This document shows positions 1 through 47,372 of a DNA stretch of 47,372 nucleotides, one piece after another; position 1 is the first letter of the stretch, and the number at the start of each line of letters is the position of its first letter. The notes under the pieces were generated by a model that worked only from the letters and a program-made list of their open reading frames with translations, made no database searches and was not told the DNA's origin. Origin of the DNA: Verrucomicrobiota bacterium (GTDB lineage Bacteria; Verrucomicrobiota; Verrucomicrobiia; Chthoniobacterales; SZAS-18). The stretch spans positions 1 through 47,372 of the forward strand of contig JANXRG010000091.1 of the NCBI GenBank assembly GCA_025353105.1. The letters are read 5' to 3'. Made by a program: the position numbers and the translations under genes.

Positions 1-1
1 C

Positions 2-109
2 CTGAACCATGTCAGCCCGGAGCGGGCGTGGGAGTTCCGGTTGGGCGGCGCGGTGACCCTCGTTGTGTCCGCGGTGCTGTGGTACGTCGTGCTCGACGTC
101 AAAAAATAG
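2..109 (+). CDS. C-terminal end of a membrane protein (5' partial)
   Basis: The frame is open from the window edge to a TAG at 107-109 and gives 35 residues ending in LDVKK. Residues of the type GGAVTLVVSAVLWYVVL form one hydrophobic stretch long enough to cross the membrane, followed by a short charged tail. The start lies outside the window, so the family cannot be named. The next gene on the same strand starts about 68 nt later. Confidence 0.5.
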   Translation: MNHVSPERAWEFRLGGAVTLVVSAVLWYVVLDVKK

Positions 110-177
110 GGCCTCTCGTCGAAGGACCTACGCATTAAGTAGTCGCCAGGGGTCTCGGTCTCTTCCTAAAATTGGGC

Positions 178-570
178 ATGGACATCGCTTCGGAAACAAC
201 CCGCCTGCTCAAACTCGACGCGCAATGGTCCGCCGCCGCCTCCGCGGGATGCGACATCGAGCGCGTGCTTGGATTCTGGACCGATGATGCCGTCGTCATT
301 CCGCCCGGCATGCCGGCCGTGCGTGGAAAGGCGGCGCTGCGCCAGTACGTCGAAGGCAGTATGCAAATTCCGGGGTTTCGGATCAGCTGGACGTCAAAGG
401 ATGTCAGTTTTTCTCCCGACGGAAATCTGGCCTACATGTTCAGCGCGAATGCCGTCACGATGAACGGACCGGACGGCCAGCCATGCACGATCGAGGGACG
501 CGCCGTCACGATCTGGCGACGGGAATCAGATGGCGACTGGCGTTGCGCCGTGGACATTTGGAACGCCTGA
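178..570 (+). CDS. Small NTF2-like (DUF4440/SnoaL-type) protein
   Basis: The protein is 130 residues from the ATG at 178; an in-frame TTG lies two codons upstream, and neither start has a clear ribosome binding site. The pattern is typical of the DUF4440/SnoaL-like NTF2 fold: an N-terminal helix (TTRLLKLDAQWSAAA), the loop FWTDDAVVIPPGMPAVRGKA, then alternating strands ending in WRRESDGDWRCAVDIWNA. Such proteins are cone-shaped ligand-binding domains or small enzymes (isomerase, hydrolase), and family membership does not give the substrate. It stands alone between a membrane protein and a peptidase gene. The family call is fairly sure; the role is unknown. Confidence 0.75.
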   Translation: MDIASETTRLLKLDAQWSAAASAGCDIERVLGFWTDDAVVIPPGMPAVRGKAALRQYVEGSMQIPGFRISWTSKDVSFSPDGNLAYMFSANAVTMNGPDGQPCTIEGRAVTIWRRESDGDWRCAVDIWNA

Positions 571-733
571 TGTTCGTTTCGCACGGAGCACACCCAGGCA
601 CGGCGGCTCCGGCGGACCGCGAGTTCCGCGCGGAGTTTACGCTCGACAGCTGAGGACGCGGCGGAGACGCTGCGGCCGCCTTTGAGTACCGTCCCATCCC
701 CGCCCAAAGTGCGGCTCATTCCGTCTCGTTCTT

Positions 734-3415
734 ATGGCAAAGTCATCGTCCTCATCCGTCTCTTCCGGTCCCCATTCCAAGGGCGCGCCCCTGTCCGGAA
801 GCTATCGGCGGCCTCCGCGCGGAAATCGACTGGGCGCACTCGGTGCAAAAGAGAGCATCACCGTGACCCTCGAACTTCGGCGCCAACAGGAGCTGCCGAG
901 TTTTGGCTTCGCTCCGGAACTTAATCCGCTATCCTCACGTGCCGATCGGATCGCCTTTGGGAAGAAGTACGGCGCCGGGATTGCGGACATCAAGGAGGTC
1001 GAGAAATTCGCGCGCGCCCACAAGTTCAAGGTCGTGGAGAAAAGTCCGGACAAGCGCCGCGTGCGCGTCCGCGGCTCGGTGGCACAGATGCAGGCGGCCT
1101 TCGGGGTCAAGCTCAGCCGCTTCACGCCGATGGGCGGCGGGTCGGAATTTCGCGGGCGACAGGGCGCCATCTCGCTCCCGGTGCAACTCAGAAAAATCGT
1201 CGTGGGCGTGCACGGACTCGACAACCGGCCGTTTGCTCGGACCCACCCCCAAGTGGGCCGCCGCGTGCCGATCAGCCATCCACCGCACGTCTTTGGCGAC
1301 GCGGCCGATCCCTTCAGCCGCGGATTCACCGGGCAGGACCTGGCGGCGTTATACAATTTCCCCGCTGGCACCACGGGCAAGGGGCAGACCATCGCGATTA
1401 TCCAACTCGGCGGCGCCATCGACGAGGCGGAAATTGCGCGCTTTTTTGAGCAAATTGGATTGCAACGCGATCCGAAAGATCTCGTGGTCGTCAACCGCCC
1501 GAAACGTTCGCTGGGCGAGCAACCGTCCTATGATCTCGAGGTGGCGCTCGACGTTCAGGTGGCCGGCGCCGCGGCGCCCGGGGCGAGGCTCGTCGTTTAC
1601 TTCGCGGAGGACCATTCGCTCGAGAGCGTGCACAGCGTCGTCCTCGACGCGATTCACGACACCGTGCATTGCCCGAACATTGTCTCGATCAGCTGGGGCG
1701 GACCGGAAAGCGAAACCAGCGGACAGTTTCGCAAAAGTGCCCACGAGACGCTCCGGGTCGCACGTCGGTTTGGCATCACCGTGATTGCGCCGGCAGGCGA
1801 TCATGGTTCGGCGGACCATCGTTTCAATGACCCCGCGTGGGATGGCAACGCGCATGTTGACCACCCGGCCGCGGATCCCCTCGTGCTGGCGTGCGGCGGA
1901 ACGGAACTGCAGCGCGACGCGCATCGACCGAATCACTTCACCGAGACCGTCTGGAACCAGGACCGCAACAACAGCACGGGCGGCGGAGTCAGCCGGCTGT
2001 TCCCGATGCCTTGGTATCAGCAGGACGCAAACGTGCCCGCCGCGCGCAATCCGCGCGGGCCGGTGGGCCGCGGGGTGCCCGACGTAGCGGCGAACGCCTC
2101 GGGCGAAAGCGGCTACCTCGTCCTCTGCAACGGGCAGTGGCACCCCGACTACACCCAAGGCGTGGGAAAAGCGTATGGCACCAGCGCGGTGGTGCCGCTG
2201 TGGGCGGCGCTGGTCGCCCGGTTGAATGAGGCGCTGGTGGCTGATGCCGATGCGGGTGGGAAACCGGCGCATCCGCTCGGCTTCCTGCAGCCGCGCCTTT
2301 ACGCGCTGCCGCCGGATTGTGGCGCGTTCACGGAAATCGCGGGTGGCAGCAACGGCGACTATGAGGCGGGTCCCGGTTGGAATCCATGCACCGGGCTGGG
2401 CGTGCCCGATGGCACCCAGCTTTTACGCGCGTTGCAGACCTATGTGCCGCGGGCGAGCGAATTCGTGCGCGCGACGGGCTCAGGCGGCCATGGAGAAACA
2501 ACCCCGGCGTTTGACGTTTCGCGCGCGCGGCGCGACCGCGAGGCTGGCCAAGCCGAAGGTTTCGAATCGCGTGCGCTTGGGGATCGAGGTGGCAGCAATA
2601 TTGAAGGCTACGAGGCGCGGGCGCTTGGAGATCGCGGCGGCAGCAATATTGTGGGCGCCGAATCCCAACGGACGGGGGATCGCGGCGGAAGCAATGTCGA
2701 AGGTTACGAGGCGCGGGCGCTTGGAGATCGCAGTGGGAGCAATATTGCGGGCTGCGAATCGCAACGAACGGGGGATCGCGGCGGCAGCAATATTGAAGGC
2801 TACGAAGCGCGGGCGCTCGGAGATCGCGGCGGCAGCAATATTGAAGGCTACGAGGCGCGGGCGCTCGGAGATCGCGGTGGGAGCAATATTGTGGGCGCCG
2901 AATCGCAACGAACGGGGGATCGCGGCGGAAGCAATGTCGAAGGCTACGAAGCGCGGGCGCTTGGAGATCGCGGTGGGAGCAATATTGCGGGCGGCGAATC
3001 GCAACGAACGGGCGATCGCGGCGGAAGCAATGTCGAGGGCTACGAAGCGCGTGCGCTTGGAGATCGCGGCGGGAGCAACATCGTCGGCTCGGAGTCACAG
3101 CGCACCGGCGATCGCGGTGGTAGCAACATCGAGGGTTACCAACCGCGCGTGACTGGAGATCGCGGTGGGAGTAACGTCGAAGGCTTCGAGCCACGGGCGG
3201 CCACGACGCTCGGCGAGGGCGGCGTCGCGGGCCAAAGGAAGCGGCGTTCGAAGAAAGATCGCCGCGGAAGCAACGTCGAAGGCTATGAGCCGCGGGCGAC
3301 CGGTGATCGCGGCGGCAGCAACATCGAAGGCTACCAACCACGCGGGACGGGAGATCGCGCCGGCAGCAATCTTTCGGACGCGGAGCCGAGGGAAGAATCT
3401 ATCGGCCCGTCCTAG
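734..3415 (+). CDS. S53 family (sedolisin/kumamolisin-like) peptidase with C-terminal 16-residue repeats
   Basis: The protein is 893 residues. Residues about 40-170 match an activation (pro-kumamolisin) prodomain with the motif VRVRGSVAQMQAAFGV. The catalytic domain spans about 200-590. Visible catalytic residues are E269 and D273 (DLEVALD), the oxyanion Asp D356 (AGDHGSAD) and Ser484 (YGTSA); the spacing 4/83/128 is close to kumamolisin. The C-terminal calcium-site region reads FTEIAGGSNGDYEAGPGW, with Glu where Asp is usual. Residues about 616-885 are sixteen copies of GDRGGSN-xxGxExxxx, absent from ordinary sedolisins. The N-terminus is Ser/Lys-rich with no clear signal peptide, as in some kumamolisins. 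S53 enzymes are acid endopeptidases that self-process, so export is expected but not shown. A kinase gene follows 95 nt downstream on the same strand. Confidence 0.9.
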   Translation: MAKSSSSSVSSGPHSKGAPLSGSYRRPPRGNRLGALGAKESITVTLELRRQQELPSFGFAPELNPLSSRADRIAFGKKYGAGIADIKEVEKFARAHKFKVVEKSPDKRRVRVRGSVAQMQAAFGVKLSRFTPMGGGSEFRGRQGAISLPVQLRKIVVGVHGLDNRPFARTHPQVGRRVPISHPPHVFGDAADPFSRGFTGQDLAALYNFPAGTTGKGQTIAIIQLGGAIDEAEIARFFEQIGLQRDPKDLVVVNRPKRSLGEQPSYDLEVALDVQVAGAAAPGARLVVYFAEDHSLESVHSVVLDAIHDTVHCPNIVSISWGGPESETSGQFRKSAHETLRVARRFGITVIAPAGDHGSADHRFNDPAWDGNAHVDHPAADPLVLACGGTELQRDAHRPNHFTETVWNQDRNNSTGGGVSRLFPMPWYQQDANVPAARNPRGPVGRGVPDVAANASGESGYLVLCNGQWHPDYTQGVGKAYGTSAVVPLWAALVARLNEALVADADAGGKPAHPLGFLQPRLYALPPDCGAFTEIAGGSNGDYEAGPGWNPCTGLGVPDGTQLLRALQTYVPRASEFVRATGSGGHGETTPAFDVSRARRDREAGQAEGFESRALGDRGGSNIEGYEARALGDRGGSNIVGAESQRTGDRGGSNVEGYEARALGDRSGSNIAGCESQRTGDRGGSNIEGYEARALGDRGGSNIEGYEARALGDRGGSNIVGAESQRTGDRGGSNVEGYEARALGDRGGSNIAGGESQRTGDRGGSNVEGYEARALGDRGGSNIVGSESQRTGDRGGSNIEGYQPRVTGDRGGSNVEGFEPRAATTLGEGGVAGQRKRRSKKDRRGSNVEGYEPRATGDRGGSNIEGYQPRGTGDRAGSNLSDAEPREESIGPS
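2579..3390 (+). repeat. 48-bp tandem repeats coding sixteen 16-residue units
   Basis: Thirteen units of 48 bp run without interruption (about 2579-3202). After a degenerate stretch of about 55 bp (TTLGEGG...RKRRSKK) three more follow (about 3259-3390). Two unit types largely alternate: GDRGGSNIEGYEARAL and GDRGGSNIVGAESQRT. Copies are very similar in DNA sequence, including synonymous positions, which points to recent copy-number change. They are all in frame with the peptidase and have no unique spacers, so this is not a CRISPR array. Confidence 0.9.
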
Positions 3416-3510
3416 CCTGCGTCTGAAGCTGCCTCGCGATCGAAGAAAAGCGGATTTACGTTCCGTCGGGATGATGCAAACGTCGCTCGGCGCCGCGACG
3501 CTTGCGCCCT

Positions 3511-6375
3511 ATGTCTCCGACGCCTCCCCTGCGCTTCTCCCATTATCGCGTGTTGCAGCACGCGGATGGAACGCCGTGGCGCCTTGGCTTCGGGGCCATG
3601 GGTGTCACCTACAAGGCGTACGACGAGCGCCTGCGCATTGAGGTCGCGCTGAAATTGATTCACCCCACCCGGGTCGATGATCCAAAGGCGCAGGCGCTGT
3701 TCCTGCGCGAGGCGCGCGCCGCGGCCCGCGTCCGCCACCCAAATGTCGCCAGCGTGCTTTTTCTCAACGACCACCCCGGCGAGTTCTTCTATGCGATGGA
3801 ACTCGTCGCGGGAAAATCCCTGCAGGAAACCCTGAGCGAGCGTGGCCCGCTGCCGGTTCTCACCGCGCTTTCGATTGCCGCGCAGGTCGCACATGGCCTC
3901 GACGCGATCCATGCGGAGGGCATCATTCATCGCGACCTCAAGCCGGGGAACCTAATGCTCTTGCCGGCGCGGAGTCGCGGGGAGGGCGAAGTGCTCCCGG
4001 ACTGGAAGGCCTGGCAGGCGAAAATCATCGACTTCGGCCTCGCCCGCACCTTCGAGGGTGAATCACTCGGCAATACAGCCGTGGAGCCGACGACCGGTTT
4101 CCGCGGCAGCGTCCTGTACGCGAGCCCGGAACAGTGCGAGGAGCGCACCGACCTCGACGGTCGGTCCGACTTATACTCGCTCGGCTGCATCTTGTGGGAG
4201 TTGCTGGTTGGTGCACCGCCATTCCAAGGGAAGTCGCAACATGAAGTGATGACGCATCACGTCTCGCGCCAGCCGGCCCTCGCGCGCCTCGAGTCGCAAC
4301 CCGAGAGCGTGCGCGCGGTGATCGCTCGGCTGCTGGAAAAGGATCCAGATCAACGCTTCCCGACGGCCGACGCGACTGCGCGGGCGCTCGATCGTTGCTT
4401 CGACCAGATCGTTAGCGGGGCGGAGAGTCCGGGCGCGCCGATCGTACCCTCAGGGGCTCCGGCCGCGTCGCCCGTGTCGGCATCGCACGGGATTGAGACC
4501 GTCTGGCTGAATCCTCCCAGCGGTCGAGCGCGCAAGCTGACGATCGCGGCATCCGCCCTCGTGCTCGCGGTCTTGGTCGCCTGGCTTTGGCAGCGGACAA
4601 GGCCAACCCCGTCGCCCGCCGCGGTTGTTCGAGACGCGACCCCGCAACCGACCTCGGTCCCCGCTTCGCCGATCGCGCCCGCGGCGCCCGAGAAGAGCAT
4701 CGCCGTGCTCCCGTTCGAGAATCTCAGCGAGGAAAGGAAGAATGATGTCTTCGCGAACGGCGTCCAGGACGAGATCCTCACGGACCTCGCCAAGATTTCG
4801 GATCTAAAAGTGATCAGCCGTTCCTCCGTCATGCAGTACAAGGGCGGGGAGCCGCGCAACCTGGCCGACATTGGGCGCGCGCTCGGCATTGCCTACGTGC
4901 TCGAGGGAAGTGTGAAGCGGGCCGGGGACCGCGTGCGCGTGACGGTGCAGCTGATCGATACGAAGACCAACGCCCAAGTCTGGGCCGAGCGCTTTGAGCC
5001 CGCGATGGCGGATATTTTTGCGGTTCAGGCGGAAATCGCCAGGACGGTGGCGCGGGAGTTGAAGGCCAAGCTGACCTCCGCCGAACAGGCCGCGATCGAC
5101 CAGCGCCCGACCTCGGACCTCCGGGCGTACGAGCTTTACCTGCAGGCCAAAGAATTGGTTTTTTCCGGCACGGGTGGTCGCGGCGCGGCAGGTGCCCGCG
5201 AGATCCGGGAGGCCCAGGATCTGTTGGGCGAAGCGGTGGCGCGCGATCCATCTTTTTTCCTCGCGCACATCCTGCTCGCCTACTGCCACGACAACCTTTT
5301 CTGGTTCGGGAGCGACCCGACGCCGGAACGCCTGGCGCGGGCCCAGGCGAGTCTCGAGAACGCGGCGAAGCTGCGCCCGGACGGCGGGGAGTTGCACCGC
5401 GCGAAGGCGTTGCATTTCTATTGGGGTTCTCGCGACTACGTGAAGGCGGCAGCCGAAATCGCGCTGGCCAGCAAGGTTCTCCCGAACGATCCAAACACGT
5501 TTGCGCTGCGCGCCTACATCGACCGCCGCCAGGGGCGACTGGCTGATGCCATCCGGAACCTCGAGAAGGCGGTCGAACTGAGCCCTCGTGATGTAGTGCC
5601 AGCCTACGACCTCGCCGAAAGCTACGCGGAGGCGCGGCGCAGCCGGGATTTCTTCCGGGTCATGGATCATCTCGCCGAGTTGAGCCCGCGCGAGCAGCGC
5701 ATCCAGCTTTTCCGTGCATTCAACGGCCATCTCATGCTGCTGGGCGATCCCAAGCCGCTGCAGGAATTGATTGCCCAATACCAGCGCGACAATCCGGCGA
5801 AATTCAGCGAGTACGCGCAATTCGCCTTCACGCTGGCCCTTTATCTGCGCGACGCCGCCGGTGCGGAGCAGGCGGCGACTGCAATCGCGAAAGAGTCGAT
5901 AACGTGGATCGCGTGGAACGGCCGGCGTTTTCCAAAGTCATATTTCGACGGGGTAAGGGCGTACTATTTTGGAAAGCCGGAGCAGGCCCAGGAAATTTTT
6001 TTGGCCGTCCGCACGGAACTCGATACGCGACTGGCCCAGGCGCCGGACGACGATGCCTCGCTGATGGCGCTGGCCTACGTGCTCGCGTTTTTGGGCGAGA
6101 AGGACAAAGCAAGTCAAGCGGGCGAGCGCGCGATGGCCGTCATGCCGGTGGCGAAAGACGCGATCACCGGCGCAAACCACGCGGCGGCCCTCGCGGAGAT
6201 CCTCGCGCTCAACGGCGATCGGGGCGCGGCGCTTGCGCAGCTCGATCGTCTCGTCACGATGCCGTTTTCCACCGACTACGGCGACCTAGTGCATAATCCA
6301 TCTTGGGATTCGATCCGCGGCGACCCGCGGTTCAAGTCCATCCTCGAGCGCATGGCGCCCGGGCTGGACAAGTGA
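3511..6375 (+). CDS. Ser/Thr protein kinase with TolB-like domain and TPR region
   Basis: The protein is 954 residues from the ATG at 3511; an in-frame TTG at 3502 is less likely. Residues about 8-290 are a Hanks-type kinase: glycine loop GFGAMG, ATP lysine K48 (VALK), catalytic D142 (HRDLKPGN), D174 of DFG and YASPEQ in the activation segment. A Pro-rich linker leads to one membrane helix at about 343-363 (IAASALVLAVLVAWLW). Residues about 395-520 (SIAVLPFENLSEE..., VLEGSVKRAGDRVRV) are the TolB/FlgO-like domain often found between a regulatory domain and TPRs. The rest, to the end, is TPR-like helices. The topology implies a cytoplasmic kinase and an extracytoplasmic TPR sensor or scaffold. 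Substrates are unknown; the peptidase gene just upstream may share its transcript. Confidence 0.9.
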   Translation: MSPTPPLRFSHYRVLQHADGTPWRLGFGAMGVTYKAYDERLRIEVALKLIHPTRVDDPKAQALFLREARAAARVRHPNVASVLFLNDHPGEFFYAMELVAGKSLQETLSERGPLPVLTALSIAAQVAHGLDAIHAEGIIHRDLKPGNLMLLPARSRGEGEVLPDWKAWQAKIIDFGLARTFEGESLGNTAVEPTTGFRGSVLYASPEQCEERTDLDGRSDLYSLGCILWELLVGAPPFQGKSQHEVMTHHVSRQPALARLESQPESVRAVIARLLEKDPDQRFPTADATARALDRCFDQIVSGAESPGAPIVPSGAPAASPVSASHGIETVWLNPPSGRARKLTIAASALVLAVLVAWLWQRTRPTPSPAAVVRDATPQPTSVPASPIAPAAPEKSIAVLPFENLSEERKNDVFANGVQDEILTDLAKISDLKVISRSSVMQYKGGEPRNLADIGRALGIAYVLEGSVKRAGDRVRVTVQLIDTKTNAQVWAERFEPAMADIFAVQAEIARTVARELKAKLTSAEQAAIDQRPTSDLRAYELYLQAKELVFSGTGGRGAAGAREIREAQDLLGEAVARDPSFFLAHILLAYCHDNLFWFGSDPTPERLARAQASLENAAKLRPDGGELHRAKALHFYWGSRDYVKAAAEIALASKVLPNDPNTFALRAYIDRRQGRLADAIRNLEKAVELSPRDVVPAYDLAESYAEARRSRDFFRVMDHLAELSPREQRIQLFRAFNGHLMLLGDPKPLQELIAQYQRDNPAKFSEYAQFAFTLALYLRDAAGAEQAATAIAKESITWIAWNGRRFPKSYFDGVRAYYFGKPEQAQEIFLAVRTELDTRLAQAPDDDASLMALAYVLAFLGEKDKASQAGERAMAVMPVAKDAITGANHAAALAEILALNGDRGAALAQLDRLVTMPFSTDYGDLVHNPSWDSIRGDPRFKSILERMAPGLDK

Positions 6376-6518
6376 CGGCCCACGTCACGGGGAAACTCGA
6401 AGAAAGTTTCAAGGACAAATTCGAAATGCCGAAATGGAGCGCCGATGACGTACTGCTTCCGACATTAATTCCGACCGCCAAAGGCCCGATTCATTCGCGG
6501 TCATTTGCATTTCGACAT

Positions 6519-8954
6519 TCAGGTGCCGTATCCATCACTCAACACGCTGGTCGTTGCATCGATGGCCAGTGACTCGTTGAGATAGCGCTGCGCGTCGTCA
6601 TACGCACCCTTCGTCCTCGCGTATGCGGCGGCCAATTCAAGGTAGTGCACGGCGCGCGCCGGCTCATTCGCCGCGCGCCAGTGACGCGCAAGGGTGGGGT
6701 AGCGCGGGGCCAAATCGTTGGCGTGCGCACGCTCATGCCATTCGGCGATTGCGCGATGCAATTGTCTGCGTTGCGCGAAAAGCATCTGATCATAGGCGCC
6801 TTCCCGCGCCCGCTCCTCACTGAACATGTAAGCGCGATCGATCGTGCCGCCCGCGGGCGCGATCCATTTCAGCTTGGTCAGTGCTGCGAGATGTTCGGCC
6901 ACATTCTGGCGTTCACTTTCGTCGGGATAAATATCGCGCAACAGCTTCATCTGAAAAACCTGTCCAATCACGCTGGCGGTCTTGAGCGTCATCTGTTGCG
7001 CAGGAGTGAGCTGGTCGAACAGCATGGCGTGATGCGACTCGGCCGGGGGGTGGTCGGCGCGTTCGGCCAGTGGTCGGTAGACGTTCACCGGCTCAGATTT
7101 GCCCTTTACCTGGATTACTCCGAGCGATTCGAAATCGATCTGCTCGCGCGTGGCCAGGTGCACGGCGTCATCGCAGAGCACCGTGTTAGGCGCGGCGGCC
7201 ATCATCAGTCGGGCAGCGAGATTGGTCTTGTCCCCGATGACCGTGTAGGCCCGCTGCGCCGGGCTGCCGTATGCCCCCGCGCGAATCGGTCCATGCGCGA
7301 GGCCCAGGCCGATGTTGGTCACGAACGCGAGTTCCACCGGGGGCGCTTGCAGAGCCAGCGCGGCGCGGACCGCCCGCGTCGCATCATCGTAGTGCGCGAC
7401 CGGTGCCCCGAAGGCGATGTTGAAACTGCTGCCCTTGTCGCCGATGGCCATTTGCAGCAACGCTCCATCCCATCGCTGGACGACCGACTGCACCCAGCGG
7501 GCGAACGCGTCGAGTTTGGACCACGCGTCAGGATCGCGGTCGTAGTCGATGCCCCCAAAGCGCAGGAAAAGGGAGGCGGCCGGACGAAGTTCGGCGAGGA
7601 AGGCGCCATGACCGCTTTTGACCTTTTCGTAAACGGCCGGCGGCAACCACGCGCGGACCTGGTCCGCCTTGAGCGCGTCGGCGGGAATTTCTGGCCACGG
7701 GACGGGGGCCACCCCCTCACGCAATCCGGTGATCACGACATAGTTTCCCGCGTCCCGCGATTCCGAAACGATCGACTTGCCGTCCAGCATGGCAATCACG
7801 GCCGACGTCGCGACGACCTCGCCGCGCTTCGCCTGGCGTTCCGCTCGCGCTAGATCCGCCAGCAAACTTCCGGCCAGGACGTCCATGACCTGTCCGGTGG
7901 GGTCGCCCACCAACAACCGACGGGCGGGCCCGGATGCCAGGGCCACCTTGACTTCAATCGTGATGACCATGCCGCCGGGCGCGGCGATCTCCGCGAACTG
8001 CGGCATGGACCCCTGCATCGCGAGCCCGCACGCCACTGCCGGACGCGAGGATTCTCCCGCGAACCAGCACGTGATGGCGTCCCCGCCAAATCCCACCACG
8101 CTGCCGCCATGCTGATGCGCGTGCTCGATCAAGACCGCGTACACCTGGTTGATGACGCGCGTCACTTCCTCGGCGCCGCGCTGGAGACCCAGCTCGCGGG
8201 CAAAGGATTCCGTCAGTGGCGTAAAGCCTGATATGTCTGCGACAAGGACCGTACCGATCGAGCTTTCGGGCAGGGCAAACCCGCGGGCCACGGCCTGCCG
8301 GCGATCCATCGGAAGGTACGCGGCCGCGGTGTCGGCAGCACTGCTGCGCTCCTCCTCGATGTCGAGCTGGAGCTGGCGCAACTGGCGTCTGAGACGCTGC
8401 TCGCGGGCGACAACCTCCCGGGCCATTTTTTGAAAAACGCGCGCGAGATTGCCGAGCGAGTCGCCGCGGTCCGCCACGGGCGAAATGGCGGCCTCGTCGT
8501 AGGCGCCACTCTGCACGGCTTCGGCGGCGGCGGTGAGTCGTTCCACCTCCCGGAGATATTCTCGCTCGCGATCGCGCCGCAATTTCTTGTCCAATCCAGA
8601 TGTGATGCGCGCTTCCAGCAACACCGGCTCGAACGGCTTTGGTAAATAATCTTCGGCGCCGCCGTGAATGCCTTTGACGATGCTGGCCAGATCGTTCATC
8701 GCCGAAATGATGATGACAGGAACTTCGCGTGTCGCCGCCTCGGCTTTCAAGCGGGCGAGCACCGCGAACCCGTCCACGACCGGCATCATGATGTCGAGCA
8801 ACACGAGGTCGGGCGACTCAGCGGCGACCTGCGCCAGCGCCTCCTCGCCGTTGGCGGCGGACACGGTGTCGTAGCCCAGATCATCGAGTTCCTGCTCGAG
8901 GTAGTCGACGTTGTAGGGTTCGTCGTCGACGATGAGAATCTTGGGGCGCGGCAC
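6519..8954 (-). CDS. Receiver domain fused to two class III adenylate/guanylate cyclase homology domains
   Basis: The protein is 811 residues. Residues 1-125 are a receiver with acidic D10/D11, phosphoacceptor D54 (LLDIMMP) and K106. A coiled coil leads to cyclase domain 1 (about 232-390): GTVLVADISGFTPLTE with metal Asp D240, and VVGFGGDAI with the second Asp D292. Cyclase domain 2 (about 455-620) keeps the fold (QMAIGDKGSSFNIAFG, YTVIGDKTNLAARL) but its first metal site reads ASLFLRFGG, without Asp, so it is probably non-catalytic. The arrangement resembles soluble adenylyl cyclase (type 10 family), yet the P-loop ATPase that usually follows is missing; only a helical tail (FDQLTPAQQMTLKTASVIGQVF and TPR-like helices) remains. 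It is last in the operon, 42 nt after the single receiver. cAMP is the likelier product; the sequence does not settle ATP versus GTP. Confidence 0.88.
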   Translation of the reverse strand: MPRPKILIVDDEPYNVDYLEQELDDLGYDTVSAANGEEALAQVAAESPDLVLLDIMMPVVDGFAVLARLKAEAATREVPVIIISAMNDLASIVKGIHGGAEDYLPKPFEPVLLEARITSGLDKKLRRDREREYLREVERLTAAAEAVQSGAYDEAAISPVADRGDSLGNLARVFQKMAREVVAREQRLRRQLRQLQLDIEEERSSAADTAAAYLPMDRRQAVARGFALPESSIGTVLVADISGFTPLTESFARELGLQRGAEEVTRVINQVYAVLIEHAHQHGGSVVGFGGDAITCWFAGESSRPAVACGLAMQGSMPQFAEIAAPGGMVITIEVKVALASGPARRLLVGDPTGQVMDVLAGSLLADLARAERQAKRGEVVATSAVIAMLDGKSIVSESRDAGNYVVITGLREGVAPVPWPEIPADALKADQVRAWLPPAVYEKVKSGHGAFLAELRPAASLFLRFGGIDYDRDPDAWSKLDAFARWVQSVVQRWDGALLQMAIGDKGSSFNIAFGAPVAHYDDATRAVRAALALQAPPVELAFVTNIGLGLAHGPIRAGAYGSPAQRAYTVIGDKTNLAARLMMAAAPNTVLCDDAVHLATREQIDFESLGVIQVKGKSEPVNVYRPLAERADHPPAESHHAMLFDQLTPAQQMTLKTASVIGQVFQMKLLRDIYPDESERQNVAEHLAALTKLKWIAPAGGTIDRAYMFSEERAREGAYDQMLFAQRRQLHRAIAEWHERAHANDLAPRYPTLARHWRAANEPARAVHYLELAAAYARTKGAYDDAQRYLNESLAIDATTSVLSDGYGT

Positions 8955-8996
8955 GGCAGGGGAAGTGGGATTCTGCGCCGAGAATCGAACGAAGTA

Positions 8997-9362
8997 TCAC
9001 GTCGTCGAACCGTTCAGAAACCGGTCCAGTTTCTCGAACAGCAGCGCATCGTTCAGCGGCTTGGTCAGATAATCGTTGCAGCCCGCCTGCAGGGCCCGTT
9101 CGGCGTCGCCGGCCATCGCGTGCGCGGAGAGGCCGATGATCGGCATGGTCAGGGCGTTCGCGCGGATCCGACGGGTGGCTTCGTAGCCGTCGATCACCGG
9201 CAGTGACATGTCCATCAGGATCAGGTCGGGCTGCTCCTGCGTGGCCAGCGCCACGCCCTGTTCGCCATCCTTCGCCACGGCGAGAGTGTAGTCATCCTCA
9301 AGGAGCTGCGTGAGAAGTTCGATGTTGAGGTCAACATCTTCGACAATCAGGATTTTTTTCAT
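8997..9362 (-). CDS. Stand-alone response regulator receiver (CheY-like)
   Basis: The protein is 121 residues and is only a receiver domain: acidic pair E8/D9, phosphoacceptor D51 (LILMDMSLP), S79, and K101 in LTKPL, all at canonical spacing. It has no output domain, so it should act as a diffusible phosphate carrier or phosphate sink. Its ATG lies 3 nt after the stop of the giant histidine kinase, so the two are almost certainly co-translated. The simplest reading is a relay step between the kinase and the receiver-cyclase gene 42 nt downstream. The sequence of the family (DYLTKPLNDALLFEKLDRFL) is close to receivers found with hybrid kinases. Confidence 0.93.
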   Translation of the reverse strand: MKKILIVEDVDLNIELLTQLLEDDYTLAVAKDGEQGVALATQEQPDLILMDMSLPVIDGYEATRRIRANALTMPIIGLSAHAMAGDAERALQAGCNDYLTKPLNDALLFEKLDRFLNGSTT

Positions 9363-9365
9363 GAG

Positions 9366-12300
9366 TCAGCGGCGGGAAATGTTTTGCCCTTCACGGGGGA
9401 TCGAGGTGGCGGACAGCGCGCCCGAAATCTCCTTGTTCAAGGCCTCGCCCGCCAGTCCCTGCTTGTGCAGGATTTTCGCGACACTTGCATTCAAGCGCGC
9501 GGTCTCGTCCGCGGAGAGGCTCTTGGCGGTCAACACCACAATCGGAATGGTCCGCAAATTCGCGTCCTGTCGCAGACGCTCAATCACCGCAAATCCGTCC
9601 AGGCCCGGCATCATAAGATCGAGGAGGATGACATCCGGTCGCTGGCGCGCGATCGCGTCGAGAGCGGCGGCGCCATCCCCGGCCGATTCGATCTCGTAGT
9701 TTTCGCCCAGTAATTGCCGAACGAGATCAATGACGTCCGGATCGTCGTCCGCCACGAGCAAGCGCTTCAGCGGTTGGCCGCCGGTGAGATGGGTCACGCG
9801 TCGGAGAGCGTCGAGCACGGCATCGGTGTCGAAGGGCTTGAGCAAATATTCGGTGGCGCCGAGCTGATAACCCAGCGGCTTGCGGTCCACGATTGTGAGC
9901 ATGATGACGGGAATGTCGTGCGTGGCGGGATCCGCTTTCAGATCGTACAGCACCTGCCAGCCGTCCTTGTTCGGCATCATGACGTCAAGCGTGATGACGT
10001 CCGGCCGCAACGCCCGCGCCTTCGCGATTCCCTCGTCGCCGCTCGCCGCGCCCACGACATGGAAACCGGCCTCGCTCAAATTCTCGCGCAGGATTTCCAA
10101 GTCATTCGGGTCGTCGTCAATGGCAAGGACGACAAGCTGGCCGGAACGCGCCGGTTGATCGGAGGACCGGGTCGCGGCTGCGGCCGCGGTCGACTCGCCG
10201 AAACGCACGGGAACTGTCAGCGTGAACGTCGAGCCAACATCGATCGTGCTACGGACTGTCAGATGACCGCCCAGCAAGTGCGCCAGGCTTCGGCTAATCG
10301 AGAGACCCAACCCTGTGCCGCCGTACTCGCGCGTTGTACTCGTGTCCGCCTGCTGAAATTCCTCGAAAATACGCTGCATGGCCTCTTCCGTCATGCCGAT
10401 GCCGGTGTCGGTCACCGCCACGGCGAGCTCAGATCCTTCCGTGTGCGCGGTCACCGTTATTTCCCCGCGATGCGTGAACTTCGCCGCGTTACTCAGCAGA
10501 TTGAGGAGCACCTGCTTGATTTTGTCCTGGTCGGAATGCATGAGCGAAAGATCGTGTCCATAATCGCGGACCAGCGCTACGCCCGGCTTGAGCAGCGGCG
10601 TCGCGGTCGTGACGCATTGATCGATCAACTGCGCCGCGTTGAAATTTGCGGCCACTACATCCATGTGTCCGGCTTCGATCTTGGCGATGTCGAGGACCGT
10701 GTTGATCAGGCTCAGCAGGTGCTCGCCACTGGTGAGGACCTTGTCGAGGTTTTCGGTTTGCTTCTCGGGCAGCGCGCCCTCGGCCTTGCGCCGGACAATG
10801 CGCGTGAAACCAATGATCGCATTGAGCGGAGTGCGCAGCTCGTGGCTCATATTTGCGAGGAAGGTGCTCTTCGCGCGGTTGGCCTGCTCGGCGGCGGCGC
10901 GGGCCTCTTGCGCCTCCTTGAAAAGCCGGGCGTTCTGAATCGCGATCACGGCCTGGTCGGCAAAGGTCTTGAGCAGCGCCAGTTCCTTTTCGGTGAATGG
11001 CTTCGGCGGCTGGCGCATCACGCAGATCGAGCCGATGCCGCTGTCCTCCCATAGCATCGGTGCATACATCAAGGAAACATCGCCGATCAGCTCTGTCACA
11101 CCCCGGAGCGTGGCTGGCAAATCAGCGGCCGCACCCGTGTCGGAAACCTGCAGGGCGCGGCGCTCGCGAATGACCCGTCCCGTCATCGTTTCGGCGAGTG
11201 GCTGGCCCGCGACCCGCGCCACGGCGGCGAGCGCCGATCCACGCCACGCCCCCACGCCCACCAGCCCATCCTGACCCACCACAAAGATGCCCATTTGCTC
11301 GGTGGCGAACAACCGCTGGCAGCTGTCCAGAATCTTCTCAAACACCGGCGCGGTGTCGGCCACCGAGCTGCTGATGACCTGCAGCACCTCCGCGGTGGCG
11401 GTCTGCTGCTCCAGCGCCTCTTTGGTCTCGTTGAACAGCCGCGCGTTCTGAATCGCGATTACCGCCTGCTCCGCGAACGTCTTCAGCAGGGCAAGCTGCT
11501 TGTCGTTGAAGGCGCCCGTGAATAGGCGTGCCACCCACAATGCCCCGATCGCGTTACCTTCAAAGATCATGGGCGCGGTGAAGATCGAGCGGAAGCCGAC
11601 GATCCCGGCCAGCTCGCGGGTTGAGTCCGGCACTTCGGCGGCGTCGACGTCAGGATATGCGACAACGCGACGCTCGAGAATGGCCTGGCCCGAGGCGGTG
11701 AGAGCGGTCAAGGGCTGCGGGAATTTCCTGGCCAGCTCTTCCCGGCCCGGGCCGGCGTACGAGCCGAGGTCCAGCAGATTGCCCTCACGGACCAGCATTA
11801 CGCCGACAATGTGACCGGCAAAGAGCCGCTGGCAGCTTTGCAGAATGACGTCGAACACCGGCTCGGTATCGGCGATGGAACTGCTGATCGCGGCCAGGAC
11901 TTCGCCCGAGGCGCGCTGCTGATCGAGCGCCTCCTTGGTCTCATTGAACAGCCGGGCGTTCTGAATGGCCACGGCGACGTTCGCGGCGATGGTGCCAAGG
12001 AGGTGCTGGTCAGCGTCGGTGAATCGTCCCTCCGCCTGGGTGCTCTGCACGCTGATGACGCCAATCGCTTCGCCTCCGACCATGACGGGCACACCGAGGT
12101 AGGACTTGGCGTAGACGCCCACGCGCTTCACGCCGATGGCGACGGTGGTTTCATCGAGGCCCACGTTGATCAGCAGCGGCTGTGCGGTCTGGAGAATCTT
12201 GCCGGTGAGGCCTTCCCCGACGGGCATGGGCGTGAGTTCGTCGCCGAAGACGTAGGGGAAAAGGATCGTCTGACTAGCCTTGTCGAGCAGCGCCACATAC

Positions 12301-15300
12301 ACGATGTCGGCGCGGAAATTGAAGCGCATCTGTTCGCCGACGACCTTGATGAGTGCGTCTAGGTCGAGTTGCGAGGACAGGGCCTGTCCGATGGTGTTGA
12401 CGGTATCGAGCTCGCCCGCGCGTTTCTCGGTTTCGGCGAGTAAGCGGCGGGTTTGTTCGAAGAGACGCGCGCTTTCCAGTGCCACGCTCATGCTTCCCGC
12501 CAGAGTCGTGAGCAGGCGCACATCCGACTCCGTGAACGCGTTCTCGCGATCCATGTTGTCCAGGCCGATCATTCCGCGCACGTCCGCGCCGACCATGATG
12601 GGAACGCGGACAAGGCTGAGGGCCGGTTCCGTGCCCGGCACGGTCTGGCTGACCACGCCGAGCGTGGCCAGGCTTTCGTCGAGCGTCTCGTTGACCAGGA
12701 GCGGCTGACGGGTGCGAACGATGTGCTGACCGAGCGGTGAGATCGGTGCGTCCGGGATCTCGAAGCGCTGACCCTTTTCGAACATGTAGTGGTACCGGCG
12801 AAGATCGGCCTCAGGATCGAGCGAAAGAATGCTGATCCCTTGCGAGTCGAACAACTCGCGCAGCTTGTCGCCCACCAACTCATAGATGGCCTGAATCTCG
12901 AGCTTGGAGGCCAGCCCCTCCTGCACGCTGTTGATGATAGCGAGCTCGGCGTTGCCCTGTTCGGTCTCGCGTAGCAGGCGCTGCGTTTCGTCGAACAGCC
13001 GCGCGTTTTGCAATGCGACCGCGAGGCTTGAGGCAATGGTGGTCAGGAGGTTCACGTCGGCCTCGGAGTAGGCGTCTTCGCGGTCGAGGTTCTGCAGTGA
13101 GATCACCCCGATCACTTCGTCGCCCGCGATCATGGGCACGCCGAGAAACGAACGCGGGATGTCGTCACCGGCGACGGAAATTGCGCCCAACTCCGACAGG
13201 CGCTCGTTCGCGTCGCGATTGAGGACGAGGGTTTCCCGTGTGAGGATGACGTGCCCAGTGGGTCCCTGATCGACCGTGCGCAGGCCCTGGATGGTAACGC
13301 GCTCACGCCGATGCAAATAGAAGGGGATGGTGAACGTCCGTGACTTCGGATCATGCAGGGCAATGAACGTGACCTGGGTGTCAAATACGTCGCGGATCTT
13401 CTCGCCGACCAGATCGAGGATGGCCTGCATGTCGAGCTTGGAAGCCAGGCCCTGCTGTACGCCGTTGATGAGCGCGAGCTCGGCGTTGCGTTGCTCGGTT
13501 TCTTTGAGGAGCCGCTGCGTCTCGTCGAAGAGTCGCGCGTTTTCCAGCGCGACGCTCATCGAGTTCACGAGCGTTTGCAGCAGGCGCAGATCCGACTCGG
13601 AGAACGCGTGCTCGCGGTCGATGTTCTGAAGGGAGACAATTCCCTTAACTTCCGCACCCACGACCATCGGGACGTCGAGGCGGGACTTTACATCCTCACC
13701 GGTCACGACGGAAATCGCCTCCCCCACCAACTCGGCCTCCCGCTGGGGGAGGTTCTCGTTGATCATGACCGGTTTGCCAGTCTCAAGGATGTATCTCCTG
13801 ACTCCGTCCGGCGGCCGGGACTCGGCGTGCAGCCGGACGCCGCGTTCAATGATGTAGCGGAAGTGGACGAGATCGTTCGCCGGGTCCCAGGTATTAATCC
13901 CCACGACCTGCGCGTCGAAGAGTTCTTGAATCTTGTCGCCCACCAGATCGTAAATCCCCTGCATGTCCATCTTCGCGACCAAGCCCTCTTGCACGCTGTT
14001 GATGATGGCGAGCTCCGCGTTTCGTTGCTCTGTTTCCTTGAGCAGTCGCTGCGTTTCGTCAAAGAGCCGCGCGTTTTCGAGCGCGACGCTCATGGAGTTG
14101 GCCAGCGTTTGCAGCAGGCGCACGTCCGAGTCGCTGAAAGCATGCTCGCGATCCAAATTCTGCAGGGAGATTACGCCCTTCGCCTCGTCGCCTACGATCA
14201 TGGGGACGAACAGATTCGACTTGGGCGCCTCGCCGGCGATCGTGATCGGGTTGCCGTAGCGGGCCGCTGCCTCGGAGAGATTCTCGTTCGTGAGAAGGAA
14301 CTGACGGGTCCGCAGCACGTGCTTGCGGAAACCGACCAATGGCATCGGCTCATCCGGGAATCGCACCCCGCGTTCAATCGCATACGGAAAGCGGACCAGA
14401 TTTTCCTTCCGATCGTAAAGCCCGATATCCACGACCTGGGCGTCGAAGATGTCGCGAATCTTGTTGCCCACCAGATCGTAGATGCCCTGCATATCCATCT
14501 TGGCCACGAGGCCTTCCTGGACGCTGTTGATGATGGCGAGCTCGGCGTTGCGCTGCTCGGTTTCCTTGAGCAGTAACTGCGTTTCATCGAAGAGCCGCGC
14601 GCTTTCGAGGGCGACGCTCATCGAATTGGCGAGGGTTTGAAGTAGGCGCACGTCTGAGTCCGTGAAGGCGTGTTCGCGATCGAGATTCTGCAGCGAGATC
14701 ACGCCCTTGGCCTCGTTGCCCACGATCATGGGGACCCACAAGGCGGATTTGGGCGTTTCGCCGGAGATGCTGAGGGGGTTGCCATAGCGCGCCGACGCTT
14801 CCGGAATACCCTCGTTGATCAGGAGGTATTGGCGCGTCTCGAGGACATGCTTCCGAAAGCCGATCAACGGCATTTGGTCGAAGGGGAACCGCACACCTCG
14901 TTCGATGACGTAGGCAAATTGGATCACGTTTTCCTTCGGATCGTGGAGCCCGATGGACACCACCTGCGCATCGAAAATTTCTTGAATCTTGTCGCCGACG
15001 AGGTCGTAGATGCCCTGCATGTCCATCTTGGCCACGAGGCCCTCCTGGACGCTGTTGATAATGGCGAGTTCGGCGTTGCGCTGCTCGGTCTCCTTGAGCA
15101 ACCGCTGGGTCTCGTCAAAGAGCCGCGCGTTCTCCAGCGCGACGCTCATCGAGTTGGCGAGCGTTTGCAGAAGCCGCACGTCGGACTCGCTGAAAGCGTG
15201 CTCGCGATCGAGATTTTGCAGAGAGATAACCCCTTTTGCTTCGTGGCCGACAATCATGGGGACGAACAGACCGGATTTGGGAATCTCGCCCGCGATGCTC

Positions 15301-18300
15301 AGCGGGTTTCCGTAACGAGCCGCCGCTTCCCGGATTTTGTCGTTGACCAGCAGGTACTGACGGGTCTCGAAGACATGCTTCCGAAAACCAATCAGGGGCA
15401 TCTGATCGAAGGGAAAGCGCACACCGCGCTCAATGATGTACCGAAAGTGCATCGCGTGATCGGCGCGATGGTAGAGACCGATGCTGACCGACTGGGCGTC
15501 AAAGATTTCCTGAATCTTGTCGCCGACTAGATCGTAGATGCCCTGCATGTCCATCTTGGCCACGAGGCCCTCCTGGACGCTGTTGATGATCGCCAGCTCG
15601 GCGTTGCGTTGCTCGGTTTCCTTGAGCAATCGTTGCGTTTCATCAAATAGCCGCGCGTTCTCCAGCGCAACGCTCATGGAATTCGCCAGCGTTTGCAGCA
15701 GCCGCACGTCTGAGTCGGTGAAGGCGTGCTCGCGATCGAGATTTTGCAGCGAGATAACGCCCTTGGCGTCATTGCCGACGATCATCGGGACAAACAGATC
15801 GGATTTCGGAATCTCGCCCGAGATGCTCATCGGGTTGCCGTACTTCTCCGCCATCGCGATCGTGTTCTCGTTGATCAGCATCGGCTGCCGGGTCTCCATC
15901 ACGTGCTTGCGGAAACCGACCAGCGGCAACGGCACGTCCGGATAGCGCACGCCCCGTTCGATCGTGTACGGAAAATGCACGAGTTGGTCCTCGTGGTTGT
16001 AGAGCCCGATATCCACGACCTGGGCATCGAAGATGTCGCGGATCTTGTCGCCCACGAGTTCGTAGATGCCGGTCATGTCCATCTTGGCGACAAGGCCTTC
16101 CTGAACGCTGTTGATGATGGCGAGCTCCGCGTTTCGCTGCTCGGTTTCCTTCAGCAGCCGCTGGGATTCGTCGAAGAGCCGCGCGTTTTCAAGGGCGACG
16201 CCCATCGATGACGCCACCGTGGAGAGCAGGCGGATCTCGGATTCGCCGTAGGCATTCTCGCGCTGGTGATTCTCCACGATGATCGAGCCGATCACGCGAT
16301 CGCTGCCGATGATCGGAACCTGCAAGGCCGATCGGCTCATGTCGGTGCCGACAATCGTGGGTATGCCCATGGCGTTCGCTTCCGCCTGGGAGTTGAAGAC
16401 GACACGCTGGCGCGTCTTCAACATGCGGCCAAACATGCTTTCCTCGGTGGCGAGCGCGGGCGCGATGGTTAGTCGCTTACCGTGTTCATATTCATAAAGG
16501 AAATGCAGGAGATTGGTCTGCCCTTCATGCCAGCGAATCCCCATATCGCCGGTCTTCAGCACCTCGCGCAGCTTGTCGCCGACTAGATCGACAATGGCCT
16601 GGAAATTCAGCTCGGCGGCGACGCCCTGCTGGATGCTGTTGATGACTGCAAGTTCCGCGGCGCGTTGCTCGGTCTCCTTCAGCAACCGCTGCGTCTCGTC
16701 GAAATGGCGCGCGCTTTCCAACGCCACGCCCATGCTGGCACCAATTGTGGTCAGCAGTCGGATTTCGGCTTCACGGAAGGCATACTCGCGCTCGTGGTTT
16801 TCGAGGATGATCAGGCCCAGCACGCGATTGCTGCCGAGGATTGGCACGGAGACCATGGAATGCGCCCAATCGGTCCCCGCCAGCGGCTTGATGCCCAGCG
16901 CCGTCTGTTCGGCCCGCGTGTTGATGACCTCCGTTGCTCGCGCGCGCAACTGCCGGAACATGGTCTCATGCGGGGGCCGCGCGGGCATGTCCAGGCGCAC
17001 GCCGTGCTCATAGCTGTAAATCTGGTGCATCAGGTTGGCATCCTCGTCCCACCAGCGAATGCTCATGTCGCCGGTGCGGAAGACCGCGCGCAATTTGTCG
17101 CCCACCAGATCCACGATGGCCTGGAAGTTCAGCTCGGCCGCCATGCCTTCCTGAATGCGGTTGATCACCGCCAGCTCCGCCGCCCGCTGCTCGGTCTCCT
17201 TCAGGAGGCGGCTTGATTCCTCAAACAGCCGTGCGTTCTCGAGCGCAACGCTCATCGAATTTGCCAGGGTCTGCAGCAGACGCAGGTCCGATTCGGAAAA
17301 CGCGTGCTCGCGGTCGATGTTCTGAAGCGAGATCACGCCCGCGACGTCGGCGCCGACCATCATCGGCACGTCGAGGCGGGATTTTACGTCTTCGCCCACG
17401 ACGATGCCGGTGGTCGGGCCGACCATTTCCTCTTCGCGACGCAGCAGGTCATCGTTGATCAGCACGGTGTTCCCGGTCTGCAGAATGTATCTCCGGATTC
17501 CGTCCGGGGGCCGGGGCTCGACGTGAAACCGCTTTCCCCGCTCGATGATGTATCGGAAGTGCGCCAAATCAGTTTGCTTGTCCCAAGTGGCTATCATCAC
17601 GATCTGCGCGTCAAAGATTCCCTGGATCTTGGCACCCACCAATTCGTAGATGCCTTGCATGTCCTTCCGGGCCGCCAAGCCGGCCTGGACGCTGTTGATG
17701 AGGGCGAGCTCGGCGGCGCGCTGTTCGGTTTCCTTCAGCAGTCGCTGTGTCTCGTCGAAGAGCCGTGCGTTCTCGAGCGCGGTGCCCAGGGACGAGGCAA
17801 TGGTCGAGAGCAGCTCGAGTTCGGTTTTGCTGTAAGCCCTCTCCCGCTCGTAATTTTCAACGCTGATTGCACCCAAAACGCGGTCGGTGCCAATGATGGG
17901 GGCATGGATCGAAGATCGGCTGGAGTCCGTGCCTGGAATCCGGATTGATTTCAGCTTCGCCTTTTCCGCGAGCGTGGGCAGAAACACGGGTTTCCGCGTG
18001 CGCAGAAGCTTTTCAACCAGCCCGGAAGCAAGGGGTCGACTAGGCGCAATCTCGAGGCGCTGGCCATGCTCGTAAAGGTAAAGGAAGTGAATCAACTTCG
18101 TCTTCTCATCGAACCATCTGATGATCAGATTCGGGGTTCTGAACATCTCACGCAGCTTGTCGCCCACGAGATCTACGATGCCTTGAAAAGTATGTTTGGC
18201 GGCCAGGGCGCGTTGGATCGAATGGAGAATGACAAGCTGAGTCCGGAGCTGCTCGCCCCCGGCATTTGGGCGCGAATCATTTCCAGACGTCACTTTCCTG

Positions 18301-18530
18301 CGCCCGCGGGACGACACTTTACCGGCCTCGGATTTTGCTGCGCGTTTGATGGCGTTGGACGAGGCGTTCCGCACTCGACCGAGCGAGTCGCGGTGGGCTT
18401 CTTTAACCGTCCGTTTCTTCGGTAAGCCGGCCGACGCGCTCGCACGCTTACGGTCGACCGCGGTCTTGGGTTTTTTCCCCGACGCGTTTTTCTTTCTCGG
18501 TCTCGCGTCGGTTGTCTTCTTGGTTGCCAT
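9366..18530 (-). CDS. Giant hybrid histidine kinase with 14 GAF domains and two receiver domains
   Basis: The protein is 3054 residues with no membrane segment. Residues 1-92 are a Lys/Arg/Ala/Ser-rich tail. Fourteen GAF units follow with a period of about 177 residues, starting near 96, 270, 450, 624, 800, 975, 1150, 1327, 1502, 1681, 1860, 2038, 2207 and 2385. Most are joined by the same linker (RLFDETQRLLKETEQRNAEL), a likely signalling helix. Units 5-9 are nearly identical to each other; 12-14 are divergent. HisKA carries H2563 (NMSHELRTPLN). The ATPase domain follows with NLLSNAAKF, DTGIGM and GGTGLGLSISR. Receiver 1 has D2849 (TLDVMMP); receiver 2 has D2971 (LLDLMMP) and ends with HKQG in place of the usual KP. 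GAF domains bind small molecules such as cyclic nucleotides, tetrapyrroles or metals, or dimerise; no Cys-based chromophore site was recognised. It heads an operon with a receiver and a receiver-cyclase. Confidence 0.93.
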   Translation of the reverse strand: MATKKTTDARPRKKNASGKKPKTAVDRKRASASAGLPKKRTVKEAHRDSLGRVRNASSNAIKRAAKSEAGKVSSRGRRKVTSGNDSRPNAGGEQLRTQLVILHSIQRALAAKHTFQGIVDLVGDKLREMFRTPNLIIRWFDEKTKLIHFLYLYEHGQRLEIAPSRPLASGLVEKLLRTRKPVFLPTLAEKAKLKSIRIPGTDSSRSSIHAPIIGTDRVLGAISVENYERERAYSKTELELLSTIASSLGTALENARLFDETQRLLKETEQRAAELALINSVQAGLAARKDMQGIYELVGAKIQGIFDAQIVMIATWDKQTDLAHFRYIIERGKRFHVEPRPPDGIRRYILQTGNTVLINDDLLRREEEMVGPTTGIVVGEDVKSRLDVPMMVGADVAGVISLQNIDREHAFSESDLRLLQTLANSMSVALENARLFEESSRLLKETEQRAAELAVINRIQEGMAAELNFQAIVDLVGDKLRAVFRTGDMSIRWWDEDANLMHQIYSYEHGVRLDMPARPPHETMFRQLRARATEVINTRAEQTALGIKPLAGTDWAHSMVSVPILGSNRVLGLIILENHEREYAFREAEIRLLTTIGASMGVALESARHFDETQRLLKETEQRAAELAVINSIQQGVAAELNFQAIVDLVGDKLREVLKTGDMGIRWHEGQTNLLHFLYEYEHGKRLTIAPALATEESMFGRMLKTRQRVVFNSQAEANAMGIPTIVGTDMSRSALQVPIIGSDRVIGSIIVENHQRENAYGESEIRLLSTVASSMGVALENARLFDESQRLLKETEQRNAELAIINSVQEGLVAKMDMTGIYELVGDKIRDIFDAQVVDIGLYNHEDQLVHFPYTIERGVRYPDVPLPLVGFRKHVMETRQPMLINENTIAMAEKYGNPMSISGEIPKSDLFVPMIVGNDAKGVISLQNLDREHAFTDSDVRLLQTLANSMSVALENARLFDETQRLLKETEQRNAELAIINSVQEGLVAKMDMQGIYDLVGDKIQEIFDAQSVSIGLYHRADHAMHFRYIIERGVRFPFDQMPLIGFRKHVFETRQYLLVNDKIREAAARYGNPLSIAGEIPKSGLFVPMIVGHEAKGVISLQNLDREHAFSESDVRLLQTLANSMSVALENARLFDETQRLLKETEQRNAELAIINSVQEGLVAKMDMQGIYDLVGDKIQEIFDAQVVSIGLHDPKENVIQFAYVIERGVRFPFDQMPLIGFRKHVLETRQYLLINEGIPEASARYGNPLSISGETPKSALWVPMIVGNEAKGVISLQNLDREHAFTDSDVRLLQTLANSMSVALESARLFDETQLLLKETEQRNAELAIINSVQEGLVAKMDMQGIYDLVGNKIRDIFDAQVVDIGLYDRKENLVRFPYAIERGVRFPDEPMPLVGFRKHVLRTRQFLLTNENLSEAAARYGNPITIAGEAPKSNLFVPMIVGDEAKGVISLQNLDREHAFSDSDVRLLQTLANSMSVALENARLFDETQRLLKETEQRNAELAIINSVQEGLVAKMDMQGIYDLVGDKIQELFDAQVVGINTWDPANDLVHFRYIIERGVRLHAESRPPDGVRRYILETGKPVMINENLPQREAELVGEAISVVTGEDVKSRLDVPMVVGAEVKGIVSLQNIDREHAFSESDLRLLQTLVNSMSVALENARLFDETQRLLKETEQRNAELALINGVQQGLASKLDMQAILDLVGEKIRDVFDTQVTFIALHDPKSRTFTIPFYLHRRERVTIQGLRTVDQGPTGHVILTRETLVLNRDANERLSELGAISVAGDDIPRSFLGVPMIAGDEVIGVISLQNLDREDAYSEADVNLLTTIASSLAVALQNARLFDETQRLLRETEQGNAELAIINSVQEGLASKLEIQAIYELVGDKLRELFDSQGISILSLDPEADLRRYHYMFEKGQRFEIPDAPISPLGQHIVRTRQPLLVNETLDESLATLGVVSQTVPGTEPALSLVRVPIMVGADVRGMIGLDNMDRENAFTESDVRLLTTLAGSMSVALESARLFEQTRRLLAETEKRAGELDTVNTIGQALSSQLDLDALIKVVGEQMRFNFRADIVYVALLDKASQTILFPYVFGDELTPMPVGEGLTGKILQTAQPLLINVGLDETTVAIGVKRVGVYAKSYLGVPVMVGGEAIGVISVQSTQAEGRFTDADQHLLGTIAANVAVAIQNARLFNETKEALDQQRASGEVLAAISSSIADTEPVFDVILQSCQRLFAGHIVGVMLVREGNLLDLGSYAGPGREELARKFPQPLTALTASGQAILERRVVAYPDVDAAEVPDSTRELAGIVGFRSIFTAPMIFEGNAIGALWVARLFTGAFNDKQLALLKTFAEQAVIAIQNARLFNETKEALEQQTATAEVLQVISSSVADTAPVFEKILDSCQRLFATEQMGIFVVGQDGLVGVGAWRGSALAAVARVAGQPLAETMTGRVIRERRALQVSDTGAAADLPATLRGVTELIGDVSLMYAPMLWEDSGIGSICVMRQPPKPFTEKELALLKTFADQAVIAIQNARLFKEAQEARAAAEQANRAKSTFLANMSHELRTPLNAIIGFTRIVRRKAEGALPEKQTENLDKVLTSGEHLLSLINTVLDIAKIEAGHMDVVAANFNAAQLIDQCVTTATPLLKPGVALVRDYGHDLSLMHSDQDKIKQVLLNLLSNAAKFTHRGEITVTAHTEGSELAVAVTDTGIGMTEEAMQRIFEEFQQADTSTTREYGGTGLGLSISRSLAHLLGGHLTVRSTIDVGSTFTLTVPVRFGESTAAAAATRSSDQPARSGQLVVLAIDDDPNDLEILRENLSEAGFHVVGAASGDEGIAKARALRPDVITLDVMMPNKDGWQVLYDLKADPATHDIPVIMLTIVDRKPLGYQLGATEYLLKPFDTDAVLDALRRVTHLTGGQPLKRLLVADDDPDVIDLVRQLLGENYEIESAGDGAAALDAIARQRPDVILLDLMMPGLDGFAVIERLRQDANLRTIPIVVLTAKSLSADETARLNASVAKILHKQGLAGEALNKEISGALSATSIPREGQNISRR
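11330..18250 (-). repeat. Tandem in-frame GAF-coding repeats (period about 530 bp)
   Basis: Fourteen GAF-coding units are arranged head to tail. The stretch encoding the linker plus 'AIINSVQEGLVAKMDMQGIYDLVGDKI'-type helices recurs near 14020, 14547, 15078, 15603 and 16128 with only scattered, mostly synonymous differences. Variable parts lie in the ligand-facing strands (IGLYHRADHAM, IGLHDPKENV, INTWDPANDL and so on). This is a duplicated domain array inside a gene, not a mobile element. Confidence 0.85.
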
Positions 18531-19264
18531 GAATAAGCGGGGCGAATCGTCGGAGCAGATTTTAATAAGTCGTCAATCTGGCTCGAGTGCGAGCCGTGTC
18601 GAAGATCAGTTCCGCATCTCTGGCCAGTAAAGCACTGTAGCGCATCGGCTCCGAAGATAATCAACGGATCGTCAGCATGGCAAGCGGACGCAATTGGCTC
18701 TGTGTTTCCCAACGCAAACCCTTCGTCGCCTGGAGGACGAGGCGATCGGCGCACTGGCGAACCTTCTGGAGGGCGAGACGACAGGTGCCTTCCAACCGCA
18801 TCCTCGACGCGGAGTATGCGGCGTTACCACCCGATCACCGTCTCGGGGTCAGGGCGAACGCCACCCACGAGATGGGGGATGAGCAACCCGCGACTTGCCG
18901 CGAGAAGCCCCCGAATTCCTCGCTCGATAAACGATTCGTCGTAGCCCGCACGGCGTTCGCAAAAAGTGTGAAACGATCACTGCAACATTTGATTCGCGTC
19001 CAGTCGCGTAAATTCGCGTGTCCCAACTCTTCCAAAGAATCCGCGTCAATCGGCGAAATCTGTGGTTCCACGTAGAAGCAGGAGTTCCGCACGGCCGAGC
19101 ATCACGAGACAGGTTCTCGATCATAAACCGAATCTGAAGAGACAATGCCCACGGAGGCACGGAGACGGAATGAACGGACACGAGGCTGAGATAATCAAAC
19201 CCTTGGTGACCTTGGATTTTTTTGTGGTCGCCTTTCCGACAACCCTGCGAATCCGCCCGTCGCG
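18531..19264. other. 734-bp gap without a convincing gene; contains dispersed-repeat text
   Basis: The gap separates the 5' end of the giant kinase gene from the 3' end of parA. Open frames such as 18677-19075 (+) show no recognisable domain and look like chance frames. The segment 18991-19072 (pattern 'aaattcgcgtgtcc...atccgcgtcaatc...atctgtggttcc') and 19149-19170 ('cacggaggcacggag') belong to the same kind of dispersed intergenic repeat seen near 45280-45713 and 47050-47222. No tRNA or clear terminator was seen. Confidence 0.55.
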
Positions 19265-20119
19265 TCAGGCCGTCCGCGCGGCGACCTGTTGGAGCATCGG
19301 GGGGAGGGGATTGACGAGCGCGGCATCGAAGCCGGGGACCGTTTCGCCGTCCTGTCGCCGCATGAATTCGTCCGCCAGCTTGCGGTAGGCGGTCGCCGCC
19401 ACGCCGTGGGGCTCATACTCGAGAATGGTCTGGCCAAAACTTGGAGCCTCACCTAGCCGCACCGAGCGGGGGATGCTGGTCTGGTAAATCGTCGCCTCAA
19501 AATGCCGGCGCACCTCGCCGACCACTTGGTTGCTCAGATTCGTCCGGCCATCGAACATCGTCATCACGATGCCACCGATCTTGAGGTTCGGATTCGCACC
19601 CGACGCCTTTACCTGCTCGATCAGACTGACAATCTTGGAAAGGCCTTCCAAGGCAAAATACTCACATTGAATCGGGACGAGCAGCTCGTCGGCCGCTGCC
19701 AGCGCGTTTGCCATCAAGATGCCCAGCGAGGGCGGGCAATCCATAATGACAAAATCAAACGGCGCATCCGCGGCCAGGCCCCCCGTGCGGAGCACGTCGC
19801 GCAGTCGCGTCAGATGATTCTCGCTGCGGGCCACCTCGACTTCCGCGCCCACGAGCTCGATGTCGCCGGGAATGAGGAACAAATTCTCCAGGCGGGTCGG
19901 GACAATGCGTTGCGAGACCTCCTCCTGACCCACGAGGCTGGCGTAGAGGCTCAAGCCCGGCATCGGTTCGAGGCCGAGATTGCTCGTCGCATTTGCCTGC
20001 GGATCGAGGTCGATGAGCAAGATGCGCCGTCCGCGCTCCGCGAGCGCCGCCGAGAGATTGACCGCCGTGGTCGTTTTTCCGACGCCACCCTTCTGGTTGG
20101 CAATGGCGATCAGCTTCAT
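19265..20119 (-). CDS. parA: ParA/Soj-family chromosome-partitioning ATPase
   Basis: The protein is 284 residues. The deviant Walker A box KGGVGKTT (signature K10, K15), the DLDPQANAT motif, FDFVIMDCPP (Walker B) and the segment GVAATAYRKLADEF are those of the Soj/ParA family of chromosomal partition ATPases, which form ATP-dependent dimers on DNA and are stimulated by ParB. The length is only slightly above the usual 250-260, with an unrelated C-terminal tail (about 255-284). No parB is next to it: downstream is a gene-free gap and upstream a divergent helicase gene 96 nt away. It may work with a ParB encoded elsewhere, or be an orphan positioning ATPase. The Soj/ParA family call is firm. 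Confidence 0.9.
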   Translation of the reverse strand: MKLIAIANQKGGVGKTTTAVNLSAALAERGRRILLIDLDPQANATSNLGLEPMPGLSLYASLVGQEEVSQRIVPTRLENLFLIPGDIELVGAEVEVARSENHLTRLRDVLRTGGLAADAPFDFVIMDCPPSLGILMANALAAADELLVPIQCEYFALEGLSKIVSLIEQVKASGANPNLKIGGIVMTMFDGRTNLSNQVVGEVRRHFEATIYQTSIPRSVRLGEAPSFGQTILEYEPHGVAATAYRKLADEFMRRQDGETVPGFDAALVNPLPPMLQQVAARTA

Positions 20120-20215
20120 GCAGGGGTGGGTTTGAGGGACGACCGGAACTGAACGAGAGTCTTAGCCCGAACCCGGTGGTAAGCCACGCGATTTTTCCGA
20201 AGTGCTTTTCTTTCC

Positions 20216-23200
20216 ATGGCGAATGTCCTCCTGACCGAACGTCTGCTCGTCGAGGCGGGAGGCTGGCAGGTCGTCAAACACGCCCGCGCTCTGGTCGAGA
20301 CCGGCCGCGTCACGGGTCCGGTTTACAAGCCCCCACTGCTGCACGGCCTCGTGAGGGAAGGGGACCGGGAATATCGGGCGGGACTTCGCATCGATAGTCC
20401 AACCCACATCGAAAACCTTTGTGGGTGCCGCCAAGCCCGCGAATCGGGTACGATCTGCTCCCATTCCATCGCCGTTGGTCTCGCTCTGATTCGTCCAGCC
20501 CAGACAAGGCCAGCCGTTGAATCCCCGCGAACCCCCCATCCACCCCCGCCGGTGAGTCGCCTGAACATCGCCGTCGACGAGGCTTCAGAGGCGATGGTTC
20601 ATGTCGTTCTCCCGCCAAACTTTACCAAGTCTTGGGCTAAGGGTGCCGTCACAGTCGGTTTTGAACTTGCTTTCGAGGGGCACCAAAGGCTCCTACACAA
20701 AAACGTATTTGCATCTGTTAAAAACTTACGCAGAATAGATTACGATATCGTTCAATTTTGGAACAGTCAGCTCGGTGGAAGGTCAGGAATCGTGACCCTG
20801 GGACCCGACGACATGGCGGCTATGCTTACGTTCTTGGTGGGTTTTCCGCACGTCACTCTGGCCCGAAAGCAGGCCATTACCGTAAGCCGCCAGGAGCGGC
20901 TGCCTGGATTGATGGTTCAGTCCGGCTTGGATGGGGTTCTAACCGTTTCCCTATCGCGATTGGCCGGAATCGAGTATTTCCGAGGGGTCACGGGCGGGTG
21001 GGGTTGGTCACCCGAGAAGTTTACACTGACAGAACTAGCAAAGGGTTTGCCGCAACAATACAGTGTCCTTTTTGAGGGGAATCTCGTGAAAATTCCGAGA
21101 ACGGAAGCGGCGGCTTTTCTGGCCAGTGAGGTTCCCGTCCTTCAGGCTTGGTTCTCGATTGAACTGGGCAGCACCAACGAGGCGACGCTGGTGCCACTGC
21201 GCGTAGAGCCGGCGGTTCCCCGGATGGTCTTTGAGTTTGAGGGATCCCTGAATCACCTCGAAGGGACCTTACAGGCGGTCTATGAGTCCGGCCGGATTGT
21301 GACCATCGGGGTGACCGATCCCCGAGAGTCATTCACGTTTCCCAGTGCGAACACGCCCGGCCGGCTCCTGTGCCGTCATCGGGCGATGGAGGAGCAGGCG
21401 CTGGAGCGGCTGGCTGGTCACGGGTTTCGCGGGCCGGACACCCTTGGCGCCTTTGCGTTGGTTGGGCAGGAGGCCATCCTGCGATTTTTCGCGATGGGCT
21501 TGCCCGAGCTTCAACGGGATTGGACGGTGCGCGTCGGCGCGCGATTCCAGCGCGTTACGGATCAACAAGTCGACATCGTGGAACCAAGGCTCGAGGTTCA
21601 GAGCTCGGGCGAAAACTGGTTCGACCTCGGGGTTTCACTCGTGGCTTCAGGATCGGGCGAGCGCTTTGCCCCGGCGGAAATGGCCCGACTGCTCCAGCTC
21701 GGACGCGGCTTCACCCGCTTGGGGAATGGCCGCATCGCCGTGATCCCGGCCAAGTCGCTGGAGGACTTGCAGCAGGTCCTGCTCGATTGTGAAACCTCGC
21801 AGCTGCAACCCGGCGTGTACCGCGTTTCGCGAAATCACACAGCCTACCTGGATGCGACGCTTCACGATCTCGGCATTCAGTCACGCTCGTGGGAGGAATT
21901 GCGACAGGGCGAACGCCGACTTTCGCCGCCCGAGCCCGTTGATTTGCCGACAGATTTGGCGTCGCGCCTGCGACCGTACCAGCGCGACGGTGTTAACTGG
22001 CTGGATTTCCTCGCGCGGAACGGGCTGGGCGGAATTTTGGCCGACGAAATGGGTCTCGGAAAAACGCTGCAAGCTCTGGCCTTCCTCGTGGCACTGCGGC
22101 AACGGGCGGGTAAGGCAGGCCATCCCGCGCTGGTGGTGTGCCCGACTTCCCTCATCGAAAACTGGCGCCGGGAGGCCGCCGAATTCACGCCGGAACTGCG
22201 CGTGGGGGCCCTCAGCGGACCCGATCGTTTTGCGCGCTGGACCGGTCCAACGGATCTTGATTTGGTGATCACCAGTTACGCGTTGCTCCGGCGCGACGCG
22301 GAATTTCATCGCGGTCAATCGTATGCGGTGGCCATTCTTGACGAGGCGCACTTCATCAAGAATCCCGATTCGCAAACCGCGCGCGCGGCTTTCGCGGTGC
22401 AGGCCCCGCATCGTTTCGTTCTGACGGGCACGCCGATGGAGAATTCGGTGCGGGACGTGTGGAGCGTGATGCATTTTGCGATGCCGGGTTATCTCGGCAA
22501 GCGGGAGGATTTTCGCGAGCGGTACGAGCTGCCGATCTCCCGCGGCGGGGATGCGGACGCGCAGGCGCGGCTCGCACGCCGGCTTCGCCCGGTGTTGCTG
22601 CGCCGGCGAAAGGCCGAAGTCGCGCGCGAGCTCCCGGAGAAGATCGAGCAGGTGGCGTATTGCGAACTGACGCCCGCGCAGGCGGCGGCCTACCGCGAGA
22701 TTCTTGACCAGGGACGCCAGACGATCGAGGAAACGGGCGATGAGCGCGCCGGAAGAATGCTCATCCTCAGCACGCTGTTGCGCCTGCGTCAGGCGTGCTG
22801 TGATCTGCGCCTGCTCGGGGTGGATGTCGCGGCCACTGATTCCGAAATGGATGACGAGGAGGCGTCAGGCGGCGCGACCACGCCGTTGGCCGGGTCCGCC
22901 AAGCTTGCGCTGCTCCTTGAGTTGATGGAGCAGGCCCGCGAAGGCGCCCATCGCGTCCTGATCTTCTCGCAATTTGTGTCGATGTTGAAACTGATCGGCG
23001 CGCAACTCGAAGAACGAAACGTGGGCTACGCGTATCTCGACGGTTCGACCAAGGACCGGCAGGCCGAGGTCGATCGTTTCCAACGCGACGACGGGCCGCC
23101 CGTGTTTTTGATCAGCCTCAAGGCCGGCGGCACCGGACTGAATCTGACGGCCGCGGACACGGTGATTCATTTTGATCCGTGGTGGAATCCGGCGGTGCAG

Positions 23201-23407
23201 GCGCAGGCGACCGACCGCGCGCACCGCATCGGACAGGATCGCGTCGTCACTTCCTATCAGCTCATTACGCGCGACACCGTCGAGGAAAAGATCCTCAACC
23301 TGCAGCGCCGCAAGCGAAAGGCGACCGACGCGGTCATCGAGCGAGACGGATTGGGTGGCGCGCTCGGCGGCCTGTCGATGGCCGAGATGACGGAACTCCT
23401 GAATTAG
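20216..23407 (+). CDS. SNF2-family helicase with N-terminal SWIM zinc finger
   Basis: The protein is 1063 residues from the ATG at 20216. Residues about 55-90 carry a SWIM finger, C69-x-C71-x9-C81-x-H83 (NLCGCRQ...ICSHS), which binds zinc and contacts nucleic acid or protein. A long middle region (about 110-560) has no clear family. The SNF2 core begins about 590: LRPYQRDGVNWL, Walker A K616 (DEMGLGKT), DEAH at D709 (ILDEAHFIKN), LTGTPMEN, then helicase motifs STKDRQAEVDRFQ, SLKAGGTGLNL and ATDRAHRIGQ. The order SWIM-SNF2 is typical of bacterial RapA/HepA-like translocases of unknown target. The segment around 20620-20770 is clearly more AT-rich than the rest of the gene. It is transcribed divergently from parA. 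Confidence 0.92.
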   Translation: MANVLLTERLLVEAGGWQVVKHARALVETGRVTGPVYKPPLLHGLVREGDREYRAGLRIDSPTHIENLCGCRQARESGTICSHSIAVGLALIRPAQTRPAVESPRTPHPPPPVSRLNIAVDEASEAMVHVVLPPNFTKSWAKGAVTVGFELAFEGHQRLLHKNVFASVKNLRRIDYDIVQFWNSQLGGRSGIVTLGPDDMAAMLTFLVGFPHVTLARKQAITVSRQERLPGLMVQSGLDGVLTVSLSRLAGIEYFRGVTGGWGWSPEKFTLTELAKGLPQQYSVLFEGNLVKIPRTEAAAFLASEVPVLQAWFSIELGSTNEATLVPLRVEPAVPRMVFEFEGSLNHLEGTLQAVYESGRIVTIGVTDPRESFTFPSANTPGRLLCRHRAMEEQALERLAGHGFRGPDTLGAFALVGQEAILRFFAMGLPELQRDWTVRVGARFQRVTDQQVDIVEPRLEVQSSGENWFDLGVSLVASGSGERFAPAEMARLLQLGRGFTRLGNGRIAVIPAKSLEDLQQVLLDCETSQLQPGVYRVSRNHTAYLDATLHDLGIQSRSWEELRQGERRLSPPEPVDLPTDLASRLRPYQRDGVNWLDFLARNGLGGILADEMGLGKTLQALAFLVALRQRAGKAGHPALVVCPTSLIENWRREAAEFTPELRVGALSGPDRFARWTGPTDLDLVITSYALLRRDAEFHRGQSYAVAILDEAHFIKNPDSQTARAAFAVQAPHRFVLTGTPMENSVRDVWSVMHFAMPGYLGKREDFRERYELPISRGGDADAQARLARRLRPVLLRRRKAEVARELPEKIEQVAYCELTPAQAAAYREILDQGRQTIEETGDERAGRMLILSTLLRLRQACCDLRLLGVDVAATDSEMDDEEASGGATTPLAGSAKLALLLELMEQAREGAHRVLIFSQFVSMLKLIGAQLEERNVGYAYLDGSTKDRQAEVDRFQRDDGPPVFLISLKAGGTGLNLTAADTVIHFDPWWNPAVQAQATDRAHRIGQDRVVTSYQLITRDTVEEKILNLQRRKRKATDAVIERDGLGGALGGLSMAEMTELLN

Positions 23408-23510
23408 GATACCGGGAGCGTCGGGTGTCCCGCCGGCCAGCGCGGTGACGGACGCACTTCCCGTGCAAGGAGGAGGCTCTGCTGCTATCGTCCCGGACTT
23501 CAATCTCCCC

Positions 23511-23969
23511 GTGAAACGATTTGCCCTCTGCACCCTCGCCCTTCTCCTCTCGCTGGTTTCGTCTCTGCGGGCGGCCGAACCCATCAGCCCGACCGCCTTG
23601 GACGCCTACTACAAGATCGCAGACGCCCTCGCGTCGGACTCCACGAAGAGGGTGGTGGAGAACGCCCGGGCGTTTGCTGCCGCCGTGAAAGATCCGATGC
23701 TGCAGTTGGCGGCCACGAATGTCGCGGCTGCGACGCAGGTGGATCTAGGGAAGACGCGCGAAATGTTCAAGATGCTCAACAGTGTGCTCGCGAACGGCAT
23801 CAAGTTCGGCGACTACAGCCTCGAGCAAGGGACGATCTATCGCGCCTACTGTCCCATGGAGAGGGCCGATTGGCTGCAGGCGAACAAGGCGCCGATTCGC
23901 AATCCGTATCACGGTTCCGAGATGCTCACCTGCGGCGAGGTCGTCGAAACGTACGCGGCAAAAAAGTAG
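23511..23969 (+). CDS. Exported DUF3347-like protein
   Basis: The protein is 152 residues from the GTG at 23511. This start gives a clean signal peptide (VKRFALCTLALLLSLVSSLRAAEP); the same frame runs upstream to 23445 but has no better start. The mature part has two helical stretches (YYKIADALASDSTKRVVENA; LQLAATNVAAATQVDLG) and the C-terminal motif YCPMERADWLQANKAP followed by NPYHGSEMLTCGEVVE. This matches the pattern of DUF3347 (YCPM...G..W......I.NPY.G..ML.CG), a domain often linked to periplasmic copper or heavy-metal handling. The two Cys-containing motifs could bind metal. No efflux genes are adjacent, so the role here is open. Confidence 0.75.
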   Translation: MKRFALCTLALLLSLVSSLRAAEPISPTALDAYYKIADALASDSTKRVVENARAFAAAVKDPMLQLAATNVAAATQVDLGKTREMFKMLNSVLANGIKFGDYSLEQGTIYRAYCPMERADWLQANKAPIRNPYHGSEMLTCGEVVETYAAKK

Positions 23970-24035
23970 TCGCGTCGTTTCCTGCGTCATCGACGCCCCT
24001 GTCCCTCGTGCCAGACTCCGACGTTGAATCTCCTA

Positions 24036-25241
24036 ATGAAAACCCTGTTTCTCACCAACGAATTTCCTCCGCATGTCTACGGCGGTGCGGGTGTTCACGT
24101 CGAATACCTCAGCCGCGAACTCGCGAAACTGATGGATGTCGAGGTGCGCGCGTTTGGAGATCAGGATCTCACCCAGGGACGACTGCGCGCGCGAGGGTTC
24201 CCAGTCGACACGTCCAGCTTTCAATGCCCGGCGGCGCTCAAATCCGTTTTCGGCGCAGCCCAGCGCGCGGTGTCGTGGGGCGCGGCCGGCATCGACGCGG
24301 ACGTCGTCCACTGTCACACGTGGTATTCCCATCTCGGCGGCATCCTGGCCAAGCTGAACTACGGCATCCCGCTCGTCATTTCCGTACATTCCCTCGAACC
24401 GCTGCGGCCCTGGAAGCGCGAGCAGCTCGGCGGCGGCTATGATTTTTCATGCTGGGTGGAGAAGACCGCGCTCGAGATGGCCGACGCGGTTATCTGCGTC
24501 TCGCGCGAAACCAAGCAGGACGTCGAGCGACTCTTCGAGGTTGATCCCAAGCGACTTCACATCATCTACAACGGCATCGATCCGGACGAATATCGTCCCG
24601 ACCAACCGATGGATCGCATCACCGCACTGGGCATCGATCCGTCGAAGCCGTACCTGCTTTTCGTCGGTCGCATCACGCGGCAGAAGGGCATCGTCCATCT
24701 CGTCAACGCGATCAAATATCTGGACCCGGGATTTCCCGTTGTGCTGGCCGCGGGCGCACCCGACACGCCGGAAATTGCGGCAGAAATGAAGGGGGCCGTG
24801 GCCGAGGCGCAGCGCACGCGGCCGGATCTGCGCTGGGTGGAGAACATGGTCGACAAGCCGACGGTCGTTCAATTGTATGCGCACGCCGCGGTATTCTGCT
24901 GTCCCTCGATTTACGAGCCGTTCGGCATCATTAACCTTGAGGCCATGGCCTGCGAGACCCCGGTGGTCGCGAGCGCGGTCGGCGGGATCAAGGAGGTGGT
25001 GGTCGACGGCGAAACCGGTTTCCTGGTTTCCCTCGATCAAATGGTTGAGAGCCCCTTCGAGGCCGTCCATCCGGATCAATTCTCGCGCTCTCTCGCGGCC
25101 CGAATCAACCAACTCATGGCCGACCCGGCGCTTCGGCAACGCATGGCCAAGGCGGGCCGGCAGCGAGCCATCGAAAAATTCAGCTGGTCCGCCATCGCGG
25201 CCCAGACCAAGTCCCTCTACGATACCCTCGTCCCGCGTTAA
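24036..25241 (+). CDS. glgA: GT4 glycogen synthase (actinobacterial GlgA/GlgM type)
   Basis: The protein is 401 residues from the ATG at 24036 (MKTLFLTNEFPP); an in-frame TTG lies 12 nt upstream. The N-terminal signature VYGGAGVHVEYLSREL, the hinge region FVGRITRQKGIVHL and the donor-site motif EPFGIINLEAMACE (E-x7-E) define a retaining GT-B enzyme of family GT4. The closest pattern is the 'glycogen synthase, Corynebacterium family' group, about 400 residues, rather than the 480-residue GT5 GlgA of enteric bacteria. Members of that group transfer glucose from ADP-glucose to glycogen or to glucose-1-phosphate (maltose-1-phosphate synthesis, GlgM). The sequence does not decide between these. 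The obg gene follows 34 nt downstream on the same strand. Confidence 0.88.
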   Translation: MKTLFLTNEFPPHVYGGAGVHVEYLSRELAKLMDVEVRAFGDQDLTQGRLRARGFPVDTSSFQCPAALKSVFGAAQRAVSWGAAGIDADVVHCHTWYSHLGGILAKLNYGIPLVISVHSLEPLRPWKREQLGGGYDFSCWVEKTALEMADAVICVSRETKQDVERLFEVDPKRLHIIYNGIDPDEYRPDQPMDRITALGIDPSKPYLLFVGRITRQKGIVHLVNAIKYLDPGFPVVLAAGAPDTPEIAAEMKGAVAEAQRTRPDLRWVENMVDKPTVVQLYAHAAVFCCPSIYEPFGIINLEAMACETPVVASAVGGIKEVVVDGETGFLVSLDQMVESPFEAVHPDQFSRSLAARINQLMADPALRQRMAKAGRQRAIEKFSWSAIAAQTKSLYDTLVPR

Positions 25242-25275
25242 CCATTCTTCGCCGTCGACCTCTGCTCCTTTTTCA

Positions 25276-26406
25276 ATGTTCGTTGATCACATTCGCATCC
25301 ACGCCAAAGCCGGCGATGGCGGCAACGGCGCCCGCAGCTTCCGCCGCGAAACCTTCGTGCCCAAAGGCGGTCCGGACGGCGGCGACGGCGGGAAGGGCGG
25401 CGATGTGGTGTTCCGCGCGGATCCAAACGTCGACACGCTCGCCACGTTCTTTTACGAGCCGCATGTCCGCGCGAAAGATGGCGATCGCGGCGGATCCAAG
25501 AAATGCTCGGGCAAGGCCGGTCCGGACAAAATTGTGCCGGTCCCAATGGGCACGTTGATCTATCGACTGCCCGCCAGTTCGCCTCTCGCGACCGTCACCG
25601 CCGGCGCGGGCGAAGAAGAAGTCTATTCTGCGGAACTCCACGGTCGGGCCGACGATCCCGTGCCGATGCCGCCCGCGCCACCGCCGCGTGAGGTCGCGCC
25701 GGAGGATCTTGAGTTGGTCGCGGATCTAACCGAGTTGGGTCAGACGACCATTCTTTGCAAAGGCGGCGCTGGCGGTCGCGGCAATGTTCATTTCAAAAGC
25801 GCGCGTAACCAGGCGCCCACCCGCGCGGACGCTGGGGTTGGGGGCGAGGAAGCGTACTACTATCTTGAGCTGCGCAAAATCGCCGACGTCGGTCTCGTTG
25901 GTTATCCGAACGCGGGCAAGTCCACGTTGCTCGGCGCGGTCTCCGCGGCGAAACCCAAAGTTGCGGCGTATCCTTTCACGACGCTTCATCCCAGCGTCGG
26001 CGTCGTGGAGCGGCCGGGCTTCCGCCGGTTCACCGTCGCGGACATTCCCGGCATCATCGACGGCGCACACGAAAATGTCGGTCTGGGGCACGAGTTTCTC
26101 CGGCACATCGTGCGCTGCAAGCAGCTTCTCTTCGTTCTGGATATGGCCGGGAGCGAGGGCCGCAACCCGCTTCAGGATCTCGCGCATCTGCGTCGCGAAC
26201 TCGATCTCTACGATCCGACCCTCAGCGGTCGCCCGTGGTTGATCGTGGCTAACAAAATGGATCTCGCCGAGGCAAAGGACCACGTCGCGGCGCTCCGGCG
26301 CGATTTTCCGAAGATTGAGGTGCACGCGATTTCCGCGCAGAGCGGGGTGGACCTCGAGCCGCTGCTGCGGAGTCTCGAGCTCCGGATCTACGGCCAACCC
26401 GCCTGA
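25276..26406 (+). CDS. obg: Obg/CgtA GTPase
   Basis: The protein is 376 residues from the ATG at 25276 (MFVDHIRIHAKAGDGGNG). The glycine-rich Obg domain (about 1-195) is followed by the G domain: GYPNAGKST (G1), YPFTTLHP (G2), DIPG (G3), NKMD (G4) and SA (G5). Obg binds the 50S subunit and couples ribosome assembly to growth and stress. The Obg domain holds an extra acidic/Pro-rich segment of about 35-40 residues (near 115-150, including DDPVPMPPAPPPREVAPEDL) compared with typical Obg, where a short turn occurs. No C-terminal OCT domain is present. The frame is open far upstream inside glgA, but homology starts at 25276. tlyA starts 4 nt after the stop. Confidence 0.95.
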   Translation: MFVDHIRIHAKAGDGGNGARSFRRETFVPKGGPDGGDGGKGGDVVFRADPNVDTLATFFYEPHVRAKDGDRGGSKKCSGKAGPDKIVPVPMGTLIYRLPASSPLATVTAGAGEEEVYSAELHGRADDPVPMPPAPPPREVAPEDLELVADLTELGQTTILCKGGAGGRGNVHFKSARNQAPTRADAGVGGEEAYYYLELRKIADVGLVGYPNAGKSTLLGAVSAAKPKVAAYPFTTLHPSVGVVERPGFRRFTVADIPGIIDGAHENVGLGHEFLRHIVRCKQLLFVLDMAGSEGRNPLQDLAHLRRELDLYDPTLSGRPWLIVANKMDLAEAKDHVAALRRDFPKIEVHAISAQSGVDLEPLLRSLELRIYGQPA

Positions 26407-26410
26407 CCCT

Positions 26411-27208
26411 TTGAAATCGAAGCGTGAGAAACCGCGGCTGGACGTCTTGCTCGTCGAGCGCGGGCTCTTCGAATCGCGGGAACTTGCGCAGCGCGCCATC
26501 CTCGCGGGCAGTGTGCGGACGACAAGCCGCGTCCTCGACAAGGCCGGCACGCGGGTCGAATCCGAAATCGTCATCGAGGTCGCCGCGAGGCCGCGCTACG
26601 TGGGACGCGGCGGTTTGAAACTCGAGGCGGCTCTCGCCGCCTTCGTGGTCAATCCCGCGGGTCGGACCTGTCTTGATGTCGGCGCGTCGACGGGCGGCTT
26701 CACCGATTGTTTGCTGCAGCACGGCGCGAGCAGGGTATATGCATATGATGTCGGCCACAGCCAGCTCGACTGGAAAATCCGCTCGGACCCTCGCGTGGTG
26801 GTCGGCGAGGGGATCAACGCAAGGCACCTGCGCCGCACCGATTTCACCGAGTTGATTTCGCTCTGCGTGATCGATGTTTCGTTCATCTCGCTCACGAAGA
26901 TTCTACCGGCCGTGATGGACGTTTTGGCTGACGCCGGCGACGCGGAAATCATTACGTTGATTAAGCCGCAGTTCGAATCGCGCCGGGAGGATGTGGGGAA
27001 GGGGGGCATCGTGCGCGATCCCGCGGTCCACGCGCGAGCCCTCGAATCCGTGCGTCAATTTGTCGAAAACCAGATGCCCGGCTGGCGGTGGACGGGCGAG
27101 ATCGATTCTCCGATTCTCGGCACCGAGGGGAACAAGGAGTTCCTGTGCCATCTCAAGAACGACCCCGGCACACGCAAAGGCCGCAACGAAGTCTCATCGC
27201 CGGTTTGA
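26411..27208 (+). CDS. tlyA: TlyA-family rRNA 2'-O-methyltransferase
   Basis: The protein is 265 residues if it starts at the TTG at 26411, 4 nt after the obg stop; no in-frame ATG or GTG fits better. Residues about 5-65 are an S4 RNA-binding domain (RLDVLLVERGLFESRELAQR). The remainder is an FtsJ-like methyltransferase with SAM motif CLDVGASTGGFTDCLLQ and the downstream LIKPQFESRRE and KGGIVRD motifs characteristic of TlyA. The known TlyA enzymes methylate C1409 of 16S and C1920 of 23S rRNA; homologues were long annotated as hemolysins. The coupling to obg fits a ribosome-maturation unit. The length matches the family (about 270). Confidence 0.88.
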   Translation: MKSKREKPRLDVLLVERGLFESRELAQRAILAGSVRTTSRVLDKAGTRVESEIVIEVAARPRYVGRGGLKLEAALAAFVVNPAGRTCLDVGASTGGFTDCLLQHGASRVYAYDVGHSQLDWKIRSDPRVVVGEGINARHLRRTDFTELISLCVIDVSFISLTKILPAVMDVLADAGDAEIITLIKPQFESRREDVGKGGIVRDPAVHARALESVRQFVENQMPGWRWTGEIDSPILGTEGNKEFLCHLKNDPGTRKGRNEVSSPV

Positions 27209-27418
27209 GCTGGAGCAGAGCTTCTGATTTTTCTGCGGGACGGGTGAGCGGGGCGTTTCATGCGCTTTCGTTGCCCAGCGGGTGACAGCGCGCCCATCTC
27301 CGGCCGACCCAGCAGGCGCTGAACGCGTTCTTTCGCGGATCGTCGCAGCGCGAATCCGGAGTTTTTCCACGCGAAACGACGACCACCAGGCACGTGACCT
27401 GCGCTGGAGCGGGTCGTA

Positions 27419-30400
27419 ATGAGCAATGCCAAATGCCGGGTCAATCGATTGAGGCCGTTGTACAAGCGTACGGGACTTCGCCGCAGCGGGCTGCTGCTCG
27501 CGTCGTTGTTGGCGATCACCCGGGCCTGGGCCCTCCCTAATCCCATCCTCTTTGTGACCCAACAACCGTTGCGCGTCGAAGTGAACTCGCGCACCGTATC
27601 GCAAAGCGCCACGTCGGTCGCCTCCGCGTTTTCGAATCACCTCGGCGACACCGCGTCCGCGGGCCGGGGCGGAGCATTGTGGATCCTGGACGCGGGCGCG
27701 ACCGTACCCCGGAACCTGACCGCGGCGGCCGGTTATGGCATTCCCGGACAGCCGTTGATCGCCGTGCGCCAGCCGCATGTTTACTGGGACGGATCGAAAG
27801 CGCTGTTCAGCATGGTGGTGGGTAGTCCCACCAGCGCCAGCGATCCGACGCAATTTTTCTGGCAGATTTACGAGGTCTCAAATTTTGGCGTCGGCCAGAC
27901 GCCGGCCATCGTCCTCGTCCCGCATCAGCCGTCGAACGCGAACAACATCAGCCCGTGCTACGGGACCGATGATCGCATCATCTTCTCGAGCGATCGCCCG
28001 CGCGATGCCGCCGGCTCGGCGCACCTCTATCCGCAACGCGAGGAGTATCTGCTCCTGCCGACGGTGACGGGGCTCTGGAGTCTTGACCGCACGACCGCTG
28101 ACCTACGCCTGTTGCAACATTCCCCGTCGGGTTCATTCACGCCGTTCGTCGACAGTTTTGGCCGCGTCATCTACGTGCGCTGGGACCATCTTTCGCGCGA
28201 CCCGGAGGCAACGACCGATCGCGGTCCCGGCCCAGGCGACACGTTTGCACAGACCTTCAACGGCACGTTCAATTATTCCGACGAGTCCGCGGCGGCGAGC
28301 ATGCTGCCGCGCGCCGAAATCTTTCCGGAACCGCGTAATTTCGACAAGTCCGGATTGGCGGGCACCAATCTCAACGGCAATTCCTTCAATCAGTTCACGC
28401 CGTGGATGGTGAATGAGGACGGCACGTCGGAGGAGACGATCAATCACGTCGGTCGCCACGAATTCTACGATGCCATCGCGCCGAGCTACACCAACGATCC
28501 GAATCTCATTCCACTTAACATCACCGGGCGCAGCGTCGTCTCGAATCTCTTTCAAATCCGCGAAGATCCGCGCCTTGCCCAAGCCGGCGTCTATTTTGGC
28601 ATCAATGCACCGGACGTGGGCTACCATGGGGCAGGACAGATTGCGCGCTTCGACGGCAAGCCCACCACGAATCCGGGCTTGATGGCGATTACGTTCATGA
28701 CCGCACCCGTGTTCGTTCCGCCGGCGCCCCAGACCCCACTCGCGAACGCCGCGAACATCTATCGCCAGGCGGTGCCGATTTCGGACGGCACGCTGCTCGC
28801 GGTCCACACGCCGGCGCGATCGACCGACGGCGCACCCCTCCCGGGAACGAGCCCCCAACAATTCGATGACTATAACTTTCGCCTCCGCGCGATGACCGGC
28901 CCGGTCGGCAGCATGACGCCGGGTGGATTTTTGCTCGCCACGCAGCCGGCGGCGAACGTGACGTATTTCGTGGGCGCGACGCCCACGACCTACAACGGTC
29001 CAATGTGGGAAATGGATCCGGTGGAAGTCGTGTCGCGCAAGCGCCCGGGCTCCAACGCGTCTTTTATTCCCGGGCTGGAGCAAATGGTTTTCCAGGAAGA
29101 GGGCGTGGATCTGCCCACGTTCCAGAATTTCCTGCGCACCAACAACCTCGCGTTGATTGTCAGCCGGAACGTCACCACGCGCGACAAGGCGGACAAGCAG
29201 CAGCCGTTCAATTTGTTTATCAACAGTCCCACGTCCACAACCGCGACCAACGGCGCCGGGCTGAATCCACTGGGCAAGACGTATGGAATTGCCTACCTGC
29301 AGATCCTCCAGGCGGATCAGCTTCGGGGCCTGACGAACAATATGCCGGCGGCGTTACCAGGTCGGCGCGTGCTCGCGACGCCGTTGCATGATCCGGTGGC
29401 CATCGCCAACATGCCCGCCGTGCCAGCCGCACCGGCCAGCGGGAGCGTGAAGCTGGCAGACGACGGTTCGATGGCAGCGCTCGTTCCGGCGCGCCGCGCG
29501 ATTGCCTGGCAATTGCTCGACACCGATGGGACGAGCCAGGTGAAGGAACGGTACTGGGTGACCATGCAACCCGGCGAAGTGCGCGCATGCACCAGTTGTC
29601 ACGGACTCAACCTGACGGACCAGGCGAACCAGACGACCCCGACAAACAAGCCGTTCGCGCTGCGGCTCTTTCTGCAGAACTGGCGCGCGCTTCATCCATC
29701 CGGAACGCTGCAACACGCCAGTTCGACCGTGACCGTAACGAAAAACGCCGGCAGCATCGGGCTGCTGGTCACGCGCACAGGCGGCAACACGGGCCCACTC
29801 AGCCTGACTTACGCGAGCACCGATGGAACGGCGCAATCCGGCGTCGACTACACCGCGGTCAATGGCCAGCTCAATTGGACCGATGGCGACGCGTCGACGC
29901 GCTCGATCAACGTCGGCTTGTTGAATCCAACCACGATTGGATCCAGCAAATCCTTCGCCGTTTCGCTCAGCAACAGCAGTGCGCTCGGCACCCCGACGAT
30001 AACCACCGTGACAATTCAGGAGACGCCGTTCGCGACTTGGCAGTTCCAGCATTTTGGGGGCAACGCCAACGTGATCGCCATCGGCGGACCCGCCGCCGAT
30101 CCCGATGGGGACGGTTTGTCGAATCTCGTTGAATACGTGCTCGGACTTGACCCGGCCGCAAATTCATCGCCCGGTACGCCAATCCAGACCTCTGTGAGCA
30201 GTGGGGGACAGACGTACTTTGCCCTCGCTTTCACCCGGGATACGACGGTTTCGGACGCGACCTGCGTGGTCGAACAAACGCTCGACTTGCAGTCCTGGAA
30301 CACGGGATCCAGCTACAATGCCGCCGGCAGTATCCCGACCAACGCATTCACCACCGAGGTTTCGCGCATGCCCGCGGGTCCGGGTCGTGAAACCATCGTG

Positions 30401-30469
30401 GTTCGTGACACGGTCCCGCAGAACGCGCGGCTGAAGTCATTTATGCGCCTGAAGGCCACGATCCCATGA
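27419..30469 (+). CDS. Large exported HzsA-related protein with one heme-c site and Calx-beta domain
   Basis: The protein is 1016 residues. A long n-region precedes a signal segment at about 23-38 (GLLLASLLAITRAWA). Residues about 40-760 resemble the hydrazine-synthase alpha-like family: ISPCYGTDDRIIFSSDRP (a beta-propeller blade), and MQPGEVRACTSCHG, where C724-x2-C727-H728 is the only CxxCH heme-c motif. Residues about 770-875 form a Calx-beta domain (LTYASTDGTAQSGVDYTAV). Residues about 895-915 (DPDGDGLSNLVEYVLGLDP) are the calcium-type repeat common in secreted Verrucomicrobiota proteins, followed by a beta-rich tail ending in MRLKATIP. True hydrazine synthase needs beta and gamma subunits, which are not here, so that activity is not claimed. 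It is most likely a periplasmic or surface electron-transfer or carbohydrate-associated protein of unknown substrate. Confidence 0.75.
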   Translation: MSNAKCRVNRLRPLYKRTGLRRSGLLLASLLAITRAWALPNPILFVTQQPLRVEVNSRTVSQSATSVASAFSNHLGDTASAGRGGALWILDAGATVPRNLTAAAGYGIPGQPLIAVRQPHVYWDGSKALFSMVVGSPTSASDPTQFFWQIYEVSNFGVGQTPAIVLVPHQPSNANNISPCYGTDDRIIFSSDRPRDAAGSAHLYPQREEYLLLPTVTGLWSLDRTTADLRLLQHSPSGSFTPFVDSFGRVIYVRWDHLSRDPEATTDRGPGPGDTFAQTFNGTFNYSDESAAASMLPRAEIFPEPRNFDKSGLAGTNLNGNSFNQFTPWMVNEDGTSEETINHVGRHEFYDAIAPSYTNDPNLIPLNITGRSVVSNLFQIREDPRLAQAGVYFGINAPDVGYHGAGQIARFDGKPTTNPGLMAITFMTAPVFVPPAPQTPLANAANIYRQAVPISDGTLLAVHTPARSTDGAPLPGTSPQQFDDYNFRLRAMTGPVGSMTPGGFLLATQPAANVTYFVGATPTTYNGPMWEMDPVEVVSRKRPGSNASFIPGLEQMVFQEEGVDLPTFQNFLRTNNLALIVSRNVTTRDKADKQQPFNLFINSPTSTTATNGAGLNPLGKTYGIAYLQILQADQLRGLTNNMPAALPGRRVLATPLHDPVAIANMPAVPAAPASGSVKLADDGSMAALVPARRAIAWQLLDTDGTSQVKERYWVTMQPGEVRACTSCHGLNLTDQANQTTPTNKPFALRLFLQNWRALHPSGTLQHASSTVTVTKNAGSIGLLVTRTGGNTGPLSLTYASTDGTAQSGVDYTAVNGQLNWTDGDASTRSINVGLLNPTTIGSSKSFAVSLSNSSALGTPTITTVTIQETPFATWQFQHFGGNANVIAIGGPAADPDGDGLSNLVEYVLGLDPAANSSPGTPIQTSVSSGGQTYFALAFTRDTTVSDATCVVEQTLDLQSWNTGSSYNAAGSIPTNAFTTEVSRMPAGPGRETIVVRDTVPQNARLKSFMRLKATIP

Positions 30470-30815
30470 GGCCGAAACGAGCGGACCGTCGCGGGGCGGC
30501 GCTTCTGGTGATAAGCCGGTCAACCGAAACCGACTAGTTCATTGCGAATAGGCGTGAAGGCCCCTCAGCCCGTCTCCCGCTCAATATCATACTACATTTA
30601 TTACATGATGTTATAGTTATCGGTGTGCGAATGAGTTGATTATCGCGCGGTGAATAAATTGTGAAGTGTAGTGAGGTACGTTTGAGTTGTTCACCGGATC
30701 CCGGTCGCCGTAGCGACGCCGTCGCCCTCGATCGTGGGTGTTTAACGTCCGCCCGTGGGTGGAACGTCAAGATTGACACCACCCACCGCTGGTGTTGTCT
30801 AAGCAGACCCACCCT
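30470..30815. other. 346-bp gap with an AT-rich patch and an inverted repeat upstream of nrdR
   Basis: The stretch 30580-30680 is strongly AT-rich compared with its surroundings and contains no gene. At about 30776-30799, just before the nrdR start, ACACCA and TGGTGT form an inverted repeat separated by 8 nt. A TTGACA hexamer overlaps its left end, but no convincing -10 box follows at the right spacing. This is a plausible control region for nrdR; no specific binding protein can be named. Confidence 0.35.
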
Positions 30816-31310
30816 ATGCGTTGTCCGAAGTGCGGCAGTATTGAAGACAAGGTCATCGATTCACGCCCGGTGAATCATTTTGGCGCGATTCGACGTCGCC
30901 GAATCTGCCTGCGGTGTCAGTTCCGTTTCACGACCTACGAGGAGATCGAGCGCATCGCGACCCGGCTGATTAAGGGCGACGGGCGGCACGAGCCCTTCGA
31001 CCGCAACAAGCTGCTCGCCGGCATGGTGGCCGCCTGCCTAAAGCGCCCCGTGAAGCTCGAGGCGCTGGAACAGGCCGCCGATGAAATCGTCCAGGAACTC
31101 GAGGCGACCAACGAGCGCGAGATTCCCTCCCGTACCGTAGGCATCATGGCGATGGAGAAGTTGCACCAACTCGATGAGGTGGCGTACGTCCGTTACGCGT
31201 CGGTTTACCGCCGCTTTGAGGAAGTCGGGGAATTCATCGACGAAATCAAGCAACTGGCCCGAAAGCCGCGCGTACCCTCTGGTGCCCAGCCGGACCTGTT
31301 TCCCGCGTGA
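30816..31310 (+). CDS. nrdR: Transcriptional repressor NrdR
   Basis: The protein is 164 residues from the ATG at 30816 (MRCPKCGS). The zinc ribbon has C3, C6, C31 and C34 (CPKC...CLRC), followed by the ATP-cone domain (IKGDGRHEPFDRNKLLAGM...). NrdR represses ribonucleotide reductase genes when dATP/ATP is bound to the cone. Length and order match the family (about 150-165). The last 15 residues (RKPRVPSGAQPDLFPA) are a variable tail. It leads a short + strand group with a HIT protein 30 nt downstream. No NrdR box was recognised in the window, and no nrd genes are present. Confidence 0.95.
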   Translation: MRCPKCGSIEDKVIDSRPVNHFGAIRRRRICLRCQFRFTTYEEIERIATRLIKGDGRHEPFDRNKLLAGMVAACLKRPVKLEALEQAADEIVQELEATNEREIPSRTVGIMAMEKLHQLDEVAYVRYASVYRRFEEVGEFIDEIKQLARKPRVPSGAQPDLFPA

Positions 31311-31340
31311 ACGGTTGAAACACTGACAATTTACCGGATC

Positions 31341-31679
31341 ATGACCCTTTTTGAGCGCATTATCGAGCGCCAAATTCCCGCCGATATCGTCTACGAGGAC
31401 GACGAAGTGCTGGCTTTTCGCGATACCTCGCCGCAGTCGCCCGTCCATGTGCTCATCATTCCGAAACGGTGCATTCCGCGGCTTGGCGATGCGGCCGACA
31501 CCGACCAAGCGCTGCTCGGAAAATTGCTGCTCACCGCCCAGACGGTCGCTCGCCAGCTCGGCGTGATTAATTCGGGATTCCGGGTGGTCATCAATCATGG
31601 CCCTGACGCCGGCGAAACGGTCCCGCACCTTCATGTCCACCTGCTCGCCGGCCGGCCGCTTGCGTGGCCGCCGGGCTAA
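31341..31679 (+). CDS. HIT-family nucleotide-binding protein (HINT type)
   Basis: The protein is 112 residues. The signature HLHVHLL (H96, H98, H100) near the C-terminus, the N-terminal FERIIERQIPADIVYEDD, and RVVINHGPDAGETV are those of the HINT branch of the histidine-triad superfamily. These enzymes hydrolyse adenosine phosphoramidates and related aminoacyl-AMP species; the middle His is the nucleophile. The size equals that of typical bacterial HINT proteins (about 110-115). It follows nrdR by 30 nt and precedes a small membrane-protein gene by 46 nt, so all three may be co-transcribed. The physiological substrate is unknown, as for most bacterial members. Confidence 0.93.
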   Translation: MTLFERIIERQIPADIVYEDDEVLAFRDTSPQSPVHVLIIPKRCIPRLGDAADTDQALLGKLLLTAQTVARQLGVINSGFRVVINHGPDAGETVPHLHVHLLAGRPLAWPPG

Positions 31680-31725
31680 CGCGAGATTGCGGTGCAGTCC
31701 GTTCCCGACGGCGGGAAAACATTTT

Positions 31726-32268
31726 ATGATTGAGGCGCTGTTCATCATTGGTCTCCTCGGAGCGCTGATGGCTTTCATCGGCGAGTTCCTCGGATCCCTG
31801 GAGGCATTTCCGGCAATTTGCACGGGCGCGGCGCTCGTGCCGATTCTCTTCGTGAGTGAGTACACCCGGATGCTGCGCGCGTATGATTTGCAAGAGATCC
31901 GGCGCGATCCGTTGCCACCCGAACGACTCTACTGGTCTTTTCGCGGCCCGGCCCTCCGATTACGCACGCTCGGATTGATCCCGATTTCCGTGGTCGCTTG
32001 GGCCTGCGCGATCGGCTTTCCCGCTGCGTCGCGATTGGATCGCACGTCGGCGATCGGCTGGGCCGCCACCGCGCTGGCAATTGCGGGCACGGCGCGAATG
32101 TTGGCGGGCACGATGGTTTACTTCCGCGGAGCGCAATGGTTCGACCCGATGTCGCCCGCGCTGATCGGCTCTTACCGGCGGATGATGTACTGGCTGTCGG
32201 AAGACGCCGAGTTTCTTGGTCGCGGCCAGCTCAAGCAGCCCAACGAGAAGGAGCGCGCGGTTTATTAA
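31726..32268 (+). CDS. Small multi-pass membrane protein of unknown function
   Basis: The protein is 180 residues from the ATG at 31726 (MIEALFIIGLLGALMAFIGEF). The same frame is open upstream to 31597, but that part overlaps the HIT gene. Four hydrophobic segments are visible: about 3-22, 28-45, 82-100 (LIPISVVAWACAIGF) and 107-125 (IGWAATALAIAGTARM). Between segments 2 and 3 lies a charged loop (EYTRMLRAYDLQEIRRDPLPPERLYW), and the C-terminus is polar. I do not recognise the family. An intrinsic terminator follows at 32356-32386. Confidence 0.65.
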   Translation: MIEALFIIGLLGALMAFIGEFLGSLEAFPAICTGAALVPILFVSEYTRMLRAYDLQEIRRDPLPPERLYWSFRGPALRLRTLGLIPISVVAWACAIGFPAASRLDRTSAIGWAATALAIAGTARMLAGTMVYFRGAQWFDPMSPALIGSYRRMMYWLSEDAEFLGRGQLKQPNEKERAVY

Positions 32269-32355
32269 GGCGGGTTTAGCGGCGCGCGTGCGATGCCGCA
32301 TTCCGCCGGACGCAGGTGGATCATGACCTCCGGGCACGATGCCAATGGGCTTGGC

Positions 32356-32386
32356 CGCCCGCGAGTGCGGGCGACATTTGTTTTTT
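32356..32386 (+). terminator. Intrinsic terminator after the nrdR-HIT-membrane protein group
   Basis: A GC hairpin CGCCCGC-GAGT-GCGGGCG (32356-32373) has a perfect 7-bp stem and a 4-nt loop. It is followed by ACATTTGTTTTTT (32374-32386). It lies 88 nt after the stop of the membrane-protein gene and faces the convergent folE2 gene. Confidence 0.75.
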
Positions 32387-32444
32387 GACAACGCGCTCGG
32401 AGATCGCGTTTCACCATTCCCACGCGTCACTCGACGACCGCGGC

Positions 32445-32479
32445 AAAAAAAAATCCTACGGCGCGGCACCACCGCGGCC
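32445..32479 (-). terminator. Intrinsic terminator overlapping the end of folE2
   Basis: Read on the minus strand, GGC(C)GCGG-TGGTG-CCGC-GCC forms a hairpin with one bulged base at 32479-32460, inside the last folE2 codons. It is followed after the TAG stop by nine consecutive U (32453-32445). Position and U-tract fit termination of the folE2 transcript. Confidence 0.6.
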
Positions 32480-33268
32480 TTCGACCATCGCGTAGGCGTT
32501 GTGGTTGTGGATCGATTCGAAATTTTCCGCCTCCACGCGGAACCAGGTGATTTCCGGATGACCCTGCGCCCGGCTCGCGACGGCGCGAACGAGGTCCTCC
32601 ACGAAAACGGGATTTTCGAACGCGCGCTCGGTGACGTACTTTTCGTCGGGCCGCTTCAGGACGCTGTACAACTCGCTGCTCGCGCATTTTTCGACGAGCC
32701 GGATCAAGTCCTCGATCCAGATGTGCTTGAGGAACCGCACCGCAAAACTGACCTGGCCGCGTTGGTTGTGCGCGCCATATTTGCTGATGGCCTTGGAGCA
32801 CGGGCAGAGGGTCGTCACCGGCACGGTCACGGTGATGATGAAATCGAAGTCCCCCTTCCGCTTGGCGCCGGCTTCAAACCGCACGCCGTAGTCAATCAAT
32901 CCTTTCGCGCCGGACACCGGGGCGGACTTTTCCAGGAAAAATGGAAATTCCAACACGATGTGCGCCTCCTCCGAATCGAGCCGGTCGAGCAGGCGCGCCA
33001 GGACCGCGTCGATGTTGCTGACTTGGAAGATCGGGCCATGCGCGTTGAGCACCTCGATGAAGCGGCTCATGTGGGTGCCCTTGAAATGATGGGGCAGGTC
33101 GACGGTCAGCGTGAACGTGCCGACCGTATTCTGCAGGGCACCGCTCGCCCGATCGCGCACCTGGATCGGATACCGCAGGGACTTCACCCCCACCCGGTCG
33201 ATCGCGATCTTCCGGTGATCGGGCTCATTCTGCGTGTCTTTCAATGCCGATGGTTGTTTGGTGGCCAT
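32456..33268 (-). CDS. folE2: GTP cyclohydrolase IB (FolE2)
   Basis: The protein is 270 residues. The motifs FKGTHMSRF, TTLCPCSKAIS (catalytic C155) and the C-terminal FESIHNHNAYA are diagnostic of the GCYH-IB (COG1469) family. It converts GTP to dihydroneopterin triphosphate, the first step of folate and related pterin pathways. Unlike FolE (type IA), it does not depend strictly on zinc and can use other divalent metals, and in many bacteria it is induced by zinc limitation through Zur. Here it lies downstream of dksA, rpmG and rpsR, all of low-zinc type. An intrinsic terminator sits between rpsR and folE2, its U-tract only 16 nt before this ATG, so expression needs read-through or a promoter buried in that spacer. 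Confidence 0.95.
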   Translation of the reverse strand: MATKQPSALKDTQNEPDHRKIAIDRVGVKSLRYPIQVRDRASGALQNTVGTFTLTVDLPHHFKGTHMSRFIEVLNAHGPIFQVSNIDAVLARLLDRLDSEEAHIVLEFPFFLEKSAPVSGAKGLIDYGVRFEAGAKRKGDFDFIITVTVPVTTLCPCSKAISKYGAHNQRGQVSFAVRFLKHIWIEDLIRLVEKCASSELYSVLKRPDEKYVTERAFENPVFVEDLVRAVASRAQGHPEITWFRVEAENFESIHNHNAYAMVEGRGGAAP

Positions 33269-33284
33269 GACAAGAGGGCGGCTG

Positions 33285-33316
33285 AAAAAAAGGGCCGAAG
33301 CGGTGAACTTCGGCCC
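33285..33316 (-). terminator. Intrinsic terminator between rpsR and folE2 (possible attenuator)
   Basis: Minus-strand reading gives GGGCCGAAG-TTCACCG-CTTCGGCCC (33316-33292), a perfect 9-bp stem with a 7-nt loop, followed by seven U (33291-33285). It lies 48 nt after the rpsR stop and ends 16 nt before the folE2 ATG. It is a strong canonical terminator for dksA-rpmG-rpsR, but its closeness to the folE2 start makes a control role possible. Confidence 0.85.
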
Positions 33317-33364
33317 CGGCCGGAACCCAGGGGTGGATCCGGTATTCGAAAATTTAGACTGGAA

Positions 33365-33607
33365 TTACTTCATCAACAAGGCGGAACGCGCGCGCTTGAT
33401 CTGATTGGTGATCTTGCGGTGCATCTTAGCCGAAACCCCGGTGGTGCGACGCGGCAGGATTTTTCCACTCTCCGTGACGAACTTCTTTAGCAGATCGGGA
33501 TTCTTGTAGTCGATGGCCTCGACCGGCAGGTCGAGCCGGCGGCGCGGCATCGAGCGGTTGTGGCGGCGCAAACTGGCTTTGCGGGCGGTGGTTCTTGGCT
33601 GTGACAT
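33365..33607 (-). CDS. rpsR: Ribosomal protein S18, cysteine-free type
   Basis: The protein is 80 residues from the ATG at 33607 ([15 protein letters not shown]). The core [27 protein letters not shown] and the end [15 protein letters not shown] are clearly bS18. The Cys residues that bind zinc in the C+ form of S18 are all absent: the N-terminal position reads [14 protein letters not shown] and the later one [11 protein letters not shown]. It is therefore the C- form. S18 sits in the 30S platform with S6; here it is not beside rpsF, ssb or rplI, its usual partners, but 5 nt after rpmG. Whether a C+ copy exists elsewhere cannot be seen. Confidence 0.95.
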
Positions 33608-33612
33608 GATGA

Positions 33613-33786
33613 TTATTTGGTCTCGCGATGAAGCGTATGGCGGCGAAGAAACGGATTGTACTTCTTCTTCTCCAGCCGGCTGGGCGTGTTCGGGCTCTTC
33701 TTGTTCCGCGTCGTGGTGTAGCGGGACGCGGGCTTGCCCTCGGCCTTGGCCTCGGTGCATTCAAGCGTGACGATGTCTCTGGGCAT
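33613..33786 (-). CDS. rpmG: Ribosomal protein L33, without zinc-binding Cys pairs
   Basis: The protein is 57 residues, [17 protein letters not shown]... ending [40 protein letters not shown] matches the bL33 core. The zinc-binding form has two Cys pairs (CTxC and CPxC); here the first reads CTEA and the second NPFL, leaving one isolated Cys. It is thus the zinc-independent (C-) form. There is also a short insertion (KAEGKPASR) at the first loop. It lies between dksA (38 nt upstream) and rpsR (5 nt downstream) and is surely in the same operon. Confidence 0.95.
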
Positions 33787-33824
33787 AAAATGGTCTCCTC
33801 AAACTGGTTCTTGGCCGAGGGCTC

Positions 33825-34673
33825 CTATTCGCGTTCCCGATCGCGGGTGTCCGGAGCCGGCTCTTCCTCCTCCGTATCACCACCTTCCTCATCGGTCAAA
33901 CCGAAGAGCGAGGTGACGACCGGGCGGACGCGCTGATTGCGGTTCTGCCGCTCAATCTGCGTCTGGCATTCGACGGTATACCGCGTGAAGGGAATCGCCT
34001 CGAGGCGCGGGTGCGCGATGGGCTTGCCCGACATTTCGCATTTCCCGTAGGAGCCGTTTTCGATGCGCTTGAGTGCCTCCTCGATCTCGTTCAGCGCGTC
34101 CTGCTCCTGCGACAACAGGCTGAGCGCGAAATCACGATCGTACGCGTCGCTGCCGGCGTCGCCCTGGTGCATGCCGAATGCGGACGCCTCGCTGCCCTCA
34201 GCGCGCGATCGCAGATTGTCCTGCGCCATGCCCTGCATCGAATCGAGCATCGAGTCGCGCAAGGCGAGCAGCCGCTCCTTTTGCTTGCGGAGAAACGGAT
34301 TCAGTTTCGAGTCGTTGTTCTTCGCCGACGGGACCAACATCAGCGACGCAACCGTAGCGGGCACCTTCTTGCCCTTGATGGGCGCGATGGGCTTCAGCAC
34401 TGGTTTCGCCTTCGCCGCAGCGACCGGTTTCGTTTTCACCACGGGCTTGACCTTCGCGGCCGGTTTGGCCTTCGACGCGGGTTTGGCCTTCGACGCGGGT
34501 TTGGCTTTCGTCACCGGTTTGGGTTTCGCGGCCGACCTGGCTTTCGGGGCGGGATGGGACGACTTCTTTGGCGCCGCCTTGTGCTTCGTCGCCGGCTTCA
34601 CCGCGCGCTTGGCGGCCGGGGCTGGCGCCCGTTTTGTCGACTTCGCGGAAGATTTGATTTTGGACTTTGGCAT
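33825..34673 (-). CDS. dksA: DksA/TraR-family RNA polymerase factor with histone-H1-like N-terminal tail
   Basis: The protein is 282 residues from the ATG at 34673 (MPKSKIKSS); the frame stays open upstream but overlaps the permease gene. Residues 1-105 are Lys/Ala/Pro repeats (KAKPASKAKPASKAKPAAK) resembling histone H1 or a DNA-binding tail. Residues about 122-245 are DksA: long coiled coil (LLALRDSMLDSMQGMAQ...), tip D176-x2-D179 (D at 181 where Ala is usual), then the zinc-finger region with C212, S215, T233 and C236. Two of the four zinc Cys are lost, as in zinc-independent DksA2 proteins. The C-terminus is acidic. DksA binds the RNA polymerase secondary channel and acts with ppGpp. The tail could add nucleic-acid binding. 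It leads the dksA-rpmG-rpsR unit. Confidence 0.88.
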   Translation of the reverse strand: MPKSKIKSSAKSTKRAPAPAAKRAVKPATKHKAAPKKSSHPAPKARSAAKPKPVTKAKPASKAKPASKAKPAAKVKPVVKTKPVAAAKAKPVLKPIAPIKGKKVPATVASLMLVPSAKNNDSKLNPFLRKQKERLLALRDSMLDSMQGMAQDNLRSRAEGSEASAFGMHQGDAGSDAYDRDFALSLLSQEQDALNEIEEALKRIENGSYGKCEMSGKPIAHPRLEAIPFTRYTVECQTQIERQNRNQRVRPVVTSLFGLTDEEGGDTEEEEPAPDTRDRERE

Positions 34674-34703
34674 GGAGGCGTTACGGGGGGAAAAAGAGGC
34701 GGA

Positions 34704-34732
34704 CATATACCGGTGAACACCCCCGGGCGCAA
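34704..34732 (-). promoter_or_regulatory. Candidate sigma-70-like promoter for dksA-rpmG-rpsR
   Basis: On the minus strand TTGCGC (34732-34727) and TATATG (34709-34704) are separated by 17 nt, in the 101-nt gap between the second permease gene and dksA. Transcription would start near 34697 and give a leader of about 25 nt. The matches to consensus are partial (3/6 and 4/6). No Zur-like AT-rich palindrome was seen here. Confidence 0.3.
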
Positions 34733-34774
34733 GAACAAATACGGAATCGATCGCATTCGCTCTTCCGGCCCGTC

Positions 34775-35584
34775 TCACGAGCTCGCGCTGGAGTATCGCC
34801 GGAGGGCAAATTTCCAGAGCGCCCGCGAGAGCAGCAACGAGAAAATCGCCGCCCCACCCAGCTGAAGGAGGCCCGACCAAGGCGACTCGCCCGGCCGGAC
34901 CAGAATCCTCGCCGGCACGTTGGCGACCAGGATTACGGGCAGGATCCAGAGGAAGACGAATCGGAATGCCCCGCGATAAATCCCCTCGGGATACCGCGCC
35001 AGGCTGACGAGGTTGAAATACCCGTAGATCAGTCCCTGCGCGCGCACGATCCAGAAGCTCGCGGTCGCGAGCACGAACATGACTGCATAGTGGATGGCGA
35101 TGCCGAAAAGCAACGCGAACGCATAGAGCATCCACTGCGCGATGCCCGGCGCTACCGCGAGCCGGTGGAGTGAGTAGGCTACGATGCCGGCGCCGACAAA
35201 TCCGGTCACCACGTTGTCGAGGCCAAACTGCCGCACCGACACGCTGAATTGCGCGTCCACGGGCAGCAGCAGCATCAAGTCCAGTTTACCCGTCCGCACG
35301 AGTTCCGGCAGGTTCGCGAGATTGACGTAGAAAAACGACTGGAACAACTGGCTGATCACCTGGTGCGTGCCGATGAGCAGGACGACCTCCCATTTCGTCC
35401 AGTCGAGGATCCGGTCCGTCTGCCGGAACATCACGTCGACGAACACAATTTGTCCGAAGAACCACAGCAACTCCGTGACGATCCAAAGGATGAAATTCGC
35501 CTTGAAGGCCATGTCGCGCACGAGCGAATTGCGGAAGAGGAGCGCATAGGTCGCCCCGTATTTGCGCGCGGTGTCCATCGTCAT
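34775..35584 (-). CDS. ABC-2 family transporter permease (COG3694-type)
   Basis: The protein is 269 residues from the ATG at 35584 (MTMDTARKYGATYALLF); a second ATG lies two codons in. At least five or six hydrophobic segments are visible, for example FILWIVTELLWFFGQIVFVDVMF, AQWMLYAFALLFGIAIHYAVMF and FVFLWILPVILVA. The motif LVRTGKLDLMLLLPVD is typical of the ABC-2 permease pair COG4587/COG3694 (DUF990 group). The start codon overlaps the stop of the other permease gene (ATGA), so they are translationally coupled and probably form a heterodimer. The matching ATPase gene, usually just upstream of such a pair, is not here. Substrate unknown. Confidence 0.82.
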   Translation of the reverse strand: MTMDTARKYGATYALLFRNSLVRDMAFKANFILWIVTELLWFFGQIVFVDVMFRQTDRILDWTKWEVVLLIGTHQVISQLFQSFFYVNLANLPELVRTGKLDLMLLLPVDAQFSVSVRQFGLDNVVTGFVGAGIVAYSLHRLAVAPGIAQWMLYAFALLFGIAIHYAVMFVLATASFWIVRAQGLIYGYFNLVSLARYPEGIYRGAFRFVFLWILPVILVANVPARILVRPGESPWSGLLQLGGAAIFSLLLSRALWKFALRRYSSASS

Positions 35585-36384
35585 CCCCCCACCGCCTGGT
35601 ACCGCCGGACGCCGCGCGCCCATAACAACCGCGCCCCACCGAAGGCAACCACGACCCACAGTAACTGAATCACGAGACCACGCGCCAGCGCCGGCCCCTG
35701 CACGCGCTCCATGAAGATCGCCACCGGAAAATAAAGCTCGTACGTGAACGGCAGCCACTCCGTCACCTGCCGCACGTACGGCGGCAACAGATCGAGTGGA
35801 AAGATCCGCCCACTGAGGAAGTACTCAAACGAATAGACGATGAACACAATCGTCGAGATCTCGAGCAACCAGAACGCAATCATCGCGAGCGCGTAGCTCA
35901 CGAAGAATTGAAGCAACGCCGCCAGCACCAGCGACCCAGCCGTGAGCCACCAGGTGATGGCGTCGTGTGGCACGCGCAGATCGGCGCGATAGATCCAGAG
36001 CAGCAAGGCTGACGGCAGGATCGCGACCGCCGTGTACATCAAACGTCCGCTACCAAAGAGCGACAACCGGTAAAGCATGTAGTCGAACGGCCGGATGAGG
36101 AACGAGCTCAGCCGTCCGTCGCGAATGTCGCCCGCGATCTGCCACTCGTCTTCGACGGGCGTGACCAGGCTTTCCGCCAGCATGACGTAAAGAAAATACC
36201 GCACCATGCCGCTGAAGTCCCAACCCTCGATGTCGACGCCCCCGCGCGCGTGAAAGAGCGCTCCCCACAGGTACAACCCGCCGATCATCGGGATGAGACC
36301 CGAAACGGCGCGAAACAAGAAGTTCCACCGGTAGACCACGGTGTTCTGCAGCCCGAGATTAAAGATGGCGAGATATTTGCCCAT
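35581..36384 (-). CDS. ABC-2 family transporter permease (COG4587-type)
   Basis: The protein is 267 residues from the ATG at 36384 (MGKYLAIFNLGLQNTVVYRWNFLFR). Six hydrophobic segments can be traced, including LIPMIGGLYLWGALF, AVAILPSALLLWIY, WWLTAGSLVLAALLQFFVSY and LEISTIVFIVYSFEYFLSG. The conserved element DIRDGRLSSFLIRPFDYMLYR marks the permease-1 member of the DUF990/COG4587 pair. The gene starts 17 nt after the pdxA stop and overlaps the second permease by 4 nt. The frame is open farther upstream but that part lies inside pdxA. Exporters of this kind usually move lipids, peptides or polysaccharide precursors; nothing here identifies the cargo. Confidence 0.85.
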   Translation of the reverse strand: MGKYLAIFNLGLQNTVVYRWNFLFRAVSGLIPMIGGLYLWGALFHARGGVDIEGWDFSGMVRYFLYVMLAESLVTPVEDEWQIAGDIRDGRLSSFLIRPFDYMLYRLSLFGSGRLMYTAVAILPSALLLWIYRADLRVPHDAITWWLTAGSLVLAALLQFFVSYALAMIAFWLLEISTIVFIVYSFEYFLSGRIFPLDLLPPYVRQVTEWLPFTYELYFPVAIFMERVQGPALARGLVIQLLWVVVAFGGARLLWARGVRRYQAVGG

Positions 36385-36401
36385 AACGTCCGGCTCCGCG
36401 T

Positions 36402-37307
36402 TCAGCCCCGCCCGCCCGCGCCGGCGTGCTCGCGGGCCCGCACGAGCTCGGCGGCGAGCCGCAGCGCGGCGATCATGCTGCCCGCCCGCGCGATTCCTTT
36501 CCCCGCGATGGGAAAGGCCGTGCCGTGATCGGGGCTCGTGCGGAGAATCGGCAGGCCCCACGTAGTGTTCACCCCCTCATCAAACGCGTGCAGTTTGAGT
36601 GGGATCAGTCCCTGGTCGTGGTACATGCACAACACCCCGTCCCATTCGCCGTGCGCGGCCGCGTGAAAGACGGTGTCGGGCGGCAGCGGTCCATGAAAGC
36701 TCGCGCCGGTCGCCGCGCGATTGAGCCGCTCGATCGCCGGCGAAATCACCTCGATCTCCTCCCGGCCAAAGGTTCCGCCCTCGCCCGCGTGCGGGTTCAA
36801 CCCGGCCACACCGATTCGCAAATCGCGAGACAAACGCAGCCGCAGAAAACTCGCGAGCTGCCGGCCGACTCGCTCAATTTCGTCAGCGGAAAGCTGCTCG
36901 ATTGCCTGCCGGAGCGGCACGTGGATGCTGACCAAACCAACCGTCAGCGAGCCCCCGGTGAGGATCATCGCGAAGTCCTTGACCCCGCAGCACTGCGCAA
37001 AAAATTCCGTCTGGCCGGGAAAGGGAAAGCCGATCGCATGCAGCGCCGACTTGTTGACCGGTCCGGTGACCACCGCCCCTACCTCGTGATGAAGTGCGAG
37101 TCGCGCTGCTTCCTCCAGCGCGCTCGCCGCGGCGCGCGCGGTCTGTTTGGTGGGCTGCCCCGCCACCGTCCCGGGCGGTACGTCCCCCACGACGTGATAC
37201 TCGAAGTCGGGATCGAGCCGGCCCGATTCGAGCGCGGCGCGCGTCACCTCGGGCCCGATGCCCGCGGTATCACCCATTGTAACAGCAATTCGGCGCGCGC
37301 GATCCAT
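36402..37307 (-). CDS. pdxA: 4-hydroxythreonine-4-phosphate dehydrogenase PdxA
   Basis: The protein is 301 residues from the ATG at 37307 (MDRARRIAVTMGDTAGIGPEV); an alternative ATG lies at 37319. The motifs MGDTAGIGPEV, TGPVNKSALHAIG, GHT-like FPGQTEFFA, NPHAGEGGTFG (metal His) and MYHDQGLIPLK (metal His) are the PdxA signature. It oxidises 4-phosphohydroxy-L-threonine with NAD in the DXP-independent vitamin B6 pathway. It is about 30 residues shorter than the E. coli enzyme (329), with the saving in the N-terminal half; all visible active-site motifs are kept. It follows the SurA-like gene by 64 nt, the pairing surA-pdxA being common in bacteria. Confidence 0.93.
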   Translation of the reverse strand: MDRARRIAVTMGDTAGIGPEVTRAALESGRLDPDFEYHVVGDVPPGTVAGQPTKQTARAAASALEEAARLALHHEVGAVVTGPVNKSALHAIGFPFPGQTEFFAQCCGVKDFAMILTGGSLTVGLVSIHVPLRQAIEQLSADEIERVGRQLASFLRLRLSRDLRIGVAGLNPHAGEGGTFGREEIEVISPAIERLNRAATGASFHGPLPPDTVFHAAAHGEWDGVLCMYHDQGLIPLKLHAFDEGVNTTWGLPILRTSPDHGTAFPIAGKGIARAGSMIAALRLAAELVRAREHAGAGGRG

Positions 37308-37371
37308 GAGGACCAGCATGCTACGCAAGCCTCGGACGGGCGCGACGGCTTTCTCGTCGGCGGCGAACCAA

Positions 37372-38373
37372 TCAGAACATGCGGATGTACGCTTTTTGCC
37401 GCAGCCCGTCGATCCATTGCTGCGTCATGCGTTGGCGTTCGTCGCTCTGCAGCTTGCGCTCCAGGTCGGGCCGGATTTCAGACAACGGTTTCGACGAAGC
37501 CTCCTTGCGCTCGTCCACGCGCAAAATGTAGTACGCGTTTCCGATCGTGAGGACCGGGCTGAGCTGCTTGGTGTTGAGCGCGAAGGCCGCCTTGGTCAGG
37601 TCGGGATTAAGGGTCTTGCGATCGATCCAGCCCCAGTCGCCGCCGTTCTGGCGGCTGCTGTCCTCGGAATAGGTCATGGCCAACTGCTCAAACGGAGCAC
37701 CCATCAAAATCTTCGCGCGAATTTCGTCGGCCATGGCCCGCTGGCCGTCCTGGCCAAGGGCCGAGGTCGGCCGTGAGCGGCTAAGCATGATCATCCGGAG
37801 ATGAATCTGGTCCTGGTTTGCGAAATCTTTGCGCGCGCCGGAATAGTAGTCCTGGACCTTGTGTGGCGACACCAGCAGGTCGGTCTTGATGTTGCTGAAG
37901 CGCATGGCCTGCACAACGAACTTGTCGCGCTCCGTCTCGCGAAACCGCGTCATCGTATAGCCCTGGGCCTGCAGGGTCCGCGTGAAGGCCTGGCGATCAC
38001 CACCAAAATCCTCGCGGATAATCTGCTGAATGCGCTCGTCGATGACCCGCGGTGGCACGTTGAATTCCTTCTTCTTGAACTCCTGCAGGATCAACTGGCG
38101 ATCGATTAGATCCTTCAACGCGCCGAGGCGCGCCTCCTTAATCTTGTTGATCAGGTCCTGGCCCGAGTACTGCGCCTTGAGCGCACGCTCGCGGGCCTGA
38201 ACGACTTCACGCACCTGGGAAAACGTGATGACATCGCCGTTCACCACCGCAGCCACGCCGTCGAGGACCTCGGCCGCCGGCATGCGGCTGGCCAAAGCAA
38301 GGAAAGCCAGGGCGAGCGCGCACGCGGTGCGGCGCAGCGGGGCGCGAAACGAAATCGAAAACATTCTCTTCAT
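37372..38373 (-). CDS. surA: SurA-like periplasmic peptidyl-prolyl isomerase/chaperone
   Basis: The protein is 333 residues from the ATG at 38373 (MKRMFSISFRAPLRRTACALALAFLALASRMPAAE), giving a typical signal peptide with cleavage near AAE; the longer upstream frame lacks it. Residues about 35-190 are a SurA-type N-terminal chaperone domain (VAAVVNGDVITFSQV, LIDRQLILQEF). One parvulin (PpiC) domain follows at about 200-300 (HLRMIMLS...; MTYSEDSSRQNGGDWGWI; NAYYILRVDER). E. coli SurA has two parvulin domains; here there is one. It would act in the periplasm on outer-membrane proteins. It lies between mfd (46 nt) and pdxA (64 nt), consistent with a single transcript. Confidence 0.9.
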   Translation of the reverse strand: MKRMFSISFRAPLRRTACALALAFLALASRMPAAEVLDGVAAVVNGDVITFSQVREVVQARERALKAQYSGQDLINKIKEARLGALKDLIDRQLILQEFKKKEFNVPPRVIDERIQQIIREDFGGDRQAFTRTLQAQGYTMTRFRETERDKFVVQAMRFSNIKTDLLVSPHKVQDYYSGARKDFANQDQIHLRMIMLSRSRPTSALGQDGQRAMADEIRAKILMGAPFEQLAMTYSEDSSRQNGGDWGWIDRKTLNPDLTKAAFALNTKQLSPVLTIGNAYYILRVDERKEASSKPLSEIRPDLERKLQSDERQRMTQQWIDGLRQKAYIRMF

Positions 38374-38419
38374 AACATCAGCGGCAAACGGGGGGAATAG
38401 GTCGGCCTGGATCGGAGCA

Positions 38420-41400
38420 CTACAGCTTCCGAAGGAGGTCGGCAATCTCTCGAACCTTTGAATCCGCATCGCCCGAAGTCAAGCGGGGGAACCGCCCGCC
38501 GACCTGAATCGCGCTCCCGGCCCGCGTGAGAATCAGCCGATCGCCCTTGGTTTCCACTGTGCTCACCCCCTTCTCGGCGGCCACCAGCTTGAGGCCGGTC
38601 AATGTCAGCAAATGGTCCGCGCCCACCGGCAACCGGCCAAACCGATCGCGCCATTCCGAGCGCAACGCCTTCAATTGCTCGGGCGTGCAAACGCCGGCGA
38701 GCCGCCGGAACGCCTCGATGCGCAGGCGCGTATCGGCCACGTACGTCATCGGGAGATAAGCTGCGAGCGTCGCCGCCGCGCGCGTTGTCCTCCCGGCCGC
38801 CTCCGCGGCGGCAACCGATTCCTCCCGCTCCACAAAGTCGAGTTGCAACGAAACTTCCGGTCGCCTCGGCAGGGCTTTGCCTTTCAGTTTCGCCACCGCT
38901 TGTTCGAGCAGCTGGCAGTACAGATCGAAACCCACCGCCGTGATATGGCCGCTTTGCGCTACGCCCAGGATGCTGCCCGCCCCGCGGATTTCCAGGTCGC
39001 GCATCGCGATCTGAAACCCGGCGCCGAGCGAGGAATATTGGCTAATCGCCTCGATGCGCCGGCGGGCCTCACCCGTCGACAAAAAATCCCGCGGCAGGAA
39101 CAGGTACGCAAACGCCTTGTGCGAACCGCGACCCACCCGACCGCGCAGTTGGTACAAATCCGCGAGACCAAAACGATCCGCCCGATCGATCAGGATCGTG
39201 TTCGCGTTCGGGATATCCAGCCCGCTCTCAATGATCGTGGTCGAGACCAGCACGTCGACCTCGCCCGCGACGAAGCGGCGCATGACGTCCTCCAACTCGT
39301 GCTCGTCCATCTGACCGTGTCCGATTTCGACCCGCGCCGCCGGACATAGTTCGCGCACGCGCTCCGCTGTCCGGTAGATCGTTTCAATCCGGTTGTGCAA
39401 AAAATACACCTGCCCCTGCCGCGCGAGCTCGCGGTCGATGGCATCGCGAATCAGCCGCTCATCGAAACCGCAGACCACCGTTTCCACCGCGTACCGATTC
39501 GCTGGCGGCGTCTGCAGAAGCGACATGTCCCGCGCGCCGGTCAACGCCATGTAAAGCGTTCGTGGTATCGGTGTCGCAGACAGTGTCAATACATCCGTAT
39601 GTGGATAGAGTTCGCGGAGACGTTCTTTGTGTTGGACGCCGAACCGCTGTTCCTCGTCGACCACGAGAAGTCCAAGCTGGCGGAAGGTCACGTCGCCCGA
39701 AAGCAGGCGGTGGGTGCCGACGGCGATATCGACGGACCCATCCGCCATCCCTTCCAAGGCTTGCTTCTGCTGGCGTGGGGTGCGGTAGCGGTTCAGGAGT
39801 TCAATCCGGATTGGAAAGTCCGCCATGCGATCTTGCAACACCTCAAAATGCTGCTGGGCCAGCACCGTGGTAGGGGCGAGAAACGCCACTTGTTTTCCGG
39901 CGAGCGCCGCCTTGAACGCGGCGCGGATCGCCACCTCGGTCTTGCCGAAACCCACGTCGCCGCAAATCAGTCGATCCATGGGCTTCGGCCGTTCCATGTC
40001 GCTCTTCGCGTCCGCGATCGAGGTCAATTGGTCGGGCGTTTCTCGATAAGGAAAAATGCGCTCAAAGTCCGCCTGCCAAGGTCCGTCTGGCGGAAAAGCG
40101 AATCCTGCCCGGGTTTCGCGCAGGGCTTGGATTCGAAGCAGTCGCGCCGCGTAATCTTCGACCGCCACCTCGGCGGATTTCCGCGCGGACGACCAGCGCG
40201 CGTCTCCCAGTCGACTGAGCGGCGCGTTCTGCCGACCCATGCCAACATAGCGTGAGACGAGGAAGGCTTGTTCAAACGGAACGAAGAGTCTTGCCGCCGC
40301 AGCGAACTCGAGAATCAACGTCTCCGATTCGCCGTTGCCAACCGGACGACGCTCAAAACCCCGAAATCGAGCCAAACCGTGCTGCGCATGAACCACGAGC
40401 TCACCCTCTCGAAAGTCCTCAAAATTGATTTGGGACCCGATCCGCCGGCTCAACCGCCGTGCCGTGGTGCTCGTGGCCGACTGATAAGCACGACCATGGG
40501 GGTGTCCCGTCAGCGCCGTCGCGGGCAGCACGACCAATCGGGCCGCCGCGAACGAAAAGCCCTGCAAGGAGTCCCCTCGAACAAACAAAATCGAACTACA
40601 TGTTCTCGTGTTTTCGTCGCTTATTTGCCGAGCGGCATCATGTTCCGCCTGATTGCGATAAGTAATGAAAACTTCAAATCCCGACGAGAGCCAGTATTCC
40701 AGGTGTTTGCGTCCGCGTTCGATGCCGATCTCCCGGCCTACGCCTGAATCCTGCCACCAACCTTGGATGCGCGACGTCAGGTCAAAAAAGCCCGACGTCT
40801 CGATTGTCTCGGCCTCGCCCGTACTCTCCCCGCCCGTGGTGAGCTGGATCGAAGCCGACGCGGTTGTCGCTCCCAATGCGCAGACGAGGTCATCCGCATT
40901 TACGTAACTCGATAACAAATGATTGGAACGCCCTGGAAACTGGAGCATCAGGGTGATTTCCGGGAGTTGAGCCAACGATTTTTGCTCATCCAGATCAAAG
41001 GATCGAATTGACTCGATGGAATCGCCGAACCACTCGGCGCGGACCGGTTGTAATTGGTCCCAGCCGTAGACGTCGAGAATGCCACCGCGGACGGAAAATT
41101 GCCCACGATTGTCGACCCGCGGCCCACGGACATAACCCGCGTCCACGAGCAGCCCCGCCACGTGCTCGAGTGAAATCTCGTCGCGGACTGACAGCCGGAA
41201 TGCCGCATCGCGAAACGCCGCCGCCGGCGGAACCTCTTCCTCGCGCTGCGACTTTAGGACAACCGCCACGCTAGCCGTCGCCGAGGGTTGCGCCAATTGC
41301 GCCAAGGTGGAAAGCCGCTCCGCATTCAGCTCGGGATCCGGCAGCGCCCCGGGAATGGGCGCGAGTTCCAACTCCGGCAAAAACAGCGCGTTGACGCCCC

Positions 41401-41713
41401 ACGCCCGCAGCCCAGCATGCATCTTCTCCTGCGTCCGCAGGTCGTCGCACCATAGCCAGATCCTGCGCGCGCCAAGCTCGCGCTGCAGCATCGCCACGAC
41501 AAACGGCTGCGCCGCCTCCCCCACTCCGGCGAAGACGACCGGCTCTTTCTCTCCGGGGGTCTGCTGGCGGATTTGTTCGATCCGGGAGGCGACGCCCGGA
41601 GCCGCGGCCGCCCGGAAAAACAGACGCTCCATCGCCTCCGCGTCAGTCGTGACGCCGGTCTTCGCGTTTCGGCCGGCGGCCGTGATGCCCCCGGTCTTTT
41701 TCTCTCCGCTCAT
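38420..41713 (-). CDS. mfd: Transcription-repair coupling factor Mfd
   Basis: The protein is 1097 residues from the ATG at 41713 (MSGEKKTGG); the start overlaps the stop of the upstream regulator gene (ATGA). The N-terminal part is the UvrB-like module (QLGARRIWLW..., RGGILDVYGWDQLQPVRAEWFGDSIESIRSFD). The RNA-polymerase-interacting domain lies at about 455-530 (EDFREGELVVHAQHGLARFRG split motif). The helicase has GDVGFGKTEVA, DEEQRFGVQHKE, LSATPIPRTL and LRGRVGRGSHKAF, and the C-terminal TRCF domain begins near 970. Mfd removes stalled RNA polymerase and recruits UvrA. Length is slightly below E. coli (1148). The gene lies in the purA-uppS-ntrC-mfd-surA-pdxA run. Confidence 0.95.
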   Translation of the reverse strand: MSGEKKTGGITAAGRNAKTGVTTDAEAMERLFFRAAAAPGVASRIEQIRQQTPGEKEPVVFAGVGEAAQPFVVAMLQRELGARRIWLWCDDLRTQEKMHAGLRAWGVNALFLPELELAPIPGALPDPELNAERLSTLAQLAQPSATASVAVVLKSQREEEVPPAAAFRDAAFRLSVRDEISLEHVAGLLVDAGYVRGPRVDNRGQFSVRGGILDVYGWDQLQPVRAEWFGDSIESIRSFDLDEQKSLAQLPEITLMLQFPGRSNHLLSSYVNADDLVCALGATTASASIQLTTGGESTGEAETIETSGFFDLTSRIQGWWQDSGVGREIGIERGRKHLEYWLSSGFEVFITYRNQAEHDAARQISDENTRTCSSILFVRGDSLQGFSFAAARLVVLPATALTGHPHGRAYQSATSTTARRLSRRIGSQINFEDFREGELVVHAQHGLARFRGFERRPVGNGESETLILEFAAAARLFVPFEQAFLVSRYVGMGRQNAPLSRLGDARWSSARKSAEVAVEDYAARLLRIQALRETRAGFAFPPDGPWQADFERIFPYRETPDQLTSIADAKSDMERPKPMDRLICGDVGFGKTEVAIRAAFKAALAGKQVAFLAPTTVLAQQHFEVLQDRMADFPIRIELLNRYRTPRQQKQALEGMADGSVDIAVGTHRLLSGDVTFRQLGLLVVDEEQRFGVQHKERLRELYPHTDVLTLSATPIPRTLYMALTGARDMSLLQTPPANRYAVETVVCGFDERLIRDAIDRELARQGQVYFLHNRIETIYRTAERVRELCPAARVEIGHGQMDEHELEDVMRRFVAGEVDVLVSTTIIESGLDIPNANTILIDRADRFGLADLYQLRGRVGRGSHKAFAYLFLPRDFLSTGEARRRIEAISQYSSLGAGFQIAMRDLEIRGAGSILGVAQSGHITAVGFDLYCQLLEQAVAKLKGKALPRRPEVSLQLDFVEREESVAAAEAAGRTTRAAATLAAYLPMTYVADTRLRIEAFRRLAGVCTPEQLKALRSEWRDRFGRLPVGADHLLTLTGLKLVAAEKGVSTVETKGDRLILTRAGSAIQVGGRFPRLTSGDADSKVREIADLLRKL

Positions 41714-43173
41714 TGGATCCGCAATTGACGGGTGATCCCAAAACGCTCGATCCGCTTTCGGAGGGTCGCCCGCGTGACCCCGAGCAGCTTCGCCGCCTTC
41801 AATTGGTTTCCACGGGTCTGCTTCATCGCGGCAATCGTGAACTCCCGTTCGAGCCATGGCAGAAGTTGCAGTTCGGAATCCCCCGCCGCTGCGGCAAAGA
41901 GTAGATCAATCGCCGATTGCACCGCGCCTTCGCTTCCGCCCGTCGCCTCGGGTTGCCCGGACGGCGAAACCGAAACGCTCACACTCGTCCCGCGGCCGTC
42001 GTTGCCATTGGGCGCCCCCATCGGGATATCTTTGGGCAGGAGAACATCGGTCGTCGCCAGCACCGCCGCCCGCTGGATCGTGTTTTCCAGTTCGCGCACG
42101 TTGCCCGGCCACGGGTAGCTCTCGAGCACGCGCACCGTTTCCTCGGAGAGCCGCAGCCGCGGTAAGCGCTTCTGCGCCGCGATTCGCGCAAGAAAATACT
42201 CGGCCAGCAGACGAACGTCCTCAAGTCGCTGGCGCAGTGGCGGCAGGTGAATGCGCACCACGTTCAGCCGGTAAAAAAGATCCTCCCGGAACAGCTTCAA
42301 CGCCATCTGCTCCTCGAGATTCTTGTTCGTGGCCGCCACGATCCGCACATCCGTCCGCAGCGTGGCGCTCCCTCCCACCCGTGAGAATTCCCCTTCCTGC
42401 AATACCCGCAGCATCTTGCCCTGCACCGCCAGCGCCATCTCCCCAATCTCGTCCAAAAACAGGGTCCCGCCGTCGCTCTGCTCAAATCGACCCACCCGGG
42501 TCGCGATCGCACCGGTAAACGCCCCCTTCTCGTGGCCAAATAGCTCGCTTTCCAACAAGGTCTCCGGAATCGCGGCGCAGTTGATCGCCACAAAGTATTT
42601 TCCACTGCGACGACTGTAATGATGGAGGGCGCGCGCGACCAGTTCCTTGCCCGTGCCGCTTTCGCCGGTGATCATGATGGGCGCGTCGGACGCGGCCACG
42701 CGGCCGACCATCTTGAAGACTTGTTGAATCGCCTCGGATTTGCCGACCAAGCTGTCCTGGTGCTGCTCGACCGTGAGCTGCGGCTGGAAGGTCGTGGCGG
42801 CGCGCAACTCGGCCTGCTGCCGGAGCGCGGTGTCGACCACCACCTTGAGATTGAAGGGCAGCGCCTCCTTGCGGATGAAATCGAAGGCGCCCAGCTTCAT
42901 CGATTCGATGACCGACTGCGTGGTGCCGAATGCGCTGGTTAGCACGACCATCGCGTTGCTGTCGTGCTGCCGCACCTTGGCGAGCAGCTCCATGCCATTC
43001 ATCGGCTGCAGATGCGTGTCGGCAATTAAGAGATCGGCGCCCTCGGCGCAGTACAGTTTGTAGGCGTTGTCCGAGCGGGTGGCGATGAGCACGCGCGTGA
43101 GCGGAGTGGCGAGCTGATTGACCGCCCACTCGAGAAAATCAGTCTCCGGATCGGCGATGACGATCGTTTGCAT
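41710..43173 (-). CDS. Sigma-54-dependent NtrC-type response regulator
   Basis: The protein is 487 residues from the ATG at 43173 (MQTIVIADPE). The receiver (1-120) has D52 (LLIADTHLQP) and K in FIRKEALP, where the usual Pro is replaced. The central AAA+ domain has GESGTGKE (Walker A), the sigma-54 loop GAFTGA, and FLDEIGEM (Walker B). A Gly/Ser/Pro-rich linker of about 60 residues (PNGNDGRGTSVSVSVS) precedes a Fis-type helix-turn-helix (QLKAAKLLGVTRATLRKRIERFG). It would activate sigma-54 promoters after phosphorylation. No histidine kinase is adjacent; the genes on both sides (uppS, mfd) are housekeeping, so the regulon cannot be guessed from context. Confidence 0.93.
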   Translation of the reverse strand: MQTIVIADPETDFLEWAVNQLATPLTRVLIATRSDNAYKLYCAEGADLLIADTHLQPMNGMELLAKVRQHDSNAMVVLTSAFGTTQSVIESMKLGAFDFIRKEALPFNLKVVVDTALRQQAELRAATTFQPQLTVEQHQDSLVGKSEAIQQVFKMVGRVAASDAPIMITGESGTGKELVARALHHYSRRSGKYFVAINCAAIPETLLESELFGHEKGAFTGAIATRVGRFEQSDGGTLFLDEIGEMALAVQGKMLRVLQEGEFSRVGGSATLRTDVRIVAATNKNLEEQMALKLFREDLFYRLNVVRIHLPPLRQRLEDVRLLAEYFLARIAAQKRLPRLRLSEETVRVLESYPWPGNVRELENTIQRAAVLATTDVLLPKDIPMGAPNGNDGRGTSVSVSVSPSGQPEATGGSEGAVQSAIDLLFAAAAGDSELQLLPWLEREFTIAAMKQTRGNQLKAAKLLGVTRATLRKRIERFGITRQLRIQ

Positions 43174-43192
43174 CAAAACAATTCCCCGCCCA

Positions 43193-43921
43193 TCAGCCCT
43201 CGTGGATGGCCCCATACCGGCGCTGGCGGCTGCTGTATTCCTCCATCGCCTCGAGCAAATCCTCCTTGCAGAAGTCCGGCCACAATTTTTTTGTCACGTA
43301 GAATTCTGCGTAACTCACCTGCCACAACAGGAAGTTGGAGAGGCGCATCTCCCCCGAGGTCCGAATGAGCAGGTCCGGGTCTGGATAATAGCGCGTGTAA
43401 AGATGCTTGCTGAAGGTCTCCGGGTCGATCATCGCCTTGTCGATGTGACCCAGTTCAATCTCGCGCAGCAGGCTCTTGATCGCGTCGATCAATTCGAGCC
43501 GCCCGCTGTAGCTGAGCGCCAGGATCACGGTCAAGCCGTTGCAGCCGGCGGTCGCTTCGATCGCGCGGTTCAATTGCACCTGGCACGGCGCCGGCAGATC
43601 GGTCAGGCGGCCGATCGCCTGGAGCCGCACGTTCTTGGCCACGAGTTCCGCCGTGTTCTCGTGCAAGAACTTTTCCAGCAGGCTCATCAGCCCCGACACC
43701 TCCGCCTTCGGGCGCAGCCAGTTCTCCTGCGAAAAAGCGTACAGCGTCAGGTACTGCACCCCGAGTTCCGCGCATCCCTCGATGCACGCGCGCACGGCTT
43801 TCGCGCCGTTCTCGTGGCCCACCACGCGCGGCAGCCCGCGCTGCACGGCCCAGCGGCCATTGCCATCCATAATAATGGCGATGTGCCGCGGCACGGATGG
43901 AAGGGAACGATGTTCGCTCAT
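43193..43921 (-). CDS. uppS: Isoprenyl transferase (undecaprenyl diphosphate synthase)
   Basis: The protein is 242 residues. The catalytic motif IAIIMDGNGRWA (D19) and GHENGAKAVRACIEGC, together with LTLYAFSQENWLRP and the C-terminal DLLIRTSGEMRLSNFLLWQ and YAEFYVT, define cis-prenyltransferases of the UppS family. It condenses isopentenyl diphosphate units onto farnesyl diphosphate to make the C55 carrier used for peptidoglycan and other envelope polymers. Length is as expected (about 240-250). It starts 5 nt after the purA stop. Family and role are secure, though the exact chain length of the product cannot be read from sequence. Confidence 0.95.
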   Translation of the reverse strand: MSEHRSLPSVPRHIAIIMDGNGRWAVQRGLPRVVGHENGAKAVRACIEGCAELGVQYLTLYAFSQENWLRPKAEVSGLMSLLEKFLHENTAELVAKNVRLQAIGRLTDLPAPCQVQLNRAIEATAGCNGLTVILALSYSGRLELIDAIKSLLREIELGHIDKAMIDPETFSKHLYTRYYPDPDLLIRTSGEMRLSNFLLWQVSYAEFYVTKKLWPDFCKEDLLEAMEEYSSRQRRYGAIHEG

Positions 43922-43926
43922 GGAGT

Positions 43927-45198
43927 TCAGCCCGCCAGAAACGTCTGGCTTCGACTGGGACCAACGCTAATCCACTTCAGCGGCGCGCCGGTCAAGGCCT
44001 GAAGCTTCCGTAAATATGCGCGCGCCCTCGGCGGCAGGTCCGCGTAACGCCGCACGTGATCGATCGGCTTCCGCCAGCCCGGCAGGTCCACGTAAACGGG
44101 TTCGCATTGCGCCAGGTCCATCACGTCCGCCGGCGGCACCACAATCGTTTTCCCATGCAATCGATACGCCACGCACACGCGCACCGCGTCCAGGCCATCG
44201 AGCCCGTCCAGGTTCGTCACCGCCAGATGATCCACGCCGTTGACCTTCACCGCGAAGCCGGTCGCCACCGCGTCGAACCATCCGCAGCGCCGCGCCCGCC
44301 CTGTCACCGCGCCAAATTCGCGCCCCATTTCGTGCAGGCACTGCGAAAGCGCCTCGTCCTCCGTCGGCAACGGCCCGCCCCCGACCCGCGTGGTGTAGGC
44401 CTTCATCACGCCCACCACCCGATCGATGCGATTCGGCGGCACGCCCGACCCCGTGCAAGCCCCGCCCGCGGTCGTGCTCGACGACGTTACGAAGGGATAC
44501 GTGCCGTGATCGATGTCGAGAAAGGTTCCCTGGGCGCCCTCGAAAAGCATGCTCATCTTTCGCGCCAGCATCCGGTGCAGAAACGAAACCGTGTCGGTGA
44601 TGTGCGGGCGCAAGATCGCCGCGGCACGCTCGTATTCGCGCTGCACCGGACCGGCCGCAATCGGCGCCAGGGCTTGCAGCTTCAGAAAACGATTCACCTC
44701 GCGCATCCGGTCCCGCAGCCGCGCCGAAAACTTCTGCGCGTCGATCAGATCCGTCATGCGCAGGCCCGTGCGCGAAATCTTGTCGGCGTACGCCGGGCCG
44801 ATGCCGCGCTTCGTCGTTCCGATCCGTCCGCTGCGCCGATCCTCGCGTTGCGCGTCGAGCGAGCGGTGATGCGGCAACACCACGTGCGCGCGATCGCTGA
44901 CGAGCAGATTGTCGCTTCCGACGTGGATCCCCCGCTTTCGTAATCCGGCGATTTCCGCGCACAGCGACACTGGATCAATCACCACGCCATTGGCGAGCAC
45001 GCAAACCTTGCCCGCGTGCAGAATCCCGGAGGGCACGAGGCTCAGAACGTATCGCTCCGCCCGGATCACAATCGTGTGGCCGGCATTGTTTCCACCTTGC
45101 GTGCGCACCACCACATCCACGCCTCGCGTCAGGTAATCGATGATCTTGCCCTTCCCTTCATCGCCCCACTGCGCGCCGATCAAAATGGTGTTCGCCAT
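43927..45198 (-). CDS. purA: Adenylosuccinate synthetase
   Basis: The protein is 423 residues from the ATG at 45198 (MANTILIGAQ). WGDEGKGK (D13), GGNNAGHT (H41), GTTKRGIGPAYADK, FEGAQGTFLDIDHGTYPFVTSS and the C-terminal GVPPNRIDRVVGVMKAYTTRVG carry the full PurA signature. It makes adenylosuccinate from IMP, aspartate and GTP, the first committed step to AMP. Length fits the family (about 425-430). The frame is open to 45261, but the motif-bearing N-terminus begins at 45198. It is the first gene of the minus-strand run, facing a repeat-filled gap. Confidence 0.96.
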   Translation of the reverse strand: MANTILIGAQWGDEGKGKIIDYLTRGVDVVVRTQGGNNAGHTIVIRAERYVLSLVPSGILHAGKVCVLANGVVIDPVSLCAEIAGLRKRGIHVGSDNLLVSDRAHVVLPHHRSLDAQREDRRSGRIGTTKRGIGPAYADKISRTGLRMTDLIDAQKFSARLRDRMREVNRFLKLQALAPIAAGPVQREYERAAAILRPHITDTVSFLHRMLARKMSMLFEGAQGTFLDIDHGTYPFVTSSSTTAGGACTGSGVPPNRIDRVVGVMKAYTTRVGGGPLPTEDEALSQCLHEMGREFGAVTGRARRCGWFDAVATGFAVKVNGVDHLAVTNLDGLDGLDAVRVCVAYRLHGKTIVVPPADVMDLAQCEPVYVDLPGWRKPIDHVRRYADLPPRARAYLRKLQALTGAPLKWISVGPSRSQTFLAG

Positions 45199-45747
45199 TC
45201 GCGGAATATGTCGGTGACCCTTCCCGTCCACAAGCCGGCCCCTGACGATTTTTGACCACATTCGGACCGAGGCAGCGATCAGAGGACCGACGACAGAGGA
45301 CAGAGGTCGGAAGAAAGCCGAGGTTCATGTTTGGATCGTGCCGGCCGAATCTGGGTCCCTCCGCAAACCCCCGTGCCTCCGTGACCTCCGTCTGAAATCA
45401 TCATGTTCGTGTTCCTGCGTGTAAATTCGTGGTTCCATTCCGTCTTCCGTCGTCCGGCCTCTGTCCTCCGTCGTGCAGCCCTGCTTGGTGCCGTTGGATT
45501 TCTTGGTGGTTCTCCGCCCGCTGGCCTTCGACATTCGACCCTCGACTTTCGACTCCCCAATTCCGCATTCGGCATTGGCACTTCGTCACTTCTCTATCCT
45601 CCGGCGTCCGGCTTCTGTCCTCCGTCGTGCAGTCCTTCTTGGTGGTTCTCCGCCCGCGGGCCGTCGACTGTCGACTGTCGACCCTCGACTCCCAAAATCC
45701 GCATTCGGAATTCGCCATTTCTCCAGTCTTCTCCATAGTCCCTGCTC
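45199..45747. repeat. 549-bp gap filled with dispersed 'text-like' repeats, partly duplicated
   Basis: Two direct copies are visible, about 45449-45575 and 45600-45713. They share a 21-mer starting 'tccggc' (45453-45473 and 45607-45627, 20/21 identical), then 'ttggtggttctccgcccg', a run of 'tcgac' steps, and 'tccgcattcgg'. An inverted copy of the same 21-mer lies at about 45290-45310 (19/21). Between them are 'cgtgcctccgtgacctccgt' and 'ttcgtgttcctgcgtgtaaattcgtggttcc'-type phrases. Open frames through this region lack any domain. Any promoters of purA (-) and the gspF-like gene (+) must lie in here; none stands out. Confidence 0.7.
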
Positions 45748-47043
45748 ATGCCGCAGTTCCAATTCAAAGCGCGGGATGCTCAGGGCGCCCTGGTGGAAGG
45801 TGTGGTGGAATCGCCCGATCGCCCCTCGGCACTGCGCCAGATTGAATTGCGCCGCTGCGTGCCCTTCCGCGTGGTGCCGGTCGCCGAGGCTTCATCCCCC
45901 GGTGTCGGCCCCAACGCCCGCCCCGCCCCTTCGCCGGTCGCGGAGACTGCGCCGGCCACCGACCGCCCCGCGGGCCGCACTCCGGCGGTCGACCGGCTCA
46001 ATCACACCCAACGTCTGCTCTTCACCGAGCAGCTCGCGTATTTGCTTTCGGCGGGCATGACGCTCGACGAGGCGCTTTCGATTCTCGGCAAACGTCTGAC
46101 GCAGGGGAATCTTCGCGGCATCATCGAGCACCTGCATAGCGCGCTCGTCGATGGCCGCAGTTTCTCGCAGGCGCTGCTCGATTTTCCGCGGTCATTCCCG
46201 CCGCTCTACGTGAATCTGGTCCAGGCGGGCGAGGCCAGCGGCGCGCTGCCCGATATTCTCAAACGCCTCGTCGCGCATCTCATGGCGGTCAAGACGCTGC
46301 GCGACAGCGTGCAACAAGCCCTGCTCTATCCGGCGATCCTGAGCGTCTTTGGCGTGTTGCTCGTCGTCCTGTTCATCACCGTGCTCGTGCCGCAACTCAC
46401 GTCGTTCTTCGCCAAGACCGGCGGCTCGCTGCCGCTGCCCACGCGCCTGCTCATCAAGCTGAATGACATCTTCGTCGGCTATTGGTGGCTCGGCGCGCTG
46501 ACGCTTCTGGGCGTCTTTGCGGCGTACAAGATGTTCACGCGAACGGTCGAGGGTCGCGAGGCCTGGGATCGTTTCCGCCTCAAGATCCCGGGCTACGGCC
46601 GCGTTATTCAATATCGTTTCTACGCGCAGTTTGCCCGCACGCTCGGGACGCTGCTGCACAACGGCGTGACGCTCCTGCGCGCGGTCGATTTGCTCGCGAG
46701 TATTTCGGAGAATGCGTATCTGCGGAAGCGCCTGCTCGCGGGTCGCGCCGAGCTCGTCGAGGGCGCGAGTCTGTCGAAGGCCATGTCACACCAGGGCGTT
46801 TTCCCGGCCCTGATGCTCGACATGATGTCGGTCGGCGAGCAGACCGGTCGCTTTGCCGACACCATGCAAATGATCGCGGACGTGTACGAGCGCGAGCTGG
46901 ATCGTCAGGTGCAGATTGCCACGGCAATCATCCCGCCGCTGATCATCGTGATCATTGCATTGCTCGTGGGCGCGGTCGTGTTTGCCATCATGAGCGCGGT
47001 GTTCAGCATTACCACCGGTCTCCGTGGCCGCACCGGTGGATAG
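45748..47043 (+). CDS. Type II secretion/type IV pilus inner-membrane platform protein (GspF/PilC)
   Basis: The protein is 431 residues from the ATG at 45748 (MPQFQFKARDAQGALVEGVVE). An N-terminal segment is followed by a Pro/Ala linker (about 52-85) and two GspF domains: the first from FTEQLAYLLSAGMTLDEALSILGKR, the second from RFYAQFARTLGTLLHNGVTLLRAVDLL. Three membrane helices are seen: about 195-222 (LYPAILSVFGVLLVVLFITVLVPQ), 244-262 (YWWLGALTLLGVFAAYKMF) and 390-416. This is the polytopic platform that works with the GspE/PilB ATPase. No other gsp or pil gene is in the window, so it cannot be assigned to secretion or pili. It is isolated between two repeat-filled gaps. Confidence 0.9.
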   Translation: MPQFQFKARDAQGALVEGVVESPDRPSALRQIELRRCVPFRVVPVAEASSPGVGPNARPAPSPVAETAPATDRPAGRTPAVDRLNHTQRLLFTEQLAYLLSAGMTLDEALSILGKRLTQGNLRGIIEHLHSALVDGRSFSQALLDFPRSFPPLYVNLVQAGEASGALPDILKRLVAHLMAVKTLRDSVQQALLYPAILSVFGVLLVVLFITVLVPQLTSFFAKTGGSLPLPTRLLIKLNDIFVGYWWLGALTLLGVFAAYKMFTRTVEGREAWDRFRLKIPGYGRVIQYRFYAQFARTLGTLLHNGVTLLRAVDLLASISENAYLRKRLLAGRAELVEGASLSKAMSHQGVFPALMLDMMSVGEQTGRFADTMQMIADVYERELDRQVQIATAIIPPLIIVIIALLVGAVVFAIMSAVFSITTGLRGRTGG

Positions 47044-47198
47044 CGGACTTGCCACGATGACACGAAGAGCACGAAGAAGGATTGGCCACAGAGATTTCGA
47101 GGACGCCGAGAGGAACGCCTGAACGGACGGAAACCGGATCATTTTGCGGCAACAGCCACAAGGATCGCAAAACGGAGAGTCAGCCAAATAATCTGCGT
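47044..47198. repeat. Intergenic dispersed-repeat text after the gspF-like gene
   Basis: Phrases such as 'acacgaagagcacgaag', 'ccacagag', and 'aatctgcgttcatctgcaaaatctgcg' (the last at about 47189-47216) match the repeat type seen at 18991-19170 and 45280-45713. No gene is present. The right end runs directly into the truncated integrase fragment. Confidence 0.5.
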
Positions 47199-47372
47199 TC
47201 ATCTGCAAAATCTGCGTTTCTGTCCCACTTCCAGAAAGACGAGCGCGTTGCGTGCCTGCCGTTGGGTGGAAATGGCCACCCTCCGGTCGCGGACCAGGTG
47301 ACTGAGAAACGCGCGCACGTCGGCCGGACCCAGTTTCTCAGGATGGCGTTTCTGGTGAAAAAGGATGTACTG
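47199..47372 (-). pseudogene. Truncated integron-integrase-like tyrosine recombinase fragment
   Basis: Read on the minus strand from the window edge, the frame gives QYILFHQKRHPEKLG, then DVRAFLSHL, VAISTQRQARNALVFL, EVGQ, and stops at TGA (47199-47201). This matches the N-terminal core-binding (SAM-like) domain of integron integrases of the IntI type, which read FHGxRHP..LG..EVEAFLxxLA.xRxVxxSTxxQALxALLFxY. The homology ends where the next helix should begin, and the last codons are dispersed-repeat DNA. The catalytic domain is therefore missing downstream. The beginning of the gene lies beyond the window. Confidence 0.7.

Follow-up and report, generated by a model that had tools for sequence, protein, structure and literature searches.

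The locus considered here raises the question of what the long repetitive C-terminus of a predicted S53 peptidase is and what role it may have. It lies in the first part of the window, i.e., the whole stretch of DNA that was analysed, 47,372 nucleotides in length. The features of the peptidase gene and of the gene that follows it are listed below.

734–3415, forward strand: S53 (kumamolisin-type) peptidase with a repeat tail, a single ORF of 893 aa with an ATG start
944–1225, forward strand: Pro-kumamolisin activation domain (prodomain), residues 71–164, Pfam PF09286, E 3.2e-13
1322–2452, forward strand: S53 catalytic domain, located by PDB alignment and an 18-sequence alignment
1538–1540, 1550–1552, 1799–1801 and 2183–2185, forward strand: catalytic E269, D273, D356 and S484, respectively
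2453–2578, forward strand: linker of 42 residues, the last part of which is a degenerate unit (AEGFESRAL), read directly from the sequence
2579–3202, forward strand: tandem units 1–13, each of 48 bp or 16 residues, by TRF and motif listing
3203–3253, forward strand: 17-residue basic insert TTLGEGGVAGQRKRRSK, which interrupts the period, read from the sequence
3254–3397, forward strand: units 14–16, of a third type, partly degenerate
3511–6375, forward strand: Ser/Thr protein kinase with one TM segment and TolB_N and TPR regions, Pkinase E 1.6e-44

Residues 20–573 of the protein align with pro-kumamolisin (PDB 1t1e, E 3.4e-97), and the tailed protein shows the traits of a sedolisin: the four catalytic residues are in place, and the prodomain and catalytic domain are homologous to those of solved sedolisins. 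All collected homologues that cover E269, D273, D356 and S484 have the same catalytic Glu, Asp, oxyanion Asp and Ser. The view of the gene as an S53 peptidase to which a repeat tail has been added, taken in the earlier note, is correct in the light of the 1t1e match, the Pfam prodomain and the catalytic residues, and the protein is predicted to be an otherwise ordinary kumamolisin-type S53 peptidase. With kumamolisin and sedolisin (MEROPS S53, PDB 1t1e) it has in common the prodomain, the catalytic domain by sequence and the Glu-Asp-Asp-Ser set; in contrast to kumamolisin, it bears a tail of 278 residues after the linker and replaces both acidic ligands of the calcium site. A search of NCBIfam with the whole 893-aa protein gave no match, and both the peptidase and the tail are unique within the window's own genome.

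In kumamolisin the side chains of two Asp residues close to the C-terminus, D316 and D338, are ligands of the calcium site. The corresponding positions are E534 (2333–2335) and N550 (2381–2383) in the window protein, and Q and N in its orthologue from the same-genus genome SZAS-18; most other S53 homologues keep Asp there, and some vary as well.

The array contains 16 copies of the core xDRxGSN, the first at 2579, which is the number of units counted earlier, and was independently picked up by TRF; a two-motif (two-copy) DNA pattern gave 6 matches in the window and 0 in shuffles. The core GDRGGSN, described in the earlier note as invariant, is exact in 13 of the 16 copies and altered in unit 4 (GDRSGSN), unit 14 (KDRRGSN) and unit 16 (GDRAGSN). 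Two unit types, A and B, are present as claimed, but their alternation is broken by an A-A step (order A-B-A-B-A-A-B-A-B-A-B), and the last five units of the array belong to a third type, EGY[EQ]PRxT-like or degenerate. The strict period of 16 residues does not hold, since the step from unit 13 to unit 14 is 33 residues, owing to the insert with its basic stretch QRKRRSK. The array is located as reported from 2579, whereas the ORF runs slightly beyond the end given for the feature, 3390, to 3415. The idea that the unit was derived from the calcium loop of the enzyme itself (GGSNGDYEA, similar to GGSNIEGYEA) was rejected because the resemblance lacks significance: equally high scores were reached by 1515 of 2000 shuffled bodies at the protein level and by 70 of 500 at the DNA level.

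Differences between units of type A comprise 10 synonymous and 1 replacement change (p 9e-6), and those between units of type B 12 and 5 (p 1e-4), by minimum change counts and against an expectation of about 25% synonymous changes without constraint. Gene conversion between units could mimic such a signal and is a possible contributor, so that the test is supportive, rather than conclusive, of a coding array with the protein sequence of its units under purifying constraint. The DNA of units 1–5 and units 6–10 is mostly 92–96% identical (lag-5 identity 0.92–0.96 in the first four unit pairs), which points to the recent duplication of a 240-bp block of five units.

The closest relative is the Verrucomicrobia MAG SZAS-18 (G001), in which the peptidase body is about 62% identical. 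The tail of the orthologue (L003/L034) consists of one degenerate 16-residue unit, DEGGSRVAESEGRAAP, followed by four GDPGGSN units at a 14-residue period, the last of which ends at the stop codon, and is 45% glycine. The two tails share only GDxGGSN[IV]; the spacers between heptads are of 9 residues in the window and of 7 in SZAS-18, and their sequence is not kept between the orthologues, whereas the heptad is. A database search for the 16-mer pattern and a count of units across strains were proposed in the earlier note; in SZAS-18 the motif and the tail are present, but at the 14-residue period and with four units against 16. Judged from this one comparison, as there are only two known tailed members, what is conserved is the motif and the fact that it is repeated, and not the 16-residue spacing.

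No peptidase match was obtained in the other genome of the genus, which is 89% complete. The tandem pattern allowed for both periods (16 and 14) and restricted one glycine codon to GGC. A scan of 97 relatives and 388 genomes across the phylum, partly overlapping sets of about 480 genomes in total, found only two arrays, those of the window and SZAS-18, and one isolated chance-like match. No relatives of the tail were found in the PDB or in phage records, none were confirmed in the genome contigs searched, and no Pfam family matched the tail; neither tail heptad was found in the literature searched. A plasmid match to a giant Methylobacterium protein was weak (26% identity), was judged compositional and was rejected. 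Since arrays were found only in two genomes of the same genus among those searched, an origin of the tail in or close to this genus is probable. Elsewhere in the order, S53 enzymes either stop at the end of the S53 domain or continue into C-terminal regions unlike this tail; five that bear such a region (L009, L012, L015, L024 and L027) have domains or repeats of other kinds, none with GDxGGSN units. As these other extensions are frequent in the order, an accessory C-terminal tail as such is usual for the family.

The charge-hydropathy boundary places both tails among disordered sequences (0.372 vs 0.420 and 0.395 vs 0.434) and both peptidase bodies among folded ones, and composition indicates that the tail is disordered. 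We prefer, tentatively, to read it as an attachment tail that is particular to this lineage, mostly flexible and multivalent, carried by an S53 peptidase of the usual kind and with a putative binding function. The S53 gene of one verrucomicrobial genus carries an in-frame C-terminal tail of many GDxGGSN[IV] copies with changeable spacers; the copy number has been raised through duplication of multi-unit blocks, and the spacing differs between species. The tail would be a mostly flexible arm on which the heptad recurs as a weak binding element, and many heptads would jointly hold the enzyme on a polymeric or surface ligand, or on its own copies, while the peptidase domain acts. Export to the surface is an assumption here, since no signal peptide was seen in either orthologue. 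An anchoring or binding role is the most likely one for the tail. Kumamolisin-type enzymes are usually active at acid pH, and the computed charge of the tail is about -5 at pH 7 and about +24 at pH 4, an increase that would make binding to anionic material stronger; the trend is not specific to the tail, since the peptidase body behaves likewise.

A more rigid tail, a beta-solenoid of 16-residue coils extending from the peptidase and offering a flat binding face, is a doubtful alternative. In the earlier note the period was considered compatible with this fold, and prediction of the tail alone was proposed. AlphaFold2 did draw a solenoid-like model from the tail alone, with two strands per 16 residues in units 1–7 and block pLDDT up to 66, but at low confidence (mean pLDDT 51, pTM 0.42) and with a strand pattern varying between near-identical units. 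As a check, the antisense frame of this DNA was also predicted and came out without a solenoid, at pLDDT 35. Repetition by itself may therefore be insufficient to account for the tail model, but the control is a weak one, since that frame is less periodic than the tail (identity 0.59 vs 0.80 at lag 32, i.e., two units). AlphaFold2 is also documented to draw beta-solenoids from random-sequence perfect repeats (PMC11795689). VIA-align places the tail model on several solenoid proteins, including adhesins and tailspikes, with Z up to 14.5 (best 9gh4, rmsd 7.8) and in many cases with large rmsd, whereas Foldseek against the PDB gave no match at E 0.001, and aromatic or aliphatic residues make up only 14% of the tail. 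Part of the array matches the 16-residue period of the ice-nucleation proteins, which are beta-solenoids, but the tail has no sequence or Pfam match to support the likeness and the period is lost in the SZAS-18 orthologue. The RTX beta-roll, built of GGxGxDxUx nonapeptides, is not fitted by GDxGGSN at a spacing of 16 or 14, and here too a Pfam match is absent. The 14-residue period and glycine content of the orthologue, the disordered-side composition and the low-confidence model all weaken the solenoid argument, and a strict 16-residue solenoid is not supported.

The kinase motifs VALK, HRDLKPGN and DFG are visible in the translation of the downstream gene and place the product among protein kinases; compared with bacterial membrane Ser/Thr kinases bearing TolB_N and TPR regions, it is an ordinary member save for its conserved adjacency to a tailed peptidase. 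The orthologous kinase of SZAS-18 is 54–56% identical and follows the S53 gene there too, and in both genomes the pair lies on the same strand, 81–95 bp apart, with no flanking genes in common. The kinase gene is likely the second gene of one unit with the tailed peptidase, and, judging from two genomes, the two products may be functionally linked. The kinase family gave 21 matches in the window's own genome and 17 in SZAS-18.

The kinase-TolB_N-TPR family is expanded in the genus, with about 16–21 strong matches per genome (G000, G001 and G002). Signalling genes were also found elsewhere in the window, on the reverse strand: an ORF at 6519–8954 that, judged by eye from its translation, seems to encode a response-regulator receiver together with two cyclase-like regions, and, at 9366–18530, a 3054-aa hybrid histidine kinase in which about 14 GAF-domain matches accompany HisKA, HATPase and two receiver domains. 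A further reverse-strand ORF, 33825–35135, has Lys/Ala/Pro-rich KAKPAS repeats (34440–34534) in its N-terminal part and a C-terminal part resembling a DksA/TraR-type protein (assigned by eye).

The adjacent kinase might use the tail as a multi-site substrate and, by phosphorylating its GGSN serines, alter charge and binding and so couple its own sensor domain to the peptidase, but this is unlikely. Ser is present in every unit, and the gene pair is conserved despite differing flanks; no signal peptide is visible in either tailed orthologue, the window protein has no hydrophobic N-terminal segment, and the kinase domain is N-terminal to the TM segment, so that the peptidase and the kinase could meet in the cytoplasm. 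However, the adjacency is known from two genomes only, the family has about 20 copies per genome, and the inspected loci of paralogous kinases have no comparable tailed neighbour and none with this motif. That the pair forms a tunable multi-site phosphorylation switch, with one serine heptad per unit and with unit number and spacing quick to change between species, seems improbable.

Nearly neutral expansion of a repeat without a specific role, tolerated at the C-terminus, would agree with the occurrence in a single genus and with the variation of period and copy number between the two species; it is nevertheless a rather improbable explanation, since synonymous differences between units are in excess of replacements and both species have kept GDxGGSN[IV] despite spacer turnover. 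A disposable tail, trimmed by the acid-activated peptidase or serving as a source of peptides with their own role, is very unlikely: S53 proenzymes self-process at acid pH and the tail, if disordered, would be cleavable, but the sequence data show no evidence of a cleavage site, and the spacers differ between the orthologues, the heptad alone being conserved.

The gene is a genuine variant, specific to its lineage, within a known family of enzymes, and its tail has the look of a flexible arm for attachment that evolves fast, not of a rigid 16-residue structure. The strict period of one sequence is poor ground for inferring a fold; the two orthologues have the same body and a different tail grammar, and it is their comparison that reveals the conserved part of the repeat. 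Use of the tail as a tag for a specific surface would hinge on finding the ligand. If the heptad binds, this peptidase would be a compact natural case of an enzyme gaining and re-spacing a multivalent tail within one genus.
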